From Roseithermus sacchariphilus (lineage in GTDB: Bacteria; Bacteroidota; Rhodothermia; Rhodothermales; MEBIC09517): a DNA stretch of 64,000 nucleotides. The stretch spans positions 2,456,501 to 2,520,500 of the forward strand of contig CP030158.1 of the NCBI GenBank assembly GCA_003285105.1, in the 5' to 3' direction. The notes below the pieces were generated by a model. It searched no databases, was not told where the DNA came from, and saw nothing but the letters and a program-made list of their open reading frames with translations. Numbering within the stretch: position 1 is the stretch's first letter; the number at the start of each line of letters is the position of its first letter. Shown in pieces: positions 1 through 64,000 of the stretch. Position numbers and translations under genes: made by a program.

Positions 1-83
1 TGGGCGCGGGAGGTGGCCACGAGCGAGGCCGCGACGAGCAGGGCCGCCAGGAAGGCGGACGGGGGACGGCGTGTGCGGAGCAT
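1..83 (-). CDS. Secreted protein, N-terminal fragment (runs off left edge)
   Basis: Only 27 codons are present. Translation from the ATG at 83 begins MLRTRRPPSAF, an Arg-rich n-region, followed by an Ala/Leu/Val-rich core and ATSRA near the edge. This is a convincing Sec signal peptide with a probable cleavage site just past the window. It lies 78 bp behind the HD-GYP gene on the same strand, so co-transcription is likely. The mature protein is not visible and no function can be given. Confidence 0.55.
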   Translation of the reverse strand, partial: MLRTRRPPSAFLAALLVAASLVATSRA

Positions 84-161
84 GGCGCAGGGGGCAGGAC
101 GGGACAGGGCCTCGAAACCATGTCCTTTAGACCCCCTGCGACGGCAAACGATTCCCGCGGG

Positions 162-1487
162 TCAGGTCTCTGCGGACGGGTTGGCTGCCGGCGGGGCGGC
201 CGCGTCGAGCGCCGGGAAGGTGCGGTGGATGAAGATGCCGTCGAGGATCGGGTCCTGCGCGTGGTGTTGCAGGAGCCGGGCGATGTGCTCCTGCTGCAAC
301 GGTGTGCCGGCCTTGAGCAGCAGCACGTTCCGGGACGTGATCAGGTCGCGGGCGAGCACCATCCCCGGCTGCAGGTCGCGCAGGTGGATTTCGACCTCGC
401 GCAGCCCCGGCAGATCGCCTTCGTTTTCCAGGACGATCTCGGTCAGGAGCCGGACGAGGTCGGGGTCCAGGCGCGAGCCGGCTTTCTCCTGGAGGGTGAG
501 CAGGGCCTCCTCGGGCGAGGCGGACGTCGGGCTTTCCCGGGGGTGGAGGGCGTGGTCGTAGATGTTGGCGACGGCGATGATGCGGGCCCCCAGCGGGATG
601 TCCTGACCCTGCAGCCGGTCCGGATAGCCGGTGCCGTCGATGCGCTCGTGATGGCTGCGGACGTAGCGGGCGGCCTCCTCCAGGTCCGGCAGCAACCGCA
701 CGATGGCCTCGCCGTGGATCACGTGCATGCGCAGGATGATGCGCTCCCGCTTCGAGAGGGCCGCCGGCGGCTTCATCAGGATGGCCGGATCCGTGTGGGT
801 CTTGCCGATGTCGTGCAGGGTAGCCGCTACCTCCACCTGCCAGACCTGCGACGGGGGCAGGTCCAGCCGTTCGGCCATGAGGCGGGCCCAGGTCGCCACG
901 CGTTTGCTGTGGTTGCCCACCACATGGCTGTGCATTTCCTCGAGGCGGGCCATGGCCTGCACCGCAGCGAGGAAGCTCTGCTGGAGGCGGCGGTTGAGTT
1001 CCACGACCTCCCAGGTCCGCTCCATGACCTTCTTCTTCAGGCTGCGGTTCAGCGCCACCAGCGAGGCGCGCTCCGCATCCGGGAGGGCGTCCGGCGAGGC
1101 GTCGGCCCTGCACGGAGCCTCCTCTTCCAGCGCCTGCAGGACGGCCCCGGCCAGTTCGTCGGGCGTCCAGGGGGCGTTCAGCAGGCGGAAGACGCCGCCT
1201 TCGTTGACGGCCCGGAGGGCCAGGTCCGCGTCCAGCCGGTCGGTCAGGAGGATGCGCCGGCAGGAGGGGACGGTAGCCTGCGCGCGGGCCAGCAGCGCCG
1301 TGCCCTCCATCTGCGGGAGCGGCTGGTGCGCCAGGACGACGGCGTAGGACGTCGCCGCCAGCCGATCGAGGGCCTCGGCCGGTTCCGCGACCACGTCCAG
1401 GTCGGCCGGGACGGCTGCCAGGGCCTCGCGCAGGTCGGCGCGGACGCGGGGGTCGTGGGCCACGACCAGGATGAGGGGACGCTCCAC
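162..1487 (-). CDS. HD-GYP domain protein with degenerate receiver domain
   Basis: A 441-aa two-domain signalling protein. Residues about 5-120 form a CheY-like receiver fold and about 180-350 an HD-GYP domain, a family of cyclic-di-GMP phosphodiesterases. The HD pair is in HDIGK (about 225) and the GYP signature is HHERIDGTGYP (about 279-289), so the catalytic half looks intact. The receiver is degenerate: the phospho-acceptor Asp position is His (VLAHQPLPQMEG, H54) and the conserved Lys before Pro is Ala (LLNAPW). Output is therefore probably not controlled by ordinary phosphorylation. The GTG at 1487 is chosen because the receiver fold starts right after it; an in-frame ATG at 1589 would add 34 residues of low-complexity sequence. 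Confidence 0.85.
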   Translation of the reverse strand: MERPLILVVAHDPRVRADLREALAAVPADLDVVAEPAEALDRLAATSYAVVLAHQPLPQMEGTALLARAQATVPSCRRILLTDRLDADLALRAVNEGGVFRLLNAPWTPDELAGAVLQALEEEAPCRADASPDALPDAERASLVALNRSLKKKVMERTWEVVELNRRLQQSFLAAVQAMARLEEMHSHVVGNHSKRVATWARLMAERLDLPPSQVWQVEVAATLHDIGKTHTDPAILMKPPAALSKRERIILRMHVIHGEAIVRLLPDLEEAARYVRSHHERIDGTGYPDRLQGQDIPLGARIIAVANIYDHALHPRESPTSASPEEALLTLQEKAGSRLDPDLVRLLTEIVLENEGDLPGLREVEIHLRDLQPGMVLARDLITSRNVLLLKAGTPLQQEHIARLLQHHAQDPILDGIFIHRTFPALDAAAPPAANPSAET

Positions 1488-1611
1488 GGCGGGTATCGTC
1501 TCGATGGATGGATGCAGGACCGGGCCGCGCGGAGCGGAGCCGGTCCTCCTCCGTATCGGCCGGCACCGGGTCAACTCAAACACCGGCACGCCCCGGCCCG
1601 AGCCGACCGTC

Positions 1612-1660
1612 GAGCAGCGAGAAGCCCGGAGCGAGAAGCCCGGAGCGAGAAGCGAGAAGC
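1612..1660. repeat. Heptamer-phased intergenic repeat (7 heptamers)
   Basis: Seven consecutive 7-mers: gagcagc, gagaagc, ccggagc, gagaagc, ccggagc, gagaagc, gagaagc. Two of them form perfect 14-bp copies. Reverse-complemented, the 14-mer matches the gctacgggcttctg unit at 48613-48696 at 12 of 14 positions. It lies in the 240-bp gap between the divergent HD-GYP gene and nth, which otherwise shows nothing I can identify. Confidence 0.8.
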
Positions 1661-1727
1661 AAGACTGCCGGAGAATGGCTAACTTCGGCCCGCCTGTGTC
1701 TCGAATTCACCTGCCGCCTCGATCATC

Positions 1728-2570
1728 GTGAACCGAACGGAACGGGCCCGCCGTGCGATGGAGGGATTGCGCCGGGCCATCCCGCAGCCGCAGACCGAAC
1801 TCCGGTACGACAACCCGTACCAGCTCCTCGTCGCCGTCATCCTCTCCGCGCAGTGCACCGACGCCCGGGTCAACCAGGTGACGCCGGCGTTGTTCGAGGC
1901 GTTTCCGGACATCGACGCGCTGGCCGAGGCGACGCCGGAGCAGGTCTATCCCCTCATCCGTTCGGTGTCGTATCCCAACAACAAAGCCCGGCACCTCGTC
2001 GGCATGGCCCGCATGGTGCGGGACGCCTTCGGCGGGGTCATCCCCCCGTCCCCGGCGGACCTGCAGAAGCTGCCGGGCGTCGGGCGGAAGACGGCCCAGG
2101 TCGTCGCCTCCGTGGCCTTCGACCGGGATGCGCTGCCGGTGGATACCCACGTCTTTCGCGTGGCCAACCGGATCGGGCTCGTCCGCAACGCCGATACCCC
2201 GCTCAAGGTGGAGCGGCAACTCAAGCGGCTGCTGCCGAAGGAGACCTGGAGCGAAGCGCACCACCTGCTCATCCTGCACGGGCGCTACACCTGCACCGCC
2301 CGGCAGCCGAAGTGCGACCGCTGCCCGATCACGGAGGCCTGCCTCTACTACGAACGCCTGCAGAAGCTTCCCGCGCCGCTCGACGGGCTCGACCCGAAGC
2401 AGGGCACGTACTACTGCAAGACGTGCGATCACTATGTCGACCAGCCGGCCTCGAAGGTGGACCGCTACGGCGTGCAGCAGATCGCCTGCCCCCGATGCGG
2501 GTCCATGAATGTATTTGAGTCGAAATCCGGCCGCAGCACGAAAAAAGTGCCGGACTTCAGGGTACATTGA
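1728..2570 (+). CDS. nth: Endonuclease III with C-terminal zinc-ribbon-like extension
   Basis: Base-excision-repair DNA glycosylase/AP lyase acting on oxidised pyrimidines. The helix-hairpin-helix LPGVGRKTA carries the catalytic Lys, PVDTHVFRV carries the catalytic Asp, and the [4Fe-4S] ligands follow C-x6-C-x2-C-x5-C in CTARQPKCDRCPITEAC. At 280 aa it is about 65 residues longer than the usual ~211-220 aa enzyme. The extra C-terminus contains CKTC and CPRC, about 30 residues apart, which looks like a zinc ribbon. The ATG at 1728 gives a normal family N-terminus. gpmI follows after 37 bp. Confidence 0.95.
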   Translation: MNRTERARRAMEGLRRAIPQPQTELRYDNPYQLLVAVILSAQCTDARVNQVTPALFEAFPDIDALAEATPEQVYPLIRSVSYPNNKARHLVGMARMVRDAFGGVIPPSPADLQKLPGVGRKTAQVVASVAFDRDALPVDTHVFRVANRIGLVRNADTPLKVERQLKRLLPKETWSEAHHLLILHGRYTCTARQPKCDRCPITEACLYYERLQKLPAPLDGLDPKQGTYYCKTCDHYVDQPASKVDRYGVQQIACPRCGSMNVFESKSGRSTKKVPDFRVH

Positions 2571-2607
2571 CGCCGGTTTTTTCTCCTGATGTCAACCGCC
2601 ACGCTTC

Positions 2608-4146
2608 ATGGATTCCGCTCAGCGACACATCCTCATCATCCTCGACGGGTACGGCATCGCCGAGGACCCGTCCGTCAGCGCCATCGCACACGCGAGGACG
2701 CCGTTCATGGACTTCGTGCTGTCCACCTATCCCAACGCCACGCTGGAGGCCTCCGGGCTGGCCGTGGGCCTGCCGCGCGGGCAGATGGGCAACTCCGAGG
2801 TCGGCCACATGAACCTCGGCGCCGGCCGCGTGGTCTATCAGGAGATCACGCGCATCGACAAGGCCATCGAGGACGGCGACTTCTTCGAGAACGAGGAGCT
2901 GGTGGCGGCCGCGCGGCACGCCCGGGAGCACGGGACGAAGCTGCACCTGATGGGCCTGCTCTCCGACGGCGGCGTGCATGCGTCGAACGAGCATCTCTAC
3001 GCCCTGCTGAAGCTGGCGAAGCAGCAGGGGCTGGAGGCGGATCAGGTCGTGGTACACGCCTTCATGGACGGGCGTGACACCGACCCGCACGGCGGCCTCG
3101 GGTACGTCGAGGCGCTGGAGGCGAAGATGCAGGAGATCGGCGTGGGGCGCATCGGCTCGATCATCGGTCGCTACTACGCCATGGACCGGGACAACCGCTG
3201 GGAGCGCACGAAGCAGGCCTACGACCTGCTCACGCAGGGGGCGGGCACGCCGTTCGATAGTGCCACGGAGGCCGTGCGCGCCAGCTACGACGAGGGCGTC
3301 ACCGACGAGTTCATCACGCCGCGCCGCATCCGGCACGACGGCCGCAGCACGCTCGTCGAAGACGGCGATGCCGTCATCTTCTTCAACTTCCGCGCCGACC
3401 GCGCCCGGCAGCTCACCCGCGCCTTCACCATGCCCGACTTCGACGGCTTCGACCGGGGGCGCCGCCTCGACCTGTACTACGTCACCTTCACGCCGTACGA
3501 CGCCGAGTTCGATCTGCCCATCGCCTTCAAAAAGGTCAACCTCACCAACACCCTCGGCGAGGTGATCGCCCGGCGGGGCGGCACGCAGCTCCGCGCCGCC
3601 GAGACGGAGAAGTACCCGCACGTGACGTTCTTCTTCAGCGGCGGCCGGGAGGAGCCCTTCGACAACGAGGCCCGGCTGCTCGTGCAGAGCCCCCGGGGCG
3701 ACGACGTGCCGACGTACGACTACCGCCCGGAGATGAGCGCCCGCGAGCTGGCCTGGCGAGTCTGCGAGCACCTGCGCGAGCACACCCCGAACCTCATCAT
3801 CCTCAACTTCGCCAACCCCGACATGGTCGGGCACACCGGCGTCTTCGAAGCGGCCGTGACGGCCGTCGAAACCGTCGACGCGGCGGCGCACATGGTCGTG
3901 CAGGCCGCTCGCCAGTACGGCTATTCCGTGCAGATCATCGCCGACCACGGCAACGCCGACAAGATGCGCAACCCGGACGGCAGCCCGCACACCGCCCACA
4001 CGACGGCCCTCGTCCCTCACGTGATCATCAAGGACGGGTTCACCGGACCGATCCGCGACGGCAAGCTCGGCGACGTGGCGCCCACCATCCTGGCCCTCCT
4101 CGGCGAGGACATCCCGCCCGAGATGACCGGCGATGTGCTGATCTAG
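2608..4146 (+). CDS. gpmI: 2,3-bisphosphoglycerate-independent phosphoglycerate mutase
   Basis: Glycolytic enzyme interconverting 3- and 2-phosphoglycerate through a phosphoserine intermediate with two Mn ions. The 512-aa length is standard. The N-terminus ILIILDGYG supplies a metal-binding Asp (D13). [12 protein letters not shown] contains the nucleophilic Ser63. Downstream motifs include DGRDT and [10 protein letters not shown] near the C-terminus (alkaline-phosphatase superfamily metal ligands). It probably shares a transcript with nth. A hairpin follows the stop (4165-4211). Confidence 0.97.
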
Positions 4147-4164
4147 GGACGGGCGAACGTCGAT

Positions 4165-4211
4165 GGTCGAAGGGCGGAGTACCGACACGGTTTCCTCGCC
4201 GCCCTTCGACC
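4165..4211 (+). terminator. Hairpin after gpmI (no U tract)
   Basis: ggtcgaagggcgg (4165-4177) pairs perfectly over 13 bp with ccgcccttcgacc (4199-4211), with a 21-nt loop. It starts 18 bp after the gpmI stop. No T run follows, so it could be a factor-assisted terminator, or simply part of the adjoining heptamer repeat tract, whose units repeat the same cccttcg core. Confidence 0.4.
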
Positions 4212-4277
4212 GTGCCCCTTCGACCCTCCCCCTTCGAACGTACCCCATCCCTCACAACCCATCCCTTATCCCCTCCC
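4202..4277. repeat. Heptamer-phased repeat abutting ilvD
   Basis: Continuous 7-bp phasing up to the ilvD start codon: cccttcg/accgtgc, cccttcg/accctcc, cccttcg/aacgtac (three 14-bp units sharing cccttcg), then cccatcc, ctcacaa, cccatcc, cttatcc, cctccc. It shares the 7/14-bp period, but not the GCT core, with the tracts at 1612, 33318 and 48522. It leaves no recognisable Shine-Dalgarno in front of ilvD. Confidence 0.65.
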
Positions 4278-5948
4278 ATGCGCAGTCATCTGATCACGAA
4301 AGGCATCGACCGGGCGCCGGCGCGGTCCATGCTGCGGGCCGTCGGCATGACCGACGAGGATTTCGACAAGCCGCTCATCGGCATCGCCAACACGTGGACG
4401 GAGGCGATGCCGTGTAACTATCACCTGCGGGATCTCGCGGCGGTGCTGAAAGAAGGTATCCGGGCGGCCGGCGGCTTCCCGGTGGAGTTCAACACCGTGG
4501 CCGTGTCCGACGGGATCAGCATGGGCACGGAGGCCATGAAGGCCTCGCTCGTCAGCCGGGAGGTCATCGCCGACTCCATCGAGCTGATGGCGCAGGGGTA
4601 CCAGTTCGATGCGATCGCGGTGCTGGTGGCGTGCGACAAGACCATCCCCGGCGGGGCGATGGGCTTGATCCGCAGCGGGGTGCCGGGGCTGGTGCTCTAC
4701 GGCGGGTCCATCGCGCCGGGCAAGCTGAACGGACGCGACCTGACCATCGTGGAGGTGTTCGAGGCCGTCGGGGCCTACGTGGCGGGGGACATCACGAAGG
4801 AGGAACTCGACGCCATCGAGAAGCGCGCCATTCCGGGGCCGGGGGCCTGTGGCGGGCAGTACACGGCCAACACGATGGCCATGGCGATGGAGGTGCTCGG
4901 CCTCTCGCCGATGGGATACAACTCCATCCCGGCCACGGCGGAGGAGAAGGAGGCCCGGACGCGCCAGGCGGGTGAGCTCCTGATGCAGGTCTGGCGGAGC
5001 GGCCGGACGCCGCGGGACATCCTCTCGCGCACGTCGTTCCTCAACGCCATCGCCGCCGTCGCCGCCACCGGGGGGTCCACGAACGCCGTGCTGCACTTCC
5101 TGGCGCTGGCCTACGAGCTCGGCATCGAGCTGACGCTGGAGGACTTCGACGCGGTCAGTCGCCGCACGCCCATCATCGCCGATCTGCGGCCGTGGGGGCA
5201 GTACGTGGCCTGGGATCTCTACCGCGCGGGGGGGACCCCGGGTGTGGCCCGCCTGCTCGTCGAGGCCGGGCTGATCGACGGGACGACGGACACCCTGGTG
5301 GGGGGCACGCTGGCCGAGACGGTGGCGGAGGTGACGGCCCGGCCGGACGGTGCGGTGGTGCATCCCGTGGAGGCGCCGCTCAAGCCGGAAGGCGGGCTCG
5401 TCGTCCTGCGCGGCACGCTCGCGCCGGAGGGCGCCGTGCTGAAGGTGGCCGGCATCGAGAAGACGCACCACGAGGGTCCGGCGCGGGTGTTCGACCGGGA
5501 GGAGGACGCCATGGCGGCGGTGCAGCAGCGGCAGATTCGCAAGGGCGACGTCGTCGTGATCCGCTACGAAGGCCCGAAGGGAGGCCCCGGTATGCGCGAG
5601 ATGCTCGGCGTCACGTCGGCGCTCGTCGGGCAGGGCCTCGGCCCGGATGTGGCGCTGGTGACGGACGGGCGCTTCAGCGGCGGCACGCGGGGCTTCATGA
5701 TCGGCCACGCCGCGCCCGAGGCCCAGGTGGGCGGCCCGATGGCGCTCGTCGAGGAGGGCGATACGATCGTCATCGACATCCCTTCCCGTCGCCTCGACCT
5801 GATGGTGGCCCCCGAGGAACTGGAACGCCGCCGGCAGCGCTGGCAGCCGCCGGCGCCGGCGTTCGCGCACGGCGTCTTTGCCCGCTACGGGGCGCTGGTC
5901 GGATCGGCCGCCGAGGGCGCCGTGCTCAAGACGCCCGGAGCGGGCTGA
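4278..5948 (+). CDS. ilvD: Dihydroxy-acid dehydratase
   Basis: Branched-chain amino-acid enzyme dehydrating 2,3-dihydroxy-isovalerate and -3-methylvalerate to the 2-keto acids. The 556-aa length is typical. Three Cys spaced as in the [2Fe-2S] class are visible: C46 (AMPCNYHL), C119 ([10 protein letters not shown]) and C191 (GACGGQYTA). The C-terminal [15 protein letters not shown] motif is also present. The ATG at 4278 starts [18 protein letters not shown], the family N-terminus; a start at 4212 would add 22 residues encoded by the heptamer repeat. No other ilv genes are nearby. Confidence 0.96.
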
Positions 5949-5992
5949 CGCCGTCCCCACGGCCTCCGACGCCCCTGCCTGACGCCACGTTG

Positions 5993-6010
5993 CCGCGTTA
6001 AGAAACGCGG
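5993..6010 (+). other. Short GC-clamped hairpin in the ilvD-protease gap
   Basis: ccgcgtt / aacgcgg form a 7-bp stem with an aaga tetraloop, 44 bp after the ilvD stop and about 105 bp before the protease start. There is no U tract. It may be a weak terminator or a 5'-UTR hairpin. Confidence 0.3.
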
Positions 6011-6114
6011 GGTTCGGACGATGTATGCTCGTAGCTGCCCGTGGCGGGTCTGCGAGCGAGACGTCGAGCCGGCCACCGGCAGCTCATCCCGAGAGCTGTA
6101 TCCAGGTGGACGGT

Positions 6115-8139
6115 ATGAAAACCCCGTGCGTGTGTGTGGTGCTGCTGGCGTGTCTGCTGGGGCTGGCGGCGGTGGAGCCGGTGCAGGCCCAGCAGGGCGG
6201 CAAGCGGAGCGGCCTGCCGCGCACCGATCCCTCCTACAAAGCGCTGGTGCACCGGGCCAGGACGGAAGGCTTCGTGCCGGTGATCGTGGAACTGAACCCG
6301 GGGGGGAGTGCGGCCCGGACGATGGCGAAGGCCGCGGACGGTGCTTCCACCCCTGCGCCCGCCGGCGTGTCCGCCGCGGCTTCTGCCGGCGTTCGCCCGG
6401 CCATCGCCCGGGTGCAGGCCCGCGTGCTGGCCGGTCTGCCGCGCTCGGCCGCCACGCCGATGCGGCCCGCGACGGCCTATCGCCATCTTCCCTTCCTCGC
6501 GCTGGACGCCGACCTCGAGACGCTGGAGTGGCTCATGGGCTCGCCCGAGGTGCTTCGCATTCAGGAAGATCGGCCGGTGCCGCCGCTGATTTCGTCGACC
6601 GTCGAGCTGGTGGGCGCTGAGGAGGCCTGGGCGCGCGGCTATTCCGGCCAGGGGCAGACCATCGCCATCATCGACAGCGGCGTGGATCCGACCCACCACA
6701 CCCTGGCCGGCAAGATCGTCGCGGAGGCGTGTTTCTCCACCTCCAGCTACGTCTCGACGACGCTGTGCCCGGACGGAACGGACGAGCAGATCGGGCCGGG
6801 TGCCGGCGTCCACTGCGACCCCGCGATTCCGGGGTGCGGCCACGGCACGCAGGTCGCCAGCGTGGCCGCGGGGCACGACGAGACGTACGCCGGCGTGGCG
6901 CGTGACGCCTCGATCTTGTCCATCCAGGTGTTCTCGCGGTTCGACAGCGAGAGCTACTGCGGGGCCGGCAAGGCGCCCTGCGTGCTGTCCTGGACCTCCG
7001 ACCAGCTGGCGGCGCTGGATCACGTCTACGGCCTTGCCGCGGACCCCGACGGCCCGCTGTCGATCGCAGCGGTCAACCTGAGCCTGGGGGGCTGGAAGTA
7101 CACCGATCAGGATCTCTGCGACGCCCACAATGCCCCGATGAAGGCCTACGTGGATTCTCTGCGATCGGTGAACGTGGCCGTCGTGGCGGCGGCCGGGAAC
7201 AACGGCTATGCCGATGGGCTGGTCTCCCCGGCCTGCATCTCCAGCATCGTCAGCGTCGGGGCGAGCACCACGTACGACGAAGTGTCGAGCTTTTCCAACA
7301 GCGCGCCGTTTCTCGATCTGCTGGCGCCCGGGCAGGCCGTCGAGGCCGCCAAGGCCGGAGGGGGCTACGGCGCGGCGTCCGGGACGTCCCTGGCAGCGCC
7401 GCACGTGGCCGGGGCGTGGGCCGTGCTGCGGTCCCGTGCGCCGTCGGCCACGGTCGACGAGATCGAGGCGGCGCTGCGCATCACCGGCCGGCCGATCGTG
7501 GATGCGCGCAACGGCCTGGAGAAACCCCGCCTCCAGGTGGATCAGGCGCTGGTGGCCGGTGCCCTGCCGGTCGAGCTCACCGCCTTCGAGGGACGGGTGG
7601 AAGGCCAGACCATCCGCCTGACCTGGTCGACGGCGAGCGAGACCAACAATGCCGGCTTCGAGGTCGAACAGGCGCTGGTCACCCGCGCCGGACCCGGCGC
7701 ATGGCGGCAGATCGGCTACGTGGCGGGCGCCGGCACGACGGACACGCCGCAGACGTACACGTATCCCGTCGCCACCGTCGAGCCCGGTGTGTATCGGTAT
7801 CGCCTCAAGCAGGTCGACTACGACGGCACGTTTGCCTACAGCCCGGAGGTGGAGGTGCAGATCCAGCCGGCGGGCGCGCATTACCTCTCGCCGGCGCATC
7901 CCAACCCGTTCCATGCCCGGGCGGCATTCACGCTGACCCTGACCCGGCCCCAGCAGGTCACGGTAGCGGTGTACGATGCGCTGGGACGGCGCGTGACGGT
8001 GCTGCAGGACGGCTACCTGGAGGCCGGGGTGCCCCATTCCTTCACGCTGGACGGCACCGGGTGGGGCAGCGGGTTGTACCTCTATGAGGCCGTCGGCGAG
8101 ACGTTTCGCGAGAGCCGGACGGTGCTACACGTCCGTTGA
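6115..8139 (+). CDS. Secreted subtilisin-family (S8) serine protease with T9SS sorting domain
   Basis: A 674-aa exported protease. A signal peptide (residues 1 to about 26, ending EPVQAQ) is followed by a prodomain-like stretch and the S8 catalytic domain. The triad is D187 (IAIIDSGVD), H243 (GCGHGTQVAS) and S425 (ASGTSLAAPH), with oxyanion N362 (AAAGNNG). After residue about 483 come LPVELTAFEG and TWSTASETNNAGFEVEQ, then HPNPF and YDALGRRVTVLQDG, a type-A Por secretion-system C-terminal domain. It should be secreted by the type IX system and anchored to or released from the surface. The ATG at 6115 is chosen for the signal peptide; an upstream in-frame ATG at 6025 adds nothing recognisable. 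It converges on sppA with only 19 bp between. Confidence 0.93.
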   Translation: MKTPCVCVVLLACLLGLAAVEPVQAQQGGKRSGLPRTDPSYKALVHRARTEGFVPVIVELNPGGSAARTMAKAADGASTPAPAGVSAAASAGVRPAIARVQARVLAGLPRSAATPMRPATAYRHLPFLALDADLETLEWLMGSPEVLRIQEDRPVPPLISSTVELVGAEEAWARGYSGQGQTIAIIDSGVDPTHHTLAGKIVAEACFSTSSYVSTTLCPDGTDEQIGPGAGVHCDPAIPGCGHGTQVASVAAGHDETYAGVARDASILSIQVFSRFDSESYCGAGKAPCVLSWTSDQLAALDHVYGLAADPDGPLSIAAVNLSLGGWKYTDQDLCDAHNAPMKAYVDSLRSVNVAVVAAAGNNGYADGLVSPACISSIVSVGASTTYDEVSSFSNSAPFLDLLAPGQAVEAAKAGGGYGAASGTSLAAPHVAGAWAVLRSRAPSATVDEIEAALRITGRPIVDARNGLEKPRLQVDQALVAGALPVELTAFEGRVEGQTIRLTWSTASETNNAGFEVEQALVTRAGPGAWRQIGYVAGAGTTDTPQTYTYPVATVEPGVYRYRLKQVDYDGTFAYSPEVEVQIQPAGAHYLSPAHPNPFHARAAFTLTLTRPQQVTVAVYDALGRRVTVLQDGYLEAGVPHSFTLDGTGWGSGLYLYEAVGETFRESRTVLHVR

Positions 8140-8158
8140 GGTGCCTTCGGAGGGCGGT

Positions 8159-9967
8159 TCAGCGAATCGTGAAGGACGTCGGGAGCCAGGCCTGCACGCT
8201 GGCCTGGCGCTCGGTGAGGGACCGCAGCACGCGGGCGTGTTCGAGCACGGCGCGCTCGGCCGGGGTGGTGCGGAACTGGAACCAGGCCGAGGCGATGCGG
8301 GCTTGCAGGGCCTCGTTGAACTGCTCCAGCACCGTCTTCGGGCGGGGGAGGATGCGGATGCGGTAGGTGCCTTCCTCCAGCCCGGCGCGCTCGGCGGCGA
8401 GGCGGATGGCCGTCTCCAGCGTGCCAAGCACGTCCACCAGGCCGGCTTCCTGCGCCTGCACGCCACGCCATACCCGGCCCTGCGCCACCGCATCGACGGC
8501 GTCGACCGTCATCCCGCGGTTCTCGGCGACCTCCTCCAGGAAGCGCCGGTAGGTCTGGTCGGTGGAACGCTGCATCAGCGCCCGCTCGGCCTCGGACAGC
8601 GGCTCGATGGCCGAAAACATATCCGCATACGGGCTGGTGGTGAGGACCTCGTGGGTGATGCCCAGTTTGTTGGCGAAGAAGTCTCCGGCATCCACGAACA
8701 GGCTGAATACCCCGATGGAGCCGGTCAGCGTGAGCGGGTTGGCCACGATGGTGTCGGCGGCCATCGCCATCCAGTACCCGCCGGACGCCGCAACGTCGCC
8801 CATGGAGACGATGACGGGTTTCTCCCGGGCCGTCAGTTCCACCTCGCGCAACATGGCGTCGGCGGCCGAGGCAAAGCCCCCCGGGGAGTTGATGCGCACC
8901 ACCACGGCCCGGACGCGCTCGCTCGTGCGGGCCTCCTGCATGGCCTGGCGAAACGTCTCCGACCCCAGCGTCATCCCGCCGAAGAGCGGGGAAGTGTCGT
9001 AGCCGCTCTTGCCCGGCACGATGTTGCCCACGGCATAGACGACGGCGATGTCCCCGTCGGAACCCGTCGGCAGGCCGGCGTCGGCGTCGGAGACCCGGAC
9101 GTACGCCCCCAGGCCGGTCGTCGGCAGCGTGTCCTCCTTTTCCAGCCCGAGCCGCGACTTCAACACGTTCTCCACCTCGTCGTGGTAGAGCAGCCCGTCG
9201 ATCAGGCCGGCTTGCTGGGCATCCTCTGCCGTCAGCGGGGCGGCCGTCTCGGCCAGACGCATCAGGTCCTCGACGGCCATGGACCGGCTCTCGGCAACGG
9301 CCTGCATGAACACCCGGTTCTGCGCCTCCAGCAGCGCCCGCAGCTGTTCCCGGTTGGCCTCGGAGAGGTCGGTGCGGGTGAACGGCTCGACGGCGCTTTT
9401 GAACTCACCCGCGCGAACGGCTTCCACCCGCACATCCAGCCGGTCGAGCAGGTCCTTGTAGAACTCGGCCGTGATGAAGAAGCCGTTGAACTCGACGAAG
9501 CCTTCCGGGTCGGCATAGACGTCGTCGGCGGTGCTGGCGAGGAAGTAGTCGGCTTCGGCGATGGGGAAGGCGCCGGTGGAGGCGATCAGAGGCTTGCCGC
9601 TGTCCTTGAAGGCCAGGAGCGCCGCGCGCAGTTCTTCCAGCGTGGCCCACGAAGCCTGCAAGCCCCGCAACTGCAGCCAGACCGCCTCGATTCGTTCGTC
9701 GGCGGCGGCCCGGGCCAGGGTCCGCGTCAGATCGCGCAGGTCATACCGGGCCTGTCCCATGAACGCCATCGTCAGCGGGTCGTCGGACGTGAGTTCCGGG
9801 ATGCTTCCGCCCAGTTCCATCACCAGGACCGAGCCGGAACGCACGCGCGGTGCCGTCTCCGTGGACGCCACGAGGGCCACGATGAACATCATGGACAGCA
9901 GAAAAAGGACGCCCACGGCAATGAGCGTCCCGAGGGTGCTGGCGATCAGCGTCGAGAGAAAGCGCAT
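8159..9967 (-). CDS. sppA: Signal peptide peptidase SppA (67-kDa type)
   Basis: Membrane-anchored serine protease degrading cleaved signal peptides. The 602 aa contain an N-terminal membrane segment (about 5-36) and the duplicated SppA fold. The catalytic Lys is K125 (FKDSGKPLIAS) in the first half and the Ser is S395 (DVAASGGYWMA) in the second, the Ser/Lys dyad arrangement of the long form. The ATG at 9967 places the membrane anchor at the N-terminus; the frame stays open upstream to 10339 but without signal or domain. It is divergent from the Arg-rich repeat gene across 363 bp. Confidence 0.95.
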   Translation of the reverse strand: MRFLSTLIASTLGTLIAVGVLFLLSMMFIVALVASTETAPRVRSGSVLVMELGGSIPELTSDDPLTMAFMGQARYDLRDLTRTLARAAADERIEAVWLQLRGLQASWATLEELRAALLAFKDSGKPLIASTGAFPIAEADYFLASTADDVYADPEGFVEFNGFFITAEFYKDLLDRLDVRVEAVRAGEFKSAVEPFTRTDLSEANREQLRALLEAQNRVFMQAVAESRSMAVEDLMRLAETAAPLTAEDAQQAGLIDGLLYHDEVENVLKSRLGLEKEDTLPTTGLGAYVRVSDADAGLPTGSDGDIAVVYAVGNIVPGKSGYDTSPLFGGMTLGSETFRQAMQEARTSERVRAVVVRINSPGGFASAADAMLREVELTAREKPVIVSMGDVAASGGYWMAMAADTIVANPLTLTGSIGVFSLFVDAGDFFANKLGITHEVLTTSPYADMFSAIEPLSEAERALMQRSTDQTYRRFLEEVAENRGMTVDAVDAVAQGRVWRGVQAQEAGLVDVLGTLETAIRLAAERAGLEEGTYRIRILPRPKTVLEQFNEALQARIASAWFQFRTTPAERAVLEHARVLRSLTERQASVQAWLPTSFTIR

Positions 9968-10330
9968 ATCGAAGAAAAGGAAGAAGGGAGGCGGGAAGAG
10001 GGGCGGGCGGATCGGGGGCCGGAGCGGGTGGCGATGCGTCGGCGCCGGGAAGATACGCCTCCCTGCGGCTACGCGCGAGCCCCGGGGCGGTTGCGGAAGG
10101 AGGCCGCCCGCTGATCCGCGGGGGTGCGCTCGCTCCGGCGGATTGTAGCGGAAACTGGACAGGTCCGGGAGCGAGGAGGACGTTCTGACGCCGTGCGGAT
10201 CGGCGAAAACGGCGTGTGAGGGGCGCTCGGGCCGGATCGGGGGAGGCTGGCACGACTTTGAACGGAACCGGGAGAAGCGGTCCCGCGCCATCTCGCATCC
10301 GTATTCATCAGAAGTCTTTCGGAGGGCGTC
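9968..10330. other. Divergent intergenic region sppA / repeat protein
   Basis: 363 bp without a credible gene. The sppA-proximal end (9968-10020) is almost pure purine on the plus strand, so the sppA leader would be pyrimidine-rich and lacks a Shine-Dalgarno. The far end has ggagg at 10321-10325, five bases before the ATG at 10331. Both promoters must be here, but I cannot place either with confidence. Confidence 0.5.
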
Positions 10331-11911
10331 ATGAACCATCGGTTACGCTTCCTCGCCGCCGGCCTGCTGACGCTGGTGCTGGCGGCTCCCCTGCTGGGGC
10401 CGGCCGACGTCGCCGCGCAGTCCCGCGAACGGACCAACGGCCGCGAGAAGACCGAGCGCGTCGAGAAGAAAGAGAAGAAACGGGTGACACCGAACCAGAC
10501 GACCCCGAACGCCGATCCGCGCTCCCCGAGCCGCACGACGAACCGGGAGCGGACGACGAACCGGGAGCGGACGACGAACCGGGAGCGGACGACGAACCGG
10601 GAGCGGACGACGAACCGGGAGCGGACGACGAACCGGGAGCGGACGACGAACCGGGAGCGGACGACGAACCGGGAGCGGACGACGAACCGGGAGCGGACGA
10701 CGAACCGGGAGCGGACGACGAACCGGGAGCGGACGACGAACCGGGAGCGCACGGACCGAAACCGCAACGTGCAGACCCGCCCGGACCGGCGGGCGCGGGA
10801 GGACGACCGTTCCGGCCGCGACCGGACGAGCACGGCGACCGGCCGGGTCCGCGTCGAAGACCGGCGGACGCGAGACGATGACCGGAGTCGCGACCGTTAC
10901 GACCGGGATCGGGATCGTTACGACCGGGATCGGGGCCACCGCCGGGTGTTACCGAAGGAGCATCGGCGGCGGGACGACTGGTGGGGGCATTATCGCGGGG
11001 GGCGCAAGATCCGGGGGGCGCACGGGGGCTTCATCATCCACGTTCCGCCCCGGCGCACGGTGCGCCCGATCATCCACGTAGACGTCGACATTGCGTGGCC
11101 CTGGGTGCATCGCTACCACTACGGCTGGGCGCCGCGGTACGTCTACCGGCAGGTGGTCTACGTCGAGGTCGGCTGGGGCAGGCGGCATCGTGATACCAGG
11201 ATCGACGTGCGCACCGTCTACCGGCATCGCGTGCGCCGGGCCACGCCGCACTACGCCGAGGTCGACGTCTACATCGACCGGGTGGAGCTTTACGAAGACG
11301 GGTATTTCATCGGGGAGGTGGATCGCATTCCGTCGTACCTGAGCCGGATCCGCGCCACCATCTACCGCAATGGCCGGGTTCACTTCGACCGGTCGGTCTT
11401 CCTCGTCGGGGATCCGCACGTCGGGTTCGAGATGATCGCGACGCCGCCCTACGGCCGCTACCTGCTGGGCAGCCCCCGCTGGGAGCGGGACTACCGGGTC
11501 GGCGTGCTGGACCTCTATGAAGGGCGCGTGGTGCCGGCTCGCTACAGCCGTCTCTATGATCCCTACGACTTCGACGGGTTCGTGCCCATCTCGCTGTTGC
11601 CGGAGGACCACGGCTGGCTGTGGGATTACGGGCCGGAGGCGGTGAGCTATTACCGCTATGAAGACGACGTCGACGACGACGCCTACTTCTACGGCTACGG
11701 GAGCCGCGGTCGCCCTGGCGCGCCTGCCTACGGCCGCCGCGACGTACAGCCCCAGGCGCTGCCGCACGTCCGGGCCGAGGGGTCGCCGGGGCTGGAGACG
11801 GCCGCCTACGTGGCCCCGGTGCTGCAACGTGAGCAACGCGACGAGGTGAGCCTGGAGCTGGGCGCGCGCGTCCGGTTGAACCGGACGGTCGAGATCCGGC
11901 GCATCGAGTAG
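10331..11911 (+). CDS. Secreted Arg-rich repeat protein of unknown function
   Basis: 526 aa. Signal peptide (residues 1-29, ending ADVAAQS), then a highly basic region with twelve perfect TTNRER hexapeptides (about 69-140) and further Arg/Asp-rich sequence (RDRYDRDRDRYDRD). From about 230 comes a compact aromatic, Tyr/Arg/His-rich domain (WPWVHRYHYGWAPRYVYRQ; VDVYIDRVELYEDGYFIGEV) and an acidic Tyr-rich patch (YEDDVDDDAYFYGYG). The strongly charged sequence suggests an envelope or polymer-binding role, but I recognise no family. ggagg lies 5 nt before the start. A strong hairpin follows the stop. Confidence 0.75.
   Translation: MNHRLRFLAAGLLTLVLAAPLLGPADVAAQSRERTNGREKTERVEKKEKKRVTPNQTTPNADPRSPSRTTNRERTTNRERTTNRERTTNRERTTNRERTTNRERTTNRERTTNRERTTNRERTTNRERTTNRERTTNRERTDRNRNVQTRPDRRAREDDRSGRDRTSTATGRVRVEDRRTRDDDRSRDRYDRDRDRYDRDRGHRRVLPKEHRRRDDWWGHYRGGRKIRGAHGGFIIHVPPRRTVRPIIHVDVDIAWPWVHRYHYGWAPRYVYRQVVYVEVGWGRRHRDTRIDVRTVYRHRVRRATPHYAEVDVYIDRVELYEDGYFIGEVDRIPSYLSRIRATIYRNGRVHFDRSVFLVGDPHVGFEMIATPPYGRYLLGSPRWERDYRVGVLDLYEGRVVPARYSRLYDPYDFDGFVPISLLPEDHGWLWDYGPEAVSYYRYEDDVDDDAYFYGYGSRGRPGAPAYGRRDVQPQALPHVRAEGSPGLETAAYVAPVLQREQRDEVSLELGARVRLNRTVEIRRIE
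10535..10750 (+). repeat. In-frame 18-bp tandem repeat, 12 copies
   Basis: acgacgaaccgggagcgg is repeated 12 times, identical at nucleotide level except the last base of copy 12. It encodes TTNRER x12 inside the preceding gene. Identity including third codon positions implies recent expansion by slippage or unequal exchange, so copy number may vary between strains. Confidence 0.95.
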
Positions 11912-11952
11912 GCTACCGGCCGGTCGTTCCTCCGTGGCTGCCGGTGGCCTGG

Positions 11953-11989
11953 ACGGCCCCGCCCGCGCATCCGTTGCGGGCGGGGCCGT
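11953..11989 (+). terminator. Strong GC hairpin downstream of the repeat-protein gene
   Basis: acggccccgcccgc (11953-11966) and gcgggcggggccgt (11976-11989) form a perfect 14-bp stem with a 9-nt loop, 41 bp after the stop at 11911. There is no T run (gtgtcgtagg follows), so termination would be L-shaped or factor-assisted. Confidence 0.55.
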
Positions 11990-12250
11990 GTGTCGTAGGC
12001 CGGCCCGGTCGAAACCGTAGCCCCCGCCTCGGGGTACCATGCCCCGGCTCAGCAAGCGGCATCGGCCGGTCTGTGCCGGGGCGCTCCACCCGGCGCCGGG
12101 TGCCGCCCCTCCGCGTGGGCCGCTCCCGCGGCAGGCCCCCGCCATCACCGTGGGGCGGGTCCCGCCCCACGCCTTCGCCTGCCGAACCGGTACAACCGGG
12201 TCGCTGCCGGGTTCACACGGCGATGCTTTTGCGGTCAGGTGCCAACGACC
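11990..12250. other. hrcA upstream region with GC palindrome
   Basis: 261 bp before hrcA; with the preceding hairpin the gap is 339 bp. It contains the palindrome cgtggggcggg-t-cccgccccacg (12149-12171) and several weaker GC inverted repeats. I looked for the CIRCE operator (TTAGCACTC-N9-GAGTGCTAA) expected for an autoregulated hrcA operon and do not see it on either strand. Confidence 0.5.
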
Positions 12251-13348
12251 ATGACGAAACCCACGTCCACATACGGCAAGGCGTCTCATGCCCACCCGCT
12301 TTCCGAGCGGGAACGGGAGATCCTGCGGCTGGTCGTGAAGAGCTTCGTCCGCACGGCCGGCCCCGTCGGCTCCCGTTTTCTGGCGAAGACCTTCCCCATC
12401 GGGCTCAGCCCGGCCTCCATCCGCAACACCATGAGCGACCTGGAGGACATGGGCTACCTCGATCATCCCTACACCTCCGCCGGACGCGTCCCGACCGAAC
12501 TGGGCTACCGCGTGTTCGTCGACGAACTGATGGAATCGGTGGAGTTGAGTGAATCGGAGAAGCAGCTGTTGCGGCGGGAGCTGGAGGCCCTGATGGGCGA
12601 CACCGAGGAGATGATGCGCGAGAGCTCGCGGCTGCTGGGGCGCCTCTCCAGCCTCCTGGCCGTCGTCCTGAGCCCCCGGCTCTCGACCGGCGTGCTGGAC
12701 CGGCTGGAAGTCGTCCCGCTGTCCTCGAAGCGCGCCATGATCGTCATCAGCGTGCGAGGCGGGCTGCTGCGCACCATCGTCGTCGAGCTCGACGTCGAAC
12801 TGCGCCGTCCGCAGCTCGACCGCGTCGTCTCGGTGCTGAACGAGCGGCTGGCCGGGCTGACCCTGGCCGAGATCCGTAAGACCTACGCCTCGCGCCTGCG
12901 GGATCTCGAGGACGACGAAACCGGCATCGTGCGGCTCGTGCTCAACGAGAACGCCCAGCTGTTCAGCGAGCAGCCCGAGTCGCGCCGCATCAGCCTCAGC
13001 GGGACGCAGAACATCATCGCCCAGCCCGAATTCCAGGACCCCGATCAACTCCGCGAGGTGGTGAAGCTGCTGGAGGACGAGAGCGTCGTCGTGCAGTTGC
13101 TGGAGGACGCCGGGGAAGCGGCCGAGGACGCGCCCGTCATCCGCATCGGCCGGGAGAATGCCGCCGAGTATGCCGGGCGGTACTCCATCGTCACGGCTCC
13201 GTATCACCTGGGCGAGACGCGGGGGACGATCGGGGTGATCGGGCCCATGCGCATGGATTACCCCCGGGTGGTGGCCCTGGTGCAGGGCATGGCCGCGTTG
13301 CTGAGCCGGCCCTCTGAAGATGAAGACCAGCCATCGTCCACACCATGA
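12251..13348 (+). CDS. hrcA: Heat-inducible transcription repressor HrcA
   Basis: DNA-binding repressor of class I heat-shock genes. The N-terminal winged helix is visible (LSEREREILRLVVKSFVRTA and SPASIRNTMSDLEDMGYL), then SAGRVPTELGYRVFVD, a HrcA signature. The central GAF-like part and the C-terminal ETRGTIGVIGPMRMDYPR motif are also present. 365 aa, normal length. The ATG at 12251 is preferred over GTG 12239. The stop overlaps the grpE start (ATGA), so the genes are translationally coupled. Confidence 0.95.
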   Translation: MTKPTSTYGKASHAHPLSEREREILRLVVKSFVRTAGPVGSRFLAKTFPIGLSPASIRNTMSDLEDMGYLDHPYTSAGRVPTELGYRVFVDELMESVELSESEKQLLRRELEALMGDTEEMMRESSRLLGRLSSLLAVVLSPRLSTGVLDRLEVVPLSSKRAMIVISVRGGLLRTIVVELDVELRRPQLDRVVSVLNERLAGLTLAEIRKTYASRLRDLEDDETGIVRLVLNENAQLFSEQPESRRISLSGTQNIIAQPEFQDPDQLREVVKLLEDESVVVQLLEDAGEAAEDAPVIRIGRENAAEYAGRYSIVTAPYHLGETRGTIGVIGPMRMDYPRVVALVQGMAALLSRPSEDEDQPSSTP

Positions 13349-13995
13349 AAGAGATGTCCGTTGAAGAACAGGCTCCCGAAACGGCCGCCGACGTCGCGGA
13401 CGACGTCACGGAGACGCCCGCGTCCGAGGCCCATGCCGCCGACGTCGCGGACGACGTCGCAGAAACGCCCGAGGCCGATGCGGGCGGGACCGAGGCCGGT
13501 ACCGCCGGGGAGGCTGCCGGAGCGGAGGTCGCGCGGCTCCAGGCCGAGCTGGAGGCGACCCGCGACCAGCTGATGCGGCAGGCCGCCGAGTTCCGCAACT
13601 ACCGCCGGCGCACGGAGGCCGAGAAGCAGCAGCTGATCGAGCTGGGGCAGAGCCTCGTCGTGCAGCACGTGCTCGACGTGCTGGACGACTTCGGCCGCTC
13701 GCTGGAGGCCGTCGAGCAGGTCGAGGAACGCCAGGCCGATCCGCAGGTCGCCTACGACCAGCTCAAGCAGGGGCTGGCGCTGGTCTACCGAAAGTTTCAG
13801 GAGGAGCTGCAGCGGCTCGGGGTCGAGGCGATCGAGGCGGTCGGAACGGTGTTCGACGAGCGGGTGCACGAAGCCGTGATGCAGCAGCCGGCGCCCGACG
13901 GCGTCGAGCCCGGCACGGTTCTGGCCGAGTTGCAGAAAGGCTATCGCATGGGCGAGCGGGTGCTCCGGCACAGCAAGGTGGTCGTCGCCGCCTGA
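13345..13995 (+). CDS. grpE: Nucleotide exchange factor GrpE
   Basis: Co-chaperone releasing ADP from DnaK. 216 aa: an acidic low-complexity N-terminus with a duplicated ADVADD(V)xETP motif (about 10-45), the long coiled coil (about 55-100, AAEFRNYRRRTEAEKQQL) and the C-terminal beta domain (VGTVFDERVHEAV, EPGTVLAELQKGYRMGERVLR). It starts within the hrcA stop codon; dnaJ follows after 46 bp. dnaK is not in the window. Confidence 0.95.
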   Translation: MKEMSVEEQAPETAADVADDVTETPASEAHAADVADDVAETPEADAGGTEAGTAGEAAGAEVARLQAELEATRDQLMRQAAEFRNYRRRTEAEKQQLIELGQSLVVQHVLDVLDDFGRSLEAVEQVEERQADPQVAYDQLKQGLALVYRKFQEELQRLGVEAIEAVGTVFDERVHEAVMQQPAPDGVEPGTVLAELQKGYRMGERVLRHSKVVVAA

Positions 13996-14026
13996 CCTCG
14001 CCCCTGCCCCACGAACCGGTTCCTGA

Positions 14027-15202
<1,176 letters not shown>

Positions 15203-15350
15203 GGCGGTCTCCGAGGCTGTCTCCGAGGCTTCTTCCGGGGGGGCACGCGTCGAAGGAGCGTCACGTGCCCGGCGAAACCGTGCGGGGTTGGCCGGGTAGG
15301 AAGCGGGCACGCCGCGCCGTGCCGTCGTCTTTTTGCTGCTTCCTTCCCCG

Positions 15351-15895
15351 ATGGATCGTTTTCGTATGGATGGGCAGGTGCTTCGCCACGTGATGCGACA
15401 CGTACCGTCTCCCGTGACCGTCGTCACCGCGGCGGGGGCGGGGGAGCGGCGGGGCATCACGATCGGCTCGTTCACCAGCGTGTCGCTGGAGCCCCCCCTG
15501 ATCTCGCTCAATGTGGCCCGGGAGGCCCAGATGCACCCGGTGCTGGCGGCGGCGTCCCACTTCGCCGTGCACGTGTTGCGGGAGGATCAGGCCCATCTCG
15601 CTCGCCGCTTTTCCCTGCCCGATCTGACGTCCGCAGATCAGTTCGAGGGGGTGGCCTTCCGGCCCGGCCCGGGGGGGTTCCGTTGCTGACGGAGGCGCTC
15701 GCGGTGCTGGTGTGCGTGCCATATGCCCGCCACGAAGCGGGCGACCACACGATCGTGGTGGGGGAGGTCGTGGGCGTCGAACAGGCGCGTGGTGTGCCGC
15801 TGCTCTATTACAACCGGGCTTACCGGCGCGTGGGGGAGGAGGTGGCGGTGCGGGTGTTCGCGCCGGTGAACCGGGCATCCAGCGAGACGCCGTAG
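15351..15895 (+). pseudogene. Flavin reductase-like protein, frameshifted in a G7 run
   Basis: The first frame (15351-15689) encodes a flavin reductase domain start: VLRHVMRHVPSPVTVVTAA, GITIGSFTSVSLEPPLISL and HFAVHVLREDQ. It terminates at GGFRC. The second frame (to 15895) continues the same fold with LLTEALAVLVCVPYARHEAGDHTIVVGEV and PLLYYNRAYRR (shown here in part). Adding one G to the run at 15671-15677 joins both halves as GPGGVPLLTEA, giving a protein of about 181 aa, the normal size for FMN-binding split-barrel reductases. This is either a sequencing error in a homopolymer or a genuine frameshift. The 3' end overlaps the convergent gene by 76 bp. Confidence 0.75.
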
Positions 15896-16662
15896 GCGCC
15901 TGCGCCGAAGAAGGCATAGTCGTAGCGGGCCGGATCCTCGGGGCAGAGCCTCCGGCACCGCCGCGTCAGTTCGAGGGCGGCCTTCCAGTCGTTCGCCGCC
16001 CGGTCGATCAGCCCGAGGGCGCGGGCCTGCCGGCCGGAGTGGACGTCGAGCGGGAGCACGAGGTGGGCCGGGCGGATGCGCGACCAGATGCCCAGATCCA
16101 CCGGGCCGGGCCGCACCATCCAGCGCAGGTACATGGCCAGGCGCTTGCAGGCGCCGCCCGAGGCCGGCCGGGCCAGGTGCTTGCGAAGCCGGGCCGGGGT
16201 GCCCTCCAGGGCCGTCAGGATGCCCGTGCTGAACCCCTGGATGGCCGGGCCGACGTGCTCGTCCCCGGCGGACAGGTGCCGGGCGAAGAGGGCCTCGACC
16301 GTGCCGTGGGTGCGTAGCTCGTGGGACAGGGCTTTCGTGAGCCAGAGGGCGTCGATGGGCTGGAAGGTGCGGTGCCGGAAGCCCTCCAGCGCCGGGGCGT
16401 CGCGGGCCTCGTCGAAGTCGTAGACGAACCGGTACGGCCGGTACCGCATCCGGACGCAGAGCTCCGCCATCTTGTCCAGCACCGTCTGCCGTCGCCCCCA
16501 GGCCAGCAGCGCCGCAAACAGGCCGATCACCTCCTGGTCGCGCGGGTCGTCGAACCCGTGTGGGATGGCGATCGGGTCCTCGGCGATGAAGGCCGGCTGC
16601 TCGAAGCGGCGGACGAGGGCGTCCAGGTAGGCTTTCAGGTCGGGTGTGAGGGGCGCAGGCAC
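15820..16662 (-). CDS. TIGR02757 (DUF2400) family protein
   Basis: 280-aa cytosolic protein matching the TIGR02757/DUF2400 family of unknown function. Recognisable blocks are DDPRDQEVIGLFAALLAWGR near residue 38, CKRLAMYLRWMVR at about 170, VDLGIWSRI, and HLVLPLDVHSGRQARALGL, where the His/Asp are conserved in the family. CPEDPARYDYAFFGAGAYG is near the end. It lies 11 bp behind the dehydratase gene on the same strand, forming the end of a three-gene minus operon. Confidence 0.85.
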   Translation of the reverse strand: MPAPLTPDLKAYLDALVRRFEQPAFIAEDPIAIPHGFDDPRDQEVIGLFAALLAWGRRQTVLDKMAELCVRMRYRPYRFVYDFDEARDAPALEGFRHRTFQPIDALWLTKALSHELRTHGTVEALFARHLSAGDEHVGPAIQGFSTGILTALEGTPARLRKHLARPASGGACKRLAMYLRWMVRPGPVDLGIWSRIRPAHLVLPLDVHSGRQARALGLIDRAANDWKAALELTRRCRRLCPEDPARYDYAFFGAGAYGVSLDARFTGANTRTATSSPTRR

Positions 16663-16673
16663 AGCGGCAGGGG

Positions 16674-17636
16674 TCAGAAGCGCCAGGAGCGCACGTCCAC
16701 GTTGCCGCCGCTGAGGATCACCCCGACGCGGGCGCCGGCGACCTCGACGGCCCCGCTGAGCAGGGCGGCGGCGGCGAGGGCCCCCGTCGGCTCGACCACC
16801 AGCTTCATCCGCTCCCAGAGGAACAGCATGGCCTCACGGATGGCGTCTTCCGAGACGGTGACCATGTCGGCCACGTAGTGTCGGATCAGAGGGAACGTGA
16901 TCTCGCCGAGCGACGGGGTCCGGGCGCCGTCGGCGATGGTGTCCGGGTTGTGCACCGTGTGGAGGCGGCCGGTGCGAAACGACCGCGTGGCGTCATCGGC
17001 TCGCTCCGGCTCGACGCCGATGACGCGGCAGGACGGGGCGAGCGCGGCGGCCGCCAGGGCGGACCCGGCCAGCAGGCCGCCGCCGCCACAGCACACCAGC
17101 AGCACATCCAGCGACCCCACGTCGTCCAGCAACTCCTTCGCCGCCGTACCCTGCCCGGCGACGACGTCCGGGTGGTCATAGGGCGGGATGATCGGGAGCC
17201 CGCGGTCGGCGGCCAGCCGCTGCCCGAGGGCTTCACGGGTGGTTTCCTCCCGGTCGTAGAGCACGACTTCGGCGCCGTAGGCCTCCGTGGCCGCACGTTT
17301 CACCGCCGGGGCGTCGTGGGGCATGACGACTGTCACCGGCACCTCCAGCAGCCGTCCGGCCAGAGCCAGGGCCTGGGCGTGATTGCCGGAGGAGTAGGTC
17401 AGCACCCCCCGGCGACGCCGGTCCGGCGGCATGGCCGCGAGGGCGTTGTAGGCCCCCCGGAATTTGAAGGCCCCGGTCCGCTGGAAGTTTTCGCATTTGA
17501 AACAGGCCGACGCCCGCGTCCGGGCCTCGACCGTGCGGGAGGTCATGACCGGCGTGCGATGGGCTACGCCGTCCAGCCGAGTGGCCGCCGCCTCGACGTC
17601 CGCGAAGGAAACCGGAAGCGCTGTGGATGCGGGCAT
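16674..17636 (-). CDS. PLP-dependent threonine/serine dehydratase family enzyme
   Basis: Fold-type II PLP enzyme of the threonine ammonia-lyase/serine racemase group, probably deaminating Thr or Ser, or a hydroxy-aspartate, to a keto acid. The PLP Lys is in GAFKFRGAYNAL (about 51-62), the substrate loop is SSGNHAQA and the phosphate-binding loop is CCGGGGLLAGS. The 320 aa lack the C-terminal ACT regulatory domain of biosynthetic IlvA, so a catabolic or racemase-like enzyme is more likely. The ATG at 17636 fits the family N-terminus. Exact substrate is undecided. Confidence 0.88.
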   Translation of the reverse strand: MPASTALPVSFADVEAAATRLDGVAHRTPVMTSRTVEARTRASACFKCENFQRTGAFKFRGAYNALAAMPPDRRRRGVLTYSSGNHAQALALAGRLLEVPVTVVMPHDAPAVKRAATEAYGAEVVLYDREETTREALGQRLAADRGLPIIPPYDHPDVVAGQGTAAKELLDDVGSLDVLLVCCGGGGLLAGSALAAAALAPSCRVIGVEPERADDATRSFRTGRLHTVHNPDTIADGARTPSLGEITFPLIRHYVADMVTVSEDAIREAMLFLWERMKLVVEPTGALAAAALLSGAVEVAGARVGVILSGGNVDVRSWRF

Positions 17637-17670
17637 GGCGAGGGGCGGATGGGCGTGCCGGAGGCCGGGA

Positions 17671-18003
17671 TCAGGCCGACGCATCGGAGGCGTCCCCGGC
17701 GCCCGGCTCTGCCGTCGTCAGCTCGGCGGTGGGCGGCTCCGCGTCGCGTTCCACGACCAGGCGCACGTCGCTGACGAGCGCGACGACGGCTCCGATGGCC
17801 GCCAGGTGCGGCGTGAACAGCAGCGCCGCCGTCGTCCCGCCGACGCCGACGGACAGGGGGAATTCCATCAGGACCCGGTCGCCTTTCTTGATGATGATAC
17901 GGCGGGCGTTTCCCTCTTCGATGATGTCGCGCACCTTGTCCAGGATCTCGCTGCTCTTGAGCTTGAACTCGTGGAAGGTGCCGGGCGCTCTGTGCTGCGT
18001 CAT
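17671..18003 (-). CDS. DUF4342 domain protein
   Basis: 110 aa. The N-terminal half matches DUF4342: FHEFKLKSSEILDKVRDIIE and ARRIIIKKGDRVLMEFPL, followed by a Gly/Ala-rich hydrophobic stretch (GGTTAALLFTPHLAAIGAVV) that may insert in or associate with the membrane. An acidic tail follows (EPPTAELTTAEPGAG). The ATG at 18003 gives the canonical start; upstream in-frame sequence is low-complexity. First gene of the minus-strand trio. Function unknown. Confidence 0.75.
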   Translation of the reverse strand: MTQHRAPGTFHEFKLKSSEILDKVRDIIEEGNARRIIIKKGDRVLMEFPLSVGVGGTTAALLFTPHLAAIGAVVALVSDVRLVVERDAEPPTAELTTAEPGAGDASDASA

Positions 18004-18518
18004 GGCGGATTCGAGGCTGGTGGAAGGCGATGCGGGCGGCGGACCCCGGTGCGGCCGGCGTCGCCGTGGCACGTGATACGCCGCGCCCGGGCAGATGGGT
18101 TCACAGCCGGGGGGAGGCGACGTGCAGACCGGGCCTGCCGTCGATCCACGGTAGATCTGCCTCGGTGCATTACCAAACGAAACGGGACGCCGGTGGGGGA
18201 GCCGGCCGGGGTGCCGGGAACGCCGGGACTGGATGCACCGGAAAAAGCGGCGAAAACGGGGGCGTGGAGGGCGATCCGCCCCGGCAACGAGGCGGGGGGC
18301 GACCGCGCCGGGCGAGCGAGGCGGGGGCTGGCACGGTGCATGATGAAGAGCCCGTCACGGCGGCACGACGGGCGTCGGTGGCTGCCGGACAAACCGCCGG
18401 AAAAGCCCTCGGCCGGCCTTTAGTCCTCCGCAAACAGGCCGATAGTACCGGGGAGGCGCCCGGCGGGCGGACCTGAGAAACCACACAACCACACACCATC
18501 TAACAAGGAGGCTCAGAC
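18004..18518. other. 515-bp leader between DUF4342 gene and pilin-like gene
   Basis: No gene recognised. It must hold the DUF4342-operon promoter (minus) and the pilin promoter (plus). The 3' part contains nested GC-rich stems and the unpaired-looking strings gacaaaccgcc and ccgcaaacaggccgatagta (18430-18447 region), which resemble a structured RNA leader. I cannot match it to a riboswitch class. A strong Shine-Dalgarno ends the region. Confidence 0.45.
18505..18511 (+). promoter_or_regulatory. Strong Shine-Dalgarno (AAGGAGG) for the pilin-like gene
   Basis: aaggagg with a 7-nt spacer to the ATG at 18519. Most genes in this window have no clear ribosome-binding site, so this near-perfect one fixes the start and suggests high expression, as expected for a major pilin. 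Confidence 0.8.
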
Positions 18519-18980
18519 ATGGGTCAGCAGCAACTTCTCCTTCTCGTGCTCGGCATGGTGATCGTCGGCATCGCCGTCGTCGCCGGTATCCAGGCCTTCA
18601 GCGAAGGCAAGGCCAAAGCCGATCGTGACGCCGCCATCAGCGACGCCATGCGCATCATCTCCGACATCCAGGCCTGGAAGCTCAAGCCGGTCGCGTTCGG
18701 CGGCGGCGCCAACGGCAGCGACACCGACTTCCAAGATGTCAACTTCGCTGCGCTCGGGATCAGCACGACGGGTGATGCCGCGAACTTGGATAATGACAAG
18801 TACGAGACGCTGAATGGTTGTTTCGCACTGTCCGGCTCGACTACGGAAGCCACGCTAACGGTCTATGAACCGCGAAATGAAGATGGGACTTCTTGCGGTG
18901 ATGCAATCGCCACGGTGACGATTGATGGGACCACGGTGGCTGATATCGAGTGGGACTACGCTACAGGTTCAGGTAGCTGA
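18519..18980 (+). CDS. Major pilin-like protein (atypical leader)
   Basis: 153 aa. The N-terminus MGQQQLLLLVLGMVIVGIAV is a hydrophobic helix reaching to about residue 26 (GIQAF), preceded by only MGQQQ. If cleaved after Gly2, the mature protein would begin with Gln, but there is no class III K/R leader and no Glu5. The helix continues amphipathically (EGKAKADRDAAISDAMRIIS), as in type IV pilins. Two Cys (about 108 and 127) could form the D-region disulfide. Position just ahead of pilC/pilB genes and the strong Shine-Dalgarno support a major-pilin role. Codon use after 18750 is more AT-rich than in neighbouring genes. Confidence 0.65.
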   Translation: MGQQQLLLLVLGMVIVGIAVVAGIQAFSEGKAKADRDAAISDAMRIISDIQAWKLKPVAFGGGANGSDTDFQDVNFAALGISTTGDAANLDNDKYETLNGCFALSGSTTEATLTVYEPRNEDGTSCGDAIATVTIDGTTVADIEWDYATGSGS

Positions 18981-19003
18981 TTCGTAGCAACCGGCAAGAC
19001 AGG

Positions 19004-19061
19004 CGGGCGGCGTCCTTGCTGTGGGGGCTAGTCCCTCCGGTGGGGACGCCGCCCGGGTTTT
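19004..19061 (+). terminator. Terminator/attenuator after the pilin-like gene
   Basis: cgggcggcgtcc (19004-19015) pairs with ggacgccgcccg (19044-19055), a perfect 12-bp stem, followed by ggtttt. The 28-nt loop can itself fold. It lies 23 bp after the pilin stop. This is a good intrinsic terminator that would let the pilin be made in excess over the downstream machinery. Confidence 0.75.
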
Positions 19062-19105
19062 GGGGGAGCCCGGTTCGGGGGCCAAACCATCACAGGCCGA
19101 TCGTC

Positions 19106-19456
19106 ATGAAACCACACCGCATCGTCGGGACGGCCGGGTCGCAGGGGATCGGGCTCGGGCTTCGGTCCGGCACGACCGGGATGGTCGTGCTGGGGCTGAT
19201 GAGCCTCTACCTGCTCCTCGTGCCGGTGATCAACGTGGTGCCGGGCGTGGAGGTGTACGACGGGCGGCGCCTGGCGCAGCTGGCGCTCCTCGCCGTGGGG
19301 CTCGGCGTCGCCCCGGACCTGCCCGACCTGCCGCACCGAAAGGAGATCTATACCGACTGGACCGGCTCCTACGATTTACGCCCCCGCTACTGGCAGCAGG
19401 GCTTTATCGGCTACGAAACCGACCGATACCCTACCGAGCCCGTCCATCCGAAGTAA
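19106..19456 (+). CDS. Small membrane protein, possible remnant of a pilin O-oligosaccharyltransferase
   Basis: 116 aa from ATG 19106. Residues about 20-62 are hydrophobic with one clear membrane segment (GMVVLGLMSLYLLLVPVINV), followed by VYDGRRLAQLALLAVGLG. The YDxxRxxQLxLL pattern resembles the first segment of O-antigen ligase/PglL-type enzymes, whose genes often follow a pilin gene. The remaining ~450 residues of such an enzyme are absent and the tail (YTDWTGSYDLRPRYWQQGF) is unrelated to anything I know. It is either a truncated remnant or a lineage-specific small protein. pilC starts 12 bp later. Confidence 0.45.
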   Translation: MKPHRIVGTAGSQGIGLGLRSGTTGMVVLGLMSLYLLLVPVINVVPGVEVYDGRRLAQLALLAVGLGVAPDLPDLPHRKEIYTDWTGSYDLRPRYWQQGFIGYETDRYPTEPVHPK

Positions 19457-19468
19457 GCGTCCTGTCTC

Positions 19469-20824
19469 ATGGCCGTCAAGGAATACAAGTTCAGCGGAGT
19501 CAGCCTCACCGGACAGCCGGTGCAGGGCACCGTGTTCGCCCCGTCGAAGCGGGCGGCCCAGGGCAAGATCGAGGCCCTGTCCGAGAAGCATCGCTTTCGC
19601 CCGCAGGTGCTCGAAGAGCGGGCGGTCTACATCTACAAGGTGCGCCACCCCAGCGGGAAGGTCATCACCGGGGAGCAAAAAGCCTTCTCGGCCGATGAGG
19701 TCGAAACCGCCCTGCGCAAGATGGGCCTGGAGGTCATCAAGGTCCAGAAGAAGCTCTTCAACTTCCAGTCGAAGCCGCCCCGCCAGGACATCATCCTGTT
19801 CGTCCGCCTGGCCGCCAACCTGCTCAACGACAAGCTGCCCTTCGACGAGGTGCTGAACCTGCTCGTGGCTGACGTCTCCTCGCGCAGCCTCAAGCAGGTC
19901 ATCCGCGATCTCAACGCCGACCTCAAGGGCGGCATGGAGGCGCATCAGGCGTTCATGAAGCACCAGCACATGCTGGGCAAGTTCACCGCGTACATGCTCG
20001 GCATCGCCTCGCGCAGCGGGAACATGGCCGAGATCTACGAGGCCACCGCCCGCTTCCTGGAGCGCCAGAACGAGTTCAAGAAGAGCGTCCGCAGCGCCAT
20101 GATCACCCCGGCGATCACCATCCTGGTGCTCATCGCCGTGTTCGTCTGGTACATCTGGTACATCTTCCCGATGACGGCCGGCCTGCTGGCGGACCTGAAC
20201 ATGGAGCTGCCGGCCATGACGGCCAAAACCCTGGCGTTCTCGTACTGGCTGGACGAAAACTTCCTGTGGCTCATGCTGATCTCCACGGCGCTGGGCATCG
20301 CCGGATACGTCTTCGCCCGGTCGCCGAAGGGGACGTTTCTGATCCACAAATACATGATCCGGCTCCCGGTGATCGGCGAGCTGCTGCACAAGCTCAACAT
20401 CGAAATCTTCTGCCGCGTCTTTGCCGTGCTGTACTCCGGCAGCGGCGAGAACATCGGCGTCATCAAGGTCGCCGCCGAGGCCTGCGGCAACACCTACATC
20501 GAGCACCGCATCAAGACGATCACGGTGCCGATGATGGTGGCCAAGGGGGCCGATCTGGTCAAGGCCATGGAGGCCAGCGGCGTCTTCACGTCCATGGCCA
20601 TCGCCCGGTTCAGGACGGGCTCGGAGACGGGAAACGTCCGCAAGAGTGCCGATCAGATGGCGACCTACTACGAGAAGGAGACGACCCTGAAGCTGAAGGC
20701 CGCCGTGGAAGGCATCCAGACGGCCGTGGCCATCATCATCACGCTGGCCATCTGCTTCCTGACCGTGGTGTCCTCGGAGATTGCGCTCGTGCAGCCCTCC
20801 ACCACGGACATGATGGGCATGTAG
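19469..20824 (+). CDS. pilC: Type IV pilus/type II secretion inner-membrane platform protein (PilC/GspF-like)
   Basis: 451 aa. Two T2SSF domains with the expected membrane segments at about 210-235 (ITILVLIAVFVWYIWYI), 270-292 (FLWLMLISTALGIAGYVF) and near the C-terminus (AVAIIITLAICFLTVVSS). The N-terminus carries two successive copies of the small GspF N-terminal motif (YKFSGVSLTGQPVQGTV and YIYKVRHPSGKVITGE), where the classical protein has one. It probably anchors the motor ATPase encoded next (85 bp downstream). Confidence 0.85.
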   Translation: MAVKEYKFSGVSLTGQPVQGTVFAPSKRAAQGKIEALSEKHRFRPQVLEERAVYIYKVRHPSGKVITGEQKAFSADEVETALRKMGLEVIKVQKKLFNFQSKPPRQDIILFVRLAANLLNDKLPFDEVLNLLVADVSSRSLKQVIRDLNADLKGGMEAHQAFMKHQHMLGKFTAYMLGIASRSGNMAEIYEATARFLERQNEFKKSVRSAMITPAITILVLIAVFVWYIWYIFPMTAGLLADLNMELPAMTAKTLAFSYWLDENFLWLMLISTALGIAGYVFARSPKGTFLIHKYMIRLPVIGELLHKLNIEIFCRVFAVLYSGSGENIGVIKVAAEACGNTYIEHRIKTITVPMMVAKGADLVKAMEASGVFTSMAIARFRTGSETGNVRKSADQMATYYEKETTLKLKAAVEGIQTAVAIIITLAICFLTVVSSEIALVQPSTTDMMGM

Positions 20825-20908
20825 CGCCCTCCGGTACGGGTGGTGCGGCCTTCGGGCTGCTCCCGGCCCTTCGTGCTCTGCTACCGATTTCAACCTGACG
20901 GAACGCTC

Positions 20909-24223
<3,315 letters not shown>

Positions 24224-24249
24224 GCCGCCACGGCGGGAGGGACGGACCG

Positions 24250-24546
24250 ATGCTACGAACGCGGCTGGCGATTGCGGGGATGATGTTGACGACGCTCCTG
24301 GCGTTGCAGGAGCATCGCCAGGAGGGGCGGCACGGCCCGGAGCGTCCGGCGCCGACGGTGGAGGTCGTCTCGGCGCCGGTGGTGGCCTGTGCCGAAGCGG
24401 CCGGGGCCGAAGCGGCCTGTGCCGAAGCGGCCACCCGCCCGCCGGCGCCGGCGCGGCGCCCGTCGGCGGCGTCCGGGAGGGCCGCGCACCGCCACGATGC
24501 CGCCCCGGCGCGGCGTTACCTTTTCACCGGGTGCGGTTCCGAATGA
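24250..24546 (+). CDS. Possible small membrane-anchored protein
   Basis: A 98-aa frame with an N-terminal hydrophobic helix (LAIAGMMLTTLLALQ, about 6-20) and then low-complexity Ala/Glu/Cys and Arg/Pro sequence (CAEAAGAEAACAEAA). It sits 26 bp after pilB in the gap before the minor pilins. The N-terminal helix echoes the pilin-like proteins nearby, but there is no ribosome-binding site or conserved domain. It may equally be a chance open frame in GC-rich sequence. Confidence 0.3.
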   Translation: MLRTRLAIAGMMLTTLLALQEHRQEGRHGPERPAPTVEVVSAPVVACAEAAGAEAACAEAATRPPAPARRPSAASGRAAHRHDAAPARRYLFTGCGSE

Positions 24547-24733
24547 ACCTGCCCGGGCGTGGGGCGGCGGCCTGCGAACCGCCGGAAAGGCCCCGACTGC
24601 CGTCCCACCGGCCCCTCGGAGACGACGCAGCGGCTTGGTACGCGTTTTGGCATAACCGGCTCGGAGCGGTCGTCACCGCCCCCGTTCGCCGCCCACGGCG
24701 GCTTCCTCGCTACCACCCTGACGCAGAGATCCG
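24547..24733. other. Gap ahead of the minor pilin genes
   Basis: With the doubtful small frame before it, 24224-24733 forms a 510-bp stretch lacking a firm gene. ttggtacgcgttttggcataa (about 24636-24656) is the only AT-richer patch and might carry a promoter for the minor-pilin genes. No terminator-like hairpin was seen. Confidence 0.3.
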
Positions 24734-25282
24734 ATGTCGCAGACGTTGATGGCCATGCTGGCCCTGGCGGTGGTGACCACCTTCGCCATGAACGTGCAGC
24801 AGAAGCACATGCATGTGCAGCGCACGACCATCCAGCGCGAGATCGCCGAGATGGCGGCCTCGTCGGCCCTGGAGGCCATGGAGATCATCCGCGCACGGGA
24901 GTTCGACCAGGCCGTCGTCAACGGCACGGCGACCGGGTCCGTCGCCGATCTGGCGCTGTTCAGCTATGAGGGCAGCACGGACCACTTCCAGACGGGGCGG
25001 GCCTGCAAGGTCTTCGGCACCGGGACCGACGTCTGCGACGACGTCGACGACTTCCACAAGATGCAGACGGCCACACGGCCGTTCGTCATGGGCTCGGACA
25101 CCATCTTCTTCCACATCGACGTGGAGGTCTTCTACGTGGACGACACCTTCCAGCGGTACAACGGCCGCACCTTCCACAAGCAGGTCACGGTGCGGGTGCA
25201 GGATGCCTGGCCGGATAGCTCCCGCTCGCCCTTCCTGCTGATCCCCATCACGCTGTCCCGGGTCGTGTCCTACGATTTCTAG
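24734..25282 (+). CDS. Minor pilin-like protein 1 (PilV-like position)
   Basis: 182 aa. The N-terminus MSQTLMAMLALAVVTTFAMN is a hydrophobic helix with almost no leader, continuing as an amphipathic helix (HVQRTTIQREIAEMAASSAL). The rest is soluble with two Cys (about 96 and 104). The architecture matches a minor pilin or pseudopilin lacking a class III signal. It is the first of three such genes in tandem between the motor genes, the place of pilV-W-X in classical clusters. Function assigned only from architecture and context. Confidence 0.6.
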   Translation: MSQTLMAMLALAVVTTFAMNVQQKHMHVQRTTIQREIAEMAASSALEAMEIIRAREFDQAVVNGTATGSVADLALFSYEGSTDHFQTGRACKVFGTGTDVCDDVDDFHKMQTATRPFVMGSDTIFFHIDVEVFYVDDTFQRYNGRTFHKQVTVRVQDAWPDSSRSPFLLIPITLSRVVSYDF

Positions 25283-25303
25283 CGATTTCTAGCGATTTCT
25301 AGC
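25274..25303 (+). repeat. 10-bp repeat spanning the stop codon, 3 copies
   Basis: gatttctagc is repeated three times without interruption. The first copy contains the TAG stop of the preceding gene, so each added copy supplies another potential stop in shifting frames. It looks like a recent slippage product. Confidence 0.8.
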
Positions 25304-25350
25304 CACGGCCCGTCTCCTCCCCGGAACGACACGTTTTCGCGTAAGGCCCC

Positions 25351-25983
25351 ATGCACGTCATCTTCGACAACCTCAACGCGCTCGTCATCGGCGGCGTCGT
25401 CGTGATGGTGATCCTCTCCATGCAGATGCGCGTGGCGGAGATCAACATCGAGGAGACGGCGAACTACATGGTCAAGCGCCAGGGCGTCGACCTGGCCACC
25501 TGGATGGAGGACGACCTGATGAGCCTCGGCCTGAACATCGACAAATCCGCCGAAGTGCCGTTCATCAACCCCGTCGATTCGGCCGGCATCACGGTGGCGT
25601 TCGAGTTCATGCAGGACTCGATCAACACCACGGTCTCGCCGCCGGACACCATCCGCATCACGACGCGCTACGACCTGGTTTCGACCGGGACGACCGAGGT
25701 GGACGGCGAGAATGTCAACATCTACGCCGTGCAGCGCCGCCAGCGGCTCGACGGCGGGCCGTGGATGGACGCGGGGCGCTCCCCCGGCATCCTCAGCCAC
25801 TTCCGCATCGACATGCTGAACCGGGATGCCGTGCCGATCTCCAACCCCGCCGGGGTGGCGGCAACGAATCCGGACTCCATCCAGAACACCCGGGTGCGAT
25901 TTACCCTCGTCACCCCCTTCGGGACGAATCGCAGTACGCTCAGCCGCATCTACTACGGCTCGACGCTGATGATTTCCCAGTAG
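25351..25983 (+). CDS. Minor pilin-like protein 2 (PilW-like position)
   Basis: 210 aa. The short N-terminus MHVIFDN is followed by a membrane helix (LNALVIGGVVVMVILSMQM) and an amphipathic continuation (RVAEINIEETANYMV). The soluble part is mixed alpha/beta with phrases such as DTIRITTRYDLVSTGTTEVDG and VRFTLVTPF, as in PilW-type proteins that carry N-terminal pilin helices and a beta-rich body. No K/R-G-F leader and no Glu5. It follows the preceding gene after 68 bp. Confidence 0.6.
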   Translation: MHVIFDNLNALVIGGVVVMVILSMQMRVAEINIEETANYMVKRQGVDLATWMEDDLMSLGLNIDKSAEVPFINPVDSAGITVAFEFMQDSINTTVSPPDTIRITTRYDLVSTGTTEVDGENVNIYAVQRRQRLDGGPWMDAGRSPGILSHFRIDMLNRDAVPISNPAGVAATNPDSIQNTRVRFTLVTPFGTNRSTLSRIYYGSTLMISQ

Positions 25984-26022
25984 TACCACCACCACGATAC
26001 CAGAACCACAGAGGGAACGATC

Positions 26023-27132
26023 ATGGGAAAGGGAGCGATGTTACTCGTCATGGCCACGATGATCGGCGGAAGCATCATGCTCTTCCAGACCGACCAGACC
26101 GGGGCCACCACGGACAAACGGCAGGCCGAGCGGCAGGAAGAGGTGCTGGCGCGTGAGATTGCGCGGTCGGGCTACAACGCCCTCATCTCGCGGGCCCGCC
26201 AGATCGAAAAGCAGAACCCCTCGGCTTCCGTCGATGAGATCGTCAACCTCGTCAACGGCCCGAGCGGACAGCTGACCGGCTCCTTCCAGGGCGGCACCTA
26301 CACCGCCTCGCTCACGCAGGTGAGCGCGCTGGCCTACTCCGCCACGGCCGTCGGCACCTTCGGCGAGGCCTCGCACCGCATGCGCTCGCACTGGGTGGCG
26401 GACGGGACGCTGGAGGTCACCGAGCCGAGCCTGCTCAAGGTCACCTTCCTCGAATCCATGGCCGGCTACTGCTCGGCGATCTTCCTGGAGCGCTACGTGC
26501 CCTGGAGCAACAACGGCCACGGCAACAACGAGGACGGTGTCGACAGCAGCAACCCCGGCAAGTCCAAAGAGGGCGAAGACAGCGACCCGACCGTCGACGA
26601 CGAGGTCAAGGTCGGCTCGACGAAGTACCGCCGGCTCGAACCGGAGCTGATCTTCGCGCCGGGCAACAACCGCGACGGGGCCGAGGCGCTCTACACGACC
26701 GAACTGCAGCCGGGCGAGCGCATCAACTTCATCCTGGCCGTCGACGCCGACTTCAGCTGCGAGAAGCGGGGCCAGGCCGTGACGATCAAGGACAAGTCGT
26801 TCAACTACACGCGGCCGGCGCTCACGGCGGACGTGAAGGACCTGGTGGACATGCAGGAGGGGCCCTACGCCATGATCGAGCGCAGCCCGCTGGCCGAGGG
26901 CGTCTGGCGCATCGCCTTCGAGGACCTGGTCTTCTCCGAGGACAAGCTGCTGGACATCAAGAAGAACGGGTACGGCGGCAGCTGGAACAGCAAGAAGAAG
27001 ACCTACGGCGGGACCGGCTGGACCTATAACGTGGACGGCTACCGGCTGCTGCGGGACTTCGGCGGCAAGCCCGACTTCAGCGACCAGGTCATCGCCGTGC
27101 AGTTGCTCCCCGTGGCGGAACCGTCCGTCTGA
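26023..27132 (+). CDS. Minor pilin-like protein 3 (PilX-like position)
   Basis: 369 aa. MGKGAMLLVMATMIGGSIML is an N-terminal helix with the short leader MGKG, then a polar helix (KRQAERQEEVLAREIARSG). A central insert (about 165-195, HGNNEDGVDSSNPGKSKEGE) is Asn/Gly/Asp-rich and could be a Ca-binding or linker segment. The body ends in VIAVQLLPVAEPSV. The first four residues resemble the major pilin's MGQQ, so a shared unusual processing signal after Gly2 or Gly4 is conceivable. A perfect hairpin follows (27166-27200). Confidence 0.6.
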   Translation: MGKGAMLLVMATMIGGSIMLFQTDQTGATTDKRQAERQEEVLAREIARSGYNALISRARQIEKQNPSASVDEIVNLVNGPSGQLTGSFQGGTYTASLTQVSALAYSATAVGTFGEASHRMRSHWVADGTLEVTEPSLLKVTFLESMAGYCSAIFLERYVPWSNNGHGNNEDGVDSSNPGKSKEGEDSDPTVDDEVKVGSTKYRRLEPELIFAPGNNRDGAEALYTTELQPGERINFILAVDADFSCEKRGQAVTIKDKSFNYTRPALTADVKDLVDMQEGPYAMIERSPLAEGVWRIAFEDLVFSEDKLLDIKKNGYGGSWNSKKKTYGGTGWTYNVDGYRLLRDFGGKPDFSDQVIAVQLLPVAEPSV

Positions 27133-27165
27133 GCCCGCCGGCATCCATCGTGTCGTTTATCACCG

Positions 27166-27200
27166 CCAGAGCCGCAGGTCGTCGAGGTCTGCGGCTCTGG
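27166..27200 (+). terminator. Perfect 12-bp hairpin between minor pilins and pilT
   Basis: ccagagccgcag (27166-27177) and ctgcggctctgg (27189-27200), with an 11-nt loop, 33 bp after the stop. No U tract follows. It probably separates the minor-pilin transcript from the pilT-pilQ genes. Confidence 0.5.
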
Positions 27201-27387
27201 ACATAACGGGGCGAGGCGGCGGACGCCGGGAAGCCCGCCTCGTGCGGTCGGGCTCCGGTGCAATGGGGGGCTATATGCGTCGGTTCACGCCCGCCGGTCT
27301 TTTCTCCCCCGTGCGGATTCGAGCTAAAGGGCAGGCCCCTCGTGCCGATACGCATACCAGAATGAGCCAGGAAAGAGGTACCCATCC

Positions 27388-28701
27388 GTGAGCACGTTGA
27401 ATCCCGCTCTCAAAGAGATCCTCGAGCGCCAGAAGGCCGGTGCGAACGGGGGAGGCGTCCGGCCGAAGGTGCGGACGATGTACTCCCCGGTGCTGCCCAA
27501 GATTTGCAAGACGGTGCTCGGGTCGGTGCCGCATTCGGCCCAGGGCGAGGACCGGGTCCGGTTTCTGGCCGACCAGGTCCACGCGCTGCTGGACAAGGAC
27601 CGCACCCACATGCGCGAGTTCTTCGACCAGTTCGCCCGGTACATGCTGGAGATCGGGGCCAGCGACCTCGACGCCGGCGGGCCCGGGTGCCGCGGGCAGA
27701 TCTGGTACCGCGTCGACGGGGACAAGCGGCCGCACGAGGCGCTGGGCACGTTCGAGGAGGACGAAACCGACTTCCTCTTCCTCAACCTCCTCAACGAGCG
27801 CCAGATGAACGTGCTCTTCGAGGAGTACTCGGTCGACTTCTCCTACCAGCTTCCGGTGGAGGGCAAGGACGGCCGGCGGCGGCGATTCCGTGCCACGCTG
27901 TATTTCGATTACGACCGGCTCGCGCTCAACATGCGCGCCATCACCGACGAGGTGCGTCCCCTGCGTAGCCTGGAGTTCCATCCGCTCATCGAGAAGGGGC
28001 TGATGTTCCGGCACGTGCGGGACGGGCTCACGCTCATCACCGGCGTGACGGGCTCCGGTAAGAGCTCCACGCTCGACGCCATCGTGGATGCCAACAACGA
28101 GGACGTGCACGCCCACATCGTGGTGATCGGCAAGCCGATCGAATACATGCACCACTCCAAGAAGTGCGTGGTGCGTCACCGGGAGGTGGGCAAGGACGTG
28201 CCTACGTTCAAGGCCGGCATCGTCCAGGCGCTTCGCCAGGACCCCGACATCGTGGTGATCGGCGAGATGCGCGACCCGGAGACGATCTCGGCCGGCCTCG
28301 AGATCACCGACTCGGGGCACAAGGTGTTCTCCACGTTGCACACCAGCTCGGCCGTCGAGAGCATCGACCGCATCATCGGCGAGTATCCGTCCGACGAGCA
28401 GGAGCGCGTGCGCAACCGCCTGGCCGACGTGCTGCGGTGCGTCGTGTCCCAGAAGCTCTGCCCGCGCATCGGCGGGGGGCGTGTGCTGGCCAAAGAGGTG
28501 TTGTGGATGACGCCGTCGGCGCGTGCGGCCATCAAGAACGACAACACCGGGGAGATCTACCAGATGATGTGGGAGGGCGGCAACCAGGGCATGATCACGC
28601 TGGAGCAGGATCTGTATCGCCTCGCTCGCCAGCGCCTGATCACACCCGAGACGGCCTTCGATTATGCCAACAACAAGCGCCGTCTGAAGCAGCTCATGTA
28701 G
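27388..28701 (+). CDS. pilT: PilT-like ATPase (retraction-type motor) with altered Asp box
   Basis: 437 aa, about 70-90 longer than usual PilT because of an N-terminal extension. Walker A is ITGVTGSGKSST (K225), Walker B is DIVVIGEMRDPET and the His box is SGHKVFSTLHTSSA. QREVG-like RHREVGKDV is present. The Asp box, normally EDPIE, reads VIGKPIEYMHH, so the acidic residues that position Mg-ATP in this family are lost. It may be a retraction motor with changed kinetics or a regulator. The GTG start at 27388 has gaaagagg about 9 nt upstream. It begins the pilT-pilM/N-pilO/P-pilQ run. Confidence 0.85.
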   Translation: MSTLNPALKEILERQKAGANGGGVRPKVRTMYSPVLPKICKTVLGSVPHSAQGEDRVRFLADQVHALLDKDRTHMREFFDQFARYMLEIGASDLDAGGPGCRGQIWYRVDGDKRPHEALGTFEEDETDFLFLNLLNERQMNVLFEEYSVDFSYQLPVEGKDGRRRRFRATLYFDYDRLALNMRAITDEVRPLRSLEFHPLIEKGLMFRHVRDGLTLITGVTGSGKSSTLDAIVDANNEDVHAHIVVIGKPIEYMHHSKKCVVRHREVGKDVPTFKAGIVQALRQDPDIVVIGEMRDPETISAGLEITDSGHKVFSTLHTSSAVESIDRIIGEYPSDEQERVRNRLADVLRCVVSQKLCPRIGGGRVLAKEVLWMTPSARAAIKNDNTGEIYQMMWEGGNQGMITLEQDLYRLARQRLITPETAFDYANNKRRLKQLM

Positions 28702-28746
28702 CGGCGCCCCCCTTCTGATCCGACGAACGGAGCTATCTGATTCGCT

Positions 28747-30741
28747 ATGAAAAAGCTGAAGTCGACCGAGCAGGCCCTGGGCATCATGGTCACGAACCGG
28801 GCCGTCCACGCCGTGCTGCTACAGGAACAGGACGGCAGCCCGGTCGTGCTGCGCACCTTTACCCGCCAGCGGGCCACGCGCGTGGCCGGCCAGCCCAGCG
28901 CGGTGAACACGCTCACCGATGCGGGGGCGGCGTTGCCGGATACCACGGATGCGGACGTCACCATCCAGTTCGGGAGCGGTGGACCCAGCTCCAGCGATCT
29001 GTTCCTCGCCTCCGAGTTCGGGGCGCTCGACACGGAGGCGGACGACCGGGAAGGGCCGGGGCCGCGCTTGCAGGCCACCACGTTCGCCCTGGAACTGGGC
29101 GACATCCTGGCCGAGTGTCGCGACGCGGGCTACGAGAGCCCGACCCTGGCGTTCTGTGTGGGAGCCTCGGAAGTGAGCCACATGGAGCTGAAGGTCGTCG
29201 AACTGGCTCGTGGGCGGCGCAAGGCGGAGGCCCGAAAAGCCGAGGCGGCGAAGAAGGAGGGCGCCGCCGATCCGGCCGCCGAGGCCCGTCGCAAAGAGCC
29301 CGCCGGCCCGGCCCCGACCAAGGTCAGCCGAAACGACCTGCTGGACCTGCTGCGCGAGCAGCACACCGGCGAGATCAAGGACGAGTGCGTCTCCTTCATC
29401 CCGATGACGCCTTCGGAGGAAGGGTTCCTCCGCTACCTGGCGCTGTTCCCGAAGTCCACCGAGCCCGTGGCGCCCACGCTCGTGGAGATGCGGGCTCAGA
29501 AGACCCGGCGCCTGCCCCCGGTGCGGGTGCTCGACGCCGAGGTGTCGCTCTACCTGGGGCTGGCCCGGCTCGCCCTGGACGCCGCCGGGGCGCTCGAGGC
29601 CGAGACGCCGCCCAACACGCTCGTGGTGCGCGCCGGCATCGAGGACACGCAGGTGCTCTTCCTGAAAGGGGCCAGCCTGCAACACTTCGAAAGCCTCCGC
29701 TCGCTCACGGCCTACGACTCGCCGGAGACCATCTGCAGCCGCGTCCTGCTGCTGCAGGACGAATACGGCTCCGGGGAAGTGCAGCACGTCCTGCTGCTGA
29801 GTGAGGAGCACGAAGACGGGCTGATCGACAGCTTCGAGATGTTCTTCCCCGACGCCCGTGTGCAGTCGCTCTGGGATCTCCTCCCGCCGACGCCGAGCGG
29901 GCGGCTCGATGCCCGGCAGCCCCGTGGGCTCGTCGCGGCGGCGGCCGTCGCCATGCGGTTGCTCCAGGGGCGGTCCTACGACGCCGTCTTCGAGGACGTC
30001 AACATGCTGGTCGCCCGGCTCCAGGGCCGGCAGTTCCGGCTGCCCGTCACCTGGGACGTCGTGGCGATGGCGGTGGTGCTGTTCTGCACGGTGTTCTTCT
30101 TCGTGGGGCGCTATTTCAGCAATCAGCACGAAATCCAGGCCTACCGCGATCGGTTGCGGTCGATCCCGCCGGAACTGGCCGACGCCAACGTGCAGGAGCT
30201 ACAGGCCCGCATCGACAGCATGCAGGCGGCCTATGCCCAGCACATGCGGGCCCTCGAGGTGATGGACTCGCTGCTGGTGGGAAGCGATCTGTGGAGCCGC
30301 ACGCTGGACGAGGTCGTCGATCAGGCCGCCGGGGTGCGGGGCATCTGGGTATCCCGCTGGGAGCCCACCGGAAACGCCCTGGACCTGCAGGGCAACGCGA
30401 CGTCCCGGGATCGGGTGGTGAGCTTTGCCGAGCGCGTCGAAGGGGAGATCCTCTCCCTGGCCTTCTCCGAGATCCGGGACTGGCCCGTGTACACCTTCCG
30501 GATGAAGGTGCCGCTGCGACCCGGACTGCCCGAGGTGACGCGCTATCTGCGGGAACAGGCGGCCGCCGCGCATCTGGCCCGCTCCGAAGCCGGGGCCGCC
30601 GCTTCGCCCGATGCCGCCGCTTCGCCCGATGCCGCCGCTTCGCCCGATGCCGCCGCTTCGCCCGATGCCGCCGCTTCGCCCGATGCCGCCGCCTCGCCCG
30701 ATGCCCCGCTGGCCTCGGCCACCCTGGACGAGGGCGGATGA
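28747..30741 (+). CDS. PilM-PilN-like fusion protein (GspL-like)
   Basis: 664 aa. Residues 1 to about 430 are cytoplasmic and laid out like the actin-like PilM/GspL domain (ALGIMVTNRAVHAVLLQEQD at the start; a Lys/Ala/Glu-rich helix at about 155-180). A membrane segment lies at about 438-458 (VVAMAVVLFCTVFFFVG), then a coiled coil (YRDRLRSIPPELADANVQEL) and a PilN-like periplasmic fold (about 510-610). The C-terminus ends in AAASPD hexapeptides. The assignment is from topology and gene order, because sequence identity to PilM/N is not obvious. It would link the cytoplasmic motor to the periplasmic alignment complex. Confidence 0.6.
   Translation: MKKLKSTEQALGIMVTNRAVHAVLLQEQDGSPVVLRTFTRQRATRVAGQPSAVNTLTDAGAALPDTTDADVTIQFGSGGPSSSDLFLASEFGALDTEADDREGPGPRLQATTFALELGDILAECRDAGYESPTLAFCVGASEVSHMELKVVELARGRRKAEARKAEAAKKEGAADPAAEARRKEPAGPAPTKVSRNDLLDLLREQHTGEIKDECVSFIPMTPSEEGFLRYLALFPKSTEPVAPTLVEMRAQKTRRLPPVRVLDAEVSLYLGLARLALDAAGALEAETPPNTLVVRAGIEDTQVLFLKGASLQHFESLRSLTAYDSPETICSRVLLLQDEYGSGEVQHVLLLSEEHEDGLIDSFEMFFPDARVQSLWDLLPPTPSGRLDARQPRGLVAAAAVAMRLLQGRSYDAVFEDVNMLVARLQGRQFRLPVTWDVVAMAVVLFCTVFFFVGRYFSNQHEIQAYRDRLRSIPPELADANVQELQARIDSMQAAYAQHMRALEVMDSLLVGSDLWSRTLDEVVDQAAGVRGIWVSRWEPTGNALDLQGNATSRDRVVSFAERVEGEILSLAFSEIRDWPVYTFRMKVPLRPGLPEVTRYLREQAAAAHLARSEAGAAASPDAAASPDAAASPDAAASPDAAASPDAAASPDAPLASATLDEGG
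30595..30702 (+). repeat. In-frame 18-bp tandem repeat, 6 copies
   Basis: gccgccgcttcgcccgat is repeated six times, with one substitution in copy 6, and encodes AAASPD repeats in the disordered C-terminal tail of the PilM/N-like protein. Near-perfect at nucleotide level, so probably variable in length. Confidence 0.95.
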
Positions 30742-30803
30742 GGCGGTGCCCGTAGACCCCGGCGCTCGCGCCAACCAACCCCCTTTTTAGCGAACGATCT
30801 GCC

Positions 30804-31784
30804 ATGTCAAGCTTTCTGTCCAATGTCGTCGTCCTGGCCCTGTGCTGGCTGCTGGTCACCGGGGCGGGCATCTACGTCACCTACGTCCGGCAGCCGGAGA
30901 CGCTGGAGCAGCTCCAGAAGGCCGAGCAGGTGGCCCGCATGAGCCAGGCGGAGTTCACCACGCTGCGCGTCGAGGAACAGTCGGCCCGGGAGATGGCCGA
31001 TGACGCCCTGCGCCGCTGGAGTGCCCGCTACAAGGTGATCCCGAGCAACCTGAGCAGCCCGGAGGTGATCGGGCAGCTCAACGACCTGACGCAGCGGGGC
31101 TTCAAGAACTTCGATGTGGTGCTGGACGGCGTCATCAACGCCGAAGACTTCAAGGCATACCGGTTCACCATCACCGGGACGGGCTACTTCTCCAGCCTGT
31201 ATCGCTTCATCTGGGACGTGGAGAACAGCCGGCAGTTGTTCCGCATCCACAACCTGAAGCTGAGCCACGTGGATCGGATGGAGCAGGACCGCGAGACGGG
31301 TAAGGAGCGCATGGAGGTGCTGGTGTCGTTCTCGATGCAGCTGGAGGCGTACTTCGGAAGCCTGCCGGACATGAGCCGGCTCTCCCGCCCGAGCGACGAC
31401 GGGCTGCTCACGGACGATCAGGGCCTGCCCGTCATCCCCGCCCACGTCCTGCCGGACCGGCAGCCGGCGTTGAACCCGTTCTTCCCCATCGTGATGGAAA
31501 ACCTTCCGCCCAACACCTACGACCTGGTCGACGTCGAGGCCGATGAACTGGTCGGCCTCACGGGCGAGGGGGCCATCTTCAAGCGGGGCGACGCGTTTCG
31601 CGTGTTGCAGACCGGAGACGATGTGTACCTGGGCAAGATCATCGAGGTCGACCTGGTGCGGCAGCGGGTCGTGGCCCGGCTCAACAAGGGCGGTATCGTG
31701 GACGAAGTGGAGGTGCACCTGCAGACGGGCGACCGCTATCGCCAGGCGCTGGGCACGCTCGAACTCGCTCCGCTGAGTGAGTGA
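30804..31784 (+). CDS. pilO: PilO-like protein with PilP-like C-terminal domain
   Basis: 326 aa. N-terminal membrane helix (VVVLALCWLLVTGAGIYV, about 8-25), then coiled coil (QLQKAEQVARMSQAEFTTL) and a PilO-type ferredoxin-like domain with the characteristic FTITGTGYFSSLYRFIWDVE (about 113-132). From about 240 the region with VGLTGEGAIFKRGDAF and VYLGKIIEVDLVRQRVVARL resembles the beta domain of PilP, which contacts the secretin. This would fuse two normally separate proteins. It is followed by the secretin gene. Confidence 0.65.
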   Translation: MSSFLSNVVVLALCWLLVTGAGIYVTYVRQPETLEQLQKAEQVARMSQAEFTTLRVEEQSAREMADDALRRWSARYKVIPSNLSSPEVIGQLNDLTQRGFKNFDVVLDGVINAEDFKAYRFTITGTGYFSSLYRFIWDVENSRQLFRIHNLKLSHVDRMEQDRETGKERMEVLVSFSMQLEAYFGSLPDMSRLSRPSDDGLLTDDQGLPVIPAHVLPDRQPALNPFFPIVMENLPPNTYDLVDVEADELVGLTGEGAIFKRGDAFRVLQTGDDVYLGKIIEVDLVRQRVVARLNKGGIVDEVEVHLQTGDRYRQALGTLELAPLSE

Positions 31785-31941
31785 CCCCCGACTGTGCCGA
31801 TGGCGCGCCGATCGTGCCAGGGCGTCACAGAAGGTATCGTATCAACAGCCAGACATGACGGAACGTGCGGTGGGAGCGCCCGATGCCGGAGGACCGGACC
31901 GGTTTCCTCGCGCACGCGTCGAATCCAAGGAGAGAAGGAGC

Positions 31942-33309
31942 ATGAAACGCACACACACGCCGATGTCCGTTCGCCTGCGCGGGATGGGGCTCGCGCTGCT
32001 GGTTCTGGGCTTGCTGGCCCCCGCCGTGGTGCAGGCCCAGGACCGCCCGCCGCAGCGCCAGATTCGCACCTACATTCCCCCGGATCAACTGGTCTCCTTC
32101 CTGCCGGAGACGCCGTTCGATCAGTTCATCGCCTTCCTCAACCCCATCTTTCAGCGGGTGACGGGCAAGCAGGCCATCGACCCGGAGGGCTATACCAACC
32201 CCATCGGCATCTCGATTGCCGGGATGCACTTCCTGGACGCCTTCGAGCTGGTGCTGGACTTCAACGGGCTGACGTACCGCGAGACGGATCAGTACTTCAT
32301 CGTGCAGCCGGCCCCGGAAGCTCCGGTGGCCGCCGTGGCCGATCCGGCGTCGGGGCGTGCCGGCGGTCCGGCTCCCGCCCAGGTTCCGGCTACGTCGAAG
32401 ACGCGCGAGGTGCAGATCAACGCCATTCTGTTCGAGCTGAACCTCAACAAAGCCCGGGACATCGGGCTGGACTGGTCGGTCTTCCTCGGGGAGAGCAGCG
32501 GCTCCGGCGGCAACTCGGGTGGTAGCTCGGGCGGCAACTCCGGTGGTACGGGCACCAGCGGGCAGGGCTCGACGCGGTTCTTCCTGAAGACGGACAAGGT
32601 CTTCCAGGATCTGGAGGACTACATCCAGGCGCCCGAGTTGATGGACTTCGCCGACCTGGCCAGTTTCTTCCGCCTGCTCGAGGATGAGGGCGTCGGCGAG
32701 ACAGTGGCCAACCCGCAGGTGACGGTGCAGAGCGGGCAGCAGGGCCGGATCCAGATCGGCTCGGACATCCCGATCCAGACGCGCGACTTCGCCGGCAACA
32801 CGGTGACGCAGTTCTTCTCGACCGGCATCATCATCGACGTGCTCCCGACCGTCGTCGCCGAGACCGATTCGGCCGGGCGCGAGGTCGAGTTCATCCACAT
32901 GGACGTGCGGGTCGAGAACTCCAGCGGTCGCCCCTCGACGGCCGGCACCGTGATCGACCGCAACACGGCCGACACGCAGGTGCTGCTGCTGGACGGGGAG
33001 CAGACCGTCATCGGTGGGCTCTACTCGACGCAGGAGTCCTACAGCCGCCGGGGCATTCCGATTCTCAAGGACCTGCCCAACTGGTTCTTCGGGCTGGGCT
33101 ACATCTTCGGCCGGACGGTGCGCAACACGGTGCAGAAGGAGCTCTTGATCGTGCTCCAGGCCGAGATGCTGGATCCGGTCACGGCGCGCGCCGAGCGCCC
33201 GCTGCGGCGGAATCTGCTGGAGCAGCGTCGGCAGGAGATCCAGAACCGCGTCGGGCAGTTCAGCGAGGAGGTGTCTCGCCGCACGCCCCTGCCGCCGGTA
33301 AATAACTGA
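31942..33309 (+). CDS. pilQ: Outer-membrane secretin (PilQ/GspD-like)
   Basis: 455 aa. Signal peptide (MKRTHTPMSVRLRGMGLALL onward, ending VVQAQ), one N-type domain (about 75-130) and the secretin core: VANPQVTVQSGQQGRIQIGS, STGIIIDVLPTVV, LLLDGEQTVIGGLYST and RGIPILKDLPNWFFGLGY, the latter being the secretin signature region. A Gly/Ser/Asn-rich insert lies near residue 190 (SGSGGNSGGSSGGNSGG). It lacks AMIN and most N domains, so it is short for PilQ. The ATG at 31942 has aaggag 9 nt upstream; the frame is open from GTG 31777 but without signal peptide. Multimeric outer-membrane channel of this system. Confidence 0.9.
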   Translation: MKRTHTPMSVRLRGMGLALLVLGLLAPAVVQAQDRPPQRQIRTYIPPDQLVSFLPETPFDQFIAFLNPIFQRVTGKQAIDPEGYTNPIGISIAGMHFLDAFELVLDFNGLTYRETDQYFIVQPAPEAPVAAVADPASGRAGGPAPAQVPATSKTREVQINAILFELNLNKARDIGLDWSVFLGESSGSGGNSGGSSGGNSGGTGTSGQGSTRFFLKTDKVFQDLEDYIQAPELMDFADLASFFRLLEDEGVGETVANPQVTVQSGQQGRIQIGSDIPIQTRDFAGNTVTQFFSTGIIIDVLPTVVAETDSAGREVEFIHMDVRVENSSGRPSTAGTVIDRNTADTQVLLLDGEQTVIGGLYSTQESYSRRGIPILKDLPNWFFGLGYIFGRTVRNTVQKELLIVLQAEMLDPVTARAERPLRRNLLEQRRQEIQNRVGQFSEEVSRRTPLPPVNN

Positions 33310-33317
33310 AGCTTTTC

Positions 33318-33847
33318 AGCTTTCAGCGGTCAGCTTTCAGCGGTCAGCTTTCAGCGGTCAGCTTTCAGCGGTCAGCTTTCAGCGGTCAGCTTTCAGCGGT
33401 CAGCTTTCAGCGGTCAGCTTTCAGCGGTCAGCTTTCAGCGGTCAGCTTTCAGCGGTCAGCTTTCAGCGGTCAGCTTTCAGCGGTCAGCTTTCAGCGGTCA
33501 GCTTTCAGCGGTCAGCTTTCAGCGGTCAGCTTTCAGCGGTCAGCTTTCAGCGGTCAGCTTTCAGCGGTCAGCTTTCAGCGGTCAGCTTTCAGCGGTCAGC
33601 TTTCAGCGGTCAGCTTTCAGCGGTCAGCTTTCAGCGGTCAGCTTTCAGCGGTCAGCTTTCAGCGGTCAGCTTTCAGCGGTCAGCTTTCAGCGGTCAGCTT
33701 TCAGCGGTCAGCTTTCAGCGGTCAGCTTTCAGCGGTCAGCTTTCAGCGGTCAGCTTTCAGCGGTCAGCTTTCAGCGGTCAGCTTTCAGCGGTCAGCTTTC
33801 AGCGGTCAGCTTTCAGCGGTCAGCTTTCAGCGGTCAGCTTTCAGCGG
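33318..33847. repeat. Perfect 14-bp tandem array, about 38 copies
   Basis: agctttcagcggtc is repeated 37 times plus 12 nt with no mismatch that I could find. Each unit is two heptamers (agctttc, agcggtc). It starts 8 bp after the pilQ stop. No spacers, so not CRISPR. Perfect homogeneity implies recent expansion or active homogenisation. Confidence 0.98.
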
Positions 33848-33877
33848 AAGCTGCGCGCTGACCGCTGCTGGTTTTGG

Positions 33878-33933
33878 GCTTCTGGCTTCTGGCTTCTGGT
33901 TTCGGGCTGCGGGCTTCGGGCTGACGGCGTCGT
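33878..33933. repeat. Heptamer-phased repeat tract
   Basis: gcttctg x3, gtttcgg, gctgcgg, gcttcgg, gctgacg, gcgtcgt: eight consecutive heptamers, most beginning gct. It shares gcttctg with the tract at 48522. Confidence 0.8.
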
Positions 33934-33969
33934 GTAGGAACGAGCCCTTCCCCCTGGCCGCAGGCCGCA

Positions 33970-34073
33970 CAGGGGGAAGTCCCCACAGGGGGAAGGGGGT
34001 CAGACCCCGCCGCAACATCGCCATCGCCCGGAGGACTACCCCTCCGTCGCTGCGCGACACCGCCCCTTCGCAA
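33970..34073. repeat. 104-bp direct repeat, copy 1
   Basis: Begins cagggggaagtcccc and ends cgccccttcgcaa. Identical to copy 2 (34133-34236) except one A/G difference in the gtcccc(a/g)cag segment. It contains the inverted motif gggggtcagacccc. Not coding and not matched to a known element by me. Confidence 0.9.
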
Positions 34074-34129
34074 GCGGCTGGCTACTGGCTTCGGGCTGAA
34101 TGCTGACGGCTGATCGCTGAAAGCTGACC
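34074..34129. repeat. Heptamer-phased repeat tract
   Basis: gcggctg, gctactg, gcttcgg, gctgaat, gctgacg, gctgatc, gctgaaa, gctgacc: eight heptamers in unbroken phase, filling the space between the two 104-bp copies. Confidence 0.8.
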
Positions 34130-34132
34130 GCC

Positions 34133-34236
34133 CAGGGGGAAGTCCCCGCAGGGGGAAGGGGGTCAGACCCCGCCGCAACATCGCCATCGCCCGGAGGACT
34201 ACCCCTCCGTCGCTGCGCGACACCGCCCCTTCGCAA
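34133..34236. repeat. 104-bp direct repeat, copy 2
   Basis: Second copy of the 33970-34073 repeat, 103 of 104 identical. Its 3' end (ccttcgcaa) forms part of the target site of the adjacent MITE-like insertion. Confidence 0.9.
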
Positions 34237-34445
34237 ATTGACAGGGGGAGGTTTTTACAGAAAGTGGCTTTTGAGACCCATAGAGCCCTTTCGATCCGTC
34301 ATCCCCAACTCGATGGGGGATCCAGAAAACGGAGCCTGTGGACTGGCGTCCCGCCTTCTCGGAAACCGGAGGCTTCCGCAGGGACTGACGATGTCCTTTC
34401 CCTGAATGTGGTTTATGAAAACCTATCCTTGTCAACCTTCGCAAA
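34228..34445. mobile_element. MITE-like non-autonomous element with 10-bp target-site duplication
   Basis: A 198-bp element (34238-34435) is bracketed by the direct repeat ccttcgcaaa (34228-34237 and 34436-34445). Its ends are inverted: the left reads ttgacagggggaggtttt and the reverse complement of the right reads ttgacaaggataggtttt, about 19 of 26 positions matching. It is AT-richer than its surroundings and encodes nothing. Size, inverted ends and a long target duplication fit a MITE mobilised in trans, perhaps by an IS4-type transposase (that group makes duplications of about this length), but no parent element is in the window. Confidence 0.75.
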
Positions 34446-34456
34446 GGGAGGATCTG

Positions 34457-34505
34457 GCTGAGGACTACAGGCTGAGGGCTGACCGCTGACGGCTGAAAGC
34501 TCCTC
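34457..34505. repeat. Heptamer-phased repeat tract at the end of the membrane-protein gene
   Basis: gctgagg, actacag, gctgagg, gctgacc, gctgacg, gctgaaa, gctcctc: seven heptamers whose last unit overlaps the stop codon (34504-34506) of the minus-strand gene. Confidence 0.75.
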
Positions 34506-35268
34506 AAGCCGCGTCGCGCACCGAGGCCGGGGTGCTGAACCAGGGGCGATCGCGGTAGAGGAGGGTGTGGACGTACGGTTTGCGTTCCGGTTCGTGCAGG
34601 GCTTCCGAGAAGGGGCCGTGCAGCGTCCAGGTGCCGAGGGTGGTCTCGAGCGTGAGCAGGTGCCGGTGGAGGCGCCAGAGCAGCACGCTCTGGAGCATCT
34701 CGGCGAGCAGCAGGGCGGCGGTGCCGGCGAACAGCGCCAGCAGCAGCGGCCCGCTGGCCGTGAGGGGCGTCACCGCCAGATGGCCCAGCGCCAGCAGCAG
34801 CAGCAGCAGGTCGAGGTTGAGCCGGCCGAACCGGAGGGGGTGCAGCCCCTGGTGGATGTGATCGGCGACGTGCTGGAGCCGTTTCTCGGCCAGCAGCAGC
34901 CGGGGCAGGGGGCGTGCGGCCACGGCCCGCAGCGCCGTGAGGATGTAGCTGCGGTTCCAGAGGTGGTCGCACCGATGGAGGCATTGCCGGCGCTTCGCCA
35001 GCCGGTCGGCATGCCGCACGAAGGCCTGCTCCAGGCGAAGCTGCCGGAGGGTGCGGATGCTCCGGTAGATCTGAAAGACCTTGCGGCCGAAGTACCCGAG
35101 CAGCAGCAGCGCCACCAGGCCGATGGTGTGGGCTTCCGGCGTGGCCCGCTGCGTCACCAGCCAGGCTTCTCCCAGCAGCGCCCCGGCGGCCCCCAGCAAC
35201 GCCCCTCCGCAGAGGACGCGGAGCGTGCGCTGCATGCGGATCAGGGTCTGCTGGAGAGGGCTCGACAT
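34504..35268 (-). CDS. Hypothetical membrane protein
   Basis: 254 aa, two hydrophobic regions: about 17-60 (LRVLCGGALLGAAGALLGEA and HTIGLVALLLLGYFG) and about 150-195 (LDLLLLLLALGHLAV and LLLALFAGTAALLLAEMLQ). They are separated by a basic, Arg/His/Gln-rich soluble stretch (IYRSIRTLRQLRLEQAFVRH). No known family recognised. The ATG at 35268 starts MSSPLQQTLIRMQ; a longer in-frame extension to 35625 is Arg/Pro/His-rich noise. It is divergent from the M28-like gene. Confidence 0.65.
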   Translation of the reverse strand: MSSPLQQTLIRMQRTLRVLCGGALLGAAGALLGEAWLVTQRATPEAHTIGLVALLLLGYFGRKVFQIYRSIRTLRQLRLEQAFVRHADRLAKRRQCLHRCDHLWNRSYILTALRAVAARPLPRLLLAEKRLQHVADHIHQGLHPLRFGRLNLDLLLLLLALGHLAVTPLTASGPLLLALFAGTAALLLAEMLQSVLLWRLHRHLLTLETTLGTWTLHGPFSEALHEPERKPYVHTLLYRDRPWFSTPASVRDAA

Positions 35269-35326
35269 GGTGAGGGCGGGGCGCTGCGGCCGGTGGCCGG
35301 GACCGTGACGGGGCGGACGCGGGAAC

Positions 35327-35351
35327 TTGGAAAATAATTCGTATACATTTG
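35327..35351 (+). promoter_or_regulatory. Candidate Bacteroidota-type promoter
   Basis: An AT-rich island contains tacatttg (35344-35351), matching the TAnnTTTG -7 element used in Bacteroidota, with ttg at 35327-35329 as a possible -33 element. The spacing (14 nt) is shorter than usual. It would start transcription near 35358, about 120 nt before the M28-like gene. Confidence 0.35.
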
Positions 35352-35478
35352 GTTCCACGAGCCGGCAAATCGCGTTCCGATCCGGCGGTATTCGGGAAGC
35401 GGGTGGAGTATCTTGCCGGGCAGCGGGCGGGTGACCGCCCGGTTCCGCATCCCGATCCTCATCAACCCGCCCGACGAG

Positions 35479-36914
35479 ATGGTGCCGGCCCGATCGCTCT
35501 TCGTGGTGCTGCTGGTGGTGCTGGGGTGTGCCGGCGCGGGATGCGCATCGGTGGCCGTGCCCGAGGCGCCGACCGTGCCCAACCCGGCCCGGCCGGTCTG
35601 GGAGCCGCCCGCGCTGCTGGAGCATCTGCGCTTCTTCAACCAGAACGACCTGAGCGACCGGGCCACCGGAACCGTGGGCTTTGCCGGCACGGCGGCCTAC
35701 GTCGCGGCTCGCATGAGGGAGTTCCGGCTACAGCCGGTGCTCGGCTCGTCGTTCCGGGTGCTCTACCAGACCCCGCTGAACTACCCCCTGGGCGGGGTGC
35801 TGTCGCTGTCCGGTGCGGCCGATACGCTGGCCTTCTGGATGGGCGTCGACGTGCTGCCCGACGGGCGGAGTGACTCCGGGGCCGTGGCGGCGATGCGCCT
35901 GGCGCGGGTTCCGGCGTCCGCCGAGGTGGCCGGGGGGCGGCCGTGGATCCGCTGCCGGGCGCGCCGGTGGTGATGATCGAGGCGACTCGGGCCACGACGC
36001 CATACCTGGAGGCGCTGGCCCGTCAGGGCGTGCAGGCGGTGCTGGCCGTGGGGGCGCTGCGTCCGAACCCGGCCCCCGCGCCGGTCGACGGGCTGGTGGT
36101 GATGCAGATCGTGCCAGAGGCGGCGGCGCAGATCGTGAACCGATCTCCGGCCTTCCTGGAGGCCTGGCTCGCCGGCGTCGGCCCCCCGGTGCTGGCGTTG
36201 CGCGCGACCCTGCAGATGCACGTCGTGGCCGATCATCAGCCGCTGGCCGGGGCGATGAACCTGATCGGCCTGCAGCCGGGCAAGCATCCCCGGCTGGCCT
36301 CGGATCTCGTCCTCGTCTGTGCCGACCTCGACGCGCTCGGTCGCTTCGGAGGCGTCGGGGTGTTCGATGTGCGGCATATGGGGGCCGGGGCGGCGGCCGT
36401 GCTGGAGGTGGCCCGGCTCTACAGCGCGTTCGCCCGGTACTGGCCGCTGCCGGAGCGCACCATCATGTTTGCCTTCTGGTCCGGGGCCCGGGTCGGCCAC
36501 GCGGGGCTGAAGGCGTACCTCAGGAATCCACCGTGGCTGCTGGAGCGGACCCGGGCGGTGATCTATGCCGGGCTGGCGCCGGAAGACGAGCCGGCGGTGC
36601 GGGCGCTCCTGGCGGCCCACGGCCTGCCGCTGTACGTGGTGCCGGATCCGCTGCACGAGGAGGATCTGCCGCCGTTCCTGCTCCAGCCGCCGCCGGAGGT
36701 GCCGCGGCGCGCCCGGGCCGCCGCCCGGCCGGCTCCGGCGGTGTCCGAGCGCGCGCTGGTGCAACGCGCCGTGGCGGCCGCCCAGGCCATGGCCGATTCC
36801 GTCAACGTGTTGCTGTTGCGGGAAGCCATCCGCCCGGGCGGCGTCGTGCCCGTGCCGCCGGACCGCCTGCGCATCCCGGCCGAAGCGCTCCCCGCCGACG
36901 GCGCTCCCCGCTGA
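35479..36914 (+). pseudogene. M28 peptidase-like lipoprotein, frameshifted and lacking zinc ligands
   Basis: Two frames: 35479-35973 encodes a lipoprotein-type signal (SLFVVLLVVLGCAGAGC) and an N-terminal domain; 35943-36914 encodes the rest. One extra G in the run at 35932-35937 would fuse them (AEVAGGAAVDPLPGAPVVM). The fold follows M28 aminopeptidases: LVLVCADLDALG, HMGAGAAAVLEVARLYSAF, LPERTIMFAFWSGARVGHAG. The expected zinc ligands are missing, however: the H-x-D block reads CADLD, the ADDNASG block reads DVRHMGAG, and the Glu pair reads AR. So even without the frameshift the product would be a non-catalytic homologue. Confidence 0.65.
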
Positions 36915-36982
36915 CAGGGGCCGGGGTGACGCCCGGGCTCCCCGTCGTTCGTTCCGTTCGTCTTCTCCATCGCTCCCCAACC

Positions 36983-37768
36983 ATGGTTCCTGCCTGGCTC
37001 ACCGACACCGTCACCCGCGATCTCGACCGTGCGCTGCACTATACGCTGCTCTGGGGGCTCGAGGCCGTGGAGTTGCGCACGGTGGGCGGCGCCGCCGAAC
37101 GGGTGCCGTTCGTGAACGAAGCCAAGCTGCGCCGCCGCCTGGCCGAGCATGAGCTGCCGGTGGCGGCCATCGTGCCGGGGCTGTTCGAAGGGCCGGCGTC
37201 CGACCGGGCCGCGTGGATGAACGAGGTCACCGCCCTGGAGGAGACGCTGGCCTTCTGCGCACGCATTGGCTGTACGCGGGTGGTGACGTCGGCCTTCTCG
37301 GACGAGGGGCATGCACCGGCCCTGGCCGCCGAGGCCCTGCGCCGGGCGGGCGAGGCCGCTGCCCGGCGCGGCATCACGCTGGCCGTGCTGAACGAGGCCG
37401 GCATGGCCCACCCGACGGCCGCCGCCGTGGCGGAGTTGCTGGACGCCGTCGGGCATCCGGCCGTGCAGGCGGCCTGGCATCCGGCCGAGGCCCTGCGGGC
37501 CGGTGAGCCGGCCGAAACCGGCCTCGCCGCACTCGGGACACGCATCGCGCTGGTGCGCTGTAGCGACCAGGACCATCCCGGCGACGCCGGGCAGCCGGTG
37601 GAGGTCGGCGACGGTGCCGTCGGGTGGCCGGCCGTGTTGCGCCGCCTGCACGATCAGGGCTACGACGGACCCGTCAGCCTGGAGGTCCGCCGCGAACCCC
37701 GGCCCCGCACCGGCCTGCGTGACGCCACGCGCCTGATCCAGTACCTCCGCGCCGCCCGGCGACCCTGA
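36983..37768 (+). CDS. Sugar phosphate isomerase/epimerase-like TIM-barrel protein
   Basis: 261 aa of the xylose-isomerase-like/AP-endonuclease-2 superfamily: LLWGLEAVELRTVGG at the first strand, LAVLNEAGMAHP (metal-ligand Glu position) and GDGAVGWPAVLRRLHDQGYD with SLEVR at the end. The usual WDPgN metal motif reads WHPAEALRAGE and the HvKD strand reads RCSDQDH, so the metal site is unusual and activity may differ. The ATG at 36983 follows a 68-bp gap after the M28-like gene. Confidence 0.75.
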   Translation: MVPAWLTDTVTRDLDRALHYTLLWGLEAVELRTVGGAAERVPFVNEAKLRRRLAEHELPVAAIVPGLFEGPASDRAAWMNEVTALEETLAFCARIGCTRVVTSAFSDEGHAPALAAEALRRAGEAAARRGITLAVLNEAGMAHPTAAAVAELLDAVGHPAVQAAWHPAEALRAGEPAETGLAALGTRIALVRCSDQDHPGDAGQPVEVGDGAVGWPAVLRRLHDQGYDGPVSLEVRREPRPRTGLRDATRLIQYLRAARRP

Positions 37769-37839
37769 CCGGAACCGTCCCGGGGGCCTGCCGTAGAGAC
37801 GCCACCCCGCTGTTTCCCTACCACCCATCCCCGGCTGGC

Positions 37840-38127
37840 ATGGCCGTTTCCATCGAGGACGTTCGCTACATCGCGGCGCTCGCCCGCCTCCGCTTCACCG
37901 AGGCCGAGGAGCAGCGCCTGGCCGAGCAGATGAGCACGATGCTGGAGTACGTCGGGCAGTTGCAGACGCTCGACACCACCGGCGTGCCTCCCATGTCGCA
38001 CGTGCTCGACCTGGTCAACGTCATGCGGGAGGACGTCGTACAGACCCGCATCTCTCGGGAGGAGGCGTTGCGCAACGCCCCCGATGCCGACGAGGCGTAT
38101 TTCCGCGTGCCCAGGGTCATCGAGTAG
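37840..38127 (+). CDS. gatC: Aspartyl/glutamyl-tRNA amidotransferase subunit C
   Basis: 95 aa, complete GatC: SIEDVRYIAALARLRFTEAE, LNYVQQL-equivalent MLEYVGQLQTLDT, and the VMREDVVQ..SREEALRNAP tail, ending FRVPRVIE. It stabilises the GatCAB complex that converts Glu-tRNA(Gln) or Asp-tRNA(Asn) to the amidated form. gatA and gatB are not nearby. A 93-bp gap separates it from the glycan cluster. Confidence 0.95.
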   Translation: MAVSIEDVRYIAALARLRFTEAEEQRLAEQMSTMLEYVGQLQTLDTTGVPPMSHVLDLVNVMREDVVQTRISREEALRNAPDADEAYFRVPRVIE

Positions 38128-38220
38128 GCGAGGGCCGTCCACCCGGCGCAGCGCCTGGCCCGGTTCGGCGGTGCCCTGCCTCTCCCGCCTGCCCATCCGA
38201 TCCGTAATCCGCTAGCGTTC

Positions 38221-40773
38221 ATGGCTCGCCCCTCCAAACGCCGCGGCCGCGCCGCGACCCGCCCCGCCCCGCTCGTCGCTCGCGCCTCCTGGTGGGAGCG
38301 GCTGCCCGGCTCCGCCCAGCACGGGCTCTGCCTGCTGGTGCTGCTGGCGATCTCGCTGGGCTTCTTCGCCCCGCTCCACTTCTCCGGCCGCACCCTTGCT
38401 CCGGGCGATACGGTCAACTGGCGGGCCATGGCGGAATCCATGATCGCCTACGAGGAGGCGACGGGCGAGCCGGCGCTGTGGGCCACGAACGCCTTCGCCG
38501 GCATGCCGGGCTATCTCATCAAATACCCGAAGGCCGTTCCCCAGCTCGACACCGTCCCCCGGCTGCTGCGGTCGTTCCTCTGGCCGACCTCCCACTTTCT
38601 GTTTCTGCTGATCGGCACGTACCTGCTGGTCGTTTTTCTGACGGGCAATAAGTGGGGCGGGGTGCTGTCCGCCGCGGCCTACGGACTGACGACCTATCTG
38701 CCGATCATCCTCGTGGCGGGGCACAACACCAAGTTCATCGCCCTGTGTTTCGCCCCGTGGCTGGTGCTCGCCTTCGCCTACGTGTTACGGAAGCCCTCGC
38801 TACTGGCGGGGCTGTTGTTTGCCATCGCTGCGGCCGTCAACCTGCGGGCGGATCACGTGCAGATCACCTATTACTTCACGTTTCTGCTCGGCGTGTGGTG
38901 GATCGTGGAGGGCGTCGCCGCCGTGCGGGAGGGGCGCCTGGCGGCCTTCGGGCGGGCGACGGGGTGGCTGGTGCTGGGCTCGGTGCTGGCGCTGCTGATG
39001 GTGGCGCAGCCCTACCTGGCGAATCTCGAATACAAGGCCTATAGCATCCGCGGGGCCGGGCTCGGTGGGGGAGAGGGCGCGCTGGACTGGTCCTATGCCA
39101 TGCGCTGGAGCCAGGGCGTGGGGGAGCTGGTGACGCTGCTGATCGCGGATGCCTACGGCGGCGGCGGCGGGCTCTACTGGGGGCCGAAGCCGTTCACGGC
39201 CGGGCCGCACTACGTCGGCGGCGTGGTGCTGCTGCTGGCCGTGCTGGCGCTGTGGCGCCTGCCCCGGCGGGAGGTCTGGGGCCTTGGCATCGGCGGGGCG
39301 TTCATGCTGCTGTTCTCCCTGGGAGAGCACCTGCCGTTGCTCAACCGATTCATGTTCGACGTTTTTCCGCTGTTCGACGCCTTCCGCGTGCCGGAGACGT
39401 GGCTCAGCGCGGTCGCCTTCGTGCTGGCCGTGCTGGGGGGCTTCGGGCTCTACTACGTCAGCCGCCCGGCCGAGTCGCCGGACGAGGCGGCCGCCACGAC
39501 GCGGTCGGTCTACGTCGCCGCCGGTGCCGCGGTGGGCCTCGTCCTGGGGCTGGTGCTCTTCAAAGGGGTGCTGTTCGACTTCGAGCGGCCCGGCGAGGTG
39601 CAGCAGGTCATCCAGCAGGTCGTGCAGCAACAGCCGGAGCTGAGCCCGGACGATCCGCGGGTGGTGCAGTTCGCCCGGCAGGAAGTCGCCGGGCGGCAGG
39701 CGGCACGGGCCGAGCAGTTCACCGCGGACGGCTGGCGGACCCTGCTGTTTCTGGTGCTGGCCGCCGGGCTGCTGATCCTCTACCGGCGTGGCCTCGTCCC
39801 GGCCTGGGCGCTGCAGATGGGGCTGGTGTTGCTCGTGGTGATCGACCTCTGGGGCGTCGGCCGGCGCTACCTGAACGAGGATCGCCTGGCGCGGGCCGAC
39901 CGCATCGAGCAGCAGATCCCCACGTATGACTTCGACCGCTTCATCCTGAGCCGGCGCGAGGAGGCCGGCGGCCCCGGGCACTTCCGCGTGCTCTCGCTCG
40001 AAGGCGACCCGACCGTGACGGCCCGCCCCTCGTACCATTACGAGTCGCTGGGCGGCTACCACGGGGCCAAGCTCCGGCTGATCCAGGATTACTACGATCA
40101 TCTGTTCATCGACCCGAACACGGGCTCGCTCGGCGAGAACGCGCTCGACCTGCTGAACACCCGGTACGTCGTCGCCCGCGGGCCGATTCCCGGCATGAAC
40201 CCCGTCTACCGCAGCGAGCAGACCGGCCTGGTGGTGCTGGAAAACCCCGACGCGCTGCCCCGGGCCTTCTTCGTCGGCGAGGTGGAGGTGATCCCGGAGG
40301 ATGAGGCCGTGCTGGAACGCCTCCGGCAGGCAGACTTCGACCCGGCGCGGACGGCGATCCTGCACGAGCCGCTCGCGGCCCCCGTCACCCCCATCGACTC
40401 GACGAGCGTCACGGAGGTCGAGCTGCTGGCCTATGGCCCCCGTGAGATCCGGTGGCGGGTGCAGACCGATGCGCCGCGGCTGCTCGTGGTCAGCGAGATC
40501 TATTACCCCGCCGGCTGGCACGCCGCGCTCGACGGTGAGCCGGTGCCGATCCTGCGGGCGGACTACCTGCTGCGTGCCGTCCCGATTCCGGCCGGTGAGC
40601 ATACCCTGACGATGCGCTTCGACCCGCGCAGCCACACGCTGGGGGTCTGGATCTCGGCCGTCTCGACGGCGGTGGTCTACGGCGGCGTCGTGGTGCTGCT
40701 CGGGTTGGGCTGGTATCGCCGCCGGCAAGACGCTTCCATACCCGATCCCGGCGAGCCTCCGACACAGGCATGA
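38221..40773 (+). CDS. YfhO-family multi-pass membrane protein
   Basis: 850 aa with many membrane helices (for example LLVLLAISLGFFAPLHF, FLFLLIGTYLLVVFL, FTFLLGVWWIVEG) and a C-terminal periplasmic domain holding YPAGWHAALDGEPVPILRAD and PIPAGEHTLTMRFDPRS, the YfhO signature. YfhO/GT-C-like proteins are implicated in glycosylating cell-wall or lipid-linked polymers; WATNAFAGMPGYL near the first loop is also typical. It heads a tightly coupled run (ATGA overlap with the next gene), consistent with surface-glycan assembly. Confidence 0.85.
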   Translation: MARPSKRRGRAATRPAPLVARASWWERLPGSAQHGLCLLVLLAISLGFFAPLHFSGRTLAPGDTVNWRAMAESMIAYEEATGEPALWATNAFAGMPGYLIKYPKAVPQLDTVPRLLRSFLWPTSHFLFLLIGTYLLVVFLTGNKWGGVLSAAAYGLTTYLPIILVAGHNTKFIALCFAPWLVLAFAYVLRKPSLLAGLLFAIAAAVNLRADHVQITYYFTFLLGVWWIVEGVAAVREGRLAAFGRATGWLVLGSVLALLMVAQPYLANLEYKAYSIRGAGLGGGEGALDWSYAMRWSQGVGELVTLLIADAYGGGGGLYWGPKPFTAGPHYVGGVVLLLAVLALWRLPRREVWGLGIGGAFMLLFSLGEHLPLLNRFMFDVFPLFDAFRVPETWLSAVAFVLAVLGGFGLYYVSRPAESPDEAAATTRSVYVAAGAAVGLVLGLVLFKGVLFDFERPGEVQQVIQQVVQQQPELSPDDPRVVQFARQEVAGRQAARAEQFTADGWRTLLFLVLAAGLLILYRRGLVPAWALQMGLVLLVVIDLWGVGRRYLNEDRLARADRIEQQIPTYDFDRFILSRREEAGGPGHFRVLSLEGDPTVTARPSYHYESLGGYHGAKLRLIQDYYDHLFIDPNTGSLGENALDLLNTRYVVARGPIPGMNPVYRSEQTGLVVLENPDALPRAFFVGEVEVIPEDEAVLERLRQADFDPARTAILHEPLAAPVTPIDSTSVTEVELLAYGPREIRWRVQTDAPRLLVVSEIYYPAGWHAALDGEPVPILRADYLLRAVPIPAGEHTLTMRFDPRSHTLGVWISAVSTAVVYGGVVVLLGLGWYRRRQDASIPDPGEPPTQA

Positions 40774-41333
40774 GTACACCCTACACCGCCGACGCGCCCG
40801 GCGTACGCCGCCGCTACGACCTGACGCTGCGATTCATGCGCGCCTCGTTGCCGCCACCGGCGCGGCTGCTCGACCTGGGCGCGGCCAACCCGCTCTCGGA
40901 GATCATGCAGCGAGAAGGGTATAGCGTGCAGAACACTGACGTGGACCTCGACGAGCATCCAGAGGTGGTGCGTGGCGCCGACGTCGATGCCGTGACAGCC
41001 TTCGAGATTCTGGAGCACCTGGTGGGGCCGCTCAATGTGCTGAAGGCCATCACCGCCCCCCGGCTCTTTGCCACGGTCCCGCTCCGGCTGTGGTTCGCAA
41101 CGGCCTATCGCAACCCGTCCGACCCCTGGGACTGCCATTTCCATGAGTTCGAGGACTGGCAGTTCGACTGGCTGCTGGAGAAGGCCGGCTGGCGCATCGT
41201 GCGCCGGGAGAAGTGGACCAACCCGGGGCGTGGCCTCGGCCTCCGGCCGCTGCTGCGCCGGTTCACGCCCCGCTACTACGCCGTGGAGGCGGTGCGGGTG
41301 GACGGCACGGGGGAGGGGACCGCCGCCTCATGA
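40770..41333 (+). CDS. Class I SAM-dependent methyltransferase
   Basis: 187 aa. Motif I is LLDLGAANPLSEIM (about 31-44), followed by an acidic motif II (NTDVDLDE) and DVDAVTAFEILEHLVGPLNV, the motif typical of Methyltransf_11/23-type enzymes. The start overlaps the YfhO stop and its own stop overlaps the next start, so it is translationally coupled with a glycosyltransferase; probably modifies a glycan or lipid-linked intermediate. Substrate unknown. Confidence 0.8.
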   Translation: MSTPYTADAPGVRRRYDLTLRFMRASLPPPARLLDLGAANPLSEIMQREGYSVQNTDVDLDEHPEVVRGADVDAVTAFEILEHLVGPLNVLKAITAPRLFATVPLRLWFATAYRNPSDPWDCHFHEFEDWQFDWLLEKAGWRIVRREKWTNPGRGLGLRPLLRRFTPRYYAVEAVRVDGTGEGTAAS

Positions 41334-42691
41334 AACGGGTGTTGCTGATCACCTACTACTTCCCCCCGTCGGGCGGGCCGGGCGTGCAGCGGGTGCTCAA
41401 GTTCGCGAAGTACCTGCCGGCCGCCGGCTGGCAGCCCGCGGTGCTGACCGTGGCCGACGGGGCGTTCCCCGAACGCGATGCCGCCCTGCACGACGACGTC
41501 GCGCCGGACCTCGCCGTCCATCGCACGGCCTCCTGGGACCCGTTTCAATGGTACGCCCGCCTCGTCGGCCGGCCGCCCGAGCAGGCGGCTCGTCTGGGGT
41601 CGGTGCGGGGCGCGTCCGACTGGAAGGAGCGGCTCGCGGCCTGGGTGCGTGCCAACGTCTTCCTCCCCGATGCCCGCGTCGGCTGGGTGCCGTTTGCGGT
41701 GGCCGAAGGGCGCCGCTTGCTGGCCGACGGGGGCTTCGATGCCATCCTGACGTCGGGGCCGCCTCACTCGACGCATCTCACCGGCTGGCTCCTGCATCGC
41801 CAGACCGGCGTGCCCTGGCTGGCTGACTTCCGCGATCCGTGGACGGACATCAACTACTACCATGAACTGCCGCACACGGCGCTGGCCCGGCGGCTGGATG
41901 CGGCGCTCGAACGCGGGGTGCTGCGCCATGCCTCGGCCGTGACGACCGTCAGCCCGAGCTGGCAGCGGCTGCTGGCCGCGAGGACGCCGGACCGGCCCGA
42001 CGCCGTCCACGTCGTGCAGAACGGTTTCGATGTGGACGACTTCGCGGCGTCCGCAGGGGTCGAGCCGGAGGCGGATCGCTTCACGCTGACCTACGTCGGT
42101 TCGCTGTATGCCTCGCGCAATCCGGTGGTGGTGTGGCAGGCCCTGCACCGGCTCCGGGAGGAGGGCAGCCTGCCCCGCTTCCGGCTGCGGCTCGTCGGCA
42201 AGGTGGATCCCGTCGTGCGCGCCTCGCTGGCCGAGGCCGGGCTGGGCGACGTGGTCGAGGAGCCGGGCTATCGGCCGCACGACGAGGCGGTGGCGTGGAT
42301 GCGGCGCAGCCATCTGCTGCTGCTGGTGGTGGAGGCGTTCCCGCACAACGCGGGCATGATCACGGGGAAGCTGTACGAATACCTCGCCTCGGGCCGGCCG
42401 GTGCTGGGCATCGGCCCGGTGCAGGGCGATGCCGCGGCGCTGCTGCGGGCGACGGGCGGCGGCGAGATGATGGGGTATGCGGAGCGGGACCGGGTGGCGG
42501 CCTGTGTGCGGGCGCACTACGAGGCCTGGGCCGCCGGGCGGCCGCCTGCCGGGGCGCCGCCGGAGGCCCTGCGGCCGTTCACCCGCCGCCGGCAGACGGA
42601 GCGGCTGGCGGACGTGCTGAATCAGGTGATCGGAGACCCCGCGGTGTCCGTAGCGAGGCCTCCGGTGGATGCGAACGGGCTGCATGGATGA
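41330..42691 (+). CDS. Glycosyltransferase family 4-like protein
   Basis: 453 aa, GT-B fold. N-terminus RVLLITYYFPPSGGPGVQRV (Gly-rich acceptor loop), linker DFRDPWTDINYYHELP, SAVTTVSPSWQRLL, VVQNGFDVDDF, then the donor half with LTYVGSLYASRNP and the E-x7-E-like LVVEAFPHNAGMITGKLYEY. The ATG at 41330 overlaps the methyltransferase stop; a frame open from 41213 is upstream coding shadow. It adds a sugar in the surface polysaccharide encoded here. Confidence 0.85.
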   Translation: MKRVLLITYYFPPSGGPGVQRVLKFAKYLPAAGWQPAVLTVADGAFPERDAALHDDVAPDLAVHRTASWDPFQWYARLVGRPPEQAARLGSVRGASDWKERLAAWVRANVFLPDARVGWVPFAVAEGRRLLADGGFDAILTSGPPHSTHLTGWLLHRQTGVPWLADFRDPWTDINYYHELPHTALARRLDAALERGVLRHASAVTTVSPSWQRLLAARTPDRPDAVHVVQNGFDVDDFAASAGVEPEADRFTLTYVGSLYASRNPVVVWQALHRLREEGSLPRFRLRLVGKVDPVVRASLAEAGLGDVVEEPGYRPHDEAVAWMRRSHLLLLVVEAFPHNAGMITGKLYEYLASGRPVLGIGPVQGDAAALLRATGGGEMMGYAERDRVAACVRAHYEAWAAGRPPAGAPPEALRPFTRRRQTERLADVLNQVIGDPAVSVARPPVDANGLHG

Positions 42692-43758
42692 GTAGGCGGA
42701 TCTGCACGGTGGTGGGCGCCCGGCCGCAGTTCGTCAAGGCGGCCGTGGTCAGCGACGCGCTGAAGGAGGCGGGCGTGACGGAGGTGCTGGTGCACACGGG
42801 TCAGCACTACGATGCCGCCCTGAGTGCGGTCTTCTTCGACGAGCTGGGCCTGCCTGCCCCGGCGGTGAACCTGGGCGTCGGCTCGGCCGGCCACGCGAAG
42901 CAGACGGGCGCCATGATGGTCCGCCTGGACGCTTTTCTGCAGGAAGAGGCGCCGTTCGATGCGCTCCTCGTCTACGGAGACACCAACAGCACGCTGGCCG
43001 GCGCGCTCGTGGCGGCCAAACGGAGCCTGCCCCTGGTGCACGTCGAGGCCGGGCTGCGCTCGTTCGACCGCCGGATGCCGGAGGAAGTCAACCGCATCGT
43101 GACGGACCGCCTGGCCGATCTGCTGCTGGCTCCGACGCCGACGGCCGTGGCCAACCTGCGGGCCGAAGGCCTCACCGAGGGCGTCCACCGGGTCGGCGAC
43201 GTGATGCTCGATGCCACGCAGCGCTTCGCCGAGCGGGCGGCCGAGCGGGTGCCGCTGGACGCGCTGACCGGGCACGCCCCCGGCACCTACGTGCTGGCGA
43301 CCGTCCACCGGGCCGAGAACACGGACGACCCGGAGCGCCTCCGGCAGATCTTCGACGGCCTCGGGCGTCTGGACGAGCCCGTGCTGCTGCCGTTGCACCC
43401 GCGCACGCGGCGGGTGCTCGGCGGGCGGCCGCTCCCGCCCAACGTCGAGCTGCGGCCGCCGGCCGGCTACCTCGCTATGCTCACCCTCATCCGCCACGCC
43501 CGCCGGGTGGTGACGGATTCGGGGGGCGTGCAGAAGGAGGCCTACTGGCTCGGCGTGCCCTGCGTGACGCTGCGCGCCGAGACGGAGTGGGTGGAGACGC
43601 TCCACGGCGGCTGGAACCGGCTCGTCGGTGCCGATCCCGGGGCGCTGGTCGCCGCCGTGCGGCAGGCGCCGCAGGGGCCGCGCCGGCCGTTCGGGCAGGC
43701 CCCCGGCGGCGGCTCGCCGGGGCGCTGCGTGGCCTCGTTGATCCGTGCCCTCTGCTGA
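42688..43758 (+). CDS. wecB: UDP-N-acetylglucosamine 2-epimerase (non-hydrolysing)
   Basis: 356 aa. Diagnostic blocks: VVGARPQFVKAAVVSDAL at the start, HTGQHYD, VYGDTNSTLAGALVAAKRSL, VHVEAGLRSFDRRMPEEVNR, ATVHRAENTDDPERL, LPLHPRTRRVL, VTDSGGVQKEAYWLGVPCVT and TEWVETLHGGWN. It converts UDP-GlcNAc to UDP-ManNAc for surface polysaccharide. The start ATG (42688) overlaps the previous stop. Confidence 0.95.
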   Translation: MSRRICTVVGARPQFVKAAVVSDALKEAGVTEVLVHTGQHYDAALSAVFFDELGLPAPAVNLGVGSAGHAKQTGAMMVRLDAFLQEEAPFDALLVYGDTNSTLAGALVAAKRSLPLVHVEAGLRSFDRRMPEEVNRIVTDRLADLLLAPTPTAVANLRAEGLTEGVHRVGDVMLDATQRFAERAAERVPLDALTGHAPGTYVLATVHRAENTDDPERLRQIFDGLGRLDEPVLLPLHPRTRRVLGGRPLPPNVELRPPAGYLAMLTLIRHARRVVTDSGGVQKEAYWLGVPCVTLRAETEWVETLHGGWNRLVGADPGALVAAVRQAPQGPRRPFGQAPGGGSPGRCVASLIRALC

Positions 43759-43771
43759 ACATCCCCCGATC

Positions 43772-45004
43772 ATGGCTGATCGTCCCTTTCACATCCTCAT
43801 GGTCCTCGATCACCCGTTCCCTCCCGACACGCGGGTCGAGAACGAGGCGCTCTCGCTCCTGGAGGCCGGGTTCGACGTGACGGTGCTGGCCGTCGCACCT
43901 GATACGCGGCCGGCCGAAGACGGGCACCGCGGCATCCGCGTCGTGCGCGCCCGCATCCCGGCGGCGCTGCGCAACAAGATGCGTGGGCTCGTCACCACGT
44001 TGCCGTTGTTCGACGGGTACCTGGCCCGCCTGATTCCCCGGGTCCACCGGAAAAAGCCGGCCGATGCCCTCCACCTGCACGATCTCTATCTCTTCGGCGG
44101 TGGCCTGCGGGCCGGCCGGCGCCTGGGGATCCCCGTTGTGGGCGACCTGCACGAAAACTGGGTCGAAGCGCTCAAGAGTTACGCCTGGAGCACCACGTTT
44201 CCCGGCAAATACCTCGTGAACATCGAGCGCTGGGCGCGGTACGAACGAGCCTGGGTCAATGCCGTGGACCGGCTCGTGGTGGTGATCGAGGAGGCCGCCG
44301 CGCGTAACCAGGCCCTCGGCGTGCCGCCCGATCGCATCGTGGTCGTGCCCAACACCATCAAGCGCGAGGCCTTCGATCGGTACGAGGTCGATGAGGCGCT
44401 GGTGGCGCGCCTGCGATCCGAAAGCTCCCTGACGATCACCTACACCGGGACCTACGACCGTCATCGCGGCCTCGATACGGTCATCGACGCCTTACCCCGC
44501 GTGCTGGAGCAGATCCCCGACGCGCGGTTCGTCATCGTCGGGAAGGGGCGCATCACACCCGAGTTGGAGGCCCACGCCAGGCAGCGAGGCGTGCGGGATC
44601 ACGTGCGGTTCGAAGGGTGGCAGCCCCAGGCGCGGCTGAAGAGTTACATCCTCGGCAGCGATCTGTGTGTGATTCCCCACCGCCGGACAGGACACACCGA
44701 CGCGACCATCCCCCACAAGCTGTTTCATTACATGTACCTCGAGCGCCCGGTGATCGTCAGCGATTGCCCGCCGCTGAGGCGCATCGTCGAGGATGCCGCG
44801 GCCGGCCGGGTCTTTCCTGCCGAGGATGCCGGGGCGTTGGCCCGGGCCATACTGGAGCTGGCGGCGGATCCGGCTGCCAGGCGGGTGCTGGGGGCACAGG
44901 GCCGGCAGGCCGTGGTCGAGCGCTACAACTGGGACACGACCGTGCGTGGGCTCGTGGCAATGTACCGTGACCTGGCCCGGGCTGCTGCGCCGAGAAAGAC
45001 CTGA
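43772..45004 (+). CDS. Glycosyltransferase family 4
   Basis: 410 aa GT-B enzyme. N-terminal FHILMVLDHPFPPDTRVENE, then DALHLHDLYLFGGGL, VVGDLHENWVEALKSY, VVVPNTIKREAF, TYTGTYDRHRGLDTVIDALP, FVIVGKG and the donor site IPHRRTGHTDATIPHKLFHYM followed by RPVIVSDCPPLRRIVE. The ATG at 43772 is 13 bp after wecB. Likely a ManNAc- or other hexose-transferring step of the same glycan. Confidence 0.87.
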   Translation: MADRPFHILMVLDHPFPPDTRVENEALSLLEAGFDVTVLAVAPDTRPAEDGHRGIRVVRARIPAALRNKMRGLVTTLPLFDGYLARLIPRVHRKKPADALHLHDLYLFGGGLRAGRRLGIPVVGDLHENWVEALKSYAWSTTFPGKYLVNIERWARYERAWVNAVDRLVVVIEEAAARNQALGVPPDRIVVVPNTIKREAFDRYEVDEALVARLRSESSLTITYTGTYDRHRGLDTVIDALPRVLEQIPDARFVIVGKGRITPELEAHARQRGVRDHVRFEGWQPQARLKSYILGSDLCVIPHRRTGHTDATIPHKLFHYMYLERPVIVSDCPPLRRIVEDAAAGRVFPAEDAGALARAILELAADPAARRVLGAQGRQAVVERYNWDTTVRGLVAMYRDLARAAAPRKT

Positions 45005-45021
45005 TCAGAGCCCCCCGATTC

Positions 45022-46527
45022 ATGAAACCCAGGGAAGCGTCTCCAGAGCAACCGGCGCCGGCCGCCACGCCCGGGTTCTTCGCCAGCCTGCTCCGGCAGA
45101 CCAGCATCTACGCCCTGGGCAACGTCATTCTGAAAGCCAGCGGTCTGGTGCTGGCACCGCTCTACCTGAACCTGCTGACCGAGACGGCCTACGGGCATCT
45201 GGCTCTGCTCGACGCGACGGCACGGGTCGTCGTGCTGCTTGGCGGGCTCGGCGTCGCCACGGGGCTGCTGCGGTTCATGACGAGCAGCGCCCATGCCGAC
45301 ACGCACGATGCGCTGCCATTCACCGCGCTCGTGACGTCGGCCGGGATGGCTGTGCTCGTGCTGGCGCTGGTGTGGGGGCTGGCGCCTGTGCTGGCCTCGA
45401 CGCTGCTGGACGACGCCGGGGCGGCCTGGCTGATCCGGCTAATGGGGGTCTACGGGGCCTTCAAGATGATCGAGGCGATCCCGATCATGCTGTTGCGGAC
45501 GAAGGAACGCGCCGGGCTGTACGTGACGGCGACCGTCGCCGAGCTACTGGTGTTGATGGGGGGCGTCGGGCTGCTGCTCGGGGTGATGCGGCGGGGGCTG
45601 CTCGGGGTCATGGAGGCCTACGCGATCTCCGCCGGCGTGGGTACGGTCGTGCTGACGGCCGGTATGCTCATGCACGTCTCGTGGCGCTTTCGGCTGAGCC
45701 TCGTGCGGCGCCTGATCCGCTTCGGGGCGCCGCTGGTACTGGCCGCTGCCGCCTCGCTGTTCATGAACATCGGCGACCGCTACCTGCTCAAGCTATTGGC
45801 CGATGCCCGCACCGTCGGCATCTACGACTGGGCCGGCCGGCTCGGCGGGGTGCTCAACCTGTTCTTCGTGCAGAGCTTCCAGCTTGCTTTCGGCGTGCTG
45901 GGGCTGAAGTCGCTCGGGCTGGAGCCCGGCGGCGAGCGCGTCTATCGGCGCGTCTTCCGGCACTATGTCATCTGGACCGGCTGGGGCGTGCTCGGCCTGG
46001 CGCTGCTGTCGCTGGACGTGACCCGGCTGGTTTCGGCCCGGCCGGCCTACCAGGCGGCCGATGTGCTGGTGCTGCCTGTGGCCCTGGGCTTCCTGGCCTA
46101 CGGGCTTTACTACATCGTCGTCAACGTGCTCTATGCCACCGATCGCACCCGGTCGATCGCGTGGATGGTGGGCGCCGCCGCGCTGTCCAATGCCGGGTTG
46201 AACCTGATGCTCATCCCCTGGATGGGAGCGCTGGGCGCGGCCCTGTCCACCACGGCTGCCTACGGGATCTTGCTGGCGCTGACGGTTGTGGCGGCGGAGC
46301 GCCAGATCCGCGTGCGTTACCCGTGGGGCACGCTGGCGCTGGTGTTGGGGCTCGTGCTGGGGCTGTACCTGCTGGGACGGCCCGCGGCGGATTGGTCGAC
46401 GTGGGCGCGCCTGGGGTGGCGTGGTCTGCTGATCCTGGCTTACCCGGTGCTGATCGTGGCACTGCGGCTCTACACACCGGCCGAGCTACGGCAGGGCTGG
46501 AAGCGGGTGCGAGCACTGTTCGGGTAG
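45022..46527 (+). CDS. Polysaccharide flippase (MATE-like/PST family)
   Basis: 501 aa with 12-14 predicted membrane helices. The N-terminus SLLRQTSIYALGNVILKASG and YLNLLTETAYGHLALLDATA match oligosaccharide flippases (Wzx/RfbX type), as do FMNIGDRYLLKLLADARTVG and the later GALGAALSTTAAYGILLAL. It exports lipid-linked glycan units built by the preceding genes. It starts 17 bp after the glycosyltransferase stop. Confidence 0.87.
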   Translation: MKPREASPEQPAPAATPGFFASLLRQTSIYALGNVILKASGLVLAPLYLNLLTETAYGHLALLDATARVVVLLGGLGVATGLLRFMTSSAHADTHDALPFTALVTSAGMAVLVLALVWGLAPVLASTLLDDAGAAWLIRLMGVYGAFKMIEAIPIMLLRTKERAGLYVTATVAELLVLMGGVGLLLGVMRRGLLGVMEAYAISAGVGTVVLTAGMLMHVSWRFRLSLVRRLIRFGAPLVLAAAASLFMNIGDRYLLKLLADARTVGIYDWAGRLGGVLNLFFVQSFQLAFGVLGLKSLGLEPGGERVYRRVFRHYVIWTGWGVLGLALLSLDVTRLVSARPAYQAADVLVLPVALGFLAYGLYYIVVNVLYATDRTRSIAWMVGAAALSNAGLNLMLIPWMGALGAALSTTAAYGILLALTVVAAERQIRVRYPWGTLALVLGLVLGLYLLGRPAADWSTWARLGWRGLLILAYPVLIVALRLYTPAELRQGWKRVRALFG

Positions 46528-46626
46528 CTCAGGCCTCGCCGCCGGGCGCGCAACCGATCCGCATGAACAAACCGCCGGATCGTGGCGTGCAACCCCCCGC
46601 TCCATCACCATCCCCCTCCCGCCGCC

Positions 46627-47607
46627 GTGCCCACGTTCTGGAACCGGCTGCGTCGCACCACGCGCAGCACCTCGACCCCGTCGCCCTTCGGCGAGACGCC
46701 GGAACGGCGGGGCCTCGTGATCACCGTCTGTTTCCTGATCTCGGTGCTCATCTGGTTCTCCTTCACCATGCAGGAGCGCTATCCGAACGAGCTGGAGATG
46801 CCCGTTCGCGTGGTGAACCTGCCACCGGATCAGGCCCTGCGCAGCCTGCCGCCCGATCGGGTCCGCCTGCGGGTCGAGGCCGAGGGCTTCCAGTTGCTGC
46901 GGCTGCGCTACAACCCGCCGCCGCTGATGCTGGACGCCTCGCGCCCGGAGATCAACCTGGCCGAGCAGGCCCGGATGCAGCTGCCCAACGACGTGCGCAT
47001 CGAGGCCGTCAGCCCCCAGGCCGTTACGCTGGTCACCGAGCCGCGCCTGCAGCGCCGCATCCCCATCGCGCTGCGCGCCCACCTGGAGACGCCCCCGTCC
47101 TACGTGCTGCTCGAAACCTACATCGACCCGGATTCGGTGACGGTCTCGGGCGCGGAGTCGCTGGTGCGGGACCTCACGGCCTGGCCCACCGTGCGGGTCT
47201 ACAGGAGCGGGGTGATGGATACCCTGCGCCTGACCGTTCCGCTGGCCGATACCCTGGCCCCGCTCATTGAGCGCAGCCCGGAAAGCACGCTCCTGACGGC
47301 TATCGCCCTGCCGTTCACCGGGGCCGAGCGCCGCCTGCCCGTGCAGATCGAGGGCGCCCCGACCAGCGAGCAGATCGTGGACCTGGAGCAGAACACGGTG
47401 CTGGTGCAGTACTCCGTGCTGCTGTCCGACTACGAGGCGTCGCTGACGTCCGATGAGTTCGAGGTCACCGTCTCCTACGATCAGATCCGGTCGGACACGA
47501 CGGGGCGGGTGACGCCGCAGGTGCACCTGCCGCCGGGGTTGTCGATCCGCAACGTGCGGGTGATCCCGCCCACGCTGGGCTATTACAACGTGCTCATTGA
47601 GAACTGA
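46627..47607 (+). CDS. YbbR-domain (CdaR-like) membrane protein
   Basis: 326 aa. Membrane helix at about 35-52 (LVITVCFLISVLIWFSF), then extracytoplasmic YbbR-like beta domains: NELEMPVRVVNLPPDQALRS, VRLRVEAEGFQLLRL and IPIALRAHLETPPSYVLLET. CdaR proteins of this type regulate the diadenylate cyclase CdaA in Firmicutes; no cyclase gene is beside it, so the role here is open. GTG 46627 (VPTFWNRLRR) is preferred to the in-frame ATG at 46582, whose His/Pro-rich extension looks non-coding. Confidence 0.7.
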   Translation: MPTFWNRLRRTTRSTSTPSPFGETPERRGLVITVCFLISVLIWFSFTMQERYPNELEMPVRVVNLPPDQALRSLPPDRVRLRVEAEGFQLLRLRYNPPPLMLDASRPEINLAEQARMQLPNDVRIEAVSPQAVTLVTEPRLQRRIPIALRAHLETPPSYVLLETYIDPDSVTVSGAESLVRDLTAWPTVRVYRSGVMDTLRLTVPLADTLAPLIERSPESTLLTAIALPFTGAERRLPVQIEGAPTSEQIVDLEQNTVLVQYSVLLSDYEASLTSDEFEVTVSYDQIRSDTTGRVTPQVHLPPGLSIRNVRVIPPTLGYYNVLIEN

Positions 47608-47627
47608 GGGGGCACGGGAACCGGCGC

Positions 47628-48521
47628 ATGATCGACCTGCTCCTCGCCGTGGCGTGTAGCCTGGCCATCGGGGTGATCTTCAAGGTGGCGGCACGGCAGG
47701 GGACGGACCGCCTCGCCCTGCTGACGGTCAACTATGCCGCGGCGCTGCTGCTGGCTGCCGCGGCGCTGTACGCGGCGCCCCCCTCGGCGACGGCCGTGGC
47801 CCCGCCGCCCGGCCTCGTGGCCCTCGGTATGACGACCGGCGCGCTGTTCATCGCCGGCTTCTTCACGCTCGCCTGGGCGACCGAGGTGGCCGGGCTGTCG
47901 CTGGCCGTGGCGGTGATGCGGGTGTCTGTGGTGATCCCGTTTCTGGCGTCGTGGCTGATCTGGGACGAGAGGCCGACGCCGGCGCAGGGGCTCGGGCTGA
48001 TCGTGGCAGGCATCGCCTTCTTCCTGATCGCTCGCCGGGAGCCGGTTGCCCCCTCTGCGGACGTAGCCCGTCGGCCGTCTGCCGATGCGCCCGGTCGGGT
48101 CGTGCTGGTGCTCGGGCTGCTGTTTCTGGCCGGTGGGCTGGTGGACGTGTCGATGAAGACGTTCGATGAGGTCTATGCCGCCGTGGCCGAGCGCGATGCG
48201 TTCCTGGTCTTCGTCTTCGGGGTGGCCTTCACGATCGGGCTGGGCCTCGTCCTGCGCCGCGGGGTGCGGATGGGGCTCTGGCCGACGCGGGCCGCGTGGC
48301 TCTGGGGGGCCGGGCTGGGGCTGGTCAACTACGGCTCGGCCGTGTTCATCCTGCGGGCCATCCGCCAGCTCTCCGGGCCGGTCGTGTTTCCGGTGAACAA
48401 TGTGGCGCTCATGATCGGCGCGGCGCTGCTGGGGGTGCTGGTCTGGCAGGAACGCCTGTCGCGGCGCAACTGGGCCGGGCTCGGCCTGGCCGCCGTGGCC
48501 CTGGTCCTGCTGGGCCTCTGA
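47628..48521 (+). CDS. EamA/DMT-superfamily transporter
   Basis: 297 aa with about ten membrane helices in two halves; typical DMT phrases include FTLAWATEVAGLSLAVAVMR, VIPFLASWLIWDERPTPAQG (end of first half) and NNVALMIGAALLGVLVWQER followed by the last helix. A metabolite or drug exporter; substrate not predictable. It begins 20 bp after the YbbR gene and ends right at the start of the 48522 heptamer array. Confidence 0.85.
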   Translation: MIDLLLAVACSLAIGVIFKVAARQGTDRLALLTVNYAAALLLAAAALYAAPPSATAVAPPPGLVALGMTTGALFIAGFFTLAWATEVAGLSLAVAVMRVSVVIPFLASWLIWDERPTPAQGLGLIVAGIAFFLIARREPVAPSADVARRPSADAPGRVVLVLGLLFLAGGLVDVSMKTFDEVYAAVAERDAFLVFVFGVAFTIGLGLVLRRGVRMGLWPTRAAWLWGAGLGLVNYGSAVFILRAIRQLSGPVVFPVNNVALMIGAALLGVLVWQERLSRRNWAGLGLAAVALVLLGL

Positions 48522-48738
48522 TTCTGGCTGCTGGCTTCTGGCTGCTGGCTTCTGGCTGCTGGCTTCTGGCTGCTGGCTTCTGGCTGCTGGCTTCTGGCTG
48601 CTGGCTACGGGCTTCTGGCTACGGGCTTCTGGCTACGGGCTTCTGGCTACGGGCTTCTGGCTACGGGCTTCTGGCTACGGGCTTCTGGCTACGGGCTGAC
48701 GGCTGACGGCTTCTAGCTCGTGGCCTGCCAGCTTTCAG
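48522..48738. repeat. Heptamer-phased repeat array, 31 heptamers
   Basis: Six copies of the 14-mer ttctggctgctggc (48522-48605), a 7-nt linker tacgggc, six copies of ttctggctacgggc (48613-48696), then tgacggc x2, ttctagc, tcgtggc, ctgccag, ctttcag, all in one unbroken 7-bp phase. It begins one base after the stop of the transporter gene and its last units (ccagctttcag) echo the 33318 array. Confidence 0.97.
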
Positions 48739-48908
48739 AAATAATTGAAACCCGTATGGGCGCCTGACGTTAGCAGGGTGATTCGGGCGGGCCGGTTGTG
48801 GCGGACCCTGCCGGGGGCGCGCCATCGGATGGATCGCCAGGACCAGGACGGACGGCGAAGGCACGTCCGTTCGCTGTATCTGTACCAGCCATCGACCTCG
48901 AAATCTTG
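48739..48908. other. Remainder of the 387-bp gap before the membrane-protein gene
   Basis: aaataattgaaacccgtatg (48739-48758) is the only AT-rich patch and may contain a promoter for the following genes. The rest is GC-rich with no recognisable site. Confidence 0.3.
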
Positions 48909-49544
48909 ATGAAAGGATGGGGGCGCGACGGGTCCGGGGCGATGTATGCCGAGACGCCCAACGGCATCTTCACGTCGTCCGGCGTCTGGTTTCACGTGAC
49001 CGAGGCCGCGCTGGAAGGCTATGCCGGTCCGGTGCTGGCCCACGAGCCGCTGCCGGTGCTGCTGGCGCGGTCCGAGCGGTGGCTCCGGTCCGCGCAGACG
49101 CTGGCGGTGTGGGCGCTGCCGCTGCTGCTGGTGCTGGTCCCGCCCCTGTCGGCCGTGCTGGCGACGCTGACGCTGTTCGTGGGCTGGCGGGCGTTGAGCC
49201 CGGCCTTCACGAGCCGGGTGGCCGACGCGGTGCTGCAGGCGCTCGACCTGGTGTGGCTCCAGGGAGCCTACTACGTTTTCGTGCTCAGCATCTTCGCCGA
49301 GCGCGGGCAGCTGGCGCTGGTTGGCATCGGCCTGGCCGGGTTTGTGCTGCTGCGCTGGGGCCTCGTGGACCGGCTCGCGCAGCCGCTGGTGCGGCGCATC
49401 TGGGCGTCTCTGTTTCCGCTGCCCGTTGCCGATCAGGTGCTGCGCGGCTTCATCATCCGCGCCGCCCTGGCCCACGGGCTGTCGCTGCCTCACCTGGACC
49501 GCATGGAGGAGGCCATCCGCCGCCGCCTCGGCCGTTCGTCGTGA
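48909..49544 (+). CDS. Hypothetical membrane protein
   Basis: 211 aa. An N-terminal soluble part (GAMYAETPNGIFTSSGVWFH, then HEPLPVLLARSERWL) is followed by membrane helices at about 60-98 (TLAVWALPLLLVLVPPLSAV) and about 115-150 (AYYVFVLSIFAERGQLALVG), and a basic C-terminal tail with DRMEEAIRRRLGR. No family recognised. The ATG at 48909 is chosen because the upstream frame (to 48798) is low-complexity. The phosphatase gene follows by 39 bp. Confidence 0.65.
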   Translation: MKGWGRDGSGAMYAETPNGIFTSSGVWFHVTEAALEGYAGPVLAHEPLPVLLARSERWLRSAQTLAVWALPLLLVLVPPLSAVLATLTLFVGWRALSPAFTSRVADAVLQALDLVWLQGAYYVFVLSIFAERGQLALVGIGLAGFVLLRWGLVDRLAQPLVRRIWASLFPLPVADQVLRGFIIRAALAHGLSLPHLDRMEEAIRRRLGRSS

Positions 49545-49583
49545 TCGGTCGTTCGTCGTACGTTGACGCTGCTCTCGGTATTC

Positions 49584-50267
49584 ATGGTTGAAACCACGTT
49601 CTATTTCGTCCGCCACGGCCAGACCGATTACAATCGCCTCGGCATCGTGCAGGGGCGGGGGATCGACAGCCGGCTGAACCCGGTCGGGGAAGCCCAGGCC
49701 GCCGCCCTCGCCCGTCGTTTGGAGGACGTTGCCTTCGACGCGATCTATGCCAGCACGCAGCGGCGGGCGCTGCAAACCGCCGAGCCGCTGCGTCGCTCTC
49801 GCCCGCACGTGCCCTTCTACCGGCTGGCCGACCTGGAGGAGATGTCCTGGGGCATCTACGAAGGGCAGCCCATCGGCCCGGACCTGCGTGCCCGGCTCGA
49901 TGCATGGCAGGCCCGCTGGGCACAGGGCCGCTACGATGACCCCATCGACGGCGGGGAGTCCATTCTGGACGTGCAGCGGCGAGCGCTGCGGGCGGTGGAG
50001 CAGATGCTGGACCGCCACGCCGGCGGCACGCTCCTGGTCGTGACCCACGGACGCCTCCTGCGCGTCCTGCTCTCCAGCCTCCTGCCGGAATACGGCCTGG
50101 CGCGGATGCAGGACATTCGCCATGCCAACACCGCCGTCAATCAGCTCGTGCATCGGGGCGATGGCTTCGAGGCCCGGCTGCTCAACTGCACGATGCACCT
50201 GGACGCGGACGCGCCCGTCTCGTCGGTGGCCTGGTCGGCTTCCGGGGCCGGTCGTCCGGTCCGGTGA
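49584..50267 (+). CDS. Histidine phosphatase family protein (phosphoglycerate mutase-like)
   Basis: 227 aa. The phospho-His motif FYFVRHGQTDYNRLG is near the N-terminus, with STQRRALQTAEPL, LEEMSWGIYEGQP and the second catalytic His in VVTHGRLLRVLLSSLL. Alpha-ribazole phosphatase and other small-molecule phosphatases belong here; substrate unknown. It is immediately upstream of menF (15 bp) and may be the first gene of the men operon. Confidence 0.85.
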   Translation: MVETTFYFVRHGQTDYNRLGIVQGRGIDSRLNPVGEAQAAALARRLEDVAFDAIYASTQRRALQTAEPLRRSRPHVPFYRLADLEEMSWGIYEGQPIGPDLRARLDAWQARWAQGRYDDPIDGGESILDVQRRALRAVEQMLDRHAGGTLLVVTHGRLLRVLLSSLLPEYGLARMQDIRHANTAVNQLVHRGDGFEARLLNCTMHLDADAPVSSVAWSASGAGRPVR

Positions 50268-50282
50268 TTCCATTTTTCCTCC

Positions 50283-51701
50283 ATGTCCGATCAACGCTCC
50301 ACATGGACCCCCGCCGCTGCTGAGGATCTGGCGCAGGCGCGGCAGGCGCTGGCACGGGCCGTGCGCCGGGTGCTGGGCCACCGGAACGGCGCCACCGAGC
50401 AGGCCCCGCGGGTCCGGCAGGTGCAGGTGCCGCTGCCGCCGCTGGATCCGTTCCGCTGGCTTCAGGCGCAGACGCTCTTCCCGCGCGTCTACTGGTCCGG
50501 CCGGCACGATGCCGAGGCCCGTTGTGGCGTCGGGGCCGCGCACCTGCTCGCGGCGGATGCCGACGCCGACGTGGATGCCCTGCAGCGGCTCCTGGCGCCG
50601 GTGCTCGCCGGCAGCGAGGCCCCGGTGCGCTACCTGGGCGGGCTGCGCTTCGATGCGGGACGGCCCACGGCGCCGCGCTGGAGGCCGTTCGGGACGTACC
50701 GGTTCGTGCTGCCGCGCTTCGAGCTGCACGGGGCGGGGGAGGACGCCCGGCTGGTGTGTAACCTGCTGCTGCCCTTCGACTACGAGCGGGCAGATGCCAT
50801 CCTGGCCGAGCTGGATGCGCTGGTGCTGGAGGAGGGACCGCCCCGCGGATCGCTCTCCCTGCCGACGGCGCGCGACGACCGGCCCGACCAGCCGGGATGG
50901 CGGGACAACATCCGCTGGGCCCTGGAGGCCTTCGATGCCTCCACGCTGGAGAAGGTGGTGCTGGCGCGCCGGGCGCTGTTCCACCTCGAAGCTCCCATCG
51001 ACCCCTACCTGCTGCTGAGTAACCTGCAACCGGCCACGCCCAACTGCTTCCACTTCTGCTTCCAGTTCGAACCCGGGGCGGCGTTCCTGGGCGCGTCGCC
51101 GGAGCGGCTGTTCCGCCGGGACGGCCGGCAGATCCGCAGCGAGGCGGTGGCCGGCACCCGCCCCCGCGGCGCGTCTGACCTGGACGATGCCCGGCTCCGA
51201 GACGAGCTCCTTCGCAGCGAGAAGGACCAGCGCGAGCATGCCTACGTGCGGGACAGCATCGAGCGGGCGCTGGCGCCGCTGTGCGAGCACCTGCACGTCG
51301 ATGCCCGGGCCTCGGTCATGCGCCTGGCCCGCGGGCGGCACCTCGTCTCCGGCGTGCACGGCACGCTGCGTCCGGGGGCGACCGACTTCGAGGTGCTGCG
51401 CCGGCTGCATCCCACCCCCGCCGTCGGGGGGCACCCCACGGCGCCGGCCCTGGAGGCCATCCGTGCGCTGGAGCCCTTCGACCGCGGCTGGTACGCCGGT
51501 CCCGTGGGCTGGATCGGACCCGACGCCGCCGAGTTCGCCGTCGCCATCCGTTCCGGCCTCGTCGAGGGCGCCCGCCTGGCGCTGTACTCGGGCGCCGGGA
51601 TCGTGCGCGGCTCGACGCCGGAGGCCGAATGGGACGAGATCGAGCACAAGATCAGCGACTTCATCAACGTCCTGGGGCTTGATCTTCGACGCGCCAAATA
51701 G
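50283..51701 (+). CDS. menF: Isochorismate synthase (menaquinone)
   Basis: Converts chorismate to isochorismate, the entry step to menaquinone. 472 aa with the chorismate-utilising core: STLEKVVLARRALF, AAFLGASPERLFRRDG, SEAVAGTRPRGAS, SEKDQREHAYVRDSIERAL, GRHLVSGVHGTLRPG, LHPTPAVGGHP and RGWYAGPVGWIG. Linked directly to menD, which fixes the menaquinone rather than siderophore role. Confidence 0.95.
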   Translation: MSDQRSTWTPAAAEDLAQARQALARAVRRVLGHRNGATEQAPRVRQVQVPLPPLDPFRWLQAQTLFPRVYWSGRHDAEARCGVGAAHLLAADADADVDALQRLLAPVLAGSEAPVRYLGGLRFDAGRPTAPRWRPFGTYRFVLPRFELHGAGEDARLVCNLLLPFDYERADAILAELDALVLEEGPPRGSLSLPTARDDRPDQPGWRDNIRWALEAFDASTLEKVVLARRALFHLEAPIDPYLLLSNLQPATPNCFHFCFQFEPGAAFLGASPERLFRRDGRQIRSEAVAGTRPRGASDLDDARLRDELLRSEKDQREHAYVRDSIERALAPLCEHLHVDARASVMRLARGRHLVSGVHGTLRPGATDFEVLRRLHPTPAVGGHPTAPALEAIRALEPFDRGWYAGPVGWIGPDAAEFAVAIRSGLVEGARLALYSGAGIVRGSTPEAEWDEIEHKISDFINVLGLDLRRAK

Positions 51702-53445
51702 CAACCGCTTCTGGGCCGATCTGCTGGTCGAGGAGCTGATCCGCTGCGGTGTCGACTTCTTCAGCCTGGCTCCCGGCTCCCGCTCGACCCCGCTGACGAC
51801 GGCCGTCGCCGCCCATCCACGGGCACGGCATCACATCCATTTCGACGAACGCGGGAGCGCGTTCCTGGCGCTGGGCCATGCCCGGGCCACACGCCGCCCG
51901 GCGGCCTGGATCACCACCTCCGGGACGGCGCTGGCCAACGGCTTCCCGGCCGTCATCGAAGCGGCCATCGAGGGGGTGCCGCTGCTGCTGCTGACGGCCG
52001 ACCGCCCCCCCGAGCTGCGCGACACCGGGGCCAATCAGACCATCGATCAGGTGAAGCTCTTCGGGGCGTACGTGCGGTGGTTCGTGGACCTGCCCGTGCC
52101 CGATCCGCAGATGGACCCGGCGATGGTGCTGACGACGGCCGACCAGGCGGTCTACCGGGCGCTGCGCTCGCCGGCGGGGCCGGTGCATCTCAACTGCATG
52201 TTCCGCGAGCCGCTCGCGCCGGATGCCGACGGCTTCGACCCGGAGCGCTACCGGGAGCGGCTGGGCGGCTGGTGGGCGCGCCGGCGCCCGTACACGGACT
52301 ACCGCCCGGCGAGGCCCGTGGTGGACGCCGGGCCGGTGGCGGCCCTGCTGGAGGGCGCCGCGCGGGGGCTGGTCGTGGCCGGCAAGCTCGACGACCCGGC
52401 CGAGGGGCCGGCGGCCGCCCGGGTGGCCCGGCACCTCGGCTGGCCGCTCGTGGCGGACATCGGCTCCGGCGTGCGCCTCGGCCCGGACCCGACGGGAGGG
52501 CTGCGCATCGACTATGCCGATCACGTGCTGGCGTGTGCGGGCTTCGTGGCGCGCCATCGCCCCGACGCCGTGGTACACCTCGGCCGTCGGGCCACGTCGA
52601 AGCGGCTGCTCCAGGCGCTGGAACGCACCGCCCCGCCGCTCTACGTCACCGTCGCCCCGACGCCCGAGCGGCTCGATCCGACGCATCGGGTGACGCATCG
52701 CATCGAGGCGCCCGCGGCAGCGCTGGCGGCGGCGCTGGCGGCGGGGACGCCGCGGCAGCCGGACGCCGCCTGGCTTCGGGCCTGGCAGCACGCCTCCGCG
52801 CAGGCCGAAGCGGCCATCGAGGCGGTGCTGGAGGAGGACGGCACCCTCTCCGAGCCGCTCGTCGCCCGGCTGGTGACGCGGCATCTGCCGCCGGAGCACG
52901 GGCTGTTCCTCGCCAGCAGCATGCCCGTCCGCGATGCCGACATGTATGCCGTGGGCGGCGCGGCGGCGGCCCCGGTGGCGGCCAACCGCGGCGCCAGCGG
53001 CATCGACGGCACCGTGGCCTCGGCAGCCGGCTTCGCCGCCGGGCGGGACCGCCCCGTGACGCTGCTCATCGGCGACCTGGCGCTGCTGCACGATCTCAAC
53101 TCCCTGGCGCTGCTCCGCCGGCTGCCCGTCCCGGTCGTCGTCGTGGCGATCAACAACGACGGGGGAGGCATCTTCCACTTCCTTCCGATCGCGAAGCATG
53201 CCGGCGTCTTCGAGCCGTACTTCGGCACGCCGCACGGCCTCACCTTCGAGGCGGCCGCCGCGCTGTTCGGGCTGGCGTATGCCCGCCCGGAGACGCCCGC
53301 GGCGTTCGAGGCGGCCTACCGGGAGGCCGCGCACCGGCCCGCGGCCACGCTGATCGAGGTGCGCACGGACCGGACGGCCAATGCGGCGCTCCACCGGCGG
53401 CTGCTCGCGGCGGTGCAGGCGCGCCTGGACGATGGCAATGCGTGA
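51679..53445 (+). CDS. menD: SEPHCHC synthase MenD
   Basis: ThDP-dependent enzyme joining isochorismate and 2-oxoglutarate. 588 aa with NRFWADLLVEELIRCGVDFF, LAPGSRSTPL, HFDERGSAFLALGHA, TTSGTALANGFPAVIEA and the ThDP-binding region GDLALLHDLNSLALL to INNDGGGIF. No ATG or GTG exists near the required N-terminus. TTG at 51679 gives a six-to-eight-residue lead before SNRFW, so I call a TTG start overlapping menF by 23 nt. The overlap implies translational coupling. Confidence 0.93.
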   Translation: MIFDAPNSNRFWADLLVEELIRCGVDFFSLAPGSRSTPLTTAVAAHPRARHHIHFDERGSAFLALGHARATRRPAAWITTSGTALANGFPAVIEAAIEGVPLLLLTADRPPELRDTGANQTIDQVKLFGAYVRWFVDLPVPDPQMDPAMVLTTADQAVYRALRSPAGPVHLNCMFREPLAPDADGFDPERYRERLGGWWARRRPYTDYRPARPVVDAGPVAALLEGAARGLVVAGKLDDPAEGPAAARVARHLGWPLVADIGSGVRLGPDPTGGLRIDYADHVLACAGFVARHRPDAVVHLGRRATSKRLLQALERTAPPLYVTVAPTPERLDPTHRVTHRIEAPAAALAAALAAGTPRQPDAAWLRAWQHASAQAEAAIEAVLEEDGTLSEPLVARLVTRHLPPEHGLFLASSMPVRDADMYAVGGAAAAPVAANRGASGIDGTVASAAGFAAGRDRPVTLLIGDLALLHDLNSLALLRRLPVPVVVVAINNDGGGIFHFLPIAKHAGVFEPYFGTPHGLTFEAAAALFGLAYARPETPAAFEAAYREAAHRPAATLIEVRTDRTANAALHRRLLAAVQARLDDGNA

Positions 53446-54229
53446 CGCGCTGGCCTACACGGTGCAGGGATCGCCCGATCGCCTCCCGGTGGTCTGGCTC
53501 CACGGCTTCCTGGGCCGCGCCGCCGACTGGCAGCCCGTCCTCGGGCGCCTCGGCGAGGCCGTCTGTGCCATCGCGGTGGATGCGCCCGGGCACGGCGGCT
53601 CCGTGGGGCTGCCGGACGAGGCCTACACGATGGCCGGAGCCTCCCGCCGCCTGATCGACGTGCTCGACCGGGAGGGCGTGGACCGCGCCGCCCTCGTCGG
53701 GTATTCGATGGGCGGGCGATGGGCGCTGTACGTGGCCCTGCACCACCCGGACCGCGTCCGCGCCCTCGTGCTGGAATCGGCCTCGCCGGGCCTCGCCCGC
53801 CCGGCCGACCGCGCGGCGCGCCGCCGCCTCGATGCCGACCGCGCCCGGCAGATCCAGGCCGACCTGCCGGCGTTCCTGGAGAGCTGGTACCGGATGCCGC
53901 TGTTTGCCTCGCTGCACCGGCACCCCGAACGCCTCCGGCAGATGATCGCCACGCGGCGGCAGAACGACCCGGCCGAACTGGCCCGCTCGCTGGCCGGGAT
54001 GGGCACCGGCGCCCAGCCCTCGCTGTGGGAACGGCTCGGCGGGTTGCGGGTGCATACGTTGGCCCTCGCCGGCCGCCTCGACGCGGCGTACGTCGAGCGC
54101 GCCCGGCAGATGGCCGCCCGGAGCGCCCGGGTGCAGGTGGCCGTCGTCCCGGAGGCGGGGCACATCGTCCACGCCGAGCAGCCGGAGGCGTTCACGGACC
54201 AGCTTCGCTCGTTTCTCTCGCTAGCCTGA
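53432..54229 (+). CDS. menH: SHCHC synthase-like alpha/beta hydrolase MenH
   Basis: 265 aa alpha/beta hydrolase between menD and men[19 protein letters not shown] (oxyanion region), nucleophile elbow [10 protein letters not shown], MenH-typical [17 protein letters not shown] and the catalytic His in [11 protein letters not shown]. It eliminates pyruvate from SEPHCHC. Its ATG (53432; 53438 also possible) overlaps the menD end. Confidence 0.9.
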
Positions 54230-54242
54230 TCGACCGATAGCG

Positions 54243-55139
54243 ATGTCTACCACCCCGCCGAAGAAACACCACTTCACCCATCGCCCCGAGGTGACCGGCC
54301 CGTTCATCTGGGAAGAGGCCGGCACGTTCACCGACATCAAGTACCACAAAGGCAAACCCGGCACCGACACCGAGGGCATCGCCAAAATCACCATCAACCG
54401 GCCGGAGGTGCGCAACGCCTTCCGCCCGCTGACGGTCCGGGAGATGATGCAGGCGCTCAACGATGCCCGCGACGACCAGACCATCGGCGTCATCATCCTG
54501 ACCGGGGAGGGCCCCGATGCCTTCTGTGCCGGCGGCGATCAGCGCATCCGGGGCGACCACGGCTACCGCGAAGAAGGCGAGGGCGGCATGCAACGCCTCA
54601 ACGTGCTCGACTTCCAGCGCATGATCCGCACCTGCCCCAAGCCGGTGATCGCCATGGTGGCCGGCTGGGCCGTCGGGGGCGGGCACGTCCTGCACGTCGT
54701 CTGCGACCTGACCATCGCCGCGGACAATGCCAAATTCATGCAGACCGGCCCGAAGGTCGGTTCGTTCGATGCCGGCTACGGCGCCAGCTACCTGGCCCGG
54801 ATCGTGGGGCAGAAGAAGGCCCGGGAGATCTGGTTCCTCTGCCGCCCCTACAACGCCCGGCAGGCGCTGGACATGGGGCTGGTCAACACCGTCGTGCCCC
54901 TGTCCGAGCTGGAGCGGGAGACGGTGCAATGGTGCCGCGAGATCCTGATGAACTCGAACATCGCCATCCGCATGCTCAAGGCCGGCCTCAATGCGGACTG
55001 TGACGGGCAGGCGGGGCTGCAGGAGCTGGCCGGGCACGCGACCATGCTGTTCTACATGACCGAGGAGGGGCAGGAGGGCAAGCGCGCCTACCTCGAAAAG
55101 CGTCCGCCCGAGTTCGACCGGGACGGCTATCGCCCCTGA
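54243..55139 (+). CDS. menB: 1,4-dihydroxy-2-naphthoyl-CoA synthase
   Basis: Crotonase-fold enzyme cyclising o-succinylbenzoyl-CoA. 298 aa: [54 protein letters not shown], the MenB signature [19 protein letters not shown] and [13 protein letters not shown]. Length and motifs are standard. It follows menH by 13 bp. Confidence 0.97.
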
Positions 55140-55140
55140 G

Positions 55141-56097
55141 GTGCGAGCGCTCGTGAGCGACACCGTGAAGCATCCGAAGACGGCCCCGGCCGGAGCGGCG
55201 CTGCACCGGCCGGTGGCCGTTTCACCGCTGCGGGTCTGGACGATCGCTGCCCGGCCCAAGACGCTGTGGGCCGCCGCGGCTCCGGTGCTGCTGGGAACGG
55301 CGATGGCCGCCGAGGCGGGCGGCTTCCACCTGCCGTCGGCGCTGTGTGCCCTGCTCGGCGCGCTGCTCATCCAGGTGGGGACCAACTTCAGCAACGACTA
55401 CGCGGACTTCCTGAAGGGCGCGGACACCGACGCCCGGAAGGGGCCGCTGCGGGTCACGCAGGCCGGGCTCGTCACCCCCGGGGCCATGCGCGTGGCCACG
55501 GCCGTGGTCTTCGGGTTGGCCGTGGCGGCAGGGCTCTACCTCATCTGGCGCGGCGGCTGGCCGGTGTTGCTGATCGGGGTGCTGTCCATCCTCTCCGGTC
55601 TGCTCTACACGGTCGGCCGCTACTCGCTGGCCTACCTGGGCCTGGCCGACCTGTTCGTGCTGGTCTTCTTCGGCCCCGTCGCCGTGGCCGGAACCTATTA
55701 CGTGCAGACGCTGGACCTCGACCCGCTGGTGCCGGTGATGGGGCTGGGGCCGGGGCTGGTGTCGGTGGCGATCCTGCTGGTGAACAACATCCGGGACGTG
55801 GACGAGGACCGGGCGGCGGGCAAAAAGACGCTGGTGGTGCGGCTGGGGCGGTCCTTCGGCGTGGCCCTGTACGCGCTGTGCCTGGGCGCGGCGGCGCTGC
55901 TGCCGGTCGCGGTATTCGCGTGGACCGGCACCCACCCGTGGGCGATGCTGGGGGCGGCGATCCTGTTGCCCGCGGTGCCGGCCGTCCGCACGCTACGGGC
56001 CTCCCGCGATCCGGGCCGCCTCAACCCGCTGCTCGGAGCGACGTCGCGCCTGTTGCTGCTCTACAGCGTGCTCGTGTCTGTCGGGTGGATCCTTTGA
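55141..56097 (+). CDS. menA: 1,4-dihydroxy-2-naphthoate polyprenyltransferase
   Basis: Membrane prenyltransferase attaching the isoprenoid tail. 318 aa, about nine membrane helices. The two Asp-rich prenyl-PP motifs are in NFSNDYADFLKGADTDARKG and NNIRDVDEDRAAGKKTL. GTG start at 55141, one base after the menB stop. An N-terminal extension of about 30 residues precedes the RPKTLWAAAAPVL start of the family. Confidence 0.95.
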   Translation: MRALVSDTVKHPKTAPAGAALHRPVAVSPLRVWTIAARPKTLWAAAAPVLLGTAMAAEAGGFHLPSALCALLGALLIQVGTNFSNDYADFLKGADTDARKGPLRVTQAGLVTPGAMRVATAVVFGLAVAAGLYLIWRGGWPVLLIGVLSILSGLLYTVGRYSLAYLGLADLFVLVFFGPVAVAGTYYVQTLDLDPLVPVMGLGPGLVSVAILLVNNIRDVDEDRAAGKKTLVVRLGRSFGVALYALCLGAAALLPVAVFAWTGTHPWAMLGAAILLPAVPAVRTLRASRDPGRLNPLLGATSRLLLLYSVLVSVGWIL

Positions 56098-56100
56098 GCG

Positions 56101-57174
56101 ATGCGGCTGGCAGCGTTCGACCTGTACCGGTACCGGCTTCCGCTGACGGCGCCGCTGCCGATCGGCGGCCGGGCGCTGGAGGTGCGCGAGGGGGTGTTGA
56201 TCCGCTGGCAGAGCGCCTCCGGGGCCGTGGGATGGGGGGAGGTGGCCCCGCTGCCGGGCTTCAGCGCGGAGCCGATCGAGGTGGCGGTGGCGCATCTGCG
56301 GCGGCTCCGCTCCGTGCTGTCGGTGCTGGACCCGGCGGCTCCGCCGGCCGACGGCGCGGCCCCGCTGCCGCCGTCGGTGCGGTTCGGGGTCGATCTCGCC
56401 TGGGCCGGCCTGATGGCGGCGGAGGCGGGACGGCCGCTGCCGCAGGTGCTGGCTCCCGAGGCGCGGCCCACCGTGGCGCTGAATGCCCTGCTGATGGGGC
56501 GGGGTGACGACGTCGCGGCGGACGCCCGGCGATGCCGGGAGGCCGGGTATTCGGCCGTCAAGCTCAAGGTGGGTCGGGCGTCGGTGCGCGAGGACGCGGC
56601 GCGCGTGCGCCGGGTGGCGGAGGCGCTGGGGCCGGACGTGGCGCTGCGGCTGGACGCCAACCGGGCCTGGACGCTGGATCAGGCCGTGGCGTTTGCCGGG
56701 GCCGTCGCCGGCGTGCCCATCGCATACGTCGAGGAGCCGCTGGCCGATCCCGCCGTGCTGCCGGCGCTGGTGGCGCAGACGGGGCTGCCGGTGGCGCTCG
56801 ACGAGTCGATGACGGCGATGACCGAGGTGGATCTGGCCCGCCACACTTACGCCCGGGCCGTCGTCCTGAAGCCGACGCTGGTGGGCGGGCTCTTCCGGGC
56901 GTTGCGGCTCGGATGGGCGGCGCACCGGCTCGGGATGCAGCCGGTCGTCAGCGCCGCGTTCGAGTCTGGCGTGGGCCTGCAGGGGCTGCTGGCGCTGGCC
57001 GCGGTGCTGCCTGCCACTCCGGCCGGGCTCGACACGTACCGCCGGCTGGCCCGGGACGTCGTGCGGCCCCGCCTGGCCCTGGGGCGCCCCGTCGTGGAGG
57101 CCGTCCCGCCGGCCGGCACCGGCGTGACCCTGGCCGCGCTGGACCCGCTCGAAGACGAAGGAGAGACCCGATGA
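56101..57174 (+). CDS. menC: o-Succinylbenzoate synthase
   Basis: Enolase-superfamily dehydratase converting SHCHC to o-succinylbenzoate. 357 aa. Catalytic Lys in SAVKLKVGRASV, metal ligands in LRLDANRAW, YVEEPLADP and VALDESMTAM, and the second Lys in VVLKPTLVGGL. The ATG at 56101 is 3 bp after menA; the stop overlaps the menE ATG. Confidence 0.94.
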   Translation: MRLAAFDLYRYRLPLTAPLPIGGRALEVREGVLIRWQSASGAVGWGEVAPLPGFSAEPIEVAVAHLRRLRSVLSVLDPAAPPADGAAPLPPSVRFGVDLAWAGLMAAEAGRPLPQVLAPEARPTVALNALLMGRGDDVAADARRCREAGYSAVKLKVGRASVREDAARVRRVAEALGPDVALRLDANRAWTLDQAVAFAGAVAGVPIAYVEEPLADPAVLPALVAQTGLPVALDESMTAMTEVDLARHTYARAVVLKPTLVGGLFRALRLGWAAHRLGMQPVVSAAFESGVGLQGLLALAAVLPATPAGLDTYRRLARDVVRPRLALGRPVVEAVPPAGTGVTLAALDPLEDEGETR

Positions 57175-58649
57175 ACCCGGTGCGTCACGACGGATCGCGA
57201 ACGATCGGCTGCCCGCTGCGGGAGGCGGCACGGCGGTGGCCGGAGGCGCTGGCGGTGCAGGGGCCGGAGGGGCGGTGGACGTATGCCGGGCTGGACCGGT
57301 ACGTCACGGCCACGGCGGCCCGGATGGAGGCGGTGCTGCCGGCGGGGAGCGCCCCGGTGGCGATCTGCCTGCCCAACGGTCCGGCCTACCTCGTGCTGCT
57401 CTGGGCGCTGCTGCGCCTCGGACGCACGGCCTGCCTGCTCAGCACCCGCCTGCCCCCCGAAGGCATCCGGGCCTTGCTGGACGAAACCGGCTGTGCCGTG
57501 CTGGTGACCGCCCGCGCCGACCTGGACCCCGGGCCGTCGCGGCCCGTGCTGGCGCCCGAGGCGCTGCTCCAGCCCCCCGGCGAGGCCGGGACGTCGCACG
57601 ACCCCGTCTCCCTCGCCCTCGACCGGCCGGCGACGGTCGTTTTTACCTCCGGGAGTACGGGCTTACCCAGAGCCGCGGTGCTGACCCTCGGCAACCACGT
57701 GTACAACGCACGGGGTTCCAACCAGAACATCGCCCTGGCGCCGGGCGACCGGTGGCTCCTGGCGCTGCCGCTGTACCACGTCGGCGGGCTGGCCATCCTC
57801 TTCCGGTGCGTGCTGGCCGGGGCGACCGTGGTGCTACCGCCGCCCGGCGTGGCGCCCGGCGGGGTGCTGGCCCGGGAGCTCATCACCCACGTCTCGCTCG
57901 TGGCCACCCAGTTGCACCGGCTGCTCCGGGATGAAGCCCCGGACGGGCTGGATGCCCTCAAGGCCGTGCTCCTCGGCGGCAGCGCGATCCCGACCTCGCT
58001 GCTGCGTGCCGCCGTGGCCCGCGGGCTGCCGGTGCACACCACCTACGGCATGACCGAGATGGCCTCGCAGGTCACCACCACCCCGCCCGGTGCGGGCCTC
58101 GACCTGCTCCAGACCTCCGGACGGCTGTTGCCCCATCGCGAACTGCGCATCGCCGCCGACGGCGAGATCCTCGTCCGCGGGCCGACCCTTTTCGCGGGCT
58201 ATCTCGAAGGCGGGCGCCTGCGCCCGGCCGTCGATGCCGACGGCTGGTTCCACACCCGCGATCTGGGAGCCCTCGACGCCCGCGGCTACCTGCACGTGCA
58301 CGGCCGCAAGGACAACCAGTTCATCTCCGGCGGCGAAAACATCCAGCCCGAAGCGATCGAGCAGGCCCTGGTGCAGATCGAGGGGGTGCGGCAGGCGGTG
58401 GTCGTGCCGGTGCCGCACGAGGAGTATGGCCAGCGCCCGGTGGCCTTTCTCGATGCCGATCCGTTCCCGGAGGAAGCCGCCCTGCGCCGGCGGCTGGCCG
58501 ACCGGCTCCCGCGCTTCATGATCCCCGACGCCTTCCTCCCGTGGCCCGGCTCGTCGTCTGGCATGAAGCTCGACCGCGGGCGGTTCCGGCGTGAGGCGCT
58601 TCGTCGTCACCCCCCGGCGCCGCCGGCCGGGACCGACGGGGATGGGTGA
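57171..58649 (+). CDS. menE: o-Succinylbenzoate-CoA ligase
   Basis: 492-aa ANL-superfamily ligase activating o-succinylbenzoate. P-loop VVFTSGSTGLPRAAVLTLGN, VHTTYGMTEMASQV, GWFHTRDLGALDARGYLHV and GRKDNQFISGGENIQPEAIE are diagnostic. The C-terminal catalytic Lys lies in SSGMKLDRGRFRR. The ATG overlaps the menC stop (ATGA). It closes the men operon; no terminator was seen in the 107-bp gap that follows. Confidence 0.94.
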   Translation: MNPVRHDGSRTIGCPLREAARRWPEALAVQGPEGRWTYAGLDRYVTATAARMEAVLPAGSAPVAICLPNGPAYLVLLWALLRLGRTACLLSTRLPPEGIRALLDETGCAVLVTARADLDPGPSRPVLAPEALLQPPGEAGTSHDPVSLALDRPATVVFTSGSTGLPRAAVLTLGNHVYNARGSNQNIALAPGDRWLLALPLYHVGGLAILFRCVLAGATVVLPPPGVAPGGVLARELITHVSLVATQLHRLLRDEAPDGLDALKAVLLGGSAIPTSLLRAAVARGLPVHTTYGMTEMASQVTTTPPGAGLDLLQTSGRLLPHRELRIAADGEILVRGPTLFAGYLEGGRLRPAVDADGWFHTRDLGALDARGYLHVHGRKDNQFISGGENIQPEAIEQALVQIEGVRQAVVVPVPHEEYGQRPVAFLDADPFPEEAALRRRLADRLPRFMIPDAFLPWPGSSSGMKLDRGRFRREALRRHPPAPPAGTDGDG

Positions 58650-58756
58650 CCCGCGTCCTTCCGGCATATCGATTGCAACGGACGCGCCCGGTAAAGAATC
58701 CGTCGGCATGCCCGATACTGCTCGTTGAAAGCGGTTCCAACAGGTGAGGAAAAAAC

Positions 58757-59329
58757 ATGCGTACCTCGACCGCCAAGGTGCTAGCCCAGGGCCGGGTTCG
58801 ACTGACCCCGCTGCATCTCGACAACATCTACACCCACTTTCATTGGAACAACGACCCGGAACTCAACCACCTCGACAGTGAGATCCCCTACGCCGAAGAG
58901 GCGTTCGGAGACTTCAAACGGCGCTTCGAGGAGATGGTCTACCACCCCTCTCCCGACGGTCGAGACTTCGAGATCTACGCAGAGGACGGGACGCTCATCG
59001 GTGTGGCGTATCTGACCCGGATCAGCCCGCACAATCAGCACTGCACGGTCGGGGTGACCATCGGCGACCGGCGGTACTGGGGGAAGGGATACGGCCGAGA
59101 GGCGCTCGACGCCGTGCTGGGCTATTGCTTCAACGAGCTCGGCATGCACCGCGTCAGCGCCGAGACGTTCGAGTACAACGTCGCCTGGCGCCGGCTGGTC
59201 GAGGGCATGGGCTTCCGCGAGGAAGGCGTCGAGCGAGACTACCTGTACCGCGACGGGCGCTACTGGGACAAGGTGATCTACGCCATCCTGGACACCGAGT
59301 ATCGCGCCCATCGCGCCGAAGCCGCCTGA
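58757..59329 (+). CDS. GNAT-family N-acetyltransferase (RimJ/RimL-like)
   Basis: 190 aa. The acetyl-CoA-binding motif A is VTIGDRRYWGKGYGREALDA, followed by LGMHRVSAETFEYNVAWRRL and GFREEGVERDYLYRDGRYWD, the pattern of RimJ/RimL-type transferases acting on protein N-termini or small amines. gaggaaaaaac directly precedes the ATG. ttgcaa (58673) and taaagaat (58692) could be a weak promoter. It converges on the phosphatase gene. Confidence 0.87.
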   Translation: MRTSTAKVLAQGRVRLTPLHLDNIYTHFHWNNDPELNHLDSEIPYAEEAFGDFKRRFEEMVYHPSPDGRDFEIYAEDGTLIGVAYLTRISPHNQHCTVGVTIGDRRYWGKGYGREALDAVLGYCFNELGMHRVSAETFEYNVAWRRLVEGMGFREEGVERDYLYRDGRYWDKVIYAILDTEYRAHRAEAA

Positions 59330-59402
59330 TCCGGCGAGCGCGCGCACGGGCGGAAGCCGGACCCGCCGCCCCGCGGTGCTGTCTTGCGCCCCGACGCGGC
59401 GA

Positions 59403-60515
59403 TCAGTCGGTGCGGCTCAGCCAGAAGACCAGGAGGTCGTCCGCGAACTCCGGTTTCTCGCTCCGCTGCAGGACGTCGTCCAGCATGGCCTGCAGCGGAT
59501 CCGGCCGGCGGATCGACTCACGGGCGACGTCCATGATCCCACGCTCGCCCAGCATGGCGCCGGTGCGGAGCCGCTGTTCCATCAGGCCGTCCGTGTACGC
59601 GATCAGCGAGCCGCCGGGAGGGATGCGCACCGTCGAATCGGTGAACTGCGCGTAGGGGTCGAGGCCCAGAATGATGTCGCTGTGTTCGACGACCTCGACG
59701 CCGCCGGGCGAAGCCAGGATGGGACGGCAATGGCCCGCGTTGGCATACGTGATCTGATGCTTGTCCGGCTCCCAGCGCAGCAACAGCAACGAGGCGAAGG
59801 TCTCCTTCATGATCTCGTCCTCGATGATGATCTCGTTGATGCGCTTCATCAGGTCCGCCGGGGACTTCGAGGACGGCAGCATGGCGTGCAGCGTGCCGCG
59901 CACGTAGCCGAGGAAGTTGAAGGCGTAGAACTTGGCCTCCAGGCCCTTGCCCATCACGTCCCCGATGGTGAAGAAGAACATGCCCGGCTCGGCCTGGATC
60001 CAGTCGAAGAGGTCTCCACCGCCGTACTCGCGGGGCTGGGCGTGGAAGCGAACCGAGTAGCCCTCGACGACCGGCATCTTCTTCGGCATCAGCTTCTGCG
60101 AGAAGTCCTGGCCGATGCGGGCGTCCAGCTGGGTCTGGTAGATCCTGGCCCGCTCCAGCAGCGTCTCGATGCGGGAGAGGAGCTGCTCGATGTCGAACGG
60201 CTTCGTGATGTAGTCGTCGACGCCGGTGCGTTTGCCACGAACGCGGCTCTGCTCGTCGGCCTTGGCCGTGAGGAAGATGAAGGGGATGGCCCGGGTACGC
60301 TTTTCCTTCTGCAGGGCTTCCTGCAGGGCGAACCCGTCCATCTTCGGCATCATGATGTCCGAGATGATCAGGTCCGGAATGCGATCCGCCACCCGTTCGA
60401 GCGCCTCCTCTCCATTGGCTGCGGTCCGGACGTCGTATTGCTTGCTGAGGCGATACTCCAGCAGCCGACGCAGCGTGTGCTCGTCTTCGACGACTAGAAT
60501 GGAATTTTGAGCCAT
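59403..60515 (-). CDS. Response regulator with PP2C/SpoIIE phosphatase domain (RsbU-like)
   Basis: 370 aa. Receiver at 1-120 with intact acidic pair (VVEDE), phospho-acceptor LIISDIMMPKMDG, FLTAK and YITKPFD. Linker helix at about 125-150, then a SpoIIE-type phosphatase with metal-binding GGGDLFDW, FTIGDVMGKGLEAKF, YANAGHCRPIL, YTDGLMEQR and the closing DDLLVFWL. It should dephosphorylate the anti-anti-sigma factor encoded upstream in response to a histidine kinase. It overlaps the RsbW-like gene by 22 nt. Confidence 0.92.
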   Translation of the reverse strand: MAQNSILVVEDEHTLRRLLEYRLSKQYDVRTAANGEEALERVADRIPDLIISDIMMPKMDGFALQEALQKEKRTRAIPFIFLTAKADEQSRVRGKRTGVDDYITKPFDIEQLLSRIETLLERARIYQTQLDARIGQDFSQKLMPKKMPVVEGYSVRFHAQPREYGGGDLFDWIQAEPGMFFFTIGDVMGKGLEAKFYAFNFLGYVRGTLHAMLPSSKSPADLMKRINEIIIEDEIMKETFASLLLLRWEPDKHQITYANAGHCRPILASPGGVEVVEHSDIILGLDPYAQFTDSTVRIPPGGSLIAYTDGLMEQRLRTGAMLGERGIMDVARESIRRPDPLQAMLDDVLQRSEKPEFADDLLVFWLSRTD

Positions 60516-60946
60516 GGATCCTGGTCTGCAGGAATGTAAAAGTGGAGCCGCTGACGATGTTCGCCTACGGAGGCGTACTGCAACTCTTCCGTGCAGGCCT
60601 GCAACATCAGCAGGCCCATACCCCGTTCCGGATACGATTCCAGGATCTCAGCACAGTTGGCGAGCTGAGCGTCGAGGTCGAATCCGACGGAGTTGTCCTC
60701 GATGGTGCACTCGACGCGGCGGCCGTTGGGCGTGGCCGTGACCGTCACCTGAGGCGGCTGACCGTTGAAGTTCGCATGCTGCACCAGATTGGCAATCCAC
60801 TCGTGTACCGCCACTTTCAGCAACTCCAGGGTCTCGTCCCCGATGGAGTCAGCGATGCGCGTCCGGGCATTCCATTGATCCAGGAGCTCGCGGACCTGGT
60901 CGGTGATGTTGTCGAGATCGCGAAAGCAGTGCCGGAGCGAAGCCAT
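60494..60946 (-). CDS. rsbW: RsbW-like serine kinase/anti-sigma factor
   Basis: 150-aa HATPase_c protein of the RsbW/SpoIIAB group: N box VHEWIANLVQHANF, G1 IEDNSVGFDL, G2 YPERGMGLLMLQ. It would phosphorylate the STAS protein and may bind a sigma factor or another target. The ATG at 60946 gives the normal length; an in-frame extension to 61267 is antisense noise from the STAS gene. Confidence 0.87.
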   Translation of the reverse strand: MASLRHCFRDLDNITDQVRELLDQWNARTRIADSIGDETLELLKVAVHEWIANLVQHANFNGQPPQVTVTATPNGRRVECTIEDNSVGFDLDAQLANCAEILESYPERGMGLLMLQACTEELQYASVGEHRQRLHFYIPADQDPWLKIPF

Positions 60947-61026
60947 GGGGGGCAGGGCACGGGGTGGGAGGGGGACGTCGCAGGGCTGGAGACGCGACGC
61001 GCGCAGGGGGGCGGGTCGGTCGGCAC

Positions 61027-61362
61027 TCACAGCGCGTCCCGGGCCGCTTCCACCGTCGGAAACTGCCGGAACACTTTGTACGTGCGCGTCAGCTGGACGA
61101 CCACCTGCACCGGTCGCGACACCGCTGCGAACACCACCTGGCCCTTCAGCGGGGACACCTGGCGGTACAGCGAAAAGATGGAGCCCAACCCCGTCGAGTC
61201 CAGGATGCCGGTGTCGGAGAAGTCGAGTACGAAGTTGCGGATACCGGCCTGGACCTGCTCCAGGCAAACTGCCTTGAAGTCCGCCGCATTGCGAAAATCC
61301 AGGGCTTTCCCCACGTGCACGATGACGGTCTCGTCGTTGCAGGGCTGTACCGTGAAGCTCAT
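61027..61362 (-). CDS. rsbV: STAS-domain anti-anti-sigma factor (RsbV-like)
   Basis: 111 aa. STAS fold with VIVHVGKALDFRNAADFKAV and the phosphorylatable Ser in LDFSDTGILDSTGLGSIFSL, followed by KGQVVFAAVSRPVQVVVQL. First gene of the minus-strand rsbV-W-U-like module (80 bp before the kinase gene). The ATG at 61362 is preferred; ATG 61401 would add 13 residues. Confidence 0.87.
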   Translation of the reverse strand: MSFTVQPCNDETVIVHVGKALDFRNAADFKAVCLEQVQAGIRNFVLDFSDTGILDSTGLGSIFSLYRQVSPLKGQVVFAAVSRPVQVVVQLTRTYKVFRQFPTVEAARDAL

Positions 61363-61448
61363 AACGGGAGTGGTCAAGGGTGTCTCTTTCGGGTTGTGCA
61401 TGGTGGTGTCCACGAGGCGGTTAGCGGATGGTCGCGTCGTGATCGTAA

Positions 61449-61476
61449 CAGATACCATGCCACCGCCATGCAACAA
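61449..61476 (-). promoter_or_regulatory. Candidate promoter for the RsbV/W/U-like module
   Basis: On the minus strand ttgttg (61476-61471) and tatctg (61454-61449) are separated by 16 nt, a sigma70-like arrangement about 85 nt upstream of the chosen STAS start. Visual match only. Confidence 0.3.
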
Positions 61477-61549
61477 CAGTGCCCGTTGGCGGATGTGGGG
61501 CAGCGCGCCGTAAACGTACGCCGTATGCGCCTGAAAATAAAGGAAACCG

Positions 61550-61557
61550 TAGCTTTG
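61550..61557 (+). promoter_or_regulatory. Candidate TAnnTTTG promoter element
   Basis: tagctttg matches the Bacteroidota -7 consensus within an unusually AT-rich stretch (61530-61585) ahead of the B3/B4-domain gene at 61625. No clear -33 element upstream. Confidence 0.3.
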
Positions 61558-61624
61558 GTGATTCTTTCATATTCTCCTTTTGGAGATCGACTGCGTCGCC
61601 GAATCGGATAGTCCCCCCGGAAAA

Positions 61625-62338
61625 ATGATCCTCGTTCGCCATACGCTGCCGCGTCCCGATGCGGCGCTGGGCCTGATTCGCGCGGAAGGCGTGCAGGCGA
61701 CTACGCTCCCGCCGGACTTCGATGACCGCCTGGCGGCACTCCTTGCCGCCCGGCGGACGGATCTGCCGGATCGGGAGGAAGCCGTGCGCCTGGCCGCGCG
61801 CGACCTCCTGCGCAATGGCCGCTACAAACCCACCGGCCGGGGCAAACCCGCCAGCGAGTACCTCCTGCGGGCCGCACAGCGAGCGGCCGGCGGCGAGGCG
61901 GCGTTCCCCCGCATCAACGCCCCGGTGGACGTGTGCAACTACATCAGCCTGAAGCACCTCGTCCCCATCTCGCTGTGGGACCTGGACCGGGCCGGCACCG
62001 CGCAGTTCGTCTTTCGGCTGGGCGCTGCCGGCGAAGCTTACGTGTTCAACGGGGCCGGGCAGGTCATCGACCTGGAAGACCTCGTCGTGGGGTGCCGCAT
62101 CACGCCGGAGGCCCCCGCCGGGGAGCCCATCGTGAACCCGGTCAAGGACAGCCTGGCGACGAAGACGACGCCGGAGACGACCCGCGTGGCGGCTGCCGTC
62201 TATGCCCCCCTCGCCGCCATGCCTCCCGACACGCTGGCAGCGATCTGTGACGAGTTTGCCGGCTTGCTGGCGGCCTGTGGGGCGGCGGAGGACGTGGCCT
62301 GTGCCGTCCTGCTGCCGGGGGAGGAACGGAGCGTCTGA
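61625..62338 (+). CDS. B3/B4 (PheT-like editing) domain protein
   Basis: 237 aa. Stand-alone B3/B4 domain as found in the phenylalanyl-tRNA synthetase beta chain: VCNYISLKHLVPISLWDLDR, FRLGAAGEAYVFNGAGQVID and VNPVKDSLATKTTPETT. Free-standing members are thought to edit or bind mis-charged tRNA or amino acids; that is inference here. ATG at 61625 chosen over 61580, whose extra residues carry no motif. Confidence 0.82.
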   Translation: MILVRHTLPRPDAALGLIRAEGVQATTLPPDFDDRLAALLAARRTDLPDREEAVRLAARDLLRNGRYKPTGRGKPASEYLLRAAQRAAGGEAAFPRINAPVDVCNYISLKHLVPISLWDLDRAGTAQFVFRLGAAGEAYVFNGAGQVIDLEDLVVGCRITPEAPAGEPIVNPVKDSLATKTTPETTRVAAAVYAPLAAMPPDTLAAICDEFAGLLAACGAAEDVACAVLLPGEERSV

Positions 62339-62493
62339 GCGGGTCGCCGCCCGGTACCGTGGCGGGGTGCGGCCCGGGCAGAGTCGCCGCCGGGAGCGGA
62401 TCGGGAAGCGGATTGCGCCGTACAACGGGGGCGCCGCCCGTCTCACCCGTTCCGTCCGCTGCCCCCTTCGGACCCTCCGCCCCGCACCCCCTC

Positions 62494-63069
62494 ATGCGTC
62501 CGCACCTCTACGTCGCCTTGCTGTTCGCGTGGCTGTTGCCGGCGGGGACCGGCTGCCAGAGGCAGGCGCCCCCGGTCTCGATCGAGGACGTGCGTGCCGA
62601 GGCGCAGCCCGACCAGGAGAGCTGGGACGTCCGCTTCGCCATCCTCAACGGCGACCGGCCGCGGGTGCTCGTCGAGGCCGGGTACATGGCCCAGTTCAAA
62701 CGCGGCGACAGTACCTACGTGCTGCTGACCCCGGCCGGGGAGGATACGGCCTCGTTCGTGACGGCCTACCTGTTCGATACCACGGGGGACTCCACGGCCA
62801 CGCTCACGGCGGATCGGTTGCGCTACTACGAGACGGAACGCCGCATGGAGGCCCGCGGGCGGGTGCTCGTCGTCACCCGCGAGGGCAAGCGCCTGGAGAG
62901 CGAGCACCTGGAGTGGCTGGAGGTGGAGGCCGAGGTGCGCACCCGCGGCTTCGTGCGCATCACGACGCCCACCGAGCGCATCCAGGGCTACGACCTCGTG
63001 GCCGACGAAGACCTGGAGACCTATGACATCGCGCGCATCACAGGGCAGGTGAGGGTGGACGACGCATGA
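62494..63069 (+). CDS. lptC: LptC-like lipoprotein
   Basis: 191 aa. Lipoprotein signal (LYVALLFAWLLPAGTGCQ, lipobox Cys about 22), then the LptC/YrbK beta fold: FAILNGDRPRVLVEAGYMAQ, LTADRLRYYETERRMEARGR, LVVTREGKRLESEHLEW and VRITTPTERIQGYDLVAD. It is the bridge component of lipopolysaccharide transport. The ATG at 62494 gives the signal; an open frame from 62359 is non-coding. It overlaps the next gene (ATGA), which encodes an LptA-type protein. Confidence 0.87.
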   Translation: MRPHLYVALLFAWLLPAGTGCQRQAPPVSIEDVRAEAQPDQESWDVRFAILNGDRPRVLVEAGYMAQFKRGDSTYVLLTPAGEDTASFVTAYLFDTTGDSTATLTADRLRYYETERRMEARGRVLVVTREGKRLESEHLEWLEVEAEVRTRGFVRITTPTERIQGYDLVADEDLETYDIARITGQVRVDDA

Positions 63070-64000
63070 GGTCCGGCACGCGAAGGGGGTGGGGGAGGAT
63101 CCTCTGCGGGCTCGGCCTGCTCCTGGTGGCGGTCCGGCCGGCTCCGGCGCAGGAGGCTCCCCCGGATACGACGCAGGACGTGGTGCTCATCCGGCAGGCG
63201 GATCGGGGCACGCGCCAGATCGAAGACGGCGAACCGGTCCGCCGCCTCGCCGGCCACGTGCACCTCCAGCAGGGCGAGACGTACCTCTGGGCCGATGAAG
63301 CCCGCCAGTACGAGCAACGCGGAGAGATCGTCTTCCGCGGCGACGTGCGCATCGTCGAGCGCGGCGATTCGCTCTCGGCCGACACGGTCTTCTACGACAG
63401 CAACACCAAGGTCGGGCGCGCCCGGGGCCGCGTCGAACTCACCGACGGCGACGTGCTCGTCTTCGCGCCCTCCGGGCTGTACTTCACCCGGGAAAAGCGC
63501 GCGCAGTTCGAGGAAGGCGTGACGATGGTGGACAGCGCCAGCACCCTGCGCAGCCGGGCCGGGCAGTACTGGTCCGAAGAGAAACGGGCCGTGTTCTACG
63601 GCGACGTCCGCCTCGACGCCCGGGCCTCATCCCTGGAGGCGGACTCCGTCACGTACTTCCGCGAAACGGAAGTGGCCGATGCCCGGGGGCACGTCTTCAT
63701 CGAACGATTCGGAGACGACGACGCCGGGGACCAACCCGACTCCTCGACCGTGGCGCTGCTCTTCGGCGAACGGGCCTACAGCGACGATCCGAACGGCCTC
63801 AGCCGCATGGAGGTCGACGCCCTGCTCATTCAGCTCCGCGCCGACACGGCCGCGGCGGAGCCGTCCATCGACACGTTGCTGATCCGCGCCGATCGCCTGG
63901 AGGCCAGCCGACGCGATTCCCTGCAGCGCCTCATCGCCGTGGGGGATGTGCAGATCTGGCAGCGCGGCTTTGCGGCCCGGGCCGACTCGGTCGTCTACGA
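63066..64000 (+). CDS. OstA/LptA-type protein, N-terminal part (runs off right edge)
   Basis: About 311 codons are present and open at the edge. Signal peptide (ILCGLGLLLVAVRPAPAQ), then successive OstA/LptA beta-jellyroll repeats: RLAGHVHLQQGETYLWADEA, EIVFRGDVRIVERGDSLSAD, ARGRVELTDGDVLVFAP and AVFYGDVRLDARASSLEADS. It is longer than simple LptA, so it may be the multi-repeat OstA-like protein common in Bacteroidota relatives. It is translationally coupled to lptC. Confidence 0.85.
   Translation, partial: MRSGTRRGWGRILCGLGLLLVAVRPAPAQEAPPDTTQDVVLIRQADRGTRQIEDGEPVRRLAGHVHLQQGETYLWADEARQYEQRGEIVFRGDVRIVERGDSLSADTVFYDSNTKVGRARGRVELTDGDVLVFAPSGLYFTREKRAQFEEGVTMVDSASTLRSRAGQYWSEEKRAVFYGDVRLDARASSLEADSVTYFRETEVADARGHVFIERFGDDDAGDQPDSSTVALLFGERAYSDDPNGLSRMEVDALLIQLRADTAAAEPSIDTLLIRADRLEASRRDSLQRLIAVGDVQIWQRGFAARADSVVY

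Follow-up and report, generated by a model that had tools for sequence, protein, structure and literature searches.

Within the 64,000-nucleotide stretch of DNA from Roseithermus sacchariphilus that we analysed (the window), a 198-bp non-coding segment with a GC content of 53%, as against 69.5% for the window, lies between two identical decamers (CCTTCGCAAA), raising the questions of what this segment is, what moved it, and why it lies where it does. The original prediction was that it is a MITE, and we find it highly probable that this is so, with an IS4-family insertion sequence as its parent and a DDE transposase having moved it in trans into the tip of a hairpin. Its terminal inverted repeats are imperfect, TTGACARGGRKAGGTTTT (Table 1), and no convincing gene was found in the 198 bp. 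It lies between convergent genes, one on the + strand with a secretin domain (Pfam PF00263) and the other an unassigned open reading frame on the - strand; the MITE accounts for the low-GC block in this intergenic region, which is of use in annotation, and no promoter- or terminator-like sites were found around it.

Table 1. Features at the MITE locus, with positions given in the window.
Feature	Position	Strand	Basis or remark
MITE, 198 bp, 53% GC	34238..34435	+	close copies, perfect duplications, GC count
Left target-site duplication CCTTCGCAAA	34228..34237	+	
Right target-site duplication CCTTCGCAAA	34436..34445	+	
Left terminal inverted repeat TTGACAGGGGGAGGTTTT	34238..34255	+	end scan of genome
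Right terminal inverted repeat TTGACAAGGATAGGTTTT	34418..34435	-	read 34435-34418 on other strand
Internal REP-like palindrome GTCATCCCCAACTCGATGGGGGATCCAG	34298..34325	+	
Left part of the host repeat, the copy hit (114-nt local copy 2)	34123..34236	+	
Host hairpin and repeat resumed beyond the MITE (GGGAGGATCTGG)	34446..34457	+	
Uninterrupted neighbouring host-repeat copy, truncated after CCTTCGCAA	33960..34073	+	

The single-contig 4.81-Mb genome contains six close copies of the MITE, which are 87-100% identical. A second 198-bp copy, at C1:159288, is 92% identical and lies between perfect 10-bp duplications (CCCCCGAACG), and C1:1346264-1346654 is a 391-bp version between copies of CCTTCGCATG; every copy in this genome that retains both ends is flanked by a perfect duplication (CCTTCGCAAA, CCCCCGAACG or CCTTCGCATG). 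Three copies (C1:1864511, C1:2382384 and C1:4032005) are truncated on the right, all stopping at element position 152, and past this point they read GACTGAC followed by AGCRACGGAGGG, which is part of the reverse-complemented host repeat described below. When the whole genome was scanned for the end with up to three mismatches, eight of the ten matches were ends of copies of the MITE, and the 20 bp inside the left terminal inverted repeat are kept in all copies. Among 114 genomes of the order, copies occur in one other (G019, of a different family), with 89-90% identity across 178 bp; one version measures 437 bp and has a 9-bp duplication (GGGTACCGG), another measures 456 bp and has a 10-bp one (CCTTCGCATG), and G019 also contains other MITE-type ends, some of them truncated. 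The long versions have their first 178 bp in common, and additional palindromic modules precede the right end. The genus and family comparison covered the window's genome only; the 90% identity of non-coding copies in two families suggests that the element may have spread across lineages recently.

The identification as a MITE is thus borne out by copies at unrelated sites, in this genome and in that of another family, whose flanks and duplications differ from those in the window, which a BLASTN-type search had been expected to return; the contrary outcome, no other copies and the element conserved with its flanks as one unit, did not occur. The 198-bp size (391-456 bp in the longer versions), the lack of a transposase gene, the terminal inverted repeats, the target-site duplication and the intergenic position are all as described for bacterial MITEs of 50-500 bp in the relevant parts of a review (PMC10969869), as are the truncated copies and the composites with other repeats; the present element is not named in those parts of the review, and differs in its IS4-type parent. 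Phage and plasmid records contain no copy of the MITE, and viral contigs contain neither a copy of its end nor a relative of the transposase. Exact matches to the end among 84,980 species genomes are isolated, fall in unrelated phyla without this group's transposase, and were taken as chance. A possible decayed older relative is seen at C1:4457887-4457956 and downstream, where a REP-like palindrome is accompanied by TCACAGGAGTAGGTATTCACAGATGAGACTCC, which resembles the left end of the MITE.

The parent was sought in 245 genomes of the class by a scan for the end TTGACARGGNTAGGTNTTCA, which gave eight matches in G019 and very few elsewhere. At G019 C1:2443400 the end TTGACAGGGGTAGGTATTCACA, adjoining CACCTCCCCTTGCGAAG, leads not into MITE sequence but into an open reading frame whose start lies about 60 bp in from the end. 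Over its first ~150 residues the encoded product is 38-43% identical (~145 residues aligned) to transposases encoded on Nostoc, Stanieria and Methylomagnum plasmids, and the reading frame then continues into unrelated sequence matching a chromosomal stretch in another genome of the same family as G019. This copy is therefore a truncated insertion sequence, and its transposase stops before the second D of the DDE triad. The plasmid relatives are intact, at 1293-1360 bp, and have perfect 11-bp duplications and ends CTTWCARGKGTAGG (CTTTCAAGGGTAGG or CTTACARGKGTAGG); AGAAAGTGGC, just inside the left terminal repeat of the MITE, recurs at the left end of a Nostoc insertion sequence. The plasmid-encoded proteins match Pfam DDE_Tnp_1, and the full-length relatives have a D-62-D-~100-E spacing and, in all cases, Y(2)R(3)E(6)K. 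Their best NCBIfam match is the IS4 model NF033591 (E 1e-25 to 1e-30), with scores of 88-105 bits that fall below the curated cut-off of 152, a naming threshold that does not define the family. In sequence, none of the solved structures matches the transposase relative compared with them.

Duplications are 9-11 bp long across ten insertions (9-10 bp for the MITEs and 11 bp for the plasmid relatives), and the DDE and Y(2)R(3)E(6)K motifs together with duplications of about 10 bp are hallmarks of the IS4 family (PMC2266710). We assign the MITE to this parentage because its ends match those of a transposase-encoding element with IS4-family motifs: they are identical beside the truncated transposase gene in G019 and similar on the full-length relatives. 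The insertion sequence with the same ends that had been predicted is present in G019 in partial form, but no intact element with exactly the ends of the MITE was seen in any genome searched, and the missing half of the sole transposase with identical ends is deduced from relatives that are only ~40% identical. Nor can the MITE interior be derived by deletion from any of the transposase genes found. The relatives conform to the IS4 family as delineated by De Palmenaer et al. 2008 (PMC2266710) in their single reading frame, in D(60-110)D(100-150)E and Y(2)R(3)E(6)K, in the ~1.3-kb length of the plasmid elements and in duplications of about one helix turn; however, the ends (CTTWCARGKGTAGG / TTGACARGGRTAGG) combined with 9-11 bp duplications match none of the seven subgroups exactly. 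The IS10 subgroup resembles the plasmid relatives in its CT ends and its length of 1200-1350 bp, but has duplications of 9 rather than 11 bp.

Mobilisation in trans, as was originally proposed, fits the window's genome because a profile search with the transposase group finds no member there. The sole profile hit, a weak one, was considered as a helper and rejected, since it is a frameshifted IS4-type relic with ends (AGTACACGACAAAAC) unrelated to those of the MITE; this relic (C1:3361310-3361531) adjoins another open reading frame, which may encode an IS630-type transposase. More distant IS4-type elements in two other genomes (G066 and G177) likewise have different ends. We infer that either a helper was formerly present in this lineage and is now absent, or the element arrived from another lineage.

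The site of insertion lies within a host repeat of ~165 bp that has about 48 dispersed copies in the genome and ends in a hairpin, CCTCCCCTT-CGC-AAGGGGAGG. Unoccupied hairpins are abundant (CCTTCGCAAGGGGAGG); a normal repeat carries on beyond the decamer as AGGGGAGGATCTGG, and the empty form at the window locus would read CCCCTTCGCAAAGGGAGG. The repeat noted originally as a 104-bp unit is real, but the two local copies (Table 1) align over 114 nt ungapped, at 96% identity, and belong to the dispersed family. Nor does the duplication fall at the 3' end of the repeat, as had been stated: the decamer is the centre of the terminal hairpin in the window copy, and the MITE splits the repeat; the neighbouring copy with which it was compared is itself truncated at that point. 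The two local copies have in common the variants CACCGCCCCTTCG and GGAGGACTACC, which are not seen in the other copies listed, and only one of them is interrupted, so it is likely that the repeat was duplicated locally before the insertion; these data are consistent with the predicted order of events and fall short of proving it.

The same hairpin tip was used at C1:1346264 and in the ancestor of the truncated trio, and in G019 both at C1:944787 and by the end that leads into the transposase gene, with both orientations relative to the repeat represented. By our own estimate the tips (~48 x 5 bp) amount to about 5e-5 of the 4.8-Mb genome, such that finding three of four seemingly independent events in them is far from chance, unless copies have spread with the repeat. 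Palindrome scores are significant for only some single sites, and the case for hairpin targeting therefore rests on recurrence; the insertion sites of the plasmid relatives are not palindromic by the measure used. What is observed is repeated insertion at one point of a dispersed palindrome, with the independence of the events partly uncertain.

This raises the alternative that the MITE copies in host repeats all go back to a single insertion and were later carried along as the repeat spread, making tip targeting only apparent, which we consider less likely than not. Spread of this kind has clearly occurred in the trio C1:2382384, 4032005 and 1864511, which moved as one composite unit since all three have the same truncation point (GACTGAC, then AGCGACGGAGG) and the same repeat remnant; similarly, ~300 bp of repeat flank is common to C1:1346264 and G019 C1:944787, loci that are otherwise unrelated. 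A single insertion accounts poorly, though, for the differing orientations (the window copy and C1:1346264 lie one way, the trio and G019 C1:944787 the other), for the different subtypes (198 versus 391-456 bp) and duplications (CCTTCGCAAA versus CCTTCGCATG), and for the presence of the G019 transposase-encoding end in the same tip. Moreover, the two insertions outside the host repeat are both likewise in GC-rich palindromes (CCCCCGAACGGGGG and TTCCCGGGTACCGGGGAA).

Under the preferred reading, an IS4-type DDE transposase encoded elsewhere would recognise the ~20-bp TTGACARGGRTAGGTWTTCA ends, move the segment presumably by cut-and-paste, and join it to target strands about one helix turn apart, after which gap repair would leave the 10-bp duplication. 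The target was a hairpin tip of the type that ends the ~165-bp repeat, probably picked by the transposase itself rather than by selection or by recombination between repeats. The sequence itself shows the several sites with different perfect duplications, the ends in common with a transposase-encoding element, the family motifs of that transposase group and the repeated use of the tip.

REP targeting by an IS4-family element, ISRm22, has already been published (Tobes and Pareja 2006, PMC1525189), and nothing known is overturned here. As with ISRm22, ISPsy8 and IS1397 (PMC1525189), a dispersed extragenic palindrome has been hit in several copies on, or close to, its axis of symmetry. ISRm22 is, in contrast, an intact insertion sequence in Sinorhizobium with 6-bp duplications (PMC1525189), whereas what has inserted here is, for the most part, a MITE without genes, flanked by duplications of 9-10 bp and in some cases lodged in palindromes that do not belong to the host repeat. 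The element is ordinary in kind and its landing preference mildly interesting, and it provides one more instance of an IS4-type element entering a dispersed palindrome at its axis; in addition, the ends have made it possible to identify the parent of a gene-less mobile repeat in two families belonging to a single order of bacteria. One may tentatively go further and propose that the element represents an IS4 subgroup not yet described, characterised by TTGACARGGRTAGG ends and duplications of 9-11 bp, that within this order a branch of the subgroup seeks out GC-rich hairpin tips, and that the MITE and host repeat then travel between genera as composite repeats, although we would give this somewhat less than an even chance.

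It is very improbable that the segment is a REP/BIME-type repeat mobilised by a RAYT (REP-associated tyrosine transposase) and not a DDE-type MITE. The REP-like palindrome inside it does occur elsewhere without MITE ends, in the window's genome and in related genomes, but RAYT movement is not known to produce 10-bp target duplications or to require terminal inverted repeats, both of which are found in independent copies; the ends also match an IS4-type element, with the palindrome forming an inner module. Just as remote is the reading of the segment as a conserved non-coding RNA or regulatory element with flanking decamers that match by chance, for although the interior is conserved as well as the ends and the segment folds better than shuffled sequences (z -3.6 on both strands, ends paired), an Rfam search of the segment gave no family match, copies occur at unrelated sites with perfect duplications of their own, and truncated copies exist.

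Several further features of these repeats are apparent. In the flank shared by C1:1346264 and G019 C1:944787 the MITE is oppositely oriented, reflecting either two insertions or an inversion between its ends. The host repeat often forms short tandem arrays of three to four copies with a spacing of 163-177 bp, as at C1:461614-462132, C1:2196545-2196895, C1:4757442-4757812 and C1:1457541-1457895. Directly after the secretin gene, window positions 33316-33847 consist of 38 perfect 14-bp tandem repeats (TCAGCTTTCAGCGG), and TCAGC/GGCTGA tracts related to this 14-bp repeat flank many host-repeat copies elsewhere in the genome. Finally, an 18-bp tandem repeat at 30595-30710 is in coding frame, giving approximately six AAASPD repeats at the C-terminus of a 664-aa open reading frame.

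Follow-up and report, generated by a model that had tools for sequence, protein, structure and literature searches.

A GCT-anchored heptamer array at the end of a transporter gene in Roseithermus sacchariphilus and its relation to gene-end repeats across the genome

Passages of PMC4679880 describe heptamers as the most abundant of the longer simple repeats in most bacterial genomes and leave the number seven unexplained; heptanucleotide long simple sequence repeats in prokaryotes were treated by Mrazek et al. 2007, as cited in parts of PMC4679880 and PMC4692102, and satellites in prokaryotes are surveyed in PMC6749651. The array that we analyze here resembles these long simple sequence repeats, to the extent that those passages characterize them, in that its 7-nt unit is repeated in tandem, between genes and dispersed over the genome, and differs from them in that three positions are fixed in its family and four vary within an array, the unit classes are ordered, and copying seems to proceed mostly in 14-bp steps. 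TAACTGA repeats are located between genes in Beggiatoaceae, Cyanobacteria and some Bacteroidetes, and differ between Cyanothece strains by indels in 7-nt steps, according to the relevant sections of PMC4679880. As portrayed there, they share with our family the intergenic heptamer arrays and the occurrence in Bacteroidetes, and their rotation ACTGATA has the letters CTGA in common with GCTGANN (PMC4679880). However, in the same sections they consist of one invariant unit and for the most part precede start codons in the genome from Beggiatoaceae (PMC4679880), whereas GCT-anchored arrays vary at four letters and adjoin stop codons; neither TAACTGA nor a rotation of it is found among the units of the array at 48522-48724. 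The GGGAATC and GGGGA(C/T)T repeats of Xanthomonas and Nostoc are also heptamers, non-coding and near stop codons, many of them at most 50 bp away, but they are described, in the portions of PMC4692102 concerned, as G-quadruplex formers preferring four units; REP sequences are named there as well. In our array GGG occurs once per 14 nt, that is, only in every second unit, and in one block only, and a GGGNATC unit with closely spaced G-tracts is absent from it. REP/BIME elements with a RAYT transposase are intergenic, near stop codons and hairpin-forming. At the level of the family, GCT arrays are like them in being intergenic, near stops and hairpin-forming, and some GCT arrays, though not that at 48522-48724, are mixed with palindromic blocks; they are unlike them in that the stem is made of heptamers and the genome is without a Y1 transposase. 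No description of the GCT-anchored array family was found in the open-licence literature on heptamer repeats and on Rhodothermales/Rhodothermaceae. We regard the array as a known type of bacterial intergenic heptamer repeat, unusually expanded, whose form, with the GCT anchoring, the order of the units and the expansion by 14, is out of the ordinary.

The window, i.e., the whole stretch of 64,000 nucleotides that was analyzed, belongs to a genome of one contig (4,807,988 bases). Direct reading and parsing give 29 in-phase heptamers at 48522-48724, each with GGC or AGC at its end, and the first base of the array follows immediately after the stop codon of an ORF that matches Pfam EamA (42.7 bits against a cut-off of 28.2). 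The original prediction had counted 31 heptamers; its two blocks of six 14-mers and the single 7-mer between them, with the odd 7-nt step, are borne out (Table 1), and four of the six trailing heptamers that it placed in phase are so, the last two (CTGCCAG CTTTCAG, 48725-48738) having the core out of phase and containing AGC, which is GCT on the opposite strand. The tandem 7-nt units are beyond chance: within the window GGCTNNNGGCTNNNGGCT is matched 28 times as compared with 0.09 expected from 100 shuffles, and 25 of the 28 lie inside the array. Along the array 24 NCTG/NCGG-type units are followed by two GACG units and then by two others, an order that fits that of the family described below. 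A search for a promoter or terminator at the array yielded nothing, and no Rfam family matched 33000-49200 at E up to 1. Elsewhere in the window, an 18-bp repeat of 12.2 copies (99% matches) is found at 10535-10753 within a predicted gene (10331-11911).

Table 1. Coordinates of the array behind the EamA-like transporter ORF and of its sister arrays (window positions).
Feature	Position	Strand
TGA stop codon of EamA-like transporter ORF (47628-48521)	48519-48521	+
TTCTGGCTGCTGGC x6 = 12 heptamers	48522-48605	+
TACGGGC, lone heptamer; moves the 14-mer register by one heptamer	48606-48612	+
TTCTGGCTACGGGC x6 = 12 heptamers	48613-48696	+
TGACGGC TGACGGC TTCTAGC TCGTGGC, four more in-phase heptamers	48697-48724	+
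First two heptamers of 48697-48724, giving GCTGACG units (GANN class)		+
GCCAGCTTTCAGAA, short inverted arm, 11/14 positions complementary to TTCTGGCTGCTGGC (counted by eye)	48727-48740	-
Sister array, 76 units, (GAAA GACC)n, 4 nt past stop codon of ORF 31777-33309	33314-33845	-
Sister array with GCT on +, immediately behind the - array (inverted pair)	33850-33926	+
Palindrome-rich block separating heptamer arrays	33938-34077	+
Sister array between two block copies	34081-34129	+
Second copy of palindrome-rich block	34128-34236	+
Sister array reaching into stop codon of - strand ORF with end at 34504	34457-34505	+

The array is one of many in this genome. The pattern (GCTNNNN)x4+GCT has 1390 matches (666 and 724 on the two strands), as against 39 (9+30) for its reversed control; a strand bias, for which a narrow search had given 20 of 20 matches on the + strand, was dropped, since these were only 5 sites and the wider pattern is divided as above. 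Arrays of at least 4 cores number 35 in evenly spaced 640 kb, which by extrapolation gives perhaps about 260 in the whole genome. Moreover, all 15 strong period-7 segments of an array-blind 464-kb sample (window included) have a GCT or AGC core, and the strong segments at other periods in that sample number 0 at period 8, 1 at period 9 and 3 at period 6. When chains of five trinucleotides in a row were counted over 640 kb for all 64 trinucleotides, period 7 gave 102 and periods 5, 6, 8, 9, 10 and 11 gave 2, 16, 3, 9, 3 and 16, respectively. The heptamer register is thus real and genome-wide.

For placement we used 65 arrays, i.e., those of all sampled stretches, window included, after overlapping out-of-phase readings had been dropped. 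All 65 are intergenic according to a simple codon-based gene caller, whose start codons are less certain than its stops, and random placement was genic in 0.845 of 20,000 draws; a coding role was ruled out on this basis, with the same reserve about starts. ORFs that cross heptamer arrays, such as 48296-48706, which runs through the array behind the EamA ORF, are probably not genes, a point of use to annotators. The median distance from an array to the adjacent stop codon is 7 nt (n=37) compared with 86 nt to the adjacent start codon (n=39; p=1e-4). In a separate place, the sampled stretch L053, three similar heptamer arrays (10498-10553, 12162-12203 and 14679-14720) are each followed by near-identical sequence (CAACCTTCAGTCC...GGTATGTTTGGCGCA), and are perhaps upstream regions of a repeated gene.

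These data bear on the foremost rival explanation, namely that the array is a neutral or selfish minisatellite, whose heptamers would arise and spread through recombination and slippage, be tolerated in intergenic DNA alone and bring the cell no benefit, an explanation that we weigh as a serious possibility without favoring it. Plain slippage and drift predict equal variation at the seven positions; however, in 43 strong segments (those longer than 300 nt being excluded from the averages) the identity of a base to that in the next unit is 0.92-0.94 at the GCT positions as compared with 0.72, 0.79, 0.59 and 0.61 at the other four. The unit classes are ordered as well: NCTG/NCGG-type units stand on average ahead of GANN units in 27 of 34 two-class arrays, with the reverse or no such order in 7 (binomial p 8e-4; 0/2000 shuffles as extreme). 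Additionally, in 20 of the 25 co-directional gaps that hold arrays the stop is closer than the start, which also speaks against that explanation. In its favor, the array is absent from the ortholog loci read in relatives: 60 relatives were compared, none closer than the same order, and 24 of them have an EamA transporter match, but at the 13 EamA ortholog loci examined in same-order relatives no array follows the stop codon (0/13). A scan of genome contigs brought up one EamA ortholog, in a Rhodothermales MAG, at the same place as in G008 and with no array there, and at the ortholog locus L037 a different heptamer run (CCCCGTT) lies farther downstream. As far as this sample of 13 loci goes, the array is lineage-specific. 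Copy number is also hugely variable, as a minisatellite would have it, with 1390 matches here versus 0 to about 100 per genome in the relatives and in a sample of the phylum, and, as shown below, unit order is not tuned for folding.

The original prediction held that the heptamer rather than the 14-mer is the unit that matters, and the register of seven does stand; the step of copying, however, is another matter. In arrays of 6 to 40 units the fraction of identical pairs is 0.146 for neighboring units and 0.491 for units two apart, compared with 0.241 for either after shuffling, and the excess reappears at lags 4, 6 and 8. Among 41 arrays of at least 8 units, lag 2 scores best in 18, lag 1 in 3 and lag 3 in 2, no lag attaining at least 0.5 in the other 18. 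Because units two apart are alike and neighbors differ, copying goes mostly by 14 bp while the register stays at 7 bp, and arrays seem to gain copies mainly as pairs of heptamers. Phase breaks are rare, with six junctions to a further same-strand GCT pair within 35 nt that are not multiples of 7, and two of these six are 6-nt units within L057; hence, multiples of 7 are not strictly kept throughout the arrays of this genome. The array at L057:12904-14049 is very long, with about 160 units, mostly (GAAG GAAA)n, interrupted by these two phase-breaking units.

The five-core GCT pattern is present in 18 of the 60 relatives and in 112 of 296 phylum-sample genomes, and the spacer letters differ by lineage: G005 has GCTGANN, G006 has GCT followed by [A/G/T]T[C/T][A/G], and G215 and G219 have GCTTTAR-like units. 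A binding-site array, in which a DNA- or RNA-binding protein recognizes GCT every 7 nt and keeps the register constant, would explain the fixed core at fixed spacing with free letters between, as well as the recurrence of the core with other spacers in other genera of the phylum sample. Nevertheless, the self-complementarity of RGCT accounts for the core without any protein, the candidate protein is hypothetical, and control counts point to other heptamer cores in some genomes, so that we consider this explanation unlikely. In those counts the reversed control (TCG every 7 nt) is high in G007 (65/75) and G318 (88/110), and also in G019 and G046; therefore some arrays are built on other cores, and the GCT core is not found everywhere. 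Weaker intergenic heptamer text with a different, GGTCGANG-like core was also seen at window 4143-4187 and at L018:2811-2871.

The RNA of the coding strand at 48519-48760 has a predicted energy of -107.7 kcal/mol (z -4.35; 0/200 shuffles as good), in a predicted fold that is closed by the first units past the stop codon and the inverted arm at 48727-48740. The antisense RNA of the same segment has z -0.88 and the coding-strand DNA z -4.84. The coding-strand fold is strong because two GGCU copies can join by G-C and G.U pairs. Over 55 folded arrays the GCT strand folds better than the complement, but its z is modest (median -1.41 versus -0.59; p 5e-4). We also considered whether the order of units is tuned for folding and rejected this, as the median z against random unit order is near 0 (Wilcoxon p 0.29), and the array at 48522-48724 itself, at z +2.2, folds worse than random order. 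The fold follows from the core and does not prove selection. On the predicted energies, this array probably folds into an RNA hairpin at the end of the EamA gene.

Hairpins are more compact in the relatives, where arrays frequently make up one half of an inverted repeat and shorter paired arms give near-perfect hairpins. A stem score of at least 14 is attained in 13 of 29 GCT arrays of relatives (20 loci), the top shuffle reaching 11, and a score of at least 12 in 22 of 53 loci (G005, 6/18; G006, 5/14; G008, 7/8; G031, 4/13). G005, which has the same GCTGANN units as the Roseithermus genome, carries compact AGC-loop-GCT hairpins. Locus-specific covariation of the arms was tried as a further sign and set aside as weak: arms exchanged among loci match nearly as well as the true partners do (e.g., mean 13.2 vs 14.6 in G008), and because swapping costs so little the complementarity is largely generic. 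In the Roseithermus genome a near-perfect stem (score at least 14) was found near none of 62 arrays examined, 3 long arrays being excluded, and adjacent inverted pairs within one gap are arranged -+ in 8 cases and +- in 3. The inverted end of the array itself and the hairpins of the relatives tie it to hairpins at gene ends.

Some arrays of this genome occur together with a palindrome-rich block of about 148 nt (CCCTTCCCCCTGG...CGCAAGGGGAGGATCTG), which is present at 72 places, alternates with heptamer arrays, and is numerous in G010 (29 matches) and G022 (19 matches), relatives that belong to one family. At L064:860-2180 seven copies of the block stand in tandem at about 167-bp spacing with short linkers and with a heptamer array at either end. 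These flanking arrays, and the seven tandem blocks at one locus, would suit a REP/BIME-like composite element mobilized by a transposase. We consider such an element improbable here: the array at 48522-48724 is without an adjacent block, the blocks being neighbors of other arrays, and the Y1 transposase (PF01797) has 0 matches in the genome, although the same search was positive in 5 of 14 control genomes. A second composite, with divergent GCTGANN arrays around a conserved center like GAAGCTGCGCGACGAGCACCACCGTGTCAAGCCTGCC, is found at L046:12094-12335, L048:19531-19703 and L055:17551-17694. Finally, an intrinsic transcription terminator of the EamA gene would fit the position directly behind the stop codon and the strong coding-strand fold, but is very improbable given 0 terminator-like sites in 48300-49000 (0.6 expected in shuffles), a fold with no T run after it, and 26 stop-adjacent arrays of which 11 have GCT on the strand of the gene and 15 have it on the opposite strand.

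Given these alternatives, the array is best read as a member of the genome-wide GCT-anchored gene-end family and as a heptamer hairpin with an expanded left arm, a reading to which we give an even chance. Against it weigh the near-perfect stems missing from the 62 arrays examined here, the untuned unit order, the modest GCT-strand z over 55 arrays, the weak covariation of arms in relatives and the 11-to-15 split of GCT strands next to stops. The ancestral state may have been a short inverted pair of heptamer arms, a form still found in other Rhodothermales, and one arm would have been lengthened in this lineage by slippage or unequal recombination, so that symmetry was lost. Since RGCU is self-complementary, completely so as AGCU and by way of G.U pairs as GGCU, every unit could pair with every other one; two heptamers looped out together, having two cores, could fold back and a single heptamer, with one core, could not, by which 14-bp steps would be favored. 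REP elements slow 3' exonucleases through 3'-end hairpins. The array might similarly act as a 3'-end hairpin on the transporter mRNA that slows 3' exonucleases, without a gene-specific role; equally, it may persist as near-neutral, self-propagating intergenic DNA. The genome of Roseithermus would thus appear to represent a lineage where these elements have grown longer and become asymmetrical.

More broadly, we speculate, with considerable doubt, that these arrays belong to a phylum-wide class of intergenic elements made of heptamers, in which a self-complementary RGCT core is the sole constant and the spacers are lineage-specific, so that every arm could pair with every other, and which would serve at gene ends as a generic zipper of RNA or DNA and not as a hairpin particular to each locus, here run away into arrays growing in 14-bp steps, because two cores are the minimum able to fold back. 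As the core is fixed and self-complementary, the spacers vary freely, the unit classes are ordered and related genomes carry compact hairpins, the family makes slippage, folding and selection separable. If the zipper reading is true, the bacterial excess of 7-nt repeats would have a structural cause in this phylum.
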